Program-made: the position numbers and the translations under genes
Shown: positions 1 through 64,000 of the stretch, in pieces
Position numbering within the stretch: position 1 is the first letter of the stretch
Layout: every line of letters starts with the position of its first letter
NCBI RefSeq assembly: GCF_029873635.1
Contig: NC_080422.1
Location: forward strand, 15,587,549 to 15,651,548
Origin: Malania oleifera
Taxonomy: Eukaryota; Streptophyta; Magnoliopsida; Santalales; Ximeniaceae
Direction: 5' to 3'
Length of the DNA stretch: 64,000 bases
Notes under the pieces: generated by a model
What the model was told of the DNA's origin: nothing
Seen by the model: the letters and a program-made list of their open reading frames with translations, nothing else
Databases searched by the model: none

Positions 1-359
1 GCTCTGTTGGAGGGACTTCTCATCTGATCTCAAATCACTCTCTGTTGTGCCCTGCAGGGATAGTTTCATTGTCAACCTCCTTTTCTTATTTTTTGCCCAT
101 TTTTTATTCTAATTTTTTTTTTGTTGACAATTCCGTGGGGATGTTCATAAATGCATATTTATGACATAGAAACAACAAAGAAATGGAAAAGTATTATTCT
201 TGGAAGCACAATAAATCACTTTGGCTCTGCATTGCTAAAGAAACTTAACTGGAATCAATAGATTGTGGAGACCAAGATCTTGTTAAATCACAAGTAGATC
301 TGATCTTGGTAGATCGCAAGTAGATCTTTGTAAAAAGTGAAAATGGTAAAGAAGAAGCA

Positions 360-468
360 GAATTCTCCAAAGGTAGTTCCCTATCACTTAAAACAGAATT
401 GTCCATAGGTAGTTCCTTATCACTTAAAACAGAATTGTCCATGGGTAGTTTCCCTATTACCTAAAACA
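360..468. repeat. 36-bp tandem repeat, three copies
   Basis: Three near-identical 36-bp units follow one another, each with a core like AATTGTCCATAGGTAGTT followed by TATCACTTAAAAC. The third copy is the most diverged. It lies next to the decayed copia reverse-transcriptase remnant and has no visible coding role. Confidence 0.8.
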
Positions 469-534
469 AACTTATATGGGATGTTACTGGTAGGTTTAGT
501 AATGTTGTGATGTATTTTGTTCTTTAGAGATGCA

Positions 535-1610
535 TAGTAGATCATTTTATTATTCACCTTTGCACTAGAGGGAAAATACTCTTAATTTCTTATGTAGATG
601 GTATTGTGATCATAGGTGCCACAAGCCAGGCTTGTTTAGTGCATTATACTTGCCTATAAATGTTTGTCTTGTGCACATGGGATAGATAATCATCGTGTAA
701 ATACTAGTGTTGGTTTTATTCCTTGAGTAGGATAATACCTTAGTGAAAAAAGTGAATATGACTCTTTGTCACTTTGATGTTTCCTAGTGATAGAGACAAT
801 AGCATAGAAGGCTTTCTGGGGGAAGGTGAGTGTTCATTAATCATTGTACAATTCATTCGCTATTGTCAACGTGTTTAACCTACTTGCCTCCTTAGCCAAA
901 CATGTCGCTTATGGAGGTGTGATTAGTGAATTCTGTTGCTTTACAATTTGTTGCGGAATGAATTCCTTCTTTGATTTCATGGTTGCTTATTGCTTCTATT
1001 GCTTTCACAATTGCTTACTGTTCTTGCTTCATATTTGATGATTGTGAATTTGTTCATATGGTGAGACCGCGGTTAAATTTCGCCTGACAAGTTAAGCTAG
1101 TGTGCTACAACTAGTATTGCACAACCCTTCACAAGTGAAGTGTTCAACTTGTGTCAATAGGATTAGGGGATGATAGTTAAGGAATTGTAGAGTTGAAAAT
1201 GTTCCCATAAAATTAGATTAAGCTTAGAGATCTTAGCCAATTGAGATACTTCTTGGGCGTTGATGTTGCTAGAGTTCATCATGATAATTCACTTTCTCAT
1301 AAGTAATATGTTCTTGACCTACTATTTGAGAAACAAGGAAAAACGTTGGGTCAAAGCATGCAAATACTAGCATGGATCCAAACAACACAATGAGTTGCCA
1401 TATGATCCTACACGACATAAAATATTGGTTGGAGAATTGAATTATATCATAGAGAGCCGACCAAATGTCTCCTTTTTACTTAGTCAATTTCTTGGTGCTC
1501 CACCTTGACAAACTAATCACAGAGATGCAATTTAGAATTTGTATCTCCAGAGGTACAAATCGTGCTTTGCTTTATTGAAATCATGGTCATACATAGATTT
1601 ATGGTTAGAC
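535..1610 (+). pseudogene. Ty1/copia reverse transcriptase remnant, 5' part
   Basis: Conceptual translation in shifting frames gives pieces of the copia RVT_2 domain: a stretch ending ISYVDGIVIIGA at about 570-620, where the family has YVDD (here YVDG at 591-602); a stretch beginning LSQLRYFLGVDVARVHHD near 1215; YVLDLLFEKQ; then a piece like ALLYxNHGHT near 1570-1600, where the domain runs toward RNase H. Stops and frameshifts separate all pieces, so it is dead. The matching RNase H end lies beyond an insertion, at about 5690. The family assignment rests on order and motif similarity. Confidence 0.75.
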
Positions 1611-1912
1611 CATGGTTGTTAGAATATGAAGATTTGTAAGTTGAATTGCATAATTTGTATCAATTCCACACCAAATCGATTCAAATCTTATCGGAGAATA
1701 AAAAAAAAATCTAAATTGTCGTCAAATCTATCAATTCACACCATTTTGAACCTCTCATATCCAATTAGGGGTGTATTTGGGCCGAGTCAATATAGTGGGA
1801 TACTCTCGGTTGATCTCAAAATTGTCGAACTTGATATCTACTTGGCAACGAATTCTTGAAACTCGAGCTCGACTTGATTAAGTTTGATTTGGTTATAACT
1901 AATTTTAAATAC

Positions 1913-4252
1913 AACAACAAGAAGAAGCCTTCAATCCCACTAGGTAGGGCCGGCTACATGAATCCTTTTCTGCCAATTCACTCGATCGAGAGCGTTTTCC
2001 TCTATTAGATTGAGAGCTATTAAATCATTCCTCACTACCTCATTCTAAATTATTTTTGGCCTACTCCTACACCTTTTCATGTTAGAAACAATAACTAACT
2101 CAATCCTCCTCAAAGGTGCTCTATTAGGCTTGCGTTTTAAATGCCCAAACCTTCTAGCTGCCCCACCCTTATCTTGTCTTCTATCGGTGTTATGCCTTAT
2201 TTATTATGTATATGCTTATTTTTTACCTTATCTTTTAATGTTATACCACTCATCCACCTTAACATTCACATTTCAACAACTTTTACTTTTGTTACACTTT
2301 GTTTCTTAGTTGTCCAACATTCTAAACCATAGCATAGTCAGTCTTATAACCGTCTTATAAAGCTTTCCTTTTAATTTTAAGGATATTCTATGATTACACA
2401 ACACACTTGACACACTCCTCCATTTTACCAAACGTGGTTTAATTCTATGTACTGTGTCTTCTTCAATTGTCCCTTTCATTTGGGTAATAGATTCAAGATA
2501 TCTAAATCTATTAGTGCTATTAATCTCTTGATTATTAAGTTTAATCTTCTCTCCACTACTACTTATATTATTGAAATTACATTTTATATATTCTGTCTTA
2601 TTCCTACTTATCCTAAACCCTTTAGACTCTAATGTGGCTTTCCAAAGTTCTAGTTTAGATTCCACTCCGCTCTTACTATCATCAATCAATACGATATCAT
2701 TTGTAAACAACATACACCGAGGGATCTCATTTTGAATATTCCTAGTAAGTTCATCAATCACTAGGACTCAAAGTAAAACCTTGATGTACACCTATTGTGA
2801 TTGAAGAATCTTTAGATTCCCCTCATACGCTAGTCACTACTCTACTGTACGTATCCTTGATGAGCTCAGTATATTTACTGCAAACCCTCGTTTTTTCTAA
2901 GATCCATTAAAGAACTTCCCTAGGTACTCTATCGTAAGCTTTCTCTAGGTCAATAAAAACCATATACAAGTCCCTTTTCAACTTTCCTAGGTACTCTATC
3001 ATAAGCTTTCTCTAGGTCAATAAAAACTATATACAAGTCCCTTTTCTTTTCTCCAAAATTTTCCATTAAGCTTCTTAAAAGATGAATAACTTCTATGTTG
3101 ATCTCCCAAGCATAAAACCAAATTTATTTTCTAAAATTCTCGTTTCTAGCCTTATTTTATGTTCAATTATTCTTTCTCATAATTTCATTGTATGACTCAT
3201 AATCTTAATTCCATAATAGTTATTATAGTTTTGAATATCACCTTTATTTTTGTATAAAGGTATTAACGTACTTTTCCTCCATTCTTTTGACATTTTCTTG
3301 ATTTTTATAATAATGTTGAATAAATTATTTAACCAAATATTTCCTTTATCACCTAAACATTTTCAAAGTTCAATTGATATTTTATCTGATCTTTATAGAT
3401 TTCCCACCTTTCATCTTTTTTAATGTCATCTTAACTTCAAGAACTCTAATTTTGCGAATAAATCTCGTATTTCTAGTCTTCTCCTCATTTGTCACTTCCA
3501 AGTCCAATATTCTATTTTGGTTTTCTTAAACAACTTATTAAAGTATCTTCGCCACCTCTCTTTTATGTCTTCTTCTCTAGTTAGGGCATTATCATTCTCA
3601 TCTTTTATACATTTACTATCACCTAAATCTTTGCATTTTCTATCTCTTACTCTAGCAAGTTTATAAATGTCTTTTTCCTTTTTTTTTTTTCGTATCTAAA
3701 CTAGCACATATAGTATCATAAGCATTGTGATTAGGTTCACTAATAGTTAGTTTTTTTTTCCTTTTCTTTTGTATTTTTTCTTGCCTCGTTATATTTTTCA
3801 AGATTTTCTATATTTCTACAATTTTGCTATATTTTATACCAAATTATTTTTGTTTTAACGTCCTTTTGGACTTCTTTACTTTGTAAGAATCTTCCTTCGA
3901 CTCACCTAAAAACTCTTTTGCTATCCTTATGATAGAATTAGCTATTTTATTCCAAACAATATTTGCATCTACCTAATTCCCTTTAGTCCAATCACACTCT
4001 TTAATCATTTAATATTTGAATTTTACTATATTATCTCCCTTCAAACTCCATCATCTAATCCTCCTATGTTGATTTATGTTACTCTTTTTCTTTCATTTTT
4101 AAATATGTATATCTAATACTTGGACTCTATGTTGTGTAGCCAAATGTTCATCTGGGATAACTTTACAACCCTTACAAGATAGATGATCCCCATTCCTAGT
4201 TAAGAAGAAATCTATTTGGCTTTTATCGTGCCCACTTTTGAAAGTTATAAAT
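1913..4252 (-). mobile_element. RTE-clade non-LTR retrotransposon (LINE), 5'-truncated
   Basis: On the minus strand the fragments read, in order: the endonuclease end (QIDFFLTRNGD, near 4210), a linker (KLARVRDRKCKDLGD, near 3640), the RT motif VFIDLEKAYDRVPR (near 2930), and an open stretch from 2761 to 2306 beginning IDELTRNIQNEIPRC with the RT motif FTNDIVLID in place of FADDIVLID. The 3' end at about 1913 has the short GTT-type tail typical of plant RTE elements. Flanks TAATTTTAAATAC (1900-1912) and TAATTTTAGATAC (4253-4265) look like a 13-bp target duplication with one mismatch. Many stops make it inactive. Confidence 0.87.
2917..3050. repeat. 67-bp tandem duplication inside the LINE RT motif
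   Basis: The segment containing CTAGGTACTCTATC, GTAAGCTTTCTCTAGG and the following bases occurs twice, 67 bp apart (the TAG of each copy at 2921 and 2988). Because 67 is not a multiple of three, it puts the RT domain A region out of frame. Confidence 0.85.
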
Positions 4253-4460
4253 TAATTTTAGATACATGTATAAATTATATATAATGCTTATATAATATTA
4301 AATATATGTATGAAATATATATTATATGACTTATATAACATAAAAATAACAAAATGAAAAAGCTCGATTAAGCTCATGAGTAGTATTACAAAGCTTGAAC
4401 TTGACTCGAACTCGAGTAGAGTCGAGCTATTGAGCACGCATTTACATCCCTATATCCAAT

Positions 4461-5640
4461 CATGTGAACCTGTCAAGGTTGAGTCCTCCGGCACCCCCCC
4501 TCTTTCCCTCAACTTCTTTTTAAAATTAAAAGCTGGGTATAAGGTGTTTGGTAAACCACTTTTTAGATTTTAAAAATCCAGCTTTTAGCTTTTTGGGGGA
4601 GATTGTAGAACTTATGGATTTGAAGCTTTTAAAAGCTAAAAACTAAATTTTTTCTCTACAAATTATTCTATTTCATTGTTGTGCTAAGTTTTTTTTTTTT
4701 TTTTTGTTTTTGTTTTCAAAATTTTCAAAATTTTCAATGCATTAATTGCATTTCCAAAAAAAATACATACCCATTTTTAATCATTTTAAATACTTTCAAG
4801 CATCTTACTACTTCTTTACCCAACATTAAAAGCCAACATTTTCTTTCTAGCAACTCCTTTTATAGGGGGCCCAAACATTTTTTAGAGCAATCTCAGTAAA
4901 CTCCTTTTCATCAGATCCTTTCTAAAAGATCCTTTTAACCAACTGGATTTGACTGCTTTAAAACTCCAAAAACAGAATTTTTTTTTTACTGATTTTTTTT
5001 TACACTTGCCTTCCATTCCTTCTCTATGCTGGCTCCAGCTGAAAAAAAGGAGAAAACAGAACTTTCGGTCTTTTTTTACCTCACAAAACCATTATTAACT
5101 CTTGGAGGAGTCTAGTATGTTGCCAATGCCATTGAGAAGGGGTAAAATGCTGGTTGGCTAAGGTCGTATTCCTGCTTTGCTGTGTTATTAAGATCCAAAG
5201 GTTGGTTTGTTTAGTAATTATTATATCAGTTTTATTTTATTTTATTTTAAAATTTTGCTCTTTAATTAGAGAGCATATGTATGAAATATGATTGTTTTTT
5301 GTTGATGAACACTAAAATTTTTGCTTTTTATTCTTTCTGCTTTGATTCTTTCCCCTAAACGACATAAAGTCCAGTTTTTTTATACAAAAAAATAATTTTC
5401 TTGGACTCCTTCCCTTTGTATTGTTGACAGAAAGCATATATATGATTTTTTCTGTTAAATTTAAATGTATTTTATTGTTTGTTGTATGCACATAGTATAT
5501 GAACGTCATTTGAAATCAGTTTTGAAAAATGTTACTGAATCTTATGATTTGATTTTTGATTCCTGAAATTTGGATATCAATTACAATTCAAATATCAAAT
5601 TAACACCTATGGTTATTCTAATGTAGATTGATGCAAATTT
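4461..5640. other. AT-rich sequence without genes
   Basis: No coding region is supported. It holds A/T homopolymers, a stretch rich in AAAAGCT-like words around 4520-4640 that may be an old MITE, and low-complexity tracts. It separates the hAT element from the RNase H end of the copia remnant. Confidence 0.5.
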
Positions 5641-5689
5641 CTATTGTGGTTTGGAATTTGAAGTATCTCCAGAGTGCATCACCAGGTGC

Positions 5690-5995
5690 TGTGCTGCTGT
5701 TGGTTGTAATTTGATAACTAATTGTTGTTGCACGATGAAGTATAAATATAGAGCTATGACACACACTGCATGTCAGTTGACCTGGCTGATTATTTTGCAT
5801 CTAATCCAATATATCGTGAGCAAACCAAACACATTGAGGTTGACTATTGTTTTATCTGAGAGCTCCTGAAAAAATGCTATTCGTACGTTGTCAGTGAGAG
5901 ATCAGAGTATCAACTAGCAGATTTGTTTACTGAACCTTCAGGAAATTCTAGAATAAATTTATATTTGTTACAAGCAGGGAACTTTTGCTATATAT
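5690..5995 (+). pseudogene. Ty1/copia RNase H remnant, 3' part
   Basis: The translation contains KYRAMTHTACQLTWL (about 5740-5785), equivalent to the EYRAMAxxxCELxWL block of copia RNase H, then NPIYREQTKHIEVDYCFI and, after a frame change, YQLADLFTEPSG, equivalent to the QLADIFTKP end of copia polyproteins. Stops interrupt it. It completes the reverse transcriptase remnant at 535-1610. A purine-rich stretch TTTGAGGGGAC followed by TG at 6014 is a plausible polypurine tract and start of the 3' LTR; the LTR end was not found. Confidence 0.78.
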
Positions 5996-6100
5996 CCTCC
6001 TGTTTGAGGGGACTGTTAAGTGAGTTATGGGCATATCCTTCCTCTGTATACTCTTGTTTAATAGAAAATAAAGAGGAGCTAGCCCTAGTGTGTTTCTGCT

Positions 6101-6102
<2 letters not shown>

Positions 6103-6132
<30 letters not shown>
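6103..6132. repeat. (CT)n microsatellite
   Basis: Uninterrupted CT dinucleotide tract of about 30 bp, probably within the 3' LTR of the copia remnant. Arg-Glu repeat frames on the opposite strand are an artefact of it. Confidence 0.95.
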
Positions 6133-6135
<3 letters not shown>

Positions 6136-6450
6136 CTACCATGTAGCAAAACAAGAGTGAATTGCTAATTTACGTTCATTTGTGGAGGAGAAAAGAAATT
6201 AATGAGGACCTGCTGAATGTTTTTCTACTTGCTTTTCTTTTCTTTGGCTTGTTTGTTTAGTGTGGTATTCATAGTTGTGCTGTGGGCATTGGGGTATTGT
6301 GTTTCTGCTGTTGTTGGATTGTATCGAGTTTTTTGTCGTGCTTGCTCATGTGGTTGGTTTTTGATTGATAAAATTTTGTTTACGAGGATAGAATTCCTTA
6401 GGACTAGCATTTCTAATATTACCTACAGAAACGAGATGCTGATGGCTTCC

Positions 6451-6535
6451 TACATGCTTTTGTCGAAACTCACCTCATTTTTCTGACACTTTTCTACATG
6501 CTTTTGTTGAAACTCACCTCATTTTTCCAACACTT
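6451..6535. repeat. 42-bp tandem duplication
   Basis: The segment CTACATGCTTTTGT followed by GAAACTCACCTCATTTTT occurs twice in a row, with small differences. No coding role is visible. Confidence 0.8.
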
Positions 6536-6657
6536 GAATCAAAGAGTTCAATATTTCATTATTTCTTCTTCACAGAATTATTATTTTTGTTTGTTTTTGT
6601 TCACTTTTCTTTTTTCCGAGGGAGGGGTTGCCCTTTGCCTAAATTATAGCAAATATG

Positions 6658-7109
6658 ATGGTTTTAAAACCCAGACTAGACTGGGTGGTTCAGTTACTTC
6701 CAGAAACCTTTTTTGAGGTGAACCAGTGTTTACCTGGCCAAACAGGGTGAACTGGGGTCATTGGCGGGTGAAGCTGCCACGGTGTGGCCTGCACAAAAAA
6801 TTTTAAATGCTGCTTATCCTGTTGTAGCTGGAGGAATTCAAAACCAGAGGCCTTAGTCCTCCAAATGGAACGTACCACTAAATTAACCCTTGATTATTTA
6901 CTCCTTAACTTTGATATATGTAACAACTAACAAGTAATGCACCTGAACACGATCCTAAGTAAAATTTTAATTGAATCTTACTCTTCTCTGTCTTTTAAAA
7001 TTTGTTTATAGTATCAGATGTATATAAATATTTATTATAATGTCATACTGGCATCATGTGTTTGAGCATCAAGGCCCACCAATCTGACCTACTCGGGTTC
7101 TAAAACCAT
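6658..7109. mobile_element. Small TIR element (MITE-like)
   Basis: The left end ATGGTTTTAAAACCC and the right end, reverse-complemented, ATGGTTTTAGAACCC are inverted repeats, and similarity continues through about 30 bp (CTGGGTGG against ATTGGTGG). The element is 452 bp with no coding region. I could not find a clean target duplication, so the superfamily is open. A second partial copy of the right end follows at about 7141-7170. Confidence 0.6.
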
Positions 7110-7498
7110 GGTATATATAGTGGCACTACATTTTTTTAGGCTTCTAAAACCATGACACGTGGTATATACAGTGATTATATATTTTTTATTGTGTACGAAA
7201 ATTGAAAGATGTGCAACTCCATGTACATCTAGGAATTGAAAAAATATTCAGGAATTGAAAAAATAAATAGGACACTCCAAAAGCTGGCTCCCGTTGGCCA
7301 CACGGGATTTGAGATAAACTTGTGCACTGGGATCTTCCAAATTTTAAAATGAATGATAGTCTCTTAGAAATTATTATATGAGGACCTTTATGAATAGCTG
7401 TAATATCAGTTCAATTAATTGAGATTGCCTTTTTCTTGAGATTGCATTTTTCAACCACTGCAATGTCTGTTCAATTAATTGAGATTGCTTCTATGCAG

Positions 7499-7712
7499 AT
7501 GTTTGATTGAGCAGAGAAACTCAACAGACAAGAACAAATACCATTCTGGGACTATAGAGGGCTGGTTCTTCAATGCTTTGGGGGCACACTTGGATAAAAC
7601 TCGAATCAGCTTGTACAATGCTCTACTGGCTCCATTCTTAGATTCATGGCTCTGGCGACTGGAAATTGCAGTCAGAGTGGTTAAGAAGGTGATCCGAAGA
7701 ATGGGAAGATAG
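7499..7712 (+). CDS. Possible 3'-terminal exon of an unrecognised gene
   Basis: A pyrimidine-rich tract ending CTATGCAG (7491-7498) looks like a splice acceptor. From it runs an open frame of about 70 codons to TAG at 7710-7712, reading CLIEQRNSTDKNKYHSGTIE and onward, with a hydrophobic/amphipathic middle (ALLAPFLDSWLWRLEIAV) and a basic C-terminus (VVKKVIRRMGR). Composition is protein-like and unlike the surrounding AT-rich sequence. I do not recognise the family and found no upstream exons; they may lie beyond the copia insertion or be lost. It is convergent with the sulfate-transporter gene. It could be a gene fragment. Confidence 0.4.
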
Positions 7713-8020
7713 AACATGTAAAACTCGATTTGTTGTGGGAATTCTGCATGTAAAAGTGTACGCAGTTTTGAAGTGGCTGATGGTAATGTGATGGTGATAA
7801 GTGTTTTCTGGAAATAGAATGAGGACATGCTCAATTTGTTTAGAAATTCATTTTTTAGAGTATAAATATGATTTGAGTTTTGGGTTTGAACATGAAAGTA
7901 TAAACGTTCTTTTGTTAATTGGGTGCAGTAAAACGTCTTCATTGAGCTGGAAGGGGTTACTTGTGGTTGCCTTTGGTGGCTGGTTCTTTTCCACCAGCCT
8001 AGACAATGAACCTTAACCTA

Positions 8021-9076
8021 ACTTCTCTGCGAGGCAATATGGAAAAAAAAAAAAAGGCTTGTCTTTTTCTTGGGAATATGATGTAAACATTTGAAAGGGC
8101 TTTTGACTCTCTCTCTCTCTCTCTCTCTCTCCACAACAGTATATGGCTTCATTTATAAAAACTAGCATTCCATCTTTTCAATTTTGGCTTATTGCCTTAA
8201 ATTTGCTCAGCAAAAAGGGACAAAAACTCCCTAGCAACATTCTTTTTGGGGCAGGAATTGAATTTTTTCAGTAAAATGGTTTACGGCCTTGAATTCATGG
8301 CAGCTGGTGGGGTTTGGTTTTTTGTTTGGAGAGAAGAATTCTCATACTCTGTAATTTTGTTTTAAATGAAATTCATACTTCTCTGCGAGGCAATATGGAA
8401 AAAAAAAAAAAGGCTGTCTTTTTCTTGGGAATATGATGTAAACAGTTGAAAGGGCTTTTGACTCTCTCTCTCTCTCTCTCTCTCCACAACAGTATATGGC
8501 TTCATTTATAAAAACTAGCATTCCATCTTTTCAATTTTGCTTATTGCCTTAAATTTGCTCAGCAAAAAGGGACAAAAAACTCCCTAACAACATTCCTTTT
8601 GGGGCAGGAATTGAATTTTTTCAGTAAAATGGTTTACAGCCTTGAATTCATGGCAGCTGGTGGGGTTTGGTTTTTTGTTTGGAGAGAAGAATTCTCATAC
8701 TCTGTAATTTTGTTTTAAATGAAATTCATACTTCTCTGCGAGGCAATATGAAAAAAAAAAAAAGGCTGTCTTTTTCTTCGGAATATGATGTAAACAGTTG
8801 AAAGGGCTTTTGACTCTCTCTCTCTCTCTCTCCACAACAGTATATGGCTTCATTTATAAAAACTAGCGTTCCATCTTTTCAATTTTGCTTATTGCCTTAA
8901 ATTTGCTCAGCAAAAAGGGACAAAAAACTCCCTAACAACATTCCTTTTGGGCAGGAATTGAATTTTTTCAGTAAAATGGTTTACAGCCTTGAATTCATGG
9001 CAGCTGGTGGGGTTTGGTTTTTTGTTTGGAGAGAAGAATTCTCCTACTCTGTAATTTTGTTTTAAATGAAATTCAT
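8021..9076. repeat. Tandem triplication of about 350 bp in the SULTR3 3' flank
   Basis: Three direct copies: 8021-8376, 8377-8729 and 8730-9076 (356, 353 and about 347 bp). Each begins ACTTCTCTGCGAGGCAATAT, contains a poly(A) run, a (CT)n tract of different length (longest in copy 1, shortest in copy 3) and GGTTTACRGCCTTGAATTCA, and ends AAATGAAATTCAT. The last copy ends exactly over the stop codon of the sulfate-transporter gene (TGA at 9073-9075 on the minus strand), so the duplicated unit is that gene's 3' untranslated/downstream sequence. Confidence 0.92.
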
Positions 9077-12000
9077 GGCTGAGCTTTCCACCCAGATGAA
9101 ATGTCGGCCACCGCTTCTCCAACTGTCAAGTACAGTCCATCCAACACCAATGCCTCCAATGTTTTGGACTTGTGCAGCTTTTCCATTACTGTTCCCGCCG
9201 GATTTGCCAAAACCAGCTGCTTCCACATAAAACAGAGTATACCCCATCACCATAAAAACAAAACAAAAGACAAAAACACCACCTGCATTAATATTCATGT
9301 AGTGTTTGCTGCATCATATTTATGTAGATAATGGACGATTTTTCCCCCCTTTTTTGGGATATCAGCTTTTTATTTTTTCAAGCATCTCTGTAAAAGGATT
9401 TGTTGAAGAGGAAAAAATAATAGCACTATAGAAAAAATATATATGTATATATTACGTAAAAACATCCATTGCTAAGTTATTACTCTTTGGTGGCTGTATA
9501 TTTTTTGCATCTTACAAATTTTAAATTTTGATAGAAATTATTTTTATTCAAGTATATATTTGTCAAAAAAACTTTCAAATGATTGAATATTAAATGTTTC
9601 TTCGATCAAATTTTGTTCTTTATTAAATATTTTTAGCATATTATTGATTTTGTCAGAAAAAATTATAAAATCCTTGCATATATAAGATTAAAATATTAAA
9701 ACTTGTTTATATGACTAAAAGGAACATTTTGAATTGATATTAAGTGCATACTCCTCTTACCAGAAGTGATTTTTTTTCCAGCTTCTTTCTGAGTTCAAAG
9801 AGTGCATCGATGCCACTTGTGTCGATGGCTGTCACAGCTGAAAATAAGTGCAGAATTGTAAGCAAGAGCAGAAGTGCAGGCAGAAATGAAAAAATCTTTA
9901 GAAGAAAACCCCTGCAGGATTCTAATGAGTTTAAGAAAAAATGAGTTCAACAAGCCATACCTGTCATGTCCAAAATTATGCATTTCAATGTATTCTCCTT
10001 GTTTTCTAATATCCATTCTTCCTCTTCCCTCACCCATCTCATTATCCTGCAGTGACAGATTCCCTCAATCAAATGACCATCACCCAAGAAGGCAATATGA
10101 AGATAGCCTCCCATGACATAAATATTAAGTGTTTTAACTCAATTTGGACAAACCTTTCTTGTATGTAAGTACAATTTGCGAAGTACATGGGAGAATCAAC
10201 AGCTAGTATCAGAAACGAGGGAACCCTCGAAGCTTCCTGGTATCGGGCAAGACTTTGATACACTTGAGTACCCGGGATATTTCCTAGAACCATAGTATTT
10301 GGTCTGGTGACATGCAAGAGGATCTTGAAAACTGAAACCCCCACCTGAGCATATTTTTAAAGCCATAGCATCAGGTAGAGGCTGTACAGATATCAGGACC
10401 AATGCTTATTACTAGTCTAGGAGGAAGCTATGCAGGAACAACTTAAAATTGCAGAAAGCTTACAGCAATGGCAAGACCCAGCGGCACCGAAATGAAAAGG
10501 ACACCAAAGAAGGAACATGAACAAGCCAAGAAGTCGAGCTTGTCGACTTTCCATAATCGAAATGCAGCTTGATAGTCAATTAGCCCAATCACAGCTGTTA
10601 TGATGATTGCAGCTAAGATAAAATTGGGGGTGTAATAGAACAGTGGCATGAGGAACAATAGAGTCATGAGCACGGCTGATGCCATTACTATGTTCGATAC
10701 TGCTGTTTGTGCCCCGGCATTGTAGTTCACAGCAGACCGAGAAAATGATCCTGGAAAATTAGTTTAAAGGGAAAAAGAGTTATGGGTCTTGGCCATGGTA
10801 GTAAAGGTGAAGCTAGAAAAGGTCAGATGAGAAGAGGGAAACTTAAATCACCTGTGGTAATATAGCACGAAGTGCACGAACCGACCATGTTCATGAAACC
10901 AATTGCCATCATTTCCTTGTTACCATCTATCTGATAGTTCTTCAGAGATGAAAATGTCCTTCCTACTGCAATTCCTTCCTGCAACATTGAAAAAATTCTG
11001 AAAATTCTTAAACCAGGCATACACAAAAAAGCAGGAAGATTTCAAGGTACGAAACTGATCATTAGAGAACTGTTGCATTAGGATCTAAAATTCTAAATAG
11101 CAGGAAGGTAATTCTAAAAGGGGCAACAAGCCAATTCAATATTTTTTATTTTTGTTCTTTTGGACAACTTACGGTGAGCGATAATATCCCAGTCACAAGG
11201 CCCGTTTTGATGGCTACTTGCAGATGGTGGCCATGGAAGCATAGCATGTTTGGTGAAGGAGGATTCAAACCCTTGGGCAACTCCCCAATCTGTTTCCAAA
11301 ATTTCAGTTTAGAAGTTTAGTAAAGAACAAGAAATGTAAACAAAACAAAATATTTGCTATTGATGTGAACAAGCTTGAACTGTAAGTTTATACTTAACTG
11401 TGGAGATCCTGTGAACTTTTGATTTCAGGAAAAAGACCAGCAGGGTGGAGAGAATAACTGATGTTAATGGGGTAGCTGCTGAAATCCAGAATAGTCTTGG
11501 ATTTCTCATGCTCTGTGTTAATTTTTTTTAAATCAAAATAAAGAAAACAAATAAATAAATAAAAATAAAAAGCATAAAATAATTGATCAGCAATCTATCT
11601 CTGGATGCAACAAGAAGTCACTTACAATTTTTCTTGCTGTCAATAGTAGCACAAGAAAACTGAAGCCCATTGCAATGGTTTGCCAGGACCACTGCACAAC
11701 AATAGCACCCGCAAGTTTAATTTACAATATGAATAAATCTCATGCTGTGTTTCGACCGATGGATCTGAAGCCTTATGTTTTTTAATATTCTAAATTTGGG
11801 ACTTCGTAAACGTGGGATTCTGTGCTTTTGAAGACAGATTTGATCATTAAGAAGAAAAGAAAGAGCGAAGATCTTGCCTCGTCAGTGTGATTGAAAACAG
11901 AAAGCAATACTTGAACTATTTGCATATTGCTGGTAAAGTGCACAATCCCAAGCAACCCTTTCAGTTGTTGCAGTGATACTATGATCGCCGCTCCAGCCAT

Positions 12001-13330
12001 GAATCCTACCAGAGTAGCCTTTGAAAGGAAATCAATCACAAAGCCTAACCTGCAATTCATCAAAACAGTATCACTTAAAACTCAAGAAACAAAGAAAGAA
12101 AATGGGAAAAAAATAATTTCGAATATTTAGTGAAGATTGGAATGTGCATAATACCGTAGTAGGCCCAAAGAAGCCTGAAATAGACCTGCAAAGAAGGTGG
12201 CAGTGAAAGCAAGTTTAAGATACAGAATTGGGTCTTCAGCAACATGAACTGCTTCTCCAAGCATGCTGCCCATGACCAGAGATGCTATTGAGACTGGACC
12301 AACGCCAAGGTGCCTAGAGCTCCCCAGGATAGAATACATCAGAGGTGGCACAAAACTTGAATCTGCACAAAAACCCATTTCAGTGAAGCCATTAGAGCAG
12401 AGAAAAGTAAACTATTTGTGTTGATCTATAACTTGGATTCAGTAAGAAAGCAGAGTTGGTATGGTATTTGATACTAACAGAGTCCAACTATTGGTGGCAA
12501 ATTTGCAAGCTTTGCATAACTAATTCCCTGCATACAGAAACCCAAATCAGAAAACAGAAGGAGATTATTGAAAAACAATCTCTGTTTTTCAGAATTGGAG
12601 TCAATGTCAGAATAGAACCTTTCTTAATAGCAATATAAATATTAGAGAATTAAAATTTACCCATGATTTTTCCCCATGTAAACTTGGAAAACAGAGCAAT
12701 ATAAATCGTTTTGATAAACTTGGACAAAATTACGTGAAGTTTTGTCAAAATTCGAACAATTTCAAATTTGTCCTCAAAAATTGTGGTCTCAAACGAAACA
12801 AATAAATTTTACTCACAGGCTGTCCCTTGTATAAACCAATGAAACAGAGCCACACCCCTCCCCTCCCCCCAAATCCCATTAAAGGAAGTAATGAATGTAA
12901 AACCAGCGTGATTCATTCAGGTTCATTTCTCAATTGAAAACCGAAAGCCCATTGATGATGGGATTGGATCGGAATGGAGGCTGACCTGTGGGATCGCGAG
13001 GCTTGCAATGGTGAGGCCAGAGATGAGATCAGACCTGAGGAGATTGAGAGAGTAAGTGGGAGCCCATTGGAAGATGGGGAAGAAGTACTGAAGGGCCAAG
13101 ATGAATTTGGTGAAGTAAGGTTGGTTCTTGAATTTGTGGAGAGGGTCATCGTGGAAGAAGATCTCAGAGACCCTGTGCTTGAGTTTCTGAGCAGTGGTTT
13201 TGGTGGGAGGGAGGCAGACTCTGTGTCTGTGAATCTCCTCCACCGGACGAGGAGGAGGAGGAGGATGAGGCGCCGTTGCTGTGGCCTCTGAAAATGAATG
13301 GTCTTCCACTCTGTAAGAGTTTCCACCCAT
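9073..13330 (-). CDS. SULTR3;3: Group-3 sulfate transporter, SULTR3;3-like (SLC26/SulP family)
   Basis: Predicted multi-pass membrane anion transporter with a cytosolic C-terminal STAS domain; SULTR3 members move sulfate, often at plastid or other internal membranes. Thirteen exons (minus strand): 13330-12986, 12527-12479, 12362-12155, 12049-11878, 11691-11626, 11512-11399, 11289-11173, 10978-10852, 10750-10464, 10344-10154, 10046-9961, 9837-9761, 9216-9073. They total 1983 bp, or 660 residues, normal for the family, and all phases join. Landmarks: [14 protein letters not shown] in the N-terminus, [48 protein letters not shown] at residue 358, and STAS from about 520 with DTSGI at 593-597. 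VGPVSIASL favours SULTR3;3. ATG 13330 is the first downstream of the TATA box. The intron 4 donor is GC. The exon 13 acceptor has a CAG alternative adding one Gln. Confidence 0.93.
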
Positions 13331-13395
13331 GTTCACTTCCACTCTCCCCAAAATACCACCCAAGTTTTTGCAAAACACTTGTATGCATGGGGCTC

Positions 13396-13400
13396 CTATT

Positions 13401-13433
<33 letters not shown>
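13396..13433 (-). promoter_or_regulatory. TATA box and (GA/CT)n tract of the sulfate-transporter promoter
   Basis: On the minus strand CTATAAATAGG lies at 13405-13395 (TATAAATAG 13404-13396), about 66 bp upstream of the chosen ATG. A start of transcription some 30 bp further on leaves a 5' UTR of roughly 40 nt with ATG 13330 as its first ATG; the ATG at 13388 would lie upstream of the transcript. A perfect GA/CT dinucleotide tract (13405-13433) abuts the TATA box on its upstream side, as in many plant core promoters. Confidence 0.75.
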
Positions 13434-13438
<5 letters not shown>

Positions 13439-13799
13439 CTGTTAAGTGTGAAGGCCTGAAGGGTCGGTTACTTGGCAGTTAGTAGCCGGCTCTTTGTCAA
13501 TTTGCATCGTCAATGGTATTTTGGTCATTTCAACATGCTGAAAAATGAGTGTCCATTTTAATTTTTTTTCTCGGTTCCGCTGATTGTTCTCGATAATTTT
13601 ATTTTATTTATATATTAATCATTTTATTTTTATTTTAATTGTGAAGCATGAATAAAACAAATAATTTAATCCTAACAAGTTAATTATGAATATATAAAAT
13701 ATTCTAGTAATAGGTTGTCAAAATATTTAAAAAATTATAAAAATTTTATTTTTAATTTTTTTTAAAATTAAAAATTAATAACAAAAATAGAAAATTACA

Positions 13800-14462
13800 A
13801 AGGTAAACAAACGTAAACTGTCTTCTTCACTGCCAAAAAATGAATTATTATTATTATTATTATTATTTTAGAAGGAGAAGGCGTGTTAAGTAACGTAAAC
13901 TGTTTTCTTCACTGCCAAAAAATGAATTATTATTATTATCATTATCGAAGAGTGAGTAGGAGAAGGCGTGTTAAGTGAAGTGACGTCAGCACAGTATAGT
14001 GGGTCCCGAGAAACACTTCTTAAGGGATTTGTTTAACCAGGGCTGGGTTGCATTTGGGACTAGACGACAAAATTTTGATTGCCTCTGCAAAATATTTCTT
14101 TTATGGAGATATTATCAGTACTTTAAAGAAGTATTATTATTTTTTTATTTTTTATTTTTATTGTATTAAATGAAAGCTTCATTATTGAAACTTTTTATCT
14201 CTAGTATTCTCTCCATCTTATTATGAATTGCTGTCATTTTTTTTTTTTTTTATGTAAAATATAATGAAGCAATAATAAATCTTTGGTTGAATTTTTTTTA
14301 TTATGAATATAAAAAATATTTCAAAATCATAAAATCTTATTTTCAAAATTTCCCTAAAAATTTGAAATTATCGACAAAAACATAAAATTAGACAGGTAAA
14401 TAAACGTATTTTCATAAACTTTTTATTTACTTTATAAAAACAAAAATCAAAAAATGAATTAC

Positions 14463-14496
<34 letters not shown>

Positions 14497-14870
14497 AATT
14501 TTTCTGAAAAGTGCATAGGAGAAGGTGTATTCAGCACAGTATAGTGGCCTTCAGAAACACGTTTTAAGAATTTTCTTAACGAGGATTGACTTGCATTTGG
14601 GACTAGAAGAGCCCTGCATAAAGGTTGAGACAAAATTACTTTATTTTGTATACATACTTTTCAATGAACATATGTGTTATAAGACTATATTTCTTTATTT
14701 TTATATAATTACTTAATTATTTGATTTTTTTTTACATATTTGCATAATTTAATTGAAAATATTTTCTCTCTAGTATTCTCTCTATCTTATTACGAATTGC
14801 TATAATTTTTTTATGTAAAATATAATGAAGCAATAATAGATCTTTGGTTGAATTTTTTTTTTTTGGCAAG
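13800..14870. repeat. Diverged local duplications with TTA microsatellites
   Basis: The block AAACTGTCTTCTTCACTGCC plus a TTA run and GGAGAAGGCGTGTTAAG occurs at about 13815-13890 and 13897-13975. A larger block (about 13965-14300: CAGCACAGTATAGTGG, TCTAGTATTCTCTC, AATATAATGAAGCAATAATA) recurs at about 14530-14855. AT-rich, no genes. Confidence 0.75.
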
Positions 14871-15160
14871 AGGTAAGAATCTTATTTAGTCAAGAGAGGA
14901 ATATACAAAGTAATTACAAGAGATAAGAAGTAATAACAAGAAAGAGTCGAGGATAGTAAAAGAAGAAAAAAACCTAGTCCAATAATAGACAAATGCAAAC
15001 TTGCGAGTTCTTGTGTCTCTTATAAGGGATGGTTAGCTAATGAGAGAGTTAGCTTGTTGCAAAATCCCAATCTTGCAGCAGACCTCAACATTTGAAGGTT
15101 GCTTGGACTTTATCAATGATTTCCTTGGAGACAAGGCATACGAAGAAGAAATGTTTTAAG
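14857..15160 (-). mobile_element. Probable L1-type LINE 3' end with poly(A)
   Basis: On the minus strand a non-coding stretch resembling a LINE 3' UTR (CTTTCTTGTTATTACTTC, then GACTAAATAAGATTCTTACC) ends CTCTTGCCAAAAAAAAAA at about 14870-14857, a typical LINE tail. Upstream a short frame reads FFFVCLVSKEIIDKVQATF, resembling an RT C-terminal remnant. Assignment is by resemblance only. Confidence 0.45.
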
Positions 15161-15162
15161 TT

Positions 15163-15613
15163 CACTACAAAAAATGACATTTTTAGTGATGAGATTATTA
15201 GTGATAAAGTAAAAATCATCACTTATAAAGCACTATTAGTGACGAAAACTAAATTCCTCACTGATAGTTAAGCCATTAGTGACGGATACGAGTTTCATCA
15301 CTACTAATGCATTATTAGTAAATTTTTACTATTCATCATTAATAGTTTCATCACTAAAGTAGGTTTTCCCGCTCTAACTATCGTGCGAAAATATTAGCAA
15401 CGATTTATTGGATATTAGTGACAAAATTTTTCGTCACTAATAAGCGTATTTTAGTGATAGTTTTTAAAAATAGTCACTAGTAGAGGTATTTTAGTTACGG
15501 TTTTTAGAACCGTCACTAAAAACTCCCCCAAATATCCCCTCTGCTCCCCTCGTGCAAAATCCCGCACATCCCAAATACCTACTTTCTCTAGCGCTCCCAG
15601 GCCGCATCCCCTC
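15163..15613. mobile_element. CACTA (EnSpm) transposon terminus
   Basis: Starts with CACTACAAAAAATGAC, the canonical CACTA terminal inverted repeat, followed by the expected subterminal array: at least ten degenerate direct and inverted copies of ATTAGTGACGAA / TTTCGTCACTAAT between 15182 and 15530. The element is cut at 15613 by an LTR insertion, and flanking sequence resumes at 20021. The opposite terminus was not found in the window. Confidence 0.85.
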
Positions 15614-15715
15614 TGTAATGACCCGGAGAATTAAAATTATTGAAATAATTGGGGAGTATAAAAATGAAATGGATAATAAAGGAAAAAGGAAGGAAGGATT
15701 TTAGAAGGAATAGCA

Positions 15716-15912
15716 GGCCTCGTCGTGAATGTCCTGTCTTCGTTGACAAGTGTCCTTTTAGAGATCGTTGACGAACTCTAGTCCCTCGTCGACGAAGGAA
15801 TCCCAAGAGAGTAAATCTTAAACTCTGAAATTCGTTGACGAAAGTATCTTCTCGTCGACGAAGTATCTATAGTGGCTCATCAACGAACCCATGTGTCTCG
15901 TCGATGAATCCA
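15716..15912. promoter_or_regulatory. Palindrome array upstream of the LTR TATA (TCGTCGACGA type)
   Basis: About eight degenerate copies of TTCGTCGACGAA occur in 200 bp, for example CTCGTCGACGAAGG, TTCGTTGACGAAAG, TCTCGTCGACGAAG and CTCATCAACGAAC. They are irregularly spaced and end about 20 bp before TATAAAAA at 15928. They are CpG-rich in an AT-rich setting. The corresponding part of the family A copy at 47324-49519 has the same motif type; the copy at 57496-59965 has a different one. Confidence 0.8.
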
Positions 15913-17692
15913 TGTGGCAACAGCGTCTATAAAAAGGTCCAAAGTTGCTTCCATGTGAAGAAAATGGTTCTTCTTCGTTTCTCTCTCTAGAAATTTGATT
16001 TCTCTCCCTTCTCTCTTTGATTTTGGGCTGAATTTGACCTGGTTTGACGATCGAGAACCACCACGAGGTTCATAGGATCGTTCTCCACAAGACTGTAGGA
16101 GCTGATCGTTGGGTTGAGAGGTTTGGGAAACATCCCAAATTTAGGGTAAGTGAGTTATTTTGGGAATTTCTTAATGAATATTGTTATTTGGAGCCTAAGA
16201 AGTATTAAATAAGTGATTTTCTTAAGATTTGAGTTAGTTGGTGTTTATTTAATTAAATTAAGATTTTTAGATTTAGGATCCAAGTGAACATCGTGGGTAT
16301 TAGCTCGGGGATCCTGTTGACGTAGTTCAGAAGTCAGGTAAGAGGAAATTATATATTAAATTAGGTTTTTATGAATTAAATAAAAATGGACTATGGTATA
16401 TATGTATGTGAGTTTTTATGTGGGTATAAAATGTCAATCATATAAATTATGTTTTCTGAGCTTATGATTGCTTATATAGCTACGTATATGCGAAAATGAA
16501 CTGATGAAAGTGGAAAATATTTTCAAGATAATTATGTAAGAAGTGAAAGGTATATATTTTTAGTAAATGAACATTAAGAGTTGATTGAGCTATTTTACAA
16601 TAATATGTATGAATTTTACTGCTAAATTGTGTGATATGAGTAAATGTAAGTTTTGTGCAAATATATGTTAAATGTATGAGATGCAGGCTAAGTAAGTAAA
16701 GCATTAAGAATAAAATATGTTATGGACTATGCTGCTTGTATATGTTAATACAACCATGTAAATGTAAGACAACTAAAAAGAGTCATGTTAGCAGATTTTA
16801 ACACATTTCTACATAGACTAACTGATGATGGCTAAAGACCAGCTGTAATATGAATGAAAGAAAGGAAAATGCAATGTAAATACAATGAAATGATAATGGA
16901 ATGAAATATGAAATGTAAACGATGTAAATGGAAAGATTCACTTAAAGTGAAATGCAATGTTATATTTAAGCTATATGAACATGAATAGATGTGAATAGTT
17001 GAATAATAGTAGAAAGAATAATATATTATGTTATTAGAGGTATTTATGCTATTAGAACATGTTACGATTGGGTGAGGCATACTTTTTCGCTTGAGGGTTT
17101 GCTGAGAAAGGTGAGTGCGCTAGTAACTTCAGATGTGGCAGTAGCTGTATAACCTACTAGGGTAGAATGAACCTACTTGTATGTGCGGGTATATTTCCTT
17201 ATCCTTGGGGCCTTCATTGATAAACTTTTGTTGAATTTTGTGAGTACGAGATCAATCTAATACTTGAGGGCTTACTGAGTAAGGTGAATGCCCTGATATG
17301 TTTTAGTTGTGACCTTCTGGTTGCCAAATATATCAGAGCAGAGGGGTGCTACTTGTATGACCAGGTAATCACCCCTATCCTTACGTAATCTTGTGGGTTA
17401 AATCTTTTGCATGTGTTTGGTTAGGCTCAGAGAATGATTTCATTGTTTATGGTAATGTTTTGTAAATGTTATTAAAATTATATTTATAAACCTCATGTTA
17501 GCCACACGCTGTTTTTAATATATTGTTTCTTCCCTTACTGAGATGTGTCTCACCCGAATATGATTAATTCTTTTTCAGGACATCCTCAAGGTCGGGCTTA
17601 GGGAGCTCGAGGGTTTATAGTCTTTTGAGAATTGTAAAGAGAAATGGTATATTTTTGATATACTGTGGGGTTTTATAAAGTTTAAGTTTATG

Positions 17693-19756
17693 TGAAAGTT
17701 ATGGTGCAACCCCAAGAAGGGGGATGAATTGGGTATTTAAAAATTTGTTACCTAGGTCTACAGATTTTAACAACAATGTAATTAAGCCTAGGTTTAGTCT
17801 ATGCAATCATTAAACAAACATACAAGTGCAGTAAATGTAAATTGCGGAAATGTAAAGAACACGCACGATATGTTATCGGGATTCGGCCAACTGTGCCTAC
17901 GTCCCCGCCTTGGCCACACCGGCACAAGGATTACCACAATAATGCTCACTTAAACAGGTGGAGCGACAGCTAATACAACCAGGTCAATTCAAGGGGCTGA
18001 CCTCAACCGACACACCTTAACAAGATGACGCACCTAGCTTTCCTAACCAGGTCTAAGCTAATCCGGGACTATTCCACAGGGCTAGTCTCCGTCTTCAGGC
18101 CCGTGCCTGGAATACAACCAATGTGTATAAAAATGTTTGTACACGGAAATGCGCTTCAACACAAGCAGATGTGTGCACCAATATAGCTCATTCAATAATG
18201 CATGCACAAATGATATGTAAATATGCTCAGTGCTCTAATGTGTGCTAAACACTCAATCAAGTATATATTTTCAGTCCAGATCTATAGTGTATATCTAAGC
18301 AAGATTTGAAACACACTATTTGAATATCACAAAATTAAATTAAGGTTTCAAATATGCTAAGCAAGATACGTCAAACAAACTCAATAGGATATTTCAATGT
18401 ATAAAGCACAATGAAGTTGTTTGAAAGACTAGCTTTTTATAAAAGGATTTTTGCACACAAAATCTAGGTTTAAGTAACTTGCAACAATAATGCAAGAACC
18501 AAAAACCTTCAAAGTTTTTCCACACTAGATTTATCAAATGAAATCGGTGGAAGAACTTTAGGCTATACTCTCAAGTAAAATCAATTAATCAATATATCAA
18601 GAGAGAGTATTAGCTAGAGAAATTTAAGCACAATAGCCTTGTAGAGATACTCACAATGCTTAGAGAAAGAGAATGAGGAGTATGTGAGTGTTTTCAAGAA
18701 GTATTTGGCTAATATAGGGATTTTAGGGTTTTGAGAGTTGAGAGAATTTTTGACCTAATCAAGTTTTCTAATCCTTGCTAATTAAGACAAATGAATGAGT
18801 ATATATAGGCAAGGAGGATTTTTTGACCGTTGGGGATATAGTGGGTATAAATAAAATTGTTTAAAAGACCATTAAGCAAATTAACCCAGTTTACCCCATT
18901 TAAAAAATCAGTAAAAATATTTTTAACCCGTTTGGGTGCCCGACTTGAGGTTCGGGTACCCCAACAGACATAGTCAAAAATTCAACTTTAAGAGGTTCGG
19001 GTGCCCGAGTTAAGGACCGGTTGGCTGAACCAAAGTCAGTAGCCACATGTTCGAGGTTCGGGTGCCCGAAGCTGAGTTCGGTTAACCAAACCAGGCAGTT
19101 CGGTCGCCCGAGCCTCTATTTGAACGTAAACATTCAGTTGCCCGAGTACTTGAAAAGTGCTCTGACAAGCATTCGGGTGCTCGAGGAAGATACGTTCAAA
19201 AGAGGTTCGGTTGCCCAAAGCTAAGTCAACATATTGACTTGTTCGGTCACCCGAGCTGTTTTACACGGCATTGGTTCGGTCGCCCGAACCCTCTCAACCT
19301 TTTTAATTTTTCAATCCAATTTTAGAAAATTATTATTTCCCTGATATGAAGATGATAATGGGGACTGTTTGTGCATTTTTTTAGAGACCTAAGGACTTTC
19401 TATCATACTGGAAAAATACGGTGTCGGTCGACCTTCCCTAAGGTCTGTGTAGGTACCTAAAGTCTAGCTATGGTCGTTTTGAGCATACCTACCTATCATA
19501 CATGATGCAAATTATTACAAGTCATACACGCGCACAGTTCATAATAAATTACATCCCAGAATGAAGAAATAATCAAATGAATACAAAATACAACACATAG
19601 ATCTTCATTCTTCAACACAAACACCGCACGCCATCATGATATGTCTTTCAGTTCTAAAGCGCGCACAAGGTGAACCTGCATGCAATTCACAGTACAACCA
19701 TTAGTACCAAGAGTATTTGCCATAATCAAAACTGGGTGTCACCAATGAGGTCAACA
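17693..19756 (-). mobile_element. Family B LTR, copy 1 (solo), inserted in family A copy 1
   Basis: Plus-strand ends are TGAAAGTTATGGTGC and GAGGTCAACA, with the perfect target duplication TTATG (17688-17692, 19757-19761). It is 2064 bp without coding sequence. Orientation is minus, from TATATATA at 18800-18807. It is related to the element at 44238-46488 through both ends (TGTTGACCTCATTGGTGAC against TGTTGACCTTATTGGTCAC) and a block around 17880-18115 (CTAGCTTTCCTAACCAGG, GGGACTATTCCACAGG). Confidence 0.87.
18925..19290. promoter_or_regulatory. Palindrome array (TTCGGGTGCCCGAA type) in family B copy 1
   Basis: Nine or ten copies of a near-palindrome, for example GTTCGGGTGCCCGAG, GTTCGGTCGCCCGAG, ATTCGGGTGCTCGAG and GTTCGGTCACCCGAG, spaced 25-60 bp. 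On the element strand the array is upstream of TATATATA, its nearest unit about 125 bp away. The sister copy at 44238-46488 has GTCGAC-centred palindromes at the same distance. Confidence 0.85.
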
Positions 19757-20020
19757 TTATGTTTTATGTTTTAAGTCTATTGAGGAAGGAATGATTGTGA
19801 ATACTGAAATGTTTTGGAGACGTGTATATATGGAAATGTAGGCAATGGATGGTTAATATGGATTATAGATAGAAATAATAAACTCTGGTATTATGATATT
19901 ATATTTATGGAGACTATGTTTATGTTTTCCGCTGTGTATATGTTGATTTATGGATTATTAGGATTTTATCAGGTATAACGCACCGAACCTGGGTAAAAGG
20001 GTTCGGGGCGTTACACCCTC

Positions 20021-20290
20021 CACCGGAGAGCCACTGCATGTGATTAGCAGAAGAACTACCGCTGCCACTGAACGAGGACAACCAACCAGCTGTTTGCCGC
20101 CTACGGTAACCACAGCCAAGATCGCCTGCCACTGCACGCCACACCTCGTTGTCAGAATTGCAGGTTTGAGTCATTTGACCGAGATCTTTCTTTTAGTTTA
20201 AAGTTGGAAGTGTTTGCTGAAATGCGCTATTTAGAGTTTTTTTTTTTGGATTAATTTATGCTCGAGCTAGCACATTTTAGTATATGTCAA
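20021..20290. other. GC-richer remnant, possibly CACTA interior
   Basis: Continues beyond the family A insertion and is presumably the same sequence as 15540-15613 (the CACTA element). A minus-strand open stretch of about 80 codons reads Ser/Gly-rich sequence that I do not recognise. No gene call is justified. Confidence 0.4.
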
Positions 20291-21224
20291 TGATTCACTC
20301 AAAAAATGAGCAGCTCGGAAGCTATCTCAAGTATAAGAGTTCTGTTGTGTAATATTCAGCCCAAATGCTATATCGTTTTCTCAGGGAATGCTGTTTAATC
20401 CCAAATTTTACATTTTTTTAATTGAAATTAAAAATTTACTGAACTTAGTTTAGATTTGGGGTTTTTAAGATTGTTTGAGATTTTCTTCGACAAATTAAAC
20501 GAACACGCAAATTAAACCCTAATCCTAGCATGCACTGAATTAAATAACAAGAACGAAAAACTTACGTCTAATTAGGCAAACATCGAAACATGCGTTAAAC
20601 TTTGAAATAGAAACTAAAGACGGTCACTTTAGCACTTAATTAAAGAACGCAATAATGGAAACTCAATCAAACACAAACGCGAGCGATAAAAACCAAACCT
20701 TTAACAAATTCAAGAATTTAAATCAAGACCAAACTTAAACGCAATACAAATTTAACGCTTTAATAACCTAAACGATAACTGAATATGATAAAAATGAAAA
20801 CTTTGATAAGGCTAGCCCTAAACTAAATCGAGCTTCAATCAAAAATTAAAATTTAAAAAGGTCAACTAATTTAATTTCTAAAAATAAAAAAAAAAATTTT
20901 ATTTTTGTATTTTGTTCTTTTTTTTTCTTTTTCTTTTGAACCAAATCGGAACCCTACTTAATTAATTAAATAACTCGAAGTATTAATTAAATCTACTGCA
21001 AAATTTAATTGAGAAGATAAATAAATAAATAAACTGTAATAATAATAAAACACCCTAAACAATTATTCAAAATCTAAAATTTTCCAATAAACCTCAATAA
21101 AAGAAAATAACAATATTCAGTTAAAAATAAAAAGAGGAAAGAAGAGAGAGAAAGAGAGAGATCAGAGTCGCGATAGAGAGGGGGACTTCTGGTTTCGGTT
21201 GGCAGCAGGTGGCCGCAGTAGTTG
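20291..21224 (-). repeat. Athila-type LTR fragment, copy 1
   Basis: Begins TGATTCACTC and runs parallel, at high similarity, to 41491-42430 (shared words AAGCTATCTCAAGTATA, CAGGGAATGC, ATTAAATAACAAGAACGAAA, CACCCTAAACAATTATTC). The second copy adjoins an Athila-like PBS and gag, which fixes the identity and minus orientation. Broken at 21225 by family A copy 2; part of 25105-25952 may be its continuation. Confidence 0.7.
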
Positions 21225-22133
21225 TGTAGTAACTTGAAAAATTAAAAATGATTAAAATAATTTTAAAAAATAATAAATAAAATAAAATTAGATTAATTAT
21301 TAATTAATTAATTAATTATTATTTAATTGAATTAATAAATTAATTAAACGTTATTTAATTGAATTAATTAAGTAAATTATATGATGGGTATATATATATA
21401 TATAAGGATAGGGTATATATATATATGGTCAAAGTAATAAGTATATATATATATATAAAATATAAAATAATGTAAAGATAGAATTAAATGAATTGGAAAA
21501 ATCCAATTCAATTGCCTTACCTCTCTAGAGCCTTTCATGCTCAAATCTTTCAGTTCTCCTACTCTCTCATGCTGGTCGCCTTCGTCTCTGTCTTTGTCTC
21601 TCAATTTCTTGACGAATTTGCGGTGAATCGGGAAACAAAAGGTGCCATTGAATTCCTAACTCCACCACCGATATTTCTACTAGAGCAGATTTGTCGTGGG
21701 AGCGGCATAGACACTATTCCTGGAGTAAGACAATTTTTTCCTAATTCCTCAATTTTTCTTTAAATCTACTGCTAAATCAACGATCAGGCACCACCATGTG
21801 GTTTTAGTCGCGAATGTCGTCATTTTGGCGTAAGTAAATTTCTAATTTAAGTTTTCTAGGTCCTACTCCAAAGCGAGAGTGAGATTTGGGGAATTAAGTA
21901 AATTGGTTATATTTGAGGGTATAACTATTTATTTGGAATTTATGGCCATATGAAATATTAAAATATTATTTTATTTAGGATTAATTTAATGGAACTAAGA
22001 TTTTTGATTTAGGATTCAGGTGAGTGCCACATGCTTTTTTTGAGATCCTGCCAGTGTAGTTCAGGAAGTCATGTAAGGGGAAAAATATATATTAAATCAG
22101 AATTTTTATGAATTTAATGTAAAATGAATTGTG

Positions 22134-22187
<54 letters not shown>

Positions 22188-22981
22188 GTTTCGATATGAG
22201 TTTGAAATGAAAGCCATTTAAATTATGTTTTTTCGAGTTTATGACTGTTTATTAGATACGTATATGCAAAAATGAACTAACGAAAGTGGAAAATATTTTT
22301 TTGATAATTATGTAAGAAATGAAAGGTATTTTCAATATATAAACGTTAAATGTTGGTTGGCTTATTTTACAGGAAATGTATGAATTTTATGGTTACATTG
22401 TGTGGCGTGAGTAAATGTAAGTTCTGTGCAAATATATGTTAAATGTATGAAATGCAGGCTAAGTAAGTAAAGCATTAAGAATGAACAATGATATGAACCA
22501 TGTTGCTTGTGTATGTTAATGCAACCATGTAAATGTATGACAGCTGAAAGCCGTATTAGTAGATTTTAGTGCATTTCTATGTGGACTAACTGATGACAGC
22601 TAAAAGGAGCTGTGTTAGCAGATTTTAGAGCATTTCTATGCGGACTAACTAATGATGGCTAAAGAGCAGTTGTAGTACGAATGAATGAAATGAAAATGGA
22701 ATGAAAAGAAAATGGAATGAAATGTGAATTGCGAACGATGTAAATGGGAAAGAGTCACTTAAAGTGAAATGAAATGAAATGTTAAAGTTATGAACATAAA
22801 CATTTGTGAATAGTTGAATAATGACAGTTATGATATTAGAAGTATTTATGTTAATAGAATATGTTACAACTGGGGTGAGGCATACTCTTCGCCCGAGGTC
22901 TTGTTGAGAAAGGCGAGTGCGCTAGTAGTATCAGATGTAGCAGTAGGCTGCATAATGCATTATGGTAGAGGGAACCTACTT

Positions 22982-24345
22982 TAGACCTGGCAAAGCGGAT
23001 CGCGTCGGTTTATCTGTGGCGGATAAGGCGGATTATCGGGTGAAAAAATCATAATCCATATTCGACTCGTTTAAGTGGCGGATTAGGCGGTTTTGGGTCG
23101 GATAATTCATGGTGGATGGGCGGATAATCTACCATTCTCAAATATAATTTTATTAATAATTTATTTTTTGTCATAATAATTCAAATATAAGTTTATTAAT
23201 AATTTATTTGTCCAATCTATACACCAGTCCAATCTTGCCAAACAAATACACCCAAAGAGAACTAGGCCTACAATAGCCTAGAGTGGATGATTTTGCTTTC
23301 CTGGGTAGCAAATAGTTTACGAAAAAAAAAATCTATAATCTGAATTCATTTTTCACTTTCCTCAGTAAGCAGGCATAAGGCAATAAACCACAAAGTTCAC
23401 TCATTAGAACTCTCGCCAAATACAATATATTGCATCAATTGTACACCAAACCCAAGAGTCTAAGACGAACTCTGCAATTCCAAACTCACCATGTAATACA
23501 AAAAAGGATGTTAATTTTTTTATTGAAATAGAAGATGCCTAAAGCATGAACATATTGATGTCGTTCCAGAACCGAATGATAGATTTTTTAGATCTATAGA
23601 AGAACTGAAGAAGAATACTTATGAAGGCCGAAGGGTATTCTGTTTCTATAGCAAAAGCTCCTGCTGGTTCGAAGCTTGAATGGTTCACAACGAACTCACG
23701 AAGGCCATAACTGAAGGCCGAAGGCGAAGGGTCTCTGTCTCTCACTCTCTCCTCTCGCGTTGGCTCTCTGAAGTCTGAACAGAGATGCTCACAGCTCGTC
23801 ACACTGAAGAATCAAAGAGGGCAGCGCAGCAGGTTGACTAGAAGAGGCGAAGAGGAAGCTAGGGTCTCCATCTCTCACTCTCTCCTCTCGTGTTGGCTCT
23901 CTGAAGTCTGAATAGAGATGCTCACAGCTCGTCATGCTGAAGAATTGAAGAGGGTAGCGTAGCAGCTTGATTGGGAGAGGCTAAGAGGCAGCTAGGGCTC
24001 GAATTGAATAGGGGCTATCGGGCTGGATTAGGACTTGGGAGTGGGAAGGCTGAAGTAGTGAGGCGCTGAGTGGGGCGTGTGGGTAGTGTGGGCATTTGGG
24101 CAGTGGACTTACTGGGCTGGTTGGGTTAAAGGGTTTGGGCTGTAGCTTGTTGGGCTTTCCTTTGTTAATTTTGTAAGCGAGTTGGCGGATATCCGCAGGA
24201 TAAACCCGACCCGACCCGCTAAGGGGGCGGATATGAAAATGAAAAACCATATTCGACTCGTTTAACAAACGGATAATTATAAGTCGATTAAAATGGGTCG
24301 GATGTGGTTCGGATTAACGGATTTTTATCCATTTTTTTAGGTCTA
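22982..24345. mobile_element. hAT-like non-autonomous element inside family A copy 2
   Basis: Ends TAGACCTGGCAAA and, reverse-complemented, TAGACCTAAAAAAA share the short terminal repeat TAGACCT. Flanks ACCTACTT (22974-22981) and ACTAACTT (24346-24353) match at six of eight bases, fitting an old hAT target duplication; family A copy 1 shows the uninterrupted site (AACCTACTTGTATG at about 17170). Subterminal GGCGGATTATCGGG-like words repeat at both ends. No transposase frame is visible. Confidence 0.8.
23715..23995. repeat. About 140-bp tandem duplication inside the hAT-like element
   Basis: The block TCTCACTCTCTCCTCTCG, GTTGGCTCTCTGAAGTCTGA, GAGATGCTCACAGCTCGTCA occurs twice (starts at about 23732 and 23873) with a few substitutions. 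Confidence 0.85.
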
Positions 24346-25104
24346 ACTAACTTGTATGGGCGGGTAGATTTTCCTATCCTTGGGGCCTTCGCTGGTAAAC
24401 CTTTGTTTGAACTGTATGAGTACGAGATCAATCTAATACTAGAGGACTTACTGAGTAAGGTGAGTGCCCTGATATGTTTCAGTAGTGACCTTCGGGTTGC
24501 CAAATGTATTAGAGCAGAGGGGTGTTACTTGTATGGGGGTAATCACCCTTATCCTTGGGTAATCTCGTGAGTTAAATTTTTTGCATGTGATTGATTAGGT
24601 TCAGAAAATGATTTTAATAAATTATGTTAACGATTTTCAAATCTTAAATATTATGTTGTCATATAAACTCATGTTAACCACACACTGTTTTAATATATTA
24701 TTTCTTCTCTTACTGAGATGTGTCTCACCCGAATATAAATGTATCTTTTTCGGAACCTCCTCGAGATCGAGTTTAGAGAGCTCGAGGTTTTATAGCATTT
24801 TTGGGAAATATAAAAAAAATGATATAAACATTTTAACGATTTTTTTGAGAATATAAATATTTTATGTTTATGTCTAATGTTTTAAGGTTGATAAGAAATG
24901 AATGGTTGTGAATACTGGATGTTTTTGGGGATATGTATATATGTTGAATACAGGTGGATGATTAATTTATTATGGTTGGTAGAGAGGTATAGAAAAGCTC
25001 TAGCATTATATGATGAGGATTATATTTATGTTTTCCATTGCTTATTGATTTATGGATTATCAGTATTTTATTATGTATAACGCCCCGGACCGGGTTAAGG
25101 GACT

Positions 25105-25952
25105 GATGCCAGTTTTAGCTCCCGATATTTTTTCTGCGATAAAAAAAAAAACCAAAAATTCATAAATTGCTCAATAAAAAAACCTGGAGATTATAAATAA
25201 GACACTTTGTTAAAATATTGAGAATAATTAGGCATTTAATTATAAACATAGGCCCTAATGCACGAATTAAAATGCCTAATTACGCAGTTTAAGCGTGTAA
25301 TCACACCCCCAACTAATGTTTTGCTAGTCTCTAACAAATAATGTGAATGAATTTCAGAGCGGTATCCATAATTACTACTCTAGAAAATATGTAATTAATG
25401 CTCATGCAACACAACCATACCGTTTCACATACAGGAATATAACTGAATTTCACACAAATTCGTTCATATTCAATGTACACAACTCCGAAGCGCATCACTC
25501 ATGCAAGTTTCATCATTATATAGAATTTAAGAACAGTATACTCATATGAAGTTAACCAGTAGTACAATTCAAAGTTAATGCAGTCATATAAGTTCAAGTA
25601 TAAACAGATAAACTCTCGAGGTGTGTGCGATGTGTGTGACTCAATACACCTAAGATACCAGTAGACATTTATAGAACGGTCATTTTTGACTCAGCCTAAC
25701 TGGTATACCCTAAAAAACTCTAAAAAAAAAAAGGGCTCACTCATCATATGTGAGGAGGAGTGTCACGATCAAACATCCCACATATTGAAAGGAACAAACG
25801 TTAAGTATATGGAGTGGACTAATCTGAGAAGTATCTAGCCTATCTATGAGGTGTCGGATCCTTAACCCTAGCATCTTCTCACCTATTCGCCATGTCCAAT
25901 CGAGACCACCCTAAATCAACTTATTCACAAACTTGTCGTGAAATACATCTGA
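25105..25952. other. Unclassified repeat-derived sequence
   Basis: No gene is supported. AT-rich text with words such as TAGCTCCCGATATTTTTTC and CCTAATTACGCAGTTTAAGC; it may be the far part of the Athila-type LTR broken at 21224, followed by another unknown repeat (about 25600-25950). Confidence 0.4.
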
Positions 25953-28294
25953 TGTAATACCCCAACCCCGAAGGGTTTGTGATATTTACTTTTTACTATT
26001 GATTTACAGCGGAAGCAAATAAACTCAATTATTATTAAACCAGAGCACTAATTATCCATATTTCAATCATTTATTTCAAAAGAAGAAAAATTACATAAGC
26101 CTAAATATCTAGCATCATACTAATATCTATAATCAAGCTTCATTTTTTTTTTTCTATTCTATTCCCACCCGCATGCTTGCTATGCCTGATTTCCGATATG
26201 TCCTTCAGAGTTATCTGAAATGTAAAAATATGATTAGGGTGAGACGATACTCAGTAAATAATATTATTATTAGTGTGTGGCCAAAATGAGTTTTTTAAAA
26301 TTTTATAAAATAATATTTAATACTATAACTTTAAAACTGCTTCTAGAATAAATATAAATTTAAAAATTTCTGCATAAAACTTTTACCATCAACTATATCA
26401 GTAAAATTTAATAACCATATACAGTGACCGTTAAATTAAATTTTTAACTTTAAAACTATAAAAATATTTAACTATATACATACATATATTTTTCCTTATA
26501 CGTTTCCTTTAAATCGTTCTTTAGGCACAAGAATGACCCTTTTCATATAAACTTATACTTTTCCTTTAACTCATTAATAACTCTGTACACGTAATTAAAT
26601 ATGTATAAACATATATTGTAAAAACCACCCTTAGCCCTGTTTACCGTAAGTCATGTTTACCCCCATGATTGGGTTGTGCGGTCCGAAAACTGGATTTAGC
26701 TGGCTGGCCGACCAAACTAAATCAACGTACGTAAACTTTAAGTGATATTTTCCTTATTAAGTTCTGGTTCGGAACTAGGTGTGCACCTAGGAGAAATCCA
26801 CTAACATAAATAACCGCTCTGTAAACAGTGTGGGTGCACTCTGATTCGTTTAAACTTTAAGCTGCGGTACCAAGCATTTGTAACTTTGAACTTGCTTTGC
26901 CATAAGAGATTTTAAAACCATCTTATTATAATTTATGTAATTTAAAATAATCTCGTGAAAATCTCATTTTTACTCATATTTTCATGAATAATGCAATATA
27001 GAAATAAATTCATGCAACACAATTTTTGTGTTAAAAATATATATAATTTTTTTTAAATAGAAAAAAATGATAAAAATTTACTCGAGGGGATTATAACATT
27101 TCTTAACTCAAAAATAAATGCAAGTATATTAAAGATAGAACTGGTATAATTAAATATACGTAAAAATAAACTCATGAAAATTTTATGGAACTAAGTAACA
27201 TAATTGAAATTTACTTACAAAATAAACTCGGGTATGAATTTAAAATAAAAAAGAAACTAACATAATCAAATTTACTTACCTTCTTCTTTTACCTTGTGCT
27301 ACGAACACAATAATTATCTCTAAGAAATGAGATCGGAAAGAGTGGGTGAGTGAGAACTTACTCAAAAATTTTCTCTCCACCACAAATTCTTTCACTCACT
27401 AATCCTTCTCTTCCTTGGAAAAATTGTTGTAAAAAATGAAGGTTGAGAGCTTCCTATTTATAGGAAAATTTTGGGGAAGAAATGAAATTTATAAAAGTAT
27501 GGGGAGATAGGTGAAATTATATTTTTTAAAAAAATTAAAGAATGGGCAAGGGATGGGTAAGGTATGGGTTGAGTATGGGATGGGGATGGAGGCCATGTGG
27601 GAGTACTTGCCACCATTCCCATTAAATAAATTTTTAATTAATTACTTACCTAATTAATTAATCAATTAGTTAATTACTTATTTTATTATTTTATTATTTT
27701 TCTTAATCATTATTATCATTATTATTACTTTTAAACTATTTTTAGTATTTATTTATTTTATTATTTATTTTTGAATAAGAATTAAATTTGAATTTTGAAA
27801 ACTCATGTCCACATGATCCTGTGAGCCCCACACAACTTCGAGACCCAAATGGATCCTACGTAACTCCAATAATTCTCATACGATTTTATGAGCCCTACAC
27901 AACTTTGAGACTTGTGTAAACCTACACACGACTTCGAGACTCATGTGGGCCCCGCACAGTCTTGTGGGCCTCGCATAGGATACTTATATTATTATTATTT
28001 TATCATATATTTTTACAAATTATGTCAGTCAAAATATTATTTTATGTACTTATTCATGTATATAAACAGTGTCTACCCTGTTTTATCTTTTGAAATTCAA
28101 TTTTGACCAGGTTGACCTCTAGGGAGCGACTGAGCCGCAATGGTCTCTGAGCACTTGTTAAGACAAGGTCTTTCTTAGGCATCAAACATGGAATCAAGGA
28201 TCCTACAGAAAAACACTTCTGTATTGATATTAACTTAATGACCATTTTTATTATTATTGTGCTTTAATTGTATATATATTTTTGGGTCATCACA
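25953..28294 (-). repeat. Tekay-type LTR 1 (3' LTR of the gene-carrying unit)
   Basis: Plus-strand ends TGTAATACCCC and GGGTCATCACA; 2342 bp. It aligns over its whole length with 31350-33679 and 38421-40733. The minus-strand TATA CTATAAATAGG lies near 27462. Next to it, at 28295-28310, TTCTCCCCTCC is the polypurine tract in complement, followed by the element-type sequence AAAATTTCGTCCTCGAAATT. Upstream U3 (27798-27975) has GTGGGCCCC-type palindromes. Confidence 0.92.
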
Positions 28295-28520
28295 TTCTCC
28301 CCTCCTTATAAAAATTTCGTCCTCGAAATTTTCTAATTTAAAATGAGTGTTGTATAATTGGTTGCGCTATTTGAAAGAGTAAATTGATTAACGATTTGAC
28401 TAAGTCTTAGAATAGATTGAGGATCAATTTGGCGAAGTATTTTATTTTGAGAATTGGAGTGTGAATTGTCGGTCTAATAGGGGTTGAAATGGTAGAGAAA
28501 TTAAGAAAATGTGGAAAAGG

Positions 28521-28566
<46 letters not shown>

Positions 28567-28618
28567 CATGTCCTATAAATTAAAAATATATGTATAAAAA
28601 TGAAACGAAATCTGGCAT

Positions 28619-29311
28619 TTAGAGCCTTAGATCAACGTCAACATCTATCGAAGTGCTAGCGGTGTCACTGCTAATCGCCTGGGTTCTTTCTTGATAGAGT
28701 TGACCTCTTGTAATGTCGCCGGCTTGGGTTAGAAAAAGGGAGAGATTGCCTGTTTGTTCGGCGAAGGAGGAAGAGCTGCCCTCTTCCCGAGTTATTGGTG
28801 GCCCGTATATGAGTCTCAATGTGCATCGGATTTCCTTGCAATGGGGAAGTAGGCTAGCATTATCCGAAACCCTTAGTGTGGTGACTGCAATATTGCCATT
28901 GTAAGGGGTGTGGCTCATTGATGTGATATTAGTTGTAAGTTTCATAGTTGGAATATTCTCGATAGGAAAGAGGGTTGGAAGAATGGCAAGGGCACTGCTC
29001 GGGGTTGTAGTGGCGGAGGAGGTAAGATGGATAATTGATGGGGCAGTAGTTGAGATAGTGGCTTCTCCAACTGATCCTCGCCTACACCTACGGTTCTCAA
29101 ACGAAAAGCATATATTTCTCAGCTCGATTGGACCATACTGTCGGAGTTGTGCTGCAAGCAAGATAGTACGATCCATAGAAGGGAGTTCCCCTTGACTGCT
29201 GTGGAAGGCCTCCTCTAAAATCTCCAACTGTGCCTTACTGGGTTTCCATCTTTGGATCGACGATCTAGTGCTGCTCTCAGCAACTTGGGGAGTTGGGTGA
29301 TTTGGCAACAT
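28619..29311 (-). CDS. WUSCHEL-related (WOX-like) homeobox protein, divergent
   Basis: Single-exon frame of 230 codons from ATG 29311. Residues about 19-79 form a WUS-type homeodomain: RWKPSKAQLEILEEAF (21-36) for helix 1 and QLRQYGPIELRNICFSFENR (55-74) through helix 3, compare LRQxGKIEGKNVFYWFQN in WUS/WOX proteins. Asn51 and Phe49 of the homeodomain are kept, but invariant Trp48 is Ser and Gln50 is Glu. The rest is low-complexity Ser/Thr-rich. NLSLFL (189-194) loosely resembles a WUS box (TLxLFP), and the acidic/Leu end DVDVDLRL resembles an EAR-type tail. WOX proteins are nuclear regulators of stem-cell and organ patterning; this one may be altered or non-functional. It lies within a Tekay-type internal region in element orientation. 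Confidence 0.6.
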   Translation of the reverse strand: MLPNHPTPQVAESSTRSSIQRWKPSKAQLEILEEAFHSSQGELPSMDRTILLAAQLRQYGPIELRNICFSFENRRCRRGSVGEATISTTAPSIIHLTSSATTTPSSALAILPTLFPIENIPTMKLTTNITSMSHTPYNGNIAVTTLRVSDNASLLPHCKEIRCTLRLIYGPPITREEGSSSSFAEQTGNLSLFLTQAGDITRGQLYQERTQAISSDTASTSIDVDVDLRL

Positions 29312-29430
29312 TTTCGAGTAATGAGACAACTAAGAGACAAGTTGGGAAGAGCTAATCACTGCAAACCGAAATGTGATTGTTCAAGATGATAGAAAGCTGT
29401 GATGCTTAGAGTTTGAGAATGGCAGACCCT

Positions 29431-29437
29431 TTTTATA
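29431..29437 (-). promoter_or_regulatory. TATA box of the WOX-like gene
   Basis: Minus strand CCTTATAAAAAGGG (29440-29427), about 120 bp upstream of ATG 29311, with no other ATG seen between a start site about 30 bp downstream and 29311. This supports 29311 as the start and suggests a host-type promoter of its own. The 80-bp array begins immediately upstream. Confidence 0.6.
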
Positions 29438-29444
29438 AGGGAAT

Positions 29445-29930
29445 GGCCGCGTGTTATGGAAATCGAGAGAGAGCGACGTGTGCTGCGAGAATCGAGGGAG
29501 AGCGACTCGTGTCATAGATATCGAGCAACGTTTTGCACAAATTGAGGGAGAACGATGTGTGTTACGAGAATCGAGAGAGAACGACGCGTGTCACGAATAT
29601 AGAGCACGCGTTTTGCAAAAATCGAGGGAGAGCGACATGTGCCGCGATAATCGAGAGAGAGCGATGCGTGTCACAGATATCGAGCAACGTGTTTTGCACA
29701 AATCGAGGGAGAACGACGTGTATTTCGAGAATTGAGAGAGAGCGACGCATGTCACGGATATCGAGCGATGCGTTTTGCAAAAATCGAGGGAGAACAACGT
29801 GTGTCGCAAAAATCGAGAGAGAGAGAGTGATGCGTGCCTCGAGTGACGCATTTTTCAAAAATCGAGGGAGAGCGATATGTTTCGTGAAAATCGAGCGAGC
29901 AACACGTATTGCAAAATTTGCGGACTCAAG
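29445..29930. repeat. 80-bp tandem array upstream of the WOX-like promoter
   Basis: Five to six units with TTTTGCA anchors at 29531, 29611, 29692 and 29773 and TTTTTCA at 29851 (spacing 80, 81, 81, 78). Each unit holds AAATCGAGGGAGARCGACRTG, then AATCGAGAGAGAGCGAYGCG, then TATCGAGCAACG. GA-rich with many CpG. Open frames through it on both strands are repeat artefacts. Confidence 0.9.
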
Positions 29931-29989
29931 GTTCTTTTTATGTTTCTACATCTTTATTAATGTTTTAACTAGAATTAATTTCATCCTTA

Positions 29990-30165
29990 GGTCACCACTT
30001 GGGTGGGTGGCCTAGTGGTAAGGAACCGGCCGTGCATCCATGTGATCGCGGGTTCGAGTCCCCACTATGTTCAAGTAGTCTCATGCCCTGGCCTTGCTTC
30101 GGGGGTAAGTGAGCTATAGCTGATGATTTCCACCCATAAGGCCCTTTTTTTTTTTTGTTTTTTAC
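29990..30165 (+). mobile_element. tRNA-derived SINE
   Basis: Pol III A box TGGCCTAGTGG (30008-30018) and perfect B box GGTTCGAGTCC (30051-30061), 32 bp apart, are followed by a tRNA-unrelated body and a T-rich tail (about 30147-30172). There is no acceptor-stem pairing of a functional tRNA, so it is a SINE rather than a tRNA gene. Exact ends are uncertain. Confidence 0.75.
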
Positions 30166-31051
30166 TCAAGAGTACCTCTTTTATATATATTCCATTATTA
30201 TTATTATAATTGTAATAATTATTATTATTATATTAGATCAAATATATGTTGGACGTGTTTGGTCGATTGATGATTTGACATTTGTTAGTTATTTGAAGGA
30301 AATTAGTTAATTTTTATATTACTTTCATTAATGGAATTTTTACTAAATAAAGTTTTTTTTTTTTTATATAGAAAAATTTAAGTTGTATTAACTTTTATAA
30401 ATTTATACAAAATTACAGATTTCATCAAAATTTGTATTTGTAAATCAAACTTGGATACTTGATGGAAATTGAATATGCAATGGGAAAAAAAAATAGATAT
30501 ACATATTTAACTTGCACATGCTAAGAGATTATATATATATATATATATATATATTTGAATTTAAATATAATAAGTAATATTTAAATTTTATTTAATTCCT
30601 TATAAACTAATACAAAATTAAAATTAAAGATTTTGTCAAAATATATATTCCTAAATTAAGCTTGACTGTTTTGTTGATAACTAAATATGTAATGTAAAAA
30701 TACATATTCATATCCAACTTATATATGCAAAGAAATTTTGGGTAAATTCAGATTTCATAATAGACCATTTGTTCATATCTATTTGTATGTGTAGCACTTC
30801 TAAACTCAGTAGGGTTTAATGTGTTATTTCTTATATATTTAGTAAAAATAATAACAGTGAAAATAAATAAATCTCAGATATTATTATATTATTATATTTA
30901 TATATATATAAATTTTAAATTATTAATGCATCTGACAATTAATTATGAATCATCAATATGGGTATGTGTTTTTACAAACATAAATAACATATTTAAATTA
31001 ATTAACGTGTCTTCAATAATACTATCATTTTTCTTAGAGAATTTATGATTA
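30166..31051. other. AT-rich filler inside the Tekay-type derivative
   Basis: No coding sequence. Contains (AT)n at about 30534-30554, many poly-A/T runs and two loosely similar blocks (about 30390-30480 and 30600-30720) that look like an old duplication. Confidence 0.6.
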
Positions 31052-31117
31052 TTACTTGTCCTTGGGAGCCTTCACGTTAATCTCATTTCTTCTAATGCTA
31101 CTATCTTTAGGATCCAT
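31052..31117 (-). pseudogene. Truncated gag start (21 codons)
   Basis: ATG at 31117 opens MDPKDSSIRRNEINV and stops at TAA (31054-31052). The gag of the neighbouring complete unit starts MDPRNNNVSVEGNE at 38235 at the same distance from the LTR, so this is the remaining beginning of gag. Directly downstream, homology to the element ends and foreign sequence begins. Confidence 0.7.
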
Positions 31118-31349
31118 TCTTAAACAATGATCAAACGTTATTTTAAAATCATAAATCTATTATTAACGTATAATAATATGACAAACTAAAATAATTATTC
31201 TAAACTACCCAATCCTACCCAAATCATGTTTTACACCTAAGTTCTGGTAAAATCTATATCTTAGAGTATGCAGAACCTATATCCTATACTCTGATAAAAT
31301 TACTTCTTTAAAGTCTACAGAACCTATAACCTATTGCTCTGATACCAAA

Positions 31350-33679
31350 TGTAACACCCCAACACCGAAGGGTCTGGGATATTTACTTTTTACTATTGAT
31401 TTACAGAGGAAGCAAATAAACTCAATTATTATTAAATTAGAGCACTAATTATCTATATTACAATCATTTATTTTAAAAGAAGAAAAATTACATAAGCCTA
31501 AATATCTAGCATCATACTAATATCTATAATCAAGTTTCATTTTTTTTTCTATTCTATTCCCACCCGCATACTTGCTATGCCTGATTTCCGATATGTCTTT
31601 CAAAGTTATCTAAAATGTAAAAATATGATTAGGGTGAGACGACACTCAGTAAGTAAATAAGATTATTATTAGTGTGACCAAAATGAGCTTTTAAAAATTT
31701 CCTAAAATAATATTTAATATTATAACTTCAAAACTGCTTCTAGAATAAATATAAATTTAAAAATTTCTGCATAAAACTTTTACCATCAACTATAACAGTA
31801 AAATTTAATAACCATATACAATGACCGTTAAATTAAACTTTTAACTTTAAAACTATAAAAATATTTAACTATATACATACATATATTTTTCCTTATACGT
31901 TTCCTTTAAATCGTTATTCAGGCACAAGAATGACCATTTTCATATAAACTTATACTTTTCCTTTAACTCATTAATAACTCTGTACACGTAATTAAATATG
32001 TATAAACATATATTGTAAAAACCACCCTTAGCCCTGTTTGCCGTAAGTCATGTTTACCCCCATGACTAGGTTGTGCGGTCCGAAAATTGGACTTAGCTGG
32101 CTGGCCGACCAAACTAAATCAACGTACGTAAACTTTAAGTAATATTTTCCTTATTAAGTCCTGGTCCGGAACCAGGTGTGCACTAAAGAGGAATCCACTA
32201 ACATAAATAACCACTCTGTAAATAGTGTGAGTGCACTATAATCCGTTTAAACTTTAAGCTGTGGTACCGAGCATCTGTAACTTTGAACTTGCTTTACCAT
32301 AAGGGGTTTTAAAACCATATTATTATAATTTATGCAATTTAAAATAATCTCGTGAAAATCTCCTCTTTACTTATATTTTCATGAATAATGCAACGTAAAA
32401 ATAAATTCATGCAACACAATTTTTGTGTTAAAAATATATATAATTTTTTTTTAATAGAAAGAAATGCTGAAAATTTACCCGAGGGGATTAGAACATTTTT
32501 TAACCCAAAAATAAATGTAAGTATATTAAAGATAGAATTGGAATAATTAAATATACGTAAAAATAAACTCATGGAAATTTTATGGAATTAAGTAACATAA
32601 TTGAAATTTAATTACAAAATAAACTCGGGTATGAATTTAAAATAAAAAAGAAACTAACATAATCAAATTTACTTACCTTCTTCTTTTACCTTGTGCTACG
32701 AGCACAATAATTATCTCTAAGAAATGAGATCGGAAAGAGTGGGTGAGTGAGAACTTACTCAAAAATTCTCTCTCTACCACAAATTCTTTCACTCACTAAT
32801 CCTTCTCTTCCTTGGAAAAATTGTTGTAAACAATGAAGGTTGAGAGCTTCCTATTTATAGGAAAATTTTGGGGAAGAAATGGAATTTTTAAAAGTATGGG
32901 GAGATGGGTGAAATTATATTTTTTAAAAAAATTAAAGAATGGGCAAGAGATGGGCAAGGTATGGGTTGAGTATGGGATGGGGATGGAGGCCATGTGGGAG
33001 TGCTTGCCACCATTCCCATTAAATAAATTTTTAATTAATTACTTACCTAATTAATTAATCAATTAGTTAATTACTTATTTTATTATTTTATTATTTTTCT
33101 TAATCATTATTATCATTGTTATTACTTTTAAACTATTTTTAGTATTTATTTATTTTATTATTTATTTTTGAATAAGAATTAAATTTGAATTTTGAAAACT
33201 CATGTCCACATGATCCTGTGAGACCCACACAACTTCGAGACCCAAATGGATCCTACGTAACTCCAATAATTCTCATACGATTTTATGAGCCCTACACAGC
33301 TTTGAGACTCGTGTAAACCTTCATATGGCTTCGAGACTCATGTGGGCCCCATACAGTCTTGTGGGCCCCACATAGGATAGTTATATTATTATTATTTTAT
33401 CATATATTTCTACAAATTATGTCAGTCAAAACATTATTTTATGTACTTATTCATGTATATAAACAATGTCTACCCTGTTTTATCCTATGAAAATTCCATT
33501 TTGACCAGGCCGACCTCTAAGGAGCGACTGAGCCGCAATGGTCTCTGAGCACTCGCTAAGACAAGGTCTTTCTTAGGCATCAAACATGGAATCAAGGATC
33601 CTAACCGAGAAACACTCTCGTTTTGATACTAACTAAATGACCATTATTATTATTCTTTTTTTTTTTTTGGGTTATTACA
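31350..33679 (-). repeat. Tekay-type LTR 2 (shared middle LTR)
   Basis: Plus-strand ends TGTAACACCCC and GGGTTATTACA; 2330 bp. Its left side adjoins the PBS of the gene-carrying unit (so it acts as that unit's 5' LTR), its right side adjoins the PPT of the gag-pol unit (TCCTCTCCTCC at 33680, so it is that unit's 3' LTR). Minus-strand TATA CTATAAATAG at about 32860-32851. GGGCCC palindromes in U3 at 33195-33380. Confidence 0.93.
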
Positions 33680-33724
33680 TCCTCTCCTCCTAATTAAAAT
33701 TTCGTCCTCGAAATTTACAAAGAT

Positions 33725-35170
33725 TTAAATGAGTACCTTGTATAATGTTGTGCTTTTATCCGATCCTACTATCGTCGAAAGATGTGAGTATTTCTGGCGT
33801 ATTTCTGCTTCTAGTTCCCATGATGCTTCCTCAATGTCATGGTTGTGCCAGAGCACTTTTACTAGTGAAATCTTCTTTGTGTGCAACTCTTGATCCTTCT
33901 TGTCTAAAATCTGGATTGGTACTTCTTCATATGATAAAGTGTCACTAACTTCTAAAAACTCATAACTTATCACATGAGAAGGGTCTGGAACATACTTCTT
34001 TAACATTGAGACATGGAATACATCATGAATTCTCGATAGTGCAGGCAGTAAGGCAATTCTGTAAGCGACTGGACCAATTTTCTCCAATACCTCGAATGGT
34101 CCAATATACCTGGGGCTTAGTTTGTCCTTATTTCCAAACCTCATGATTCTTTTCATTGGAGTGACTTTTAAAAATATAGTATCCCCCACTTCAAACTCTA
34201 ACTCACTCCGTCGGGTATTCGCATAGCTCCTTTGCCGACTTTGAGCGATTTTTATTTTGTCCCGGATGAGCTTAATTTTCTCAGAGGTCCGTTGTATAAT
34301 CTCGGGACCTAAAATTTGTCGTTCGCCAACCTCATCCCAATATAATGGGGATCGACACTTTCTACCATATAACGCTTCATACGGTGCCATCTCTATGCTG
34401 GACTGATAACTATTGTTATAGGCGAACTCAACTAACGGTAGATACTAAATCCAACTTCCTTTGAAATCCAGTACACAAGCTCTCAACATATCCTCCAATA
34501 TCTGAATGGTTCTCTCTGACTGTCCATCAGTTTGAGGATGAAATGTTGTGCTGAAAGTAAGTCGTGATCCCAAGGCTCTTTGCAAACTCTTCCAAAATTG
34601 TGATGTGAATTGTGGATCTCGATCTGATACGATAGACACGGGCACGCCATGTAGTCTAACTATCTCTTGAACATATAACTCTGCAAGCTTGGTCATAGAG
34701 TAGTTAACTTTGATTGAAATAAAGTGAGCGGTTTTCGTTAGACGATCAACAACCACCCAGATGGCGTTCTGTCCATGAAGTGCTGGAAGTAGCCCAGTTA
34801 CAAAATCCATGGAGATGTGCTCCCATTTCCACTCAGGAATGTGGAGTAGTTGTAGTGGTCCTGTTGGTCTCTGGTGCTCAGCCTTTGCTTGCTGACAAGT
34901 AAGACACTGTTCCAAAAATTGTGCAATCTCCCTCTTCATGTTATTCCACCAAAAAGACTCTCTCAAGTCCCGATACATTTTCGTGCTTCCCAGATGCACT
35001 GTATAAATAGATCGATGAGCTTCTTCCAATATTGTTCTTTTGATATCTTTGTCATTAGGCACACACAATCTAGTTTGGAATCTTAAAACTCCATCATCAG
35101 AGATGTTAAAGTTTCCCTTCAGTCCACTCTGTACCTTACCCATAATCTTCACTAGCTCTACATCTTCCAT
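33725..35170 (-). pseudogene. Tekay-type integrase with C-terminal chromodomain-like region, one nonsense codon
   Basis: First part (35170-34445): zinc-binding HHCC region ([17 protein letters not shown] then [11 protein letters not shown]), then the catalytic core with [17 protein letters not shown] and the Glu in [13 protein letters not shown] at about 34445 interrupts the frame; the same frame continues through YLPLVEFAYNNSY and 34390-33725 (MAPYEALYGRKCRSP, GPFEVLEKIGPVAYRIALLP, ISLVKVLWHNHDIEEASWE). The last block is the chromovirus CR/chromodomain-type tail. It inserts element cDNA into the genome. Apart from the stop the core residues are intact; the domain is out of frame with RT-RNase H. 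Confidence 0.92.
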
Positions 35171-35283
35171 CTGTGCAACCTTAATTTTTCCAGTAAGGTC
35201 TGTTGGATTATCAGATTAGCAATGAGAGCTTGATGATTTCCTTCCACTATTTCCACACCAAATCTTTCCAAGTTCATTATAAT

Positions 35284-37158
35284 TTAATGTTGGGTCACCA
35301 TTGCCGAGATTGATGCATTCATTGACTTTCGACTTAATGCATCTGCTACCACGTTAGCTTTTCCCGGGTGATAGTTGATGACACAATCATAATCTTTGAT
35401 TAATTCTAACCATCTTCTTTGTCTTATGTTTAATTCTTTTTGTGTGAAAAAGTACTTGAGACTTTTATGGTCTGTGAAAATTTCACACCTTTCACCATAG
35501 AGATAGTGTCTCCAGATCTTTAGTGCGAATACCACAGCTGCTAGTTCCAAATCGTGTGTGGGATAATTCTTCTCGTACTCCTTGAGTTGTCGAGAAGCAT
35601 ATGCAATGACCTTCCTCTGTTGCATTAATACACACCTAAGCCCTTTCCGAGATGCATCATTGTAGATCACAAAACCATCTTCTCCTGATGGAATAGTCAG
35701 CACCGGGGTAGTGATGAGTCGTTGCTTTAATTCTTGAAAGCTTTGCTCACATTCATCAGTCCATTCATATTTCATATTCTTTCTTGTCAATCTCATCAGA
35801 GGACCAGATATTTTAGAAAACCCTTCCACAAATCGACGATAATATCCTGCCAGACCTAAGAAACTCCTGGTCTTATGAACATTCTTCGGTCTCGCCCAAT
35901 CCACTACTGCCTCTATTTTACTTGGGTCCATAGAAATACCATCCTTAGATATCACATGCCCTAAGAATGCAACTCTTTCTAGGTAGAACTCACATTTCGT
36001 AAGTTTGGCATAGAGTTTCTTTTCTCTTAGTATTTTGAGTACTAGCCTCAAATGGTTCTTATGTTCCTGGGGGCTTTTTGAATAAATCAAAATATCATCA
36101 ATGAAGACCACCACAAATTGATCTAGATATTCACAAAAAACCCTATTCATAAGGTCCATAAAGGCAGCAGGAGCATTGGTCAGTCCAAATGACATGACTA
36201 AGAATTCATAGTGACCATATATCGTTCGGAATGCAGTCTTTGGATCATCTTCTGATTTGATTTTCACTTGATGGTACCCTGATCGGAGGTCAATTTTAGA
36301 GAAGACTTGTGTTCCTTGGAGTTGATCAAACAAATCATCTATGCGAGGTATTGGGTACTTGTTCTTAATGGTCACTTTATTTATTTCCCGATAATCAATA
36401 CACATTCTCATCGATCCATCTTTCTTTTTAACGAACAGTACCGATGCTCCCCATGGTGATACCCTGGGTCTGATGAATCCTTTGTCCAGTAACTCTTGTA
36501 ATTGTTCCTTCAATTCTTTCAATTCTACCGGTGTCATTCTGTATGGAGCTTTAGATATCTGTGTCATCCCTGGTAGTAGGTCTATAACAAACTCGATTTC
36601 ACGGTCAGGAGGTAGCCGAAGTAAATCCTCAGGGAATACATCCGAGAATTCCCTTACTATTGGGATATCCTTGAGCTTTAATTCTTCCTTTGGGGCCTCC
36701 ACTACGCATGCTAGGTACCCTTGACATCCATTCAAAAGTAATCTCTTTGCCTGGATAGCTGACAATATTTGTGGTAAAGGGCATACACGAGTTCCATTGA
36801 ACTTGTATTCTTGCTCTCCAGGAGGTCTAAACACCACCTCCTTATTATAACAATTTATACTAGCATAACTAGAAGCTAGCCAGTCCATCCCAAGAATTAT
36901 GTCAAACCCGCGCATACTAAATACTACCAAGTTAGCCGGTAGTATTCTTTCCTCAACATAAATTGGGTAACCTTTAAGTATTTTTCTACATACTATCGAG
37001 GTTCCCGTTGGTGTAACCACAGATAACTCAGTTTCTAATGGTTGAGTCTCTACCCCACATATTTTAACATAAGTTGCAGATATAAAGGAGTGTGTGACTC
37101 TAGAATCAAATAATACTACTACTTTCTTGGAGAATATGGGAATAATACCTGTCACCAC
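35284..37158 (-). pseudogene. Gypsy/Tekay protease-RT-RNase H
   Basis: One open frame of about 624 codons. Protease: [14 protein letters not shown], where retropepsins have DSG, so the catalytic Asp remains but the Gly is lost. [36 protein letters not shown], the catalytic FIDDILIYS and [11 protein letters not shown]. RNase [49 protein letters not shown]. It ends at a stop about 110 bp before the integrase frame, and the frames differ by one. RT and RNase H catalytic residues look intact, which points to a fairly young copy. Confidence 0.95.
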
Positions 37159-37189
37159 ATCACTAGTATTTTCGGCATCTCCTGGAGTG

Positions 37190-38235
37190 AGGGCATAGAC
37201 ACGTGCCTGAGCGGTGTTCTGTTGATTGTTGCTTCGAGGTGCCTGGTTGCCTCCTCTTTGTTGATTTGGGTTGTAGTTGTTTTGTGGGCATTCTCATTGC
37301 ATGTGACTAGGTTTACCGCATCGATAACAGACCCCTAATCCCACTCGACACTCTTCCCCATGTAATTTGTTGAATTTTGTACAAGGGGTGCCTTGTGCAT
37401 TGTTTGGGTTTCTCGCTGTTTGCCCTCGCCCCACATTGTTGTTGTTGTTGTTGTTGCTCCTTTTCTAAGGTCCTTGATTTCTACTAGATTAAAACCCTTA
37501 TGACATGGGCCTCTTTCTCTGCTCAGATATCTCCGCACTCTTTTGTAGACTTTCTTCTGCCTTCGTTGCTTTGTTTACCAACTTGGAGAAGTCTTTGAGT
37601 TCGAATACTGTTACCATCTCATAAATCCTTGAGTTTATGCCTTCTTCAAAATTTTGGGCCTTCTTTGATTCATCTAGAACCAAATATGGTGCAAACCGGG
37701 ATAATTCAATGAATTTTGCTGCATATTGTTGTACGTTCATATTTCCCTGTTTTAACTCCAAAAACTCCTTCGCCTTTACATCTTTGGTGGTTTTGGGGAA
37801 AAATCGTTCAAAAAATACTTCCTTAAAATGCTCCCACGTAAGGACGGTTGGATTCGGTCCTTCCTCCAGGAGTAACTTTTTTGAGTTCCCCCAGCGTTTG
37901 GCCTCACCAATCATTTTATAGGCAGCATATAGCACCTTCTATTCGTCCGTACAATGAAGGACTTGTAGTATTTCTTCCATTGCTTGCATCCAATCTTCTG
38001 CAGCAATTGGATCGACTTTTCCCTCAAAAGTCAGAGGGCGCATTCGATTGAACTGTTCAACCGTACAACCTTCATGGGTTGGTGGATCATTCCGATCCTT
38101 AAAGTTCCGCAGAAATTCCTTCATGACTTGTGCCACATCACGCAACACTGTAGTAGCATTGATGTCTTCTCTATTGCAAGTACTCGTATTATTCTCGTTT
38201 CCTTCAACACTCACGTTGTTGTTCCTTGGGTCCAT
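37190..38235 (-). pseudogene. Tekay-type gag with CCHC zinc knuckle, interrupted
   Basis: ATG 38235 opens MDPRNNNVSVEGNENN; 98 codons to a stop, then the same frame continues at 37935 with MLYAAYKMIGEAKRWGNSKK and the retrotransposon gag core (LTWEHFKEVFFERFFPKT, LELKQGNMNVQQYAAKFIEL) to a stop at 37498. A third segment, in another frame, carries the zinc knuckle CYRCGKPSHMQ, stop, ECP (about 37345-37285), a CX2CX4HX4C motif broken by TGA. Two stops and a frameshift disable it. Gag forms the particle that packages element RNA. Confidence 0.9.
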
Positions 38236-38420
38236 TCCGAGGGAAAGGACTAGAGTTATTTTAAAATCATAACCTCATCTTTAAAATTTAATCAAACTTA
38301 TAGGCAAAAGAAAAACATCCTAATTTACCCGTTCTTACCCACATCATGGTTATGCCTATGCTCTGGTAAAATTATTTCTTAAAGTCTATAGAACCTATAA
38401 CCTATTTCTCTGATACCAAA

Positions 38421-40733
38421 TGTAATACCCCAACCCCGAAGGGTCTGGGATATTTACTTTTTACTATTGATTTACAGCGAAAGCAAATAAATTCAATTAT
38501 TATTAAACCAGAATACTAATTATCCATATTACAATCATTTATTTTAAAATGAGAAAAATTACACAAGCATAAATATCTGGCATCACACTAATATTTTTAA
38601 TCAATGTTTATTTTTCTATCCCCACCCGCATGCTTTCTAAGCTTGATTTCTGACATGCCCTTCAGAGTTATCTGAAATAAAAATATGATTGGAGTGAGAC
38701 GACGCTCAGTAAGTAAATAAGATTATTATTAGTGTGTAGTCAAAATGAGCTTTTAAAAATTTCGTAAAATAATATTTAATACTATAACGTCAAAATTTCT
38801 TCTAAAATAAATGTAAATCTAAAAATTTCTACATAAAACTTTTACCATCAACTATAACAATAAAATTCTATAATCATATACTATCACTGTTAAATTAAAC
38901 TTTTAACTTTAAAACTGTAAAAATATTTAATGATAAATATATATATACTTTTCCTTATACATTTTCTTTAGATCGTCATTTAAGCACAAAGTATTCTTTT
39001 CATGTAAACTTACACTTTTCCTTCAAATCATCAATAACTTTGTACACGTAATTAAATATGTATAAACATATTTTGTAAAAACCACCCTTAGGCCTGTTAG
39101 CCGTTAGTCATGTTTACCCCCATGACTGGGTTGTGCGGTCCGAAAACTGGACTTAGCTGGCTGACCGACCAAACTAAATCAACGTACGTAAACATTAAGT
39201 GAGATTTCCTTATTAAGTCCTGGTCCGGAACCAGATGTGCACTTAGGAGGAATCCACTAACATAAATAATCACTCTGAAACAGTGTGGGTGCACTCTGAT
39301 CCGTTTAAACTTTAAATTCCGGTATTGAGCATCTGTAACTTTGAACTTGTTTTGCCATAAGGTGTTTTAAAACCATCTTATTATAATTTATGTAATTTAA
39401 AATAATCTCGTGAAAATCTCCTCTTTACTCATATTTTCATGAATAATGCAATGTAAAAATAAATTCATGCAACACAATTTTTGTATTATAAATATATATA
39501 ATTTTTTTTTAATAGAAAGAAATGCTGAAAATTTACCCGAGGGGATTAGAACATTTTTTAACCCAAAAATAAATGTAAGTATATTAAAGATAGAACTGGT
39601 ATAATTAAATATACGTAAAAATAAACTCATGGAAATTTTATGGAACTAAGTAACATAATTGAAATTTACTTACAAAATAAACTCGGGTATGAATTTAAAA
39701 TTAAAAAGAAACTAACATAATCAAATTTACTTACCTTCTTCTTTTACCTTGTGCTACGAACACAATAATTATCTTTAAAAAATGAGATCGGAAAGAGTGG
39801 GTGAGTGAAAACTTACTCAAAAATTCTCTCTCCACCACAAATTCTTTCATTCACTAATCCTTCTCTTCTTTGGAAAAATTGTTGTGAAGAATGAAGGTTG
39901 AGAGCTTCTTATTTATAAAAAAATTTTGGGGAAGAAATGAAATTTATAAAAGTGTGGGGAAATGGGTGAAATTATAATTTTTTTTAAAATTAAAAAATGG
40001 GCAAGGGATGGGCAATGTATGGGTTGAGTATGAGATAGGGATGGAGGCCATGTGGGAGTGCTTGCCACCATTCCCATTAAATAAATTTTTAATTAATTAC
40101 TTACCTAATTAATTAATCAATTAGTTAATTAATTATTTTATTATTTTTCTTAATCATTATTATCATTGTTATTAATTTTAAACTATTTTTAGTATTTATT
40201 TATTTTATTATTTATTTTTAAACAAAAATTAAATTTAAATTTTAAAAACTCATGTGGGCCCCACATGGTCTTGTGGGCCCCACACAAATTCGAGACCCAA
40301 ATGGATCCTACGTAACTCCAATAATCCTCATACGATTTTATGAGCCCTACACAACTTCAAAACTCGTGTAAGCCTCCACACGACTTCGGGACTCATGTGG
40401 GCCCCACACAGTCTTGTGGGCCTTGCATAGGATACTCATATTATTATCATTTAATCATATATTTTTACAAATTATGTCAGTCAAAACATTATTTTATGTA
40501 CTTATTCACGTATATAAATAGTGTCTACCCTGTTTTATCCTATAAAATTCTATTTTAACCAGGCAGACCTCCAGGGAGCAACTGAGCCGCAATGGTCTCT
40601 GAGCACTCGCTAAGACAAGGTTTTTCTTAGGCATCAAACATGGAATCAAGGATCCTAACAGAGAAACACTTTCGTTTTGATACTAACTAAATGACCATTA
40701 TTATTATTCTTTTTTTTTTTTTGGGTTATTACA
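38421..40733 (-). repeat. Tekay-type LTR 3 (5' LTR of the gag-pol unit)
   Basis: Plus-strand ends TGTAATACCCC and GGGTTATTACA; 2313 bp. The PBS, complementary to initiator-Met tRNA (TTTGGTATCAGAG on the minus strand, 38420-38407), lies next to it. The TATA region (about 39905-39920) is degenerate compared with the other two LTRs. U3 palindromes CATGTGGGCCCCACATG and TTGTGGGCCCCACA lie at 40250-40300 and 40390-40430. The right flank GATAG does not match the TCTGA flank at 25948, so the array is not one simple insertion. Confidence 0.92.
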
Positions 40734-40739
40734 GATAGT

Positions 40740-41327
40740 GCCTGATCCAGTTCCATGCTAAAGAGTTCTCCATTGCACATGGTATGGACAAAGTGCTTGC
40801 AATCAGGGGTAATGATAGTATAAAAATAATTAACTAACCTTCATAATTCAAACCCGTGATGTGGAAAAGTACTTAGCAGATCCTTGAATCTCTCCCAGTA
40901 AGCTCAAAAAGTCTTGTCACCCTTATGCATAAACTGAATAATCTGTTCTTGCAAAATTAGGCTCTCTGTGAGGGACAAAACATATGTAGAAATTCACGTT
41001 CCATAGAAGCCCAGTTAGTGATAGAGTGAGGTCTCAAGGAATTAAACCACATTTGGGCTCTATCATTCAAAGAGACAAAAAATAAACACAGTCTAGTAGA
41101 TTCATGAGTTCTAGCACAAGAGAAAAAAAATTGCAAGTTAACTCAAACTTTGACAGGTGTCTATAAGGGCACTCAGATTCTGTCCCATAGAACTGAGGTA
41201 GTAATGAAGTCCTCTATTGGTTGCATCATGAAATCAAGTTCTTCGTTAGGTAAAATAGTGGAAGATGGTACAGTGGTGTATTGAAGTTGCAAAGAGTCCA
41301 TAAGCGTGCGTGGTGCAGGTGCAGCCA
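40740..41327 (-). pseudogene. Athila-like gypsy gag fragment
   Basis: Minus-strand translation starts MAAPAPRTLMDSLQLQY at 41327 and later, across stops and frame changes, reads LFFVSLNDRAQMWFNSLRPH and ITNWASMEREFLHMF, matching the gag core LxxRAKxWLNSLPPNSIxTW of Athila-type elements. Cut at about 40735 by the Tekay-type LTR. A poly-T/C tract (41340-41405) separates it from the primer site. Confidence 0.75.
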
Positions 41328-41466
41328 TATTTATTTGTTTATTTTTTTTTCAAAACTCAATTTTTTTTTTCTTTTTTTTTTCTTTTTTTTTTTTTTTTCC
41401 TTTTTCTTTTTCGTGAGACTAATTAAAATGATGGGAAAAATGCTAATTTAAGACTAAGACCGACGT

Positions 41467-42570
41467 TTCCCGACAACGACGTCAAAAACTTGACTCACTC
41501 GAAAAATAAGTAGCTCAGAAGCTATCTCAAGTATAGGAGTTCTATCGTGTAATATTTAGCCCAAAGGCTAGATTGTCTCTTCAGGGAATGCGGTTTAATC
41601 CCAAATTTTATGTTTTTCTAATCGAAATTAAAAAGTTACTGAATTCCATTCAAATTCAGGGTTTTCAGGATTGTTTGAGATTTCTTTTGACTAATTAAAC
41701 GAATGCGCAAATTAAACCTTAATCCTAACATGTACTGAATTAAATAACAAGAACGAAAAACCTACGTCTAATCACGCAGACATTGAAACACGTGTTAAAC
41801 TTCGAAATAGAAACTAAAGACGGTAACTTTAGCACGTAATTAAAACACACAATAATGGAAACTCAATCAAACACAAACGCGAACGATAAACACCGAACCT
41901 TTAACAAATTCAATAATTTGAATCAAGACCAAACGTAAATGCAAACACGAACACAACAAAAATTTAATGCTTTAACAACCTAAACGATAATTGAATATGA
42001 TAAAAATGAAAACTTTAATAAGGCTAACCCTAAACTAAATCGAGCTTCAATCAAAAATTAAATTTTAAAAAGGTCAACTAATTTAATTTCTAAAAACAAA
42101 AACAATTTTTTTTCTTTTTGTATTTTGTTTTTCTTTCCTTTTTCTTTTGAACCAAACCGGACCCTACTTAATTAATTAAATAACTCAAAGCATTAATTAA
42201 ATCTACCACAAAATTTAATTGAGAAAATAAATAAATAAATAAACTTCAATAATAATAAAACACCCTAAACAATTATTCAAAATCTAAAATTTTCCAATAA
42301 ACCTCAATAAAAAAATAACAATATTCAGTTAACAATAAAAAGAGGAAAAGAAGAGAGAGACAGAGTGAGAGAGAGAGGTTAGAGTTGCAGTAGAGAGGGG
42401 GATTTCTGGTCTCAGCTGGTAGCAGGTGGGCACAACAGTTGTGCTGGTTTTGCTGGAACAGAAAGGCTTTAGAGTTGCAGCAGATGAAGGTGGAGTAGCT
42501 CCTCGGGTGGCTGTGCAGTAGTTAGAATAGGTTGGTGGCGGTCGAAGCTGTGCAGTAGTCTGGTGGAAGG
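41467..42570 (-). repeat. Athila-type 5' LTR fragment with PBS, copy 2
   Basis: On the minus strand TGACGTCGTTGTCGGGAA (41484-41467) resembles the Athila primer site TGGCGCCGTTGCCGGGGA. The LTR begins on the plus strand at TGACTCACTC (41491) and parallels copy 1 at 20291-21224 to about 42430. The continuation to about 42570 (GTTGCAGCAGATGAAGG, GCTGTGCAGTAGT repeated) is not present in copy 1, which is broken there. Confidence 0.72.
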
Positions 42571-42852
42571 ATTATATGTGTTTATAAATATATATGAATA
42601 ACATGTGAGTTTGAAAAGAAAAACCAACCGTTTGAGTTATGATTTTGAGCCTAGGGCTGTGTAGATATTATTTGCGAAAATGGAATGATGAAAGTAATGA
42701 ATTTTTTTGATAATTGTGAAGATAATTTGATGTGTATTTTTAGTTACGTGAATAGTGAACATGGGTTGGCTTACTATTTTAACGAGATATATTTATGCAT
42801 ATTATTTGAAATGTGTGGCATGAGTAAAATGAAAATAATGAGTTGAGTGGTG

Positions 42853-42884
<32 letters not shown>

Positions 42885-44237
42885 AACATCTTGGAAATAC
42901 TGATATGTATTAGGATTATATTGCATGTGTATTGTTAATCAGAGCTGGATATGAATGTTAAATTGCAATGTATGATTTGAGAACTCCAATGGACCATAGT
43001 GGGGCACAATACTGTTGCGTATAATTTTTGGCAAAGATTAGTGCACCCACACGACTTAGAGAGAGTGTGGAGATGAGATGGTTGATTGAGCTATGTAGGG
43101 TAGAGTTCCCCCTAGAGTCTATACCAATGTGGGAAAGCCAATCTGACTCATAGACTAAAGAGGTTGTTTTCTGATTTAGCTCTGGTGGGCTGACCAGGGT
43201 TAAGTCCAGCCTTTGGGCCGCACAACTCGTCATAGGAGGAAGCATGACAGTGATTATCCATCCGGTAGTGAGTTCTAAATGCATAATTATTTAATTTTAC
43301 TAGTGAATAATATGAGAACAGAACATGTGAATGCAAACATGAATATAGAGTAGCATGAAATTAGAGTAATGTGAAATGTGAATGTGAAATGTGGATGATA
43401 TGAAATGTGGAAGTGTGAAATCAGAGTAGCACAAAATCAGAGTAATGTGAAAGTGAACTATGTGATGTGAAATACTGAGAACATGAAAAGATGACTAATA
43501 TAGAGATAACAGATACAAAGTAAAGTAAATATGTATTATATATTATAGTATTATATGTATTTGGGGCAAAATATACTCTTCACTCGAGGGCTTGCTGAGA
43601 AAGGCAAGTGCTCTGATTAATATCAGATGTAGCCATATTGGGCTGCATAGCATATTAGAGTAGAGGGAAGTTACTTGTATGGGCGGGTAATCTTTCCTAT
43701 TCTCAAGAACTTCTTTCTGTAAAATTTTGTGTGAATGTGTGTGTATACGAGATAAACTATCCACTTGAGGGCTTACTGAGTAAGGTAAGTGCCCTGATAT
43801 GCTTTAGTTGTAGCTATCGATTGCATAAGGTATCAGAGCAGAGGAGTGTTACCTGTATGGGCGCGTAATCACCCCAATCCTTGGGAACTTTCGTTGGTAA
43901 AATATTCTACATGTGCGTGAGTAAGGAGAGAGAATGGTTTCATAACTGTGATAATTTTGTAAATGATGATTATATGTTTGTACCTAAACCTCATGATAGC
44001 CACACACTAGTGTTAATCTATTCCGTTTTACTAAGATGTGTCTCACCCGATATGAATTTCATTTTGTTTAGGACCTCTGTGTGATCGAGCTTAGTGAACT
44101 TGGGGTTGAGTTTGTTGGCATAGTATTTTTGTGAGAGGGTACATATTTTGGTTGTATTTTTGGTTTATGTTTTTTGTTTTTCTAACGGATACTGGATGTT
44201 GGGAAATACTGTTTTGGGATGTTTATATAGTACTCTG

Positions 44238-45663
44238 TGTTGACCTTATTGGTCACGCCCGATTTTGATTATGACAAATACTCATTGTATCTAATGAGTG
44301 GTTGAGTTTTGTGCAGGAATCAAGAATGATAAGATCAAGATGTGCACAAAGCAAGAAAGGCTTGAAGACAATTTCATAACTCTTAATTGTAATAATTTTC
44401 AGTAAAATTGTCTGTAACAGTAATTAGGGTTCTTTAGTTTGTAATAAGCACACACATCACAAACATGATTTAATTTGCAAGCTCAAACCGAACCATAGAA
44501 AGACCTTAGGGTTCAGTCGACCGATACCGGACTTTTTCGGTGATCTCAAATTGGACCCCAAGTGACCTTAGGTCACTCACCTTTGCACTTGTATGTAATA
44601 GGCACTTGAATAGGGTTTATATGTTGCAAGAAGGGACCGAAATGCACACTTGGTGCACTTTCGGTCGACCGGCCAACTCAGTTCAATTTGTCCCGGTCGA
44701 CCGAAATCGGTCCGGGTCAACTATTTGACCCAGGCCCGGTCGACCGAGCCCTTATAGGTCATTTGACCTCGGTCGACCGAACCACCTGGGAGTCAACAGT
44801 TTGACCTCCCGGTCGACCGACCAGATTTGTACTCCAATTACCTGGTCGACCGAGGGGTCTTGGGAGGATTCCCAACGGTCTGGTCGACCGAGCCATACAG
44901 TTCAAAAAGGCCCCGGTCGACCGAACCTCGGAGTCTTTGAAAATCGCCCTTGCCCGGTCGATCGACCACTCAGTTCAAAATTCCCCTGGTCGACCGAACC
45001 ACTTTTGGTCGACCGGACCTCTCGGGTTGTTCCCATTTTTACCGTGGTTAATATTTTTCTAAACAGGGTTAAAATGCCTTAAATATCATTAAACTTTTCT
45101 AAAAATACCCTATAGGTCCCCAACGGTCATATTTTCTCCCTTGCCTATATATACAAGTTCATTTGAGAAAATTAGTGGGAGATTAGCCACCTTGATTAGG
45201 GAAGAATTCTCTGAAAAATAAAAACCCTATACTACTCATTTTATTACTCAAACCACTCATACTTGCCTTCTAGCATTGCCTACATATGTTGTAAGTTGAT
45301 TGAGTGTTTTGTCTAATAGGTTTGCTCTCCCATTCATATTTGATTGATTTATTTTCATCGAGAGCTAAACCTAAGTATTCTTAGGAGACTTTGCTAATAA
45401 GTCTATCCTAAGAAGACTTTGATAGATCTTCTAAGATTTGCACCTTCATTGCAACATCTTAAGAAGATTGTATTTGTTTTTGGTTGCAAAACATTTTCAA
45501 AATACATTCAAATATCTAGTGTGCTTTGTCTTGATAAATCTTTAAAGAGATATTTGTTTGTGTGAGAAAAATCTTTGTTGCAATATTCATTGATTTATAT
45601 CCATAGTTGAATACAAAGATTAAACTCTTTTTGTAAACCAAACTTATACATTGCTAAAGCTTC

Positions 45664-45716
<53 letters not shown>

Positions 45717-46488
45717 GAAAACTTGTTGATTGAAATATATGAAGTTTGATAATATCTTTGTTTGAGCACTTAGATTGAATATCCTGTGATACAAAGATAA
45801 TTTAAGTTTGCACTCTCACGCACTCATTACAACGATAGTAAATCTATTTGAGAGTTGACATCTTAGACCACATTGAGCTTACATATTGAATCATACTGTG
45901 GTGTTTGTTATTGCGCGCATCCGGGTACATATCTGCTTTACACGAAAGCACAATCACTGTACCATTTGATTGTAATACACTTTGGTTGTATTTCCAGGCA
46001 CGGGCCTGAAGAGGGAGACTAGCCCTGAAATAGTCCCGGATTGGCTCAGACCCGGTTAGGAAAGCTAGGTGCGTCATCCTGTTAAGGCGTGTAGGTTGAG
46101 GTCAGCCCTGCTAATTGACCTGGTTAAGGTTGAGGTCAGCCCTGTGTTAATTTGACCTGGTTGTAAACGGTGCCGCTCCACCCTTAAGTGAGCTATTAGT
46201 GGAATCCTCTAGCTTGCGAGCTTGAGGCGGGGACGTAGGCACTGTTGGCCGAACCTCGATAACATATCGTGTGTTTATTTACATTTCTGCACTTTACATT
46301 TACCGCACGCGTATGTTATTATGTGAATGATGCGCTTAACTTAAATTTTCACATATCTTTTATATCTGCGCATTTGGAATTATATAGACCAACCCTAGGT
46401 TGTTTTATACGAGCTTTTTATTTAACCTAGGTGATAAATTTGAAAATTCCAATTCACCCCCCCTCTTGGGAATACACCAATTCTAACA
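44238..46488 (+). mobile_element. Family B LTR, copy 2 (solo), inserted in family A copy 3
   Basis: Ends TGTTGACCTTATTGG and CACCAATTCTAACA, flanked by CTCTG (44233-44237) and CTCTA (46489-46493), a target duplication with one mismatch. 2251 bp, non-coding. Plus orientation from TATATATA at 45146-45153. (AT)n at 45666-45713. The 3' half carries the block GCACGGGCCTGAAGAGGGAG and GACCCGGTTAGGAAAGCTAG, shared with copy 1. Confidence 0.85.
44511..45020. promoter_or_regulatory. Palindrome array (CGGTCGACCG type) in family B copy 2
   Basis: About twelve copies of CCGGTCGACCGA or close variants (for example near 44517, 44664, 44694, 44736, 44770, 44809, 44844, 44883, 44913, 44956, 44988 and 45004), mostly 20-60 bp apart. 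Each centres on the perfect palindrome GTCGAC. The last unit ends about 126 bp upstream of TATATATA. Confidence 0.9.
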
Positions 46489-46611
46489 CTCTAGTATATT
46501 ATTAAGGATGTCTATTTATTTTTCCGCTTCGTGATTGAGGTTATGGTTTCAGACACAGGTGATTGGATCATATCACACCCCAAGCTCCACTTGGTAGGTT
46601 TGGGGTGTGAC

Positions 46612-46930
46612 ATGCATTACTACTAGCAACAAGGCTTCTACTATTTTCCAAGTTACCGTGCACAGTAGAGGGAAAAATAGATGGATAAGTGCTATGGTGG
46701 AGGAAATAGAGGTATTGCATAAGAACCATTATGTTTTTCTTATATATATTTTGGTATTTTTTTATTTTATTGAATTAACAATCATGTTATATAAGCCCTA
46801 GACAAAATAGAGTGTCTACAAGTAGCATCCTTAAGATTTACAAACTAAAGGAGTTATTTGAATCCTAGCATGCCCTACAAAGTTGGGAATAAATAGTTAT
46901 TCCTTTTGTAGAAGTTTTGTGGGCTTAGAT
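46612..46930. other. Unassigned AT-rich sequence
   Basis: Between the end of family A copy 3 and the LINE remnant. No gene or repeat recognised; a short open stretch at 46607-46801 has no family resemblance. Confidence 0.4.
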
Positions 46931-47323
46931 TTTTTTTTTTTTTTGCTTTTATTATAGGTCCTAAGATACTCAAATATGTTAATTATTTACTCTATTGAAG
47001 TTTTGAATTTCCTTTTACTGAAAGGGATCATTTAGTCCCCTTACATTCCAACTGCAGATCTTGTGAATCATTTAAGAAGAGGTTGAAGAGTATCCTCATG
47101 TTTTGGCATAGCCTTGGCTATAATACCTTGTTTCTTTTGCTTTTTGGTGCCTGAAGTTTAACCTTTTGAGGGCTCAAGAGAAGCATAAGTGACAAGAGGG
47201 GGTTCAGAGTGGGATGAAAGATTGTTTAAAGGTGGTGGATTTTATGTAGTACAATATAGGGTTTAGTGGAGGTTGTTAAGGGACCAAGGTAGGGAGAGGA
47301 GGTGGATTAGGGGGTATTGATTT
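46930..47323 (-). pseudogene. L1-type LINE, start of ORF2 (endonuclease)
   Basis: On the minus strand the translation near 47065-47020 reads ICSWNVRGLNDPFQ then, after a stop, KEIQNFNR, the start of plant L1 endonuclease (WNVRGLNxPxKRxE). Upstream is a Pro-rich, stop-broken linker. The LINE is split by family A copy 4 and its ORF1 end lies at 49520-49880. Confidence 0.72.
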
Positions 47324-48339
47324 TGTAATGACTTGCCTATTTTACCATATATTATTATTATTTTTTCAATATTCATAATAACTCTGGTATTCTACTAAAC
47401 TGATATAGTCATGATTATCCCAGACCCGTGGGTATCGAGGATATACTTATCATACATCTTTGATACCTAAGCAGCGAAAAACATAAATTACATACATGCC
47501 ATACAACAATGGGCACAATACTAGAAACCTACTAAATCTGTCATATATATACAAGCATCCACAAAAGGACCAAATAGTACCCTAGGGTCATAACTCCAAA
47601 AACCAATCTGACCCTAACTCAACTACTTACCCTTCTAACAGGGTAGCTTGGTCAATCTCTACTACTGCGGAGCTCTATCCGCCCTTCTATCTGGATTCCC
47701 TGAAATGTTTGTAATGCTGGGGTGAGACACCTCTCAGTAAGGGAGATAAACTAATATCAGTGTGTGGCAGCATGAGTAATGTCGTGCTTAAACATGAACT
47801 GTACATAATTTATATATATATGATAAAACTGGCTGATTAAATTATGAGTAAAACATGATTTATTATATCATAATAAATAAAGTACTGAATTCTGTAATCA
47901 TGTAAAACATCTTCTATAACTGTACAATACTAAAATAATACCCAGGATGGATAGCTAGTTAATGTCATGTCTTACCCTCCACATGACAGGGTTGTGCGGC
48001 CAAAGGCGGGAAATAGCAATGGCTGGCCGACCATGCTAAGTCAACATAAGTTTGTAAATACGATGGCCTTGTCCCACCTGGTCCGAATTGCTAGGGGAAC
48101 ACCTGCACTACACTGAAGCCACATCGTCTGCCATCTCCCACACTCTATTTGAGATGTATGGTAACACTAACATAAACTTGAACTTATATGTATAGCTACG
48201 GTGTTGTGCTATGGAAGACTAAACTAAGTCATCTTGAGTCTGATAACATATAGTACATTTCATATTTCTGATACATAGTTGTTTCGTATTTCTGAGTAAT
48301 ATTTGACATGATCATATTTTCATGGATTTTGACATAACA

Positions 48340-48480
48340 TATATAATTACGACATCTGCGCTGACTGTAAATCACGGCATCTATGCCGGCCATATCATAA
48401 CATATAAATCACGGTATCTACGCCGGTCATATCATAACATATAAATCATGACATCTACGCTGGCCATATCATAACATACT
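48340..48480. repeat. Short tandem repeat, about 57 bp unit, in family A copy 4
   Basis: Units of the form ATCACGGCATCTACGCCGG followed by CCATATCATAACATATAA occur about three times (48347-48475). Unit has a GCCGGC-like palindromic part. Confidence 0.75.
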
Positions 48481-49236
48481 GAACATGACTTTTCTGCACT
48501 ATTTAACATAATATTTTAAACCATAGTTTTTGTACTATTTTTATGGTTTTTTTGAAAACTATCATAACATGCTTATTATGGGAAATCATAATATTCTGAT
48601 ATAACATAATTTTCATGGAAATCTATACTTATACCACACAAATGTAAGTAATACTCTAAACAAAAAATCTGATTTGAAATCATATTTTCTGATAAAATGT
48701 ACTAAATATATTTTCTTGTTCAACAACAGTACACTATACCATAACAAACGTAATTTCTGAAAATAAATGTTGTATATTAATAATATTTTTATGAAAAATG
48801 CTGACTTAATTTATCCCCTTACTTGGCTTACTGAGAAGCCCACAAACCTTACCAAACCTACTCCTATGTGTTCCTAACTCAACACCTTGATATTTACATT
48901 TTCCAAACAAATCAACATATACCAGTATAATACCTTCCAACACATTCCTCTTAGTTCAGAAATACCCAATAACTTATAAAACTTAAAATAACCAACTTAC
49001 CCAAATTTTGGGATGGTGCCCAAATACTCTAAATCAAAATTCTGATTTGGCAGTAATGTAGAGAATCTTCCCAGGAGTAACGTGGCATCTTCCGATCGTC
49101 AAACCAACGAGAATCGAAGCCGGAATCCTAGAGAGAAGGTGGGAGAGACGAATTCTAAAAGAGAGAGATGGAGAGAGAGAAAGTTTTGCATGAAATTCCC
49201 CGCTAAAACCCAAATTTGGGATATTTATAGAATGTG

Positions 49237-49432
49237 GCATCGTCAATGAGCCACGTCACTTCATCGACGAGTCCAAGAAGGGAGTTCGTTGACAAACTCG
49301 TAACCTTCATCGACGAACTTTAGGCTCTGATATAATCCCTCTCTGTATTTTTCTATCGATGAAACGCGTGGTGCACGACGAACTTAAGAGGAAGTTCGTC
49401 GATGATACCATAAAGTTCATCTACGAATCCTA
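49237..49432. promoter_or_regulatory. Palindrome array (TCGTCGACGA type) in family A copy 4
   Basis: About eight degenerate units such as CTTCATCGACGAG, GTTCGTTGACAAAC, TTCATCGACGAAC and GTTCGTCGATGAT, directly upstream (minus strand) of TATAAATA at 49229. The same motif type occurs in family A copy 1 in the equivalent place. Confidence 0.78.
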
Positions 49433-49524
49433 CTTAATTCATTTTTGAATTTCCTTTTCCTTCCACCTATTTTCCTCTCTCTTAATTATTAAATGGCTAT
49501 TATTTCCTGGGTCTCTACAGATTT

Positions 49525-49883
49525 GATGGGGGTTGGCAAAAGAGGGGGGGATAAGATAGACTGTGTGTAGTAGGAGTTGATGAGAAGGAGGGGATGGGGT
49601 TTTGAGGATTAGGAAGGAGGGCTTCAGATTTTTTTAGGCCAAGTCTTCTCAATGAAGAATTGCTTAGAAGAATGACCCATAGTGTCACATTTAAAGCACT
49701 TAATAGGCTTCCAAGCATATTCAGTGTCAATGGTTGGCTATTCACCATTTGGAAGTTTGAGGTCAACAAAAAGAGGGAGATTTTGATTGACATCAATATC
49801 AATGTAGACTCAGGCAAAGGATAGGTTCTTTATAAGCTAGGAGTTAAGGAATAGAGGAGTTCCAACAAAGCTTGCTACATAGC
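49525..49883 (-). pseudogene. L1-type LINE ORF1 end (DUF4283/CCHC type)
   Basis: Minus-strand translation near 49800-49665 reads VYIDIDVNQNLPLFVDLKLP, a stop, then YAWKPIKCFKCDTMGHS, the end of a plant LINE gag-like protein with a CCHC knuckle (CFKCDTMGH). It is followed by a Pro/Ser-rich tail. The frame is broken. The other half of the LINE is at 46930-47323. Confidence 0.7.
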
Positions 49884-50439
49884 TGTTGCTGCCAAAAATC
49901 GAATGACTTTCACAAATCTTTCCTTGATCATGACCACATGAAAAGAAACAAATAAGGATGGCTTGGAGGACCCAGGGTGTACCCCAGGGGATCACTCCGA
50001 TGCCTAAGTAATGGACTTATTGATAGGTTAATTGCAACAGTAAAAGAATGGGTATGAAATTAGATGCCCTTACCTCTTCTCTGGGTCCCCTTTTATAGTG
50101 GTGGAGTTTGACCTTGTGGTGATATGGTTTTAATGGGCGCATTATTGTACAGACGTGAATCGCTCTAACCTTTAAGATCCTTGACTTGGGTCACTTTGTA
50201 ACTGCCCCATTAATGAGTGCTTTGGTCTTCTTTCATGTTTATGGAAGTCACAATAATGAGTGTGGTCAGCTTTCAATAGTCTACTTAATGAGGATAATTT
50301 TAGGTATATGAGCTGCCCCCCCTAAAAATTTTGAACCTTTGAAATTGATTTTCAAGGTTCAAAGTCTTGTTTGAAAAATATTCTCCTTTTTTTTTAGCAT
50401 TGTATAAGTCGTTTTGGGATCATCTGAAGCTTTGTATGC

Positions 50440-50700
50440 TTATTTGGCTCACCTGTCATGTTGATGAGTCGTTTTTCTTTCACTTGAGCTGTCTTGGACT
50501 AATCCGCAGGTCCACTGGTTGATCCGAGCCGATGATTGCATTGACGAGCCATCTTAGGCTGATCTAGGGCTCCACTAGTTGATCTGAGCCAATGATAGAT
50601 TTTACGAGTTGTCTTGGGCTGGTCTGCGACTCCATTGGTTGATCTAAGCCTATGGTAGTTTTGACGAGCTGTCTTGGGCTGGTCCGCGGCTCCACTAATT
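50440..50700. repeat. About 60-bp tandem repeat, four units
   Basis: Units with GAGCTGTCTTGGGCTGGTC, CGCGGCTCCACT and GGTTGATCCGAGCC (starts near 50484, 50546, 50608, 50668). First of three arrays in the Tat-type LTR. Confidence 0.8.
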
Positions 50701-51180
50701 TATTCAAGCGAGTAGCTTTTGGAGATGCTTTTGGTGCTAAAAAGATCTTTGAGATGGTTTTTGTATCAAGCAACTCTCTTCGTGCCAAGTAGCTTTCTTC
50801 GTGCCAAGCAACTCTTTGAGATGTTCTTTGTGTCAATCAGCTCTTTTTGAGATGCTCTTCGTCCTGTGTAGCTCTTTTTGAGATGCTCTTTCTTCCGACT
50901 AGCTCTTTGTGCTGAGCAGCTCTCTTTGAGATGCTTTTCTTTGTACCGACTAGCTCTTTGTACTAAAAAGCTTTTTGAGACACTCTTCATGCCAACCAGC
51001 TATCTTTAAGATGCTTTTTGTGCCGATCAGCTCTCTTTGTGTCGAGTAGCTCTTTTAGGATGCTTTTTGTGCCGAGGAGCTCTTTAAGGCACTCTTTGTG
51101 TTGAGTAACTCCAATCCGAGTAGCTCTTTGAGGGTTTCCTTATGCCAAGCAGCTTCAATTTGAGTAGCTTTTTAAGAGAC
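50701..51180. repeat. About 30-bp degenerate tandem repeat
   Basis: About fifteen units built from CTCTTTGAGATGCTCTTTGT and GCCGAGYAGCT. The unit length drifts between 24 and 35 bp. Confidence 0.8.
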
Positions 51181-51184
51181 TCTT

Positions 51185-52365
51185 TAATCCTCATGAGTTT
51201 TGCTCGTTTGTTGGGCCGTTCCTCATGCCTCATGTTCTATACTCATCTGTTTGGGCTATCTTTAGACCTCATGAGCTTTACTTATCAGTTGGACCTTTGC
51301 TTCATGCCTTATGAGTTATGTTCATCTATTTAGGTTATCTTGTGGCCTCATGAGTTTTGCTCATTAGTTGGGCCATTTCTTCATGCCTCATGAGTTATGC
51401 TCATCTGTTGGACTATCTTGGGGCCTCATGAGCTTTGCTAATCAGTTGAGCTATTTCTCCATGCCTCATGAGTTATGCTTATCTGTTGGGCTATCTTGTA
51501 GCCTCATAAATTTTACTCATCAGTTGGGCCATTTCTTCATGCCTCATGAGCTGTGCTCATATGTTGGGTTGTCTTGGGGCGTCATGAGCTTTGCTCATCA
51601 AGTAGTCTATTTCTTCATGCCTCATGAGCTGTGCTTATTAGTTGGGTTGTCTTGGGGCCTCATAAGCTTTGATTATCACTTGGGTCATTTCCTTATGCCT
51701 TATAGGCTATACTAATCTATGGGGTTGTCTTGGAGCCTTATGAGCTTTACTTATTAGTTGGACTATTTCTTCTTGCCTCATGAGCTATGCTCATCTGTTG
51801 GGCTGTCTTGTTGCCTTATGAGTTTTGCTCATCAGGTGGGCTATTTCTTCTTGCCTCATGAGCTGTGTTCATCTATTGGGCTGTCTTAGGGCGTCATGAG
51901 CTTTACTCATCAGTTGGGTTGTTTCTTCATGCCTCATGAGATGTGCTCATCTATTGGGCTGTCTTGTGGCCTTATGAGTTTTGCTCATTAGTTGGGTCAT
52001 TTCTTTATGTCTCATGAGTTGTACTCATCTGTTGGGCTGTCTTGGGGCCTCATGAGTTTTGCTCATCAGTTGGGCTGTTTTTTCATGCCTCATAAGTTGT
52101 GCTCATCTGTTGGACTGTCTTGTGGCCTTATAAGTTTTGCTCATTGGTTGGGCCATTTCTTCATGTCTCATGAGCTATGCTCATCTATTGGGATGTCTTG
52201 GGGCCTCATGAGCTTTGCTTATTAGTTGGAATATTTCTTCATGCCTTATGAGTTGTGCTTATCTGTTGGGCTGTCTTGTGGCCTCATGAGCTTTGCTCAC
52301 CAGTTGGGTCATTTCTTCATGCCTCATGAGCTATGCTCATTTTTTGGGTTATCTTGGGGAATTGA
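51185..52365. repeat. 78-bp dimeric tandem array, about fifteen units
   Basis: Two alternating half-units of about 39 bp: CCTCATGAGCTTTGCTCATC with AGTTGGGC and ATTTCTTCATG, then CCTCATGAGCTGTGCTCATC with TGTTGGGC and TGTCTTGGGG. Each half-unit starts at the perfect palindrome CTCATGAG. The 78-bp period is divisible by three, which leaves repetitive open stretches (51368-51715, 51992-52225) that are not genes. Confidence 0.9.
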
Positions 52366-54540
52366 AGCAAAGATTCATACATTCTTTATGCTACTTTTCT
52401 GTTAAGGAAAAAGCAATAGGGAACAACAATTCTATCTACGGTTATCCCACTGCCGACTTTCTGCTAAGGCAAAGGTAATAAGTGAATTGCTACAATTTTC
52501 TTAATTTTAAATAATATTAGAACAAGAATTTTCAGTTTTAATAGTATTTGATATAGAGAGAAAATACAATGAAAAACTAATTTTCTTCTTATTTTTCTTT
52601 CCTTTCCTTTCCTTCCTCAAACAAAATCTTTTATCCAAATAGAGCCTTAAAAAAACACAATCTAATTATGTTATGTTTCGTAACTATATTAATAATGTAT
52701 TCTATCATATATGGTCAAAATAAAAATTACTTGATCAAATTCTACTTCAAAATGGATATCAAATCTGTAGGGTCAAAGTCTATTTTGATTAATTAGATAT
52801 ATTCAAAATCAAATCCAAATTGCTGGATCTAGATCAATCATAATTAGATCTAACTGAAGTTCAATAAGATGTGATTATTCATCCTAATAATAATTAGATC
52901 ATGATCCATCCCTTTAAAGGTTCTTTATAGTACTGTTAGATTCAAGTTCAAGCGTAAAGAACCAAGTAGCACTCTACAGTAAGATGTTCTTTGCTAATGT
53001 TATTAATACATTAAGGTCATGATTATCTATTCATGTCCTACATTACTGGAACCAAACAACATGACATATGACCATACCTAATGCAGTTCAAATAAATGGA
53101 GCTTCATCTGAAGGCAGAGAAAATAATCAAAAAATCAAATTTCATGGCATGGGAGTTCTTCATGTTGGATTGGACAAATCTAAACTCAAACAGTACTAGA
53201 AACCAAGCAGTAAAACTTTATTCTTATATCATAAAACAAAATGCAAAATTACAAATAATGACAGCTTAAGGGACAAAGACTGAGGTCACATGAGAGGATA
53301 AATTCCAAAACACCAACTCCACAAACATTTCTCCTCATATGATACCAGGCACCAATATGTTATACACATTTAAAAAAAAAAAAAATTTGGTAGCCAAAAT
53401 TTTGTACCTATTGAATCCTCTACCTATTTGACTATTTAGAAAAGCTTATGGCTAATTAGTCCAAGAAAGAGTGCTCAAATTACAAACTAATGAATTTTCT
53501 TCATCTTAAATTCTAATTATTGTTTAAGTAATTTGGTTGCAAAACCATAGATAGCAATCATTGTCTATCAAAACAAAGGTATTTATAGAGCCTATAATGT
53601 AGACTTTTTTTCCAACTTGCTTTCACTACATTTGAAGGATCTATCAACAAAACTGGGATTAGGATTAATTTTGGTTTGAATGCCCTTTTAATCGGGTTTG
53701 CTTTCATTATATATAGAAGAAATTTACATAGTTGTTGCCCGATTTTCAGCACATTTTCAGCGCCTAAATGCTACTAGATTATCAGCATTATTTACAACCT
53801 AATTTTTTGATATATATATATATACAATCAAAATATAAACTAAAATATTTCAACTAATTATTTACAACCTAATTATCCTACGTTATCTTCGTAACACTCA
53901 TTACTATTGTAAACTATATCTTTCTCCCTTTTGAAGTAACACTCGACATACATTGTTGCCCCATTTCCCACCAGCTAAGTGTCAGTTTATAAGAAGTAAC
54001 AGACTTCATGCATGGAAATGCTATATCATCCACTAAAGATTATCATGACATACCTTTCACCAACTAGCATTTTTTCAACCAACTAAAGCAAGCTCTGGCT
54101 CCTTTGCAGTTGTTCAATGTTATCCAGTAAAGTCAAAATAAACAATTTAAGTTAAAAAAATAATGTCTACTACAGGCTTGGAAGTTTTCCAAATGCTAAT
54201 AGCTTGTAGAAAATTATATAAATCTACTTTTCTATGCAGGTTTATTGATTGCCATGGAATCAACCCAAAGCTGAGAGTAGCTAAACCCAATTTGTTTGCC
54301 GCAAAAAAATTGTCAAGTTTTTTTTTTTTGAGTCCAGTTAAAGTGTGGGAAGAAACATAGATGGAAAAGGGCAACACTCCATACCTTGGATTAGGATTGC
54401 CTTTCACCACTTTTTGTCCATACTTGCGCCAATGATATCCATCATCCAGTATATCAACCTCACTAACAGTCTGAATAACAACTCGTGGCTCCTAATTTGG
54501 CTTAGCCAGTGGAATAATATTAGCACTACTGGAGTCTTGT
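52366..54540. other. Non-coding sequence, no gene recognised
   Basis: AT-rich, with ordinary-looking low-repeat text and a few short open stretches (for example 53558-53752 and 54147-54410 on the minus strand) that lack family resemblance. (TA)n at about 53810-53823. The end may include 5' remnants of the PPR gene. Confidence 0.45.
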
Positions 54541-54559
54541 TTCCTATGCTTTGATTTGG

Positions 54560-55225
54560 GATCTGGGTAAGCAAGTCCATGGTCATATCTACAAGTTTGG
54601 GCCAAAATCGAATAGCGTGATAGAAAATGCACTTATAGATATATAAGCAAAATTTGATCATTTAATAGAGGCACACAAAATGTTCAAAGATATGACTGAC
54701 AAATATACAATTTCATTTAACAATCTCATTTCTGGGTATGCTAGATTGGGTTAGTTGTGTGGGGCAAAATCAATCTTTTCCGAGATGCCTAATAAGATGA
54801 TTGTTTCTTGCACATTAATGATATTTGGGTATGCTAGAATTGGGTGCTATGCCGATGCCTTAGGTGTTTCTCAGCAAATGAAAAAGGTTGGTATTAAATT
54901 TGATGAGATCAATATTGTTGTTGTTGTACTTGCTTGTGCGCACCTCAGAGCGTTTGAACTAGGGAAATGGATTCACATTTATGCAGATAAAAATAGGTTT
55001 TTTGCAAAAGACTTACATTTGCAATGCACTCATTGAAATGTATGCAAAGTGTGGAAGCATAAATCAAGCCTTCCAGGTCTTTGATCAAATGTCTCAGAGA
55101 GATGTGATTTTTTGGAGTATCATGATTAGAGGTTTGGCAAGTCATGGAAAAGCTAGCGAAGCTGTTGAATTATTTTGTGAAATGCAAAAAGTGAAGGTTG
55201 AACCAAACACTATTACCTTTCGCAA
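54560..55225 (+). pseudogene. PPR protein gene remnant (PLS type)
   Basis: Translation from about 54566 gives GKQVHGHI-like sequence, ENALIDI, EAHKMFKDMTDKYTISFNNL, GAKSIFSEMPNKMIVSCTLM, GYARIGCYADALGVSQQMKK, ACAHLRAFELGKWIHIYADK, then after a one-base frameshift near 55005 YICNALIEMYAKCGSINQAF, QVFDQMSQRDVIFWSIMIRG, LASHGKASEAVELFCEMQKV. These are successive P, L and S pentatricopeptide repeats of a plant organelle RNA-binding protein. Stops occur in the first part (for example TAG near 54750). The C-terminus is cut by retroelement sequence at about 55226. Dead copy. Confidence 0.85.
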
Positions 55226-55696
55226 TCAAGGATTAAAAAAGAAAACTTGTCGAGAATTTCCCATAAACGGCGCCAATTGTTGCAGCCAAAAATTGAACGA
55301 CTTTCACAAATCGTTCCACGACCACATGAAAAGAAACAAATAAGGATGACTTGGAGGACCCGAGGTGTACCCCGAGGGATCACTCTGATGCCTATGTAAT
55401 GGACTTGTTGAGAGGTTAATTGCAATAGTAAAAGAATGGATATGAAATTAGATGCCCTTACCTCTTCTATGGGTCCCCTTTTATAGTGGTGGAGTTTGAC
55501 CTTGTGGTGATATGATTTTAATGGGCACATTATTGCACAGACGTGAATCTCGCTTTAACCTTTAAGAGCCTTGACTTGGGTGACTTTGTAACTGCCCCAT
55601 TAATGAGTGTTTTGGTTTTCTCTCATGTTTATGGAAATCATAATAATGAGTGTGGTCAACTTTCGATAGTCTACTTAATGACGATAATTTTAGATA
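55226..55696 (-). mobile_element. Tat-type LTR piece with primer site, copy 2
   Basis: Plus-strand LTR start TGTTGCAGCCAAAAATTG at 55278; next to it, on the minus strand, ATTGGCGCCGTTTATGGGAA (55277-55258) is a Tat/Ogre-type primer site and is followed by about 30 bp of leader that joins the PPR remnant. The LTR part matches 49884-50322 closely and stops at about 55696. TATAAAA lies on the minus strand near 55485. Confidence 0.72.
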
Positions 55697-57495
55697 TATC
55701 AATAGCTAAGACGTTGAGGGGTTCAAAAGATTGAAGGAATATTTTAAAATTTTACCCAAATCGGTATTTTGTATAATTTGATGTTAGAGAGTTTTGTAGT
55801 AGGGTCCCATGGGGTGAGGAAGAGTGGGATATTGCCAATGATCCAATGACCCTTTTTCTAGAACCCAAAAATATAGTAAAAAAATATAGAGCATCCTTTA
55901 TCCCTATAAAGTCAATCATAGTTTGGCCATCAACAAAAATTATTTTCACTATAGTACAATTCAAAGTTCTAAATCATCTACAATCTTTCACAAAGTTAAA
56001 AGATGTTCTCATACGTAGTTGAAACAATGTAGAACACCTTGACTCGAGATTTCTAAGAGCCAAAAAAAAAAAAAAATGAGACTTAAGCGTTACAATGATG
56101 ACACCAAGTACATAATTTACTTAGTTAGCAAGTAGTAAGTGCTCCAAGACCCATTCAAACAAACATTAGAATTAAAGAAAAGAGAAGCAAGAGGAGTCCA
56201 AGAAACTGGGCTTGAACATTTTATAATCTTATAAACATATTTTGTGTATTAATAACTTTTGCAACAATTAACTACAGTTTTCAATAATTGTTTCTTGGGA
56301 TTGTAATATATTTATTTGAACAATTTGTTGTGGAATTTTATATCCATGTGAATAGTAAAAATATCATTTAGAATTATATATGAATTTCTACACAAAAAAT
56401 TCTAAAATGTATGAGATGAGGAAATGATGCCTGACTTTTAGTGGCCAACAAGAGTATATAAATAATTTAAAATATTTCTTAACTAAAATTATGTGGCAAT
56501 AAATGATTTTTGTTATCATTTATAAAAAAAAATTAATTCAAATAATTAAGATAAATATTAATTGTTTTTAAGTAAAAATAAATTAATTTAGATGAATTTA
56601 ATTATAATAACTAAGATGTGTTTAATTGTTTCTAAAAGTTGTATAAATAATTTAAAATTTTTATTAACTAAAAATTATGTGGCAATAAATGATTTTTGGT
56701 TATCATTCTTAAAAATAAAAATTGAATTCAAATAATTAAGATAAAATTATTAATTATTTTTTAAGTAAAAATAGATTAATTTAGATGAAATTAATTATAA
56801 TAAATAAGATAACTTTAATTATATTTATAAATTTTTAATCATACAATTAATTACATTATTTTTTAGACCTTAACATATATTCTTAGGTATCTTTTAAATT
56901 GAAAAAAAAAAAAAATATGTAGCAATTTATGATTTAGTTTTTAATTATTCTAAAGATGGTTTTTAATAAATAGTTTTAAAATATTATTTGTTAATTTAAA
57001 TTATGTTTTCTCCATCAATTTTTTTTTTTTAAAAAACATGTTTAATCTCATGCTTAGAATCTGCATGAGTAATCCACTCAATTTTTTTATTGTCTAAATA
57101 GGCCACATTTAAATTATGTTTGCTATGTTCATTTTGTCCTATTTTAAATATTGTCTAACCATTGCAGTTCGACATTGATGTCTTTATTAAGGTTGGGGAT
57201 GCAAGGATAATAAATTCAAAAAAAAATTGTGGTCTTGAGGTGTAATGCGTAAATGATGGAAATCATTTTTAAGATACAATAAAATTACCAGAAATCTCAA
57301 CCAGTACCATCCAAATTTCTATGCAAATAAAGCTTTTCTACAAAATGCATATTTAAATGAAAGAAATAAGAGAGGAAGGAATAAAAATAGGTTTTGATTT
57401 GATGATTAAACTTGTCATTAAGATATTAGCATGAAAAGATGAAGAGTTACAAATGATATCTTTTTTAAATAGATATAAGTGTTTGAAAAGATACT
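55697..57495. other. AT-rich intergenic DNA with a direct duplication
   Basis: No genes. A block of about 185 bp occurs twice in a row (about 56452-56636 and 56637-56825): ATGTGGCAATAAATGATTTT, AATTCAAATAATTAAGATAA, AATTTAGATGAA are shared. The rest is AT-rich. Confidence 0.65.
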
Positions 57496-59965
57496 TGTGA
57501 CGCCCTGATTTTCATACCAATTTTTTTTTTCCATATAAACAACACATATAACCACATATCGGTCATGTCAATCACTGATATCGTAATACATAATCTGACC
57601 TGAAAGTGGGTACCAGGTATACAATCATACTCATATACACAACCCTAACATCGGAAGTCATTTCATATATATATATATATATACATATCATAGCAAATAC
57701 ACATACTAGAGTATCAACCATCCATAAATATAGGTCTAGCACAAAATTCTAGGGGAAACAAACCTCCCTAACTCAAAATACTCACCCTGTCTACCCAGGG
57801 TATCTGCTCCCTTCAATCTCGGAGCTCTGTCACCAGGCCTATCTTGGTTTCCTAAAATATTTAAATGATTGGGTGAGACACATCTCAGTAAGATGGAATA
57901 AATTATCTACAGTGTGTGGCAGTATGAGATTCATTATATCATGACATATATTTTTTTCAGTAATAATATCTTCTGATAAAATATACCATTTCCACAATCA
58001 TAATCATATAGATATACAACACAAGCTTTCATAAGCTTTAAAATTTCATCTCCAAAACAATACACACGCAACCCATAATTACTAGCGAAGTTCCCGAGAA
58101 TAGGGAAGCTTACCCGCTCATACTAGTAGTTTCCCTCTACCCCGATATCGTTTGTATCCTAACCCGATTAACTTGGGTTCGGGTACAACTGATACTTATC
58201 AGAGCACTCAACTTACTCACTAAGTCCTCAGGCAATGTGTTTTACTTTTCTTTAATTATTTATATTATTAACTCATGCTATTTCATTTCTCATTTCCATT
58301 TTCATATCTAGCTTATGAGTGTCCCCAGTTATCGATACATCTGTGTTTGTACTCATGGCTGTCATGAGGATACCTCTCCACGTCATGCTTCCCCCCATGA
58401 ATAGGGTTGTGCGGCCCGAAGGCTGGACCTAACCGCGGTTGGCCAACCTGGTTAGGTCAAATATCATATCATATCATATATCCTGTGTCTGTAGTACAAT
58501 TGACCGAGCTATAGCCCTAATCCAAACTCAGGAGGAACAACAACTCTACTATATAGCTTAGTCTACTGTCACGCCACATGCTCCACTAGTCCGTGTGGTT
58601 GCATTGTCTCCACTAGCAATGGTACCCTGCTCAATATCGCAATCCATTATTAGGGTTTCCATATCCATCCATTAAGGTTATCACTATCACATACCAACAA
58701 TTATTATGCGGTATTGACATTTCATCAATCACATTTCTGGAATCATATTTCAAAATTTCACACTTCAATTCTCACAATTCAATATTCATATTGTAGAATT
58801 AGCGTTACAATATTCACATTTCTCATTTCCATATTTCAATATCTGTATTGTAGTATTTACATTACAATATTCACATTCTCATATTCTTAATTTCCATATT
58901 CTCATATCAGTATTTACATATCATTATTTTCATTAAATCGTATTTCATCAGTTCAATACTCATTTCATCTCATAAATACATATACATATCTCATTTCACG
59001 TAATTCACATTTCTCAATAAAACATTATCATATCTCATATTCCTTATTTCTCAGAAGATATACATTTTTCAGTACATTTCACTTTCATCATTTTTCTCCA
59101 TTTCAAATCTCATATCTCAATTCACATTTCATAATCTCATATTCTCAGGTTAAATCATTTAACCCAGTTTTAAACATATCTCAATATAAATTATATGTCA
59201 CACAAATTTTATCTGATATTTATAGCATAAATAAATTTAAGGTAAAATATCATAATTCCATTTCTCATATTTCTCAACTCATAATTTTTAGAAATAGACT
59301 GCTATAATTTATTCTCCTTACCTAACTTATCGAGACTTCGTTAAAACACCCAATTTCTACGCCCTTAGGCGTTCACAACTCAAAAACTTGCAATTCACAT
59401 TTTTTCCAAATTATTCAACTCGACTCCCATAATAACTTCCATTTAACACTTCCTAGGTTTCGTTTACTCCAAATTAGCTTAAAAACTCTAAAATATATCA
59501 CTTACCCTGGTTTTAGGATAGTGCCCCGAAACGCCAACTTGAAAATCTACTCAGCCTACATTGCAGAGAATCTTCTCAGGAACCCCGGTGGTGGTTCCTG
59601 ATCGTCTAGCTGGCCTTTAACGGAGTCGGAATCGAAGGAAGAAGAAGGGAGCTTTGTAGGGTTTGGGAGTGAGTGAGTGAGAGTGATTTTTATTTGTTAA
59701 ACCAAATGAGCTCGTGGGACTTTGTTATATTCAATACTGTAGACAAAACCGTTGCCGGTTTTCTCTGACCCTCAGAAAACCGTCGCTGGTTTTCTATTTA
59801 ATCGGCCTAGGCTTTATTGTTTACTTGTTACCGCTCCACGGTAAAATCAAAATTGTCGCTGGTCTTTTGTCTCCTCCAGAAAACCGTCGCCGATTTTCTC
59901 CTTTCCCATCAAAAAACCATTTTTCCCTATTTTTTCTTATTATTTTATTTTCTCGGGTCTCTACA
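57496..59965 (-). mobile_element. Family A LTR, copy 5 (solo)
   Basis: Plus-strand ends TGTGACGCCCTG and GGGTCTCTACA; flanks ATACT (57491-57495) and GTACT (59966-59970) match at four of five bases. 2470 bp, non-coding. Shares GGTGAGACACATCTCAGTA, GGTTGTGCGGCC and the GGGTAAGCTTACC-like blocks with the other copies. Orientation minus. A degenerate TATA (AATAAAAATC, about 59695-59686) lies before the palindrome array. The stretch 58730-59120 is a run of CATATTTCA-like words. Confidence 0.85.
59745..59905. promoter_or_regulatory. Palindrome array (AAACCGTCGCCGGTTT type) in family A copy 5
   Basis: Four to five degenerate units: AAAACCGTTGCCGGTTTTC, AAAACCGTCGCTGGTTTTC, AAAATTGTCGCTGGTCTTT, AAAACCGTCGCCGATTTTC. 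It sits where copies 1 and 4 carry the TCGTCGACGA motif. Confidence 0.8.
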
Positions 59966-59970
59966 GTACT

Positions 59971-61050
59971 AATTATACCTCTTCAAATGATTATCAATGT
60001 TGTTTTCAAAGTTTAAATCGAATTTAAATTGACAAAATCAATTACAGAAGTTATTTTCTAAAATTTATTTTTTTTGAAAATTTAATTATTAAATTTTAAA
60101 AAATTCATTTATGATGGAAGGTATTAATTGCAAATTTGATAAGTCAAGTGATTAAATGTAAACATAAACAAATTAGGATTCGCTTAATTTTCATTCATTT
60201 TAATTCTTTCGCCAAGCAAAGAACTCCATACAAAAAATAATTAAAAAGCTAATTTGATGAATTGACCAACATTTTTTAAATATTGAACTAACTTAAAAGA
60301 ATTATTTAAAACTTAATAGTTTAGTTTTGGTTTGGGTGCTTAAAATACAGGGTGATTGAATTATGAGCTACACAATAAGAATTATTCCGCCTCCTTTGAT
60401 AAACCTATAATTTATTTTAAAGCAAAACTTGATCTCAACTATGTAAGCTCAAAGATTTTGTTAAGAGTAGATTACAGAGGCTTGGAGATTATATGGTATT
60501 GTAAATGAGAATTATTTGTGAAAGTGATAGACATCAATTCTTATAAATTCTTTTACTCTCCAATAGTGATAGAAAGGGAATCATGGAGACTAAGGGACTG
60601 TTTGGTAAAATTAAGTATTAAATATTGGACAAAAAATTAAAATATGATTTTGTTAACTAATTGTCAATTGAACTTGAATTGGGTCATCGAACCTAAAATC
60701 TAAATTATTTAAACCATTTGGTATCTAATATATGAATATATGTTGTTTCTCAATTTTAACCTTCACAACACTTTAGAGTGTAAACATTTGATAAAATTAA
60801 GGAGCAACTACATAGGTTAAAATTTTTAATTTAACATTAATAATATCTTCTTGTCATCTATTTAATTAATAACTAGAAATACAAATAATATAATTTATTA
60901 TTATAAAAAATAAAATTTATTATTTTAATTTTTATCACTTGAGTATTGAGTTTTTTGTTATTTTCAATTTTTATTAGAGATACATTGGAAAGAGACCTCT
61001 AAACATGAATAAAAAATATAACCTCATTTGATTCTATTCGGATCCATCTT
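59971..61050. other. AT-rich intergenic DNA
   Basis: No gene or clear repeat recognised; A/T-rich throughout, short frames only. Confidence 0.6.
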
Positions 61051-61054
61051 CAGT

Positions 61055-61195
61055 CCGGACCAACTTGACCGAAAAGTTTAAACCAATTTGGTCTTAGGTC
61101 CAACCATATATATAAGCACTCATCATCCATTCACTTTTTCCAATGTGGGACAAACTCACAAGTAAAATTCTCAACATGCAGAGCAATGCACACAT
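61055..61195. repeat. Dispersed repeat F, copy 1
   Basis: Contains CCAACTTGACCGAAAAGTTT, GGTCTTAGGTCC, ATATATAAGCACTC and CCAATGTGGGACAAACTCAC. A diverged second copy lies in the same orientation at about 62815-62955. Resembles a common dicot dispersed repeat; class not determined. Confidence 0.6.
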
Positions 61196-62814
61196 AGGAC
61201 TAACTATTTAAAATACATCAAAATAAAAGAATAGTAAATAAAAATTGCCCTGTTTTTGACAAAATTACTCTGTTTTTGACTCTAAAAATGCATCAAATTA
61301 GAATTTGATTTTGCGCCAAACATTCCAATTACTGGTTTTTTTTCTTTTGCTTTCCTTTTTCAATGCCAAGGTCGGTGATTTGGGCAAAAACCCACAAAAA
61401 TTTAACGAGTGCAATTTCTTTTTGGGTGATATGACGTCAATTTGGGCGAGATACAGACCCACCCAGCCCATATTATATACCCATTCTTTAACAAATAAAA
61501 AGTATCATAAATTTATTAAAGCACCCACTTTTTTAATTATTCTTTCAAATGCACTCCCTGCTCACTAAAATTAATAATCTCCTTAATCAGCTTTCGGCCA
61601 AGCTTTTCCAAATGACGCCAAGACCAAACCCATTCAGGCAGTTAACCAATCCTATCATTGAACTAAATTATTTGACCTACCATTGGTTACAACCTTTTTG
61701 TGAGCATGCAAATGTCTAATCATGGATCAGCAAAAATTAAAATTTTAATGTTCAATGTAGCTCCCTCTTTGTATCATACAGTTAAAAATAAAATAAGTTC
61801 TATGTAATTCTAAAAATGAGAAAAATAAAAATTTAATAAAATATAAAATCAAAATTTTGTTCATTACTATATATATATATATAGTAAATATTAATAATCA
61901 AAGTTGAAATGGTAAATATTATTAGTCACATCTTCGCTTGATTTGGTGCTGCTTCGAGAGTGTGTGAGGTTGGTTTGAGCTAGAGTTTCAGGTTATAAAA
62001 ATTAAGATCCCCTTTGAAATTTAAAATATATTAGAAGAGAAGAAAGAAAAATATCAAGGAATCCATATTTTAATGTTTGATTATCAAGATAAATGAGAAA
62101 GAAAATAAAAAAAATATCAAACCCATGAACATAATTTTGATTCTACAAATCATTGACATTTAATTTTTCTTAATCTTTAATTGAATTAAAACAAATTTTT
62201 ATTTTTATTAATATTTCATATAGAAAGAAAATATAATAGAAAATGAGTTTTCTCTTCATTTTTATTTCTTTTTTTTTTCTCCGAAACAAAATCCACTGTC
62301 TTTTCTTTTCTTCGATATTTTTTACATTTCAAATGGGACTTACAAATTCTTAAATTTAAATTTTTTTATAAAATTTAAGGGCTGCTGGTATGAACCAGTG
62401 ATGGTGACGGTTGAATTGATGCTAGAGATTTTGAGCCGTTGAAAAAAGATGCTGGCTAGAGGGCTTTCCATTTGGTGAACATTTTTCTTTTTCACCTTCA
62501 CTTTTGGTCCATGTTTATTCGCTTTGTAAAAATTCTCTGTTCTGTTCTATGCTCAGCTTATCATGAATTCAACTGTGAGTGTGGTGGGAGTGGTGAGGCT
62601 CAATTCTTATTCTGCTTTACTTCTGAATTTCAACTTGGAGGAAACATAACCCTAGGTTTAATTTAACCCCAAAAGAAAAAGATGACGCAAAGAGCCACTA
62701 TATTTCTTGGGCTATCCTAGAGTTTTATGGTATCCTAGAGGTTAGAAATATATATATATAAAATAAAGTAATGAATTTGGGCGAGTTCTATGGTATTATT
62801 CTGGAGTATATGAG
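61196..62814. other. Non-coding sequence between the F repeats
   Basis: AT-rich; (AT)n at 61868-61883. Open stretches at 61305-61568 and 62472-62666 have no recognisable family and poor coding character. Confidence 0.5.
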
Positions 62815-62955
62815 TGGACTTGATAGACATGGGTGAACACCAACTTGACTCAAAAGTTTAAATCCTATTGGATCTTAGAGCCCACTCAATTTTTTCTAGT
62901 GTGAAACCAACTTACAAGTGAAATTCTCAACATATAGCACATCGTATAAAGAAGT
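62815..62955. repeat. Dispersed repeat F, copy 2
   Basis: CCAACTTGACTCAAAAGTTT, GATCTTAGAGCCCACTCAA and GTGAAATTCTCAACAT align with copy 1 in the same orientation, with gaps. Confidence 0.55.
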
Positions 62956-64000
62956 TAAAATAAACTAATCCAATCCTTTATAGAAAGCATACTTACTAAG
63001 ATTGGGGTGTGTAAGAACAATTGTCCTTAAAATCTAACTCACATATCCTTTGAGAATATTGCTTGTTTGATAAGGTTATATGTGCAAAGAGGGTAGTTGT
63101 ACACTATTGATCTCCAGGATTACTAATTACGATTGATAGATTTGTGAGACTCGTCAAAATTAAAGAATAAGATGAGTTATCAAACAAGCTTCCACCCAAT
63201 TCAAAGAGTTCAATGAGATCTCTCTATTTATGAGTCTACTTAGTATTCTTGCTGTTTTCTATTTTTATTTCTTTATAATAATAAAAAATATTATAAAAAC
63301 ACGTTTATTTCTATTGTCAGTTTTTTATTTTTATTGCCATTTTGAGTTGTTTGCCAAAAACCTAAAAATTAGACTTTATAGTTTTCAATTATTTTGACAG
63401 CCTGTTGTCAGAAATTTTGATATTCAAAAAAATTCTTTTTATATTAACTTATTTATTTTATATACTTTTAAATTAAAATAAAAATTAAACGATCATATGA
63501 ATTTAAATAATAAGGCAATTACAGAACACTTTTACTATTTTACAATTGTTATGTCTAATAAAATTTTCACTATAAAGTAAAATTTGAAAAAAAAATAATT
63601 AGCAAAATAATTATAATAAATTTTATTTTTATTATAGTATTTTTTTAATGTGTATTATTTCTAATTTTATTATTTTAATCATATTTTTATAATATTTTGA
63701 TTTAAAGATGGAAATGAGATTTTTTTTCATTATATTTTTAATTTATATTAATTTTATAAATATTAATCAAACAAGTGATTGATTCTTAATTTTTATTTTT
63801 TATTTTTTAATTTTAATTTTTCTAATTTTTAACAGTAATATCATATCTGCCCGTCTGCAAGGTGGACTATTTTGGTCATGAGTTGACTAGGCTTTAGTTG
63901 ATGAGGTCTGCACCACGGGGCCAACCCCTCTAGCCAACAGACCTACTTTTGAATTTTGACTAGCCAGCATATCCGCATATGCTATATTGTGCCACTCACT
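62956..64000. other. AT-rich intergenic DNA
   Basis: Nothing coding is seen. The last 170 bp (from about 63840) turn GC-richer (GGGGCCAACCCCTC) and may mark the edge of another repeat. Confidence 0.5.

Follow-up and report, generated by a model that had tools for sequence, protein, structure and literature searches.

A WOX-like homeobox gene in place of gag-pol in a high-copy family of non-autonomous LTR retrotransposons of Malania oleifera

Organization of the locus

The window (the whole analysed stretch of 64,000 nucleotides, from contig NC_080422.1 of Malania oleifera) contains three LTRs, denoted A, B and C, all in one orientation, with the element sense on the minus strand. LTRs A and B, the two 2.3-kb repeats reported in an earlier note on this DNA, flank a homeobox gene with adjacent cargo DNA, and LTRs B and C enclose a gag-pol element. 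The features are as follows.

25953-28294, minus strand: LTR A, the 3' LTR of the cargo element, with the U3 start TGTGATGACCC, the same as in other cargo copies
28295-28371, minus strand: the PPT together with the 3' untranslated part and the final ~10 codons of pol, from the parent element; homologous to 33680-33757
28372-28618, minus strand: 3' flank of the homeobox ORF, with a match in all 20 fetched copies
28619-29311, minus strand: intronless WOX-like homeobox ORF of 230 codons, with many copies in the genome
29312-29448, minus strand: 5' untranslated stretch; its TATAAAA (29431-29437) lies at -126 relative to the ATG
29449-29905, no strand: tandem array (81-bp unit) upstream of the TATA box, variable among copies, with a match in 19 of the 20 fetched copies (all but L015)
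~29985-30160, plus strand: SINE-like insert, putatively derived from a tRNA and already present in the founder, with an 88-94% match in 18 of the 20 fetched copies
30161-31051, no strand: AT-rich cargo DNA, origin not assigned, with a match in 18 of the 20 fetched copies
31052-31335, minus strand: element leader, the initial 21 codons of gag and a stop; homologous to the leader at ~38190-38420
31336-31347, minus strand: primer binding site TGGTATCAGAGC
31350-33679, minus strand: LTR B, shared and recombinant according to a mosaic scan, the 5' LTR of the cargo element, with a U3 start of the C type, TGTAATAACCC
33680-38420, minus strand: internal region of a Ty3-type gag-pol element, with pol split among ORFs 35284-37158, 34445-35170 and 33725-34390
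38421-40733, minus strand: LTR C, the 5' LTR of the gag-pol element

Read in element sense, the cargo element (25953-33679) consists of an LTR, the primer site, the leader with the gag stub, AT-rich DNA with the SINE-like insert, the 81-bp array, the TATA box, the ORF, the PPT and the second LTR. The TG..CA ends of the LTRs, the primer site, which we take to be of the initiator-tRNA-Met type, and the PPT are those of an LTR retrotransposon; the gag-pol coding capacity is gone, with no more than 21 codons of gag and ~10 of pol remaining, and the copies of the element are dispersed. The layout proposed in the earlier note largely stands, including the retained leader, primer site and 21 gag codons (homology to the leader and gag start of the neighbouring element extends to ~31077, and the stub ends at 31052), the ORF in element orientation and its own TATA box. 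Three details require adjustment: the PPT end is retained as claimed, but its homology boundary lies at ~28371 rather than 28365; the array is present, but its unit is 81 bp, not 80 bp (81 bp x 4.5 at 29460-29823); and the claimed SINE is seen as an insert, but this label reflects tRNA-like boxes spotted by eye only, because neither ARAGORN nor Rfam reports a match in ~29985-30160.

The neighbouring element has pol ORFs that match RVT_1, RNase H, integrase and SH3_Tf2-1 and is of the Ty3 type; the chromodomain match in these ORFs is weak (E 0.085), and the chromovirus clade name Tekay is tentative. This element and the cargo element are 91% alike in the LTR and have the primer site and the PPT in common, with leaders only ~69% alike past the first 67 bases. 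Comparison of the three LTRs, proposed in the earlier note, gives blast identities of 93.2% for A-B, the closest pair, 90.8% for B-C and 90.0% for A-C, and on the LTR tree A and B are sisters (0.986), apart from C. The mosaic structure of LTR B is supported by a permutation p of 0.00025. It is well supported that an LTR-LTR crossover fused the cargo copy in the window to the gag-pol element, and LTR B is therefore shared and recombinant. Because the copy sits in an array with the gag-pol element, its own target site duplication (TSD) cannot be demonstrated.

Copies of the cargo element across the genome

A 30-base word from the ORF, with up to 3 mismatches allowed, occurs 490 times in the genome, compared to 0 occurrences of the control. 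First-look searches returned 696 matches with the ORF DNA, 1029 with the ORF protein and 2318 with the protein P0001, all of which are to be taken as candidates rather than confirmed copies. For structural analysis, 20 copies, from a ranking by likeness to the window ORF, were fetched with their flanks. LTR matches lie on both sides of the leader, cargo, ORF and PPT in 16 of these 20 copies; the leader junction is at the identical place in 18, and the PPT junction in all 20 (21 places, L013 contributing two), so that the capture junctions agree in every copy that has the respective end. Among the 11 fetched copies in which a 5-bp TSD is testable, 8 show an exact duplication, 2 a duplication with one mismatch and one an unmatched pair, and in each of the 11 copies with both LTRs on the LTR tree, these two LTRs are sisters.

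The segment 25953-33679 thus belongs, as a single copy, to a family of non-autonomous LTR retrotransposons with a high copy number, in which a WOX homeobox gene with its 5' flank replaces gag-pol. The parts required for copying, namely both LTRs, the primer site, the leader and the PPT, are retained. The central proposal of the earlier note, a homeobox gene carried inside an LTR element in place of gag-pol, is borne out by the common capture junctions of the fetched copies, and the suggested search for other LTR-flanked copies of 28366-31051 and for target duplications at other loci yielded both, the former in large number. The capture itself stands, but what had been described as a single locus turns out to be a high-copy family. 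Because the capture junctions coincide among the fetched copies, it is well supported that the cargo replaced gag-pol once, in a founder.

The family includes at least two subfamilies, the second of which is set apart by two in-frame insertions (9 and 30 nt). By our own count, which includes the window copy and comes from a ranking that favours intact ORFs, 112 of the 150 scored ORFs are stop-free; 17 of the 40 ORFs that were read are intact. A search with the leader gave 40 scored copies, and the 39 besides the window, matched by hand, comprise 12 with open ORFs, 9 with stops and 18 outside the scored ORF set. A 1069-aa "open frame" at C8:90178040 was considered as a fusion, a reading that was dropped: the locus (L052) has a run of N there. 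TATAAA is present in 18 of 21 copies (the 20 fetched ones and the window), roughly the proportion that we estimate would survive neutral decay, and we do not take it to prove function.

Identity of the homeobox ORF

The ORF encodes a homeodomain at approximately aa 19-80, a WUS-box-like LSLF at aa 190-193 and a C-terminal DLRL. The Pfam Homeodomain score of the window ORF is 22.6 bits, slightly below the cut-off of 22.9. Trp-Phe-x-Asn is present in all 40 of the subfamily-1 ORFs read besides the window copy, which is an outlier in that Ser replaces this Trp of the homeodomain. Among solved structures, the WUSCHEL homeodomain is the closest relative (5.7e-8), and WUS and STENOFOLIA are the only sequence matches in the PDB at E up to 1. 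The homeodomain models as a WOX type: the predicted structure (pLDDT ~94) has WUS or STENOFOLIA as its top 11 Foldseek matches, given a model built from an alignment rich in WUS proteins, and Foldseek returned no match at E 0.001 or better, the best E being 3.4e-3. The consensus of the WUS box is T-L-x-L-F-P. Where this box aligns, LxLFP is found in 24 of 41 ORFs (shuffle P 0.0017) and LxLF in 39 of 41. A profile search reaches WUS proteins, a result that is not independent because the profile contained two WOX rows. In a set of 5.8 billion proteins, single-sequence and profile searches retrieved only P0001 (LOC131144967) at E up to 0.01.

Malania WUS (P0011) and the ORF share the homeodomain fold, and in both a WUS-box-like motif precedes a terminal EAR-like one; they are 26% identical over the alignment. 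The ORF is without introns, whereas Malania WUS has three match blocks, taken as exons. Because the donor gene was not found, a putative intron loss is argued only from these three blocks. By inspection of the sequence, there is no A-tract (poly(A) tail) between the ORF and the PPT; the 5' flank and the TATA box are present instead.

Selection on the ORF

Neutral rates were estimated from the 20 fetched copies together with their LTRs, and changes in the ORF were counted in 40 ORFs, with the window excluded. With flank-calibrated rates, and with intervals from a bootstrap that resamples copies and ignores shared ancestry, N/S in the homeodomain is 0.56 of neutral (0.47-0.67), that in the whole ORF is borderline at 0.90 (0.79-1.01), and that in the C-terminal part, at 1.15 (0.97-1.35), shows no constraint. 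Stops are depleted in the homeodomain, with stops/S at 0.29 of neutral. Silent changes in the C-terminal part reach only 0.58 of the expectation, for which the sample ranking is the one explanation that we can offer. When deamination is separated, transversions in the homeodomain alone reach p 0.048. The near-fixed homeodomain differences between the subfamilies are 1 silent and 6 replacement, and internal and terminal tree branches do not differ. Simple dN/dS values (0.67 for the whole ORF, 0.36 for the homeodomain) were set aside because of C-to-T decay. A contrast between shared and singleton changes, strong at first, became weaker with more copies and separated mutation classes, and its tree version was null; the flank-calibrated values are therefore given alongside these tests. 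The case for constraint is not firm.

Origin and propagation of the cargo family

The scenario that we hold to be highly probable combines a family of cargo elements derived from a single founder, the LTR crossover in the window, a helper acting in trans, an internal promoter and partial selection on the homeodomain. The founder would have acquired a WOX gene in element sense, such that the introns were spliced from the element RNA and the promoter was retained; the orientation would thus account for a gene that lacks introns yet has a promoter-like region. The family may be mobilised in trans by gag-pol relatives that share its LTR kind, primer site and PPT, as suggested by the common LTR and leader alone. 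Oncogene-carrying retroviruses, which are mobilised by helper viruses, provide an analogy. The internal TATA promoter is predicted to drive the homeodomain protein, and source copies would be selected in part for retention of the homeodomain.

Could the locus be something simpler than a member of a mobile family? The alternative given in the earlier note, in which two truncated insertions of one LTR family enclose a host homeobox locus, would be compatible with the lack of a TSD around the window copy, but it fails because there are hundreds of copies and, in the fetched ones, the capture junctions coincide, mostly with TSDs of their own where testable; we give it practically no credence. The three-LTR array could also be viewed as the product of unequal crossing-over between allelic copies of a single insertion, or of an in-place cargo swap of one internal region, and arrays with shared LTRs do recur in the family (loci L009 and L013, and ~5.5-kb spacings among the word matches). 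However, the outer 5-mers of the array are unlike (TCTGA / GATAG), A and B group together to the exclusion of C, LTR B is a mosaic and unlinked copies have the same cargo junctions, which makes these explanations very unlikely. That the ORF is a chance or unrelated helix-turn-helix ORF rather than a WOX derivative appears most improbable: the Pfam score just under the cut-off and the modest best Foldseek E point in this direction, but the exclusively WUS and STENOFOLIA matches in the PDB and among the top structures (the model alignment being WUS-rich), the non-independent profile search and the preservation of LxLF all point to a WOX origin.

A far more serious contender concerns the role of the gene. 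It is quite possible, if somewhat short of probable, that the gene is a passive stowaway, stuffing between the LTRs that is intact in many copies since these are young and come from intact sources, with the protein doing nothing for the element. The near-neutral N/S of the whole ORF and of its C-terminal part, the non-significant tree-based test and the share of ORFs with in-frame stops (17 of 41), close to that expected from decay after insertion, all fit this view. It is less easily reconciled with the low N/S and stop depletion in the homeodomain, with the invariance of Trp-Phe-x-Asn or with the fact that all length differences common to the subfamilies are in frame. At the other end, a rather doubtful possibility is that the element uses the stem-cell homeodomain factor as an accessory protein which, produced in meristem or germ-line cells from the internal promoter, would act on host or element DNA and raise the transcription or inheritance of the element. 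If true, this would make the family a plant counterpart of the helper-dependent, oncogene-carrying retroviruses. Acutely transforming retroviruses likewise carry a host regulator in place of gag-pol, keep the cis signals and require a helper; unlike them, the Malania element is of the plant Ty3 type and is known here from sequence alone.

Relation to other gene captures

Plant LTR elements are already known to capture host genes, with fragments in maize and NLR copies in pepper as examples, the beneficiary being unclear. In pepper, retroduplicated NLR genes reside within non-autonomous LTR retrotransposons, 86-123 per species, with ~72% of the LTR-borne NLRs in elements without gag-pol, and MADS-box factors within LTR elements are mentioned as well (PMC5664825). 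The pepper elements resemble the Malania family in carrying host genes, lacking gag-pol, being amplified in a lineage-specific manner and, presumably, relying on capture and copying in trans; unlike the pepper NLRs, a single homeobox gene makes up one family in Malania, with at least 490 word matches, the same junctions, a TATA box and two subfamilies (PMC5664825). Maize Bs1, as summarized in a review, is likewise an LTR element with transduced host gene sequence; it contains segments of three genes, none of them a full-length ORF, and its sequence later became a transcribed and translated chimeric gene, whereas the Malania family has one ORF with its upstream region in hundreds of copies (PMC13317346). 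A survey in maize lists 425 intact LTR elements with host sequence from at least 189 captures, about two elements per capture, described as gene fragments, in contrast to the single capture and very many copies in Malania (PMC2774510). We found no paper on an LTR family of this kind in the open PMC literature, where "Malania" together with "WUSCHEL" gave 0 results.

In the present case, one captured developmental regulator with its upstream region accounts for all of the sizeable coding content found in the family. Younger, older, open and broken copies coexist in one genome, so the question of whether a captured transcription factor is a passenger or a tool is directly testable. Annotation, expression and binding studies of WOX genes in Malania must account for hundreds of homeodomain copies. 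Of these, LOC131144967 (P0001) is the only one that surfaced in the protein collection searched.

Layout of the LTR array and its cargo

Three LTRs of the same family stand in tandem in the window:

38421-40733, minus strand, LTR C
31350-33679, minus strand, LTR B
25953-28294, minus strand, LTR A

The interval between C and B holds a Ty3-type gag-pol region in which pol is split into three ORFs, and that between B and A retains the primer site, the leader and 21 gag codons at one end and the PPT and about 10 pol codons at the other. The 2.7 kb between these kept ends gave no match to the neighbouring gag-pol element. This cargo holds a homeobox ORF of 230 codons with a TATA box 126 bases ahead of the ATG, together with an 81-bp array, a SINE-like insert and AT-rich sequence; the ORF, TATA box, array and SINE agree with the earlier note, which gave the array unit as 80 bp.

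A family of cargo elements

The cargo in the window is a member of a family, not a single locus. In a search of the genome (1,494,336,490 bases, 510 contigs), the DNA of the ORF yielded 696 first-look candidates, of which the best 40 were scored and proved nearly full-length, the window matching at 100% and the other 39 at 91-93%. The ORF protein and P0001 (the Malania oleifera protein LOC131144967, the sole protein relative found by search) yielded 1029 and 2318 candidates, respectively, with the best 150 scored in each case; the three lists may overlap, and candidates do not equal confirmed copies. A 30-base word of the ORF, with up to 3 mismatches, occurs 490 times in the genome (262 + 228), and its reversed control 0 times.

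The sample consisted of 20 copies fetched with flanks and 19 others fetched as ORF stretches. Blast of window pieces placed LTR matches on both sides of the leader, cargo, ORF and PPT in 16 of the 20 flanked copies, including three with an incomplete or interrupted 3' LTR (L012, L025, L027); L023 and L026 have part of the 5' LTR where the fetched sequence ends, and their cargo carries an insertion; L015 and L019 are missing the 5' part. Target-site duplications could be tested in 11 of the 20, the other 9 falling outside the test: the 5-bp duplication is exact in eight (L010, L014, L016, L017, L018, L020, L022, L028), has one mismatch in two (L011, L021) and is unmatched in L024. Thus, the LTR-flanked copies and the independent target duplications to which the earlier note had looked, in weighing a WOX-like gene inside an LTR element against trapped host DNA, were both found. 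The K2P distance between paired LTRs is 0.025-0.084 in 11 copies; with the 1.3e-8 substitutions per site and year applied in PMC5664825, a rate that may not be that of Malania, this would translate into an age of about 1-3 million years.

Origin and propagation

Leader and cargo meet at an identical position in 18 of the 20 flanked copies, the other two being without that end; the junction between cargo and PPT coincides in all 20 (21 places, L013 contributing two), and 18/20 contain the SINE-like insert. Because of these common junctions and the common insert, gag-pol was most likely replaced a single time, in one event that brought in the cargo. Five loci of the P0001 type (L048-L052) represent a second subfamily; they have the layout of the window type (subfamily 1) where readable, with a private 7-base deletion in L051 and a stretch of N into which L052 runs; relative to the window type, all five ORFs carry insertions of 9 and 30 nt, both in frame. 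The L050 copy taken with more flank (L053) is a whole P0001-type element, with LTR pieces 84-90% alike, and residues 60-227 of P0001 are a letter-for-letter reading of locus C1:79445174.

The LTR pairs, target-site duplications, primer site and PPT show that the family was copied by LTR retrotransposition. Gag-pol is absent from the cargo element, and the neighbouring gag-pol element has LTR, primer site and PPT in common with it; gag-pol relatives such as this neighbour would mobilise the family in trans. Malania WUS gives three match blocks at C1:43737543-43739497, taken as exons, whereas the cargo ORF is a single block; introns may have been lost via splicing of sense element RNA. The ORF would be expressed from the TATA promoter: a gag stub with its own ATG lies about 1.8 kb ahead of it, so that translation from the full-length RNA would be poor, which would favour an internal start.

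So how did two elements come to share LTR B? LTR A starts with TGTGATGACCC, as in other cargo copies, and LTRs B and C start with TGTAATAACCC. When the 52 sites joining A with C are set aside, 128 of the 196 sites joining B with A or C unite A and B, and B is joined with C at the U3 start and in a mid-LTR stretch (permutation p 0.00025). The comparison of the three LTRs proposed earlier thus revealed B as a mosaic, with A and B as sisters in the LTR tree (support 0.986) at a K2P distance of 0.040 outside the B-C-type stretches. Together with the differing outer 5-mers of the array, these observations fit an LTR-LTR crossover, in which a gag-pol element, through its 3' LTR, and a cargo element, through its 5' LTR, would have been joined at the shared LTR. 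LTR-sharing arrays are also found at L009 and L013.

On contig C6, where the window occupies 15587549-15651548, five cargo ORF words lie in one orientation at 84607242, 84612831, 84618418, 84623810 and 84633088, mostly at a spacing of about 5.5 kb. Judged by this spacing (~5.4-5.6 kb), we read the words around 84.61 Mb as an extended array of cargo elements that share LTRs; three of the five belong to the scored ORFs that lack a stop.

Identity of the encoded protein

The only PDB sequence matches at E <=1 are the homeodomains of WUSCHEL (5.7e-8) and STENOFOLIA. The AlphaFold model, built on an alignment of P0001 and 42 proteins from a WUS-rich search, folds into three helices (pLDDT ~94) and is otherwise poorly ordered (mean 59.0). 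In a Foldseek search with it, WUS and STENOFOLIA take the first 11 places, with an rmsd of 1.3-3.9; the best E is 3.4e-3, and none reaches 0.001. The Trp-Phe-x-Asn of the homeodomain is kept in 40/40 subfamily-1 ORFs, and the window copy has Ser in place of the homeodomain Trp. Beyond the homeodomain, LSLF(P) and DVDLRL line up with the WUS box and the EAR-like end of Malania WUS, respectively; LxLFP is present in 24 and LxLF in 39 of 41 ORFs. Residues 124-169 of the model (ORF 28619-29311), after the homeodomain, form a low-confidence strand-strand-helix (pLDDT ~48-69).

Many partial WUS-like exons cluster at C1:44.57-44.82 Mb, C13:48.35-48.53 Mb and on C435, some close to the WUS gene (C1:43.74 Mb) and others distant from it; most share 75-87% identity with Malania WUS, and stops interrupt several of them. 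These look like a local WUS expansion independent of the LTR family.

Selection on the ORF

Among the 40 subfamily-1 ORFs read, 17 are fully open and 8 have a frameshift, one of these also with an in-frame deletion. By hand count, 112 of 150 ORFs contain no stop (best 150 of 1029 by protein likeness, window included), as do 49 of 150 of the P0001 type over the matched ~168 residues (best 150 of 2318), both rankings favouring intact copies. Eight ORFs among the best 150 by protein likeness have equal scores, which suggests that they may encode identical proteins.

Mutation rates for each sequence context were derived from noncoding sequence in the fetched copies. Measured against them, the homeodomain has silent changes at 1.02 of expectation, replacements at 0.57 and stops at 0.29. 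The N/S ratio is 0.56 (0.47-0.67) for the homeodomain, 1.15 (0.97-1.35) for the C-terminal part, where no constraint is visible within the present radiation, and 0.90 (0.79-1.01) for the whole ORF, for which stops over silent changes give 0.51 (0.31-0.73). Tests of shared versus private changes and of tree branches were weak or null, and the near-fixed homeodomain differences between subfamilies are 1 silent and 6 replacement. Constraint on the homeodomain is therefore probable, not proven. Searches of the open PMC library listed no paper on a family of this size with one captured transcription-factor gene as its coding content.

Other features of the window

A ~950-bp repeat pair, 87% identical, flanks the LTR array at a distance (20291-21226 and 41491-42443), and a sub-threshold match to the plant snoRNA snoR71 lies directly outside LTR C (40851-40958; 30.7 bits versus gathering 40). 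A possible first exon of a sulfate transporter is located at 12923-13378 on the minus strand (weak Pfam match, E 0.12). Two further tandem repeats are a 78-bp array of 15 copies with a higher-order period of 156 bp (51189-52359) and a 353-bp unit repeated three times head to tail at 97% likeness, a recent triplication (8021-9076).
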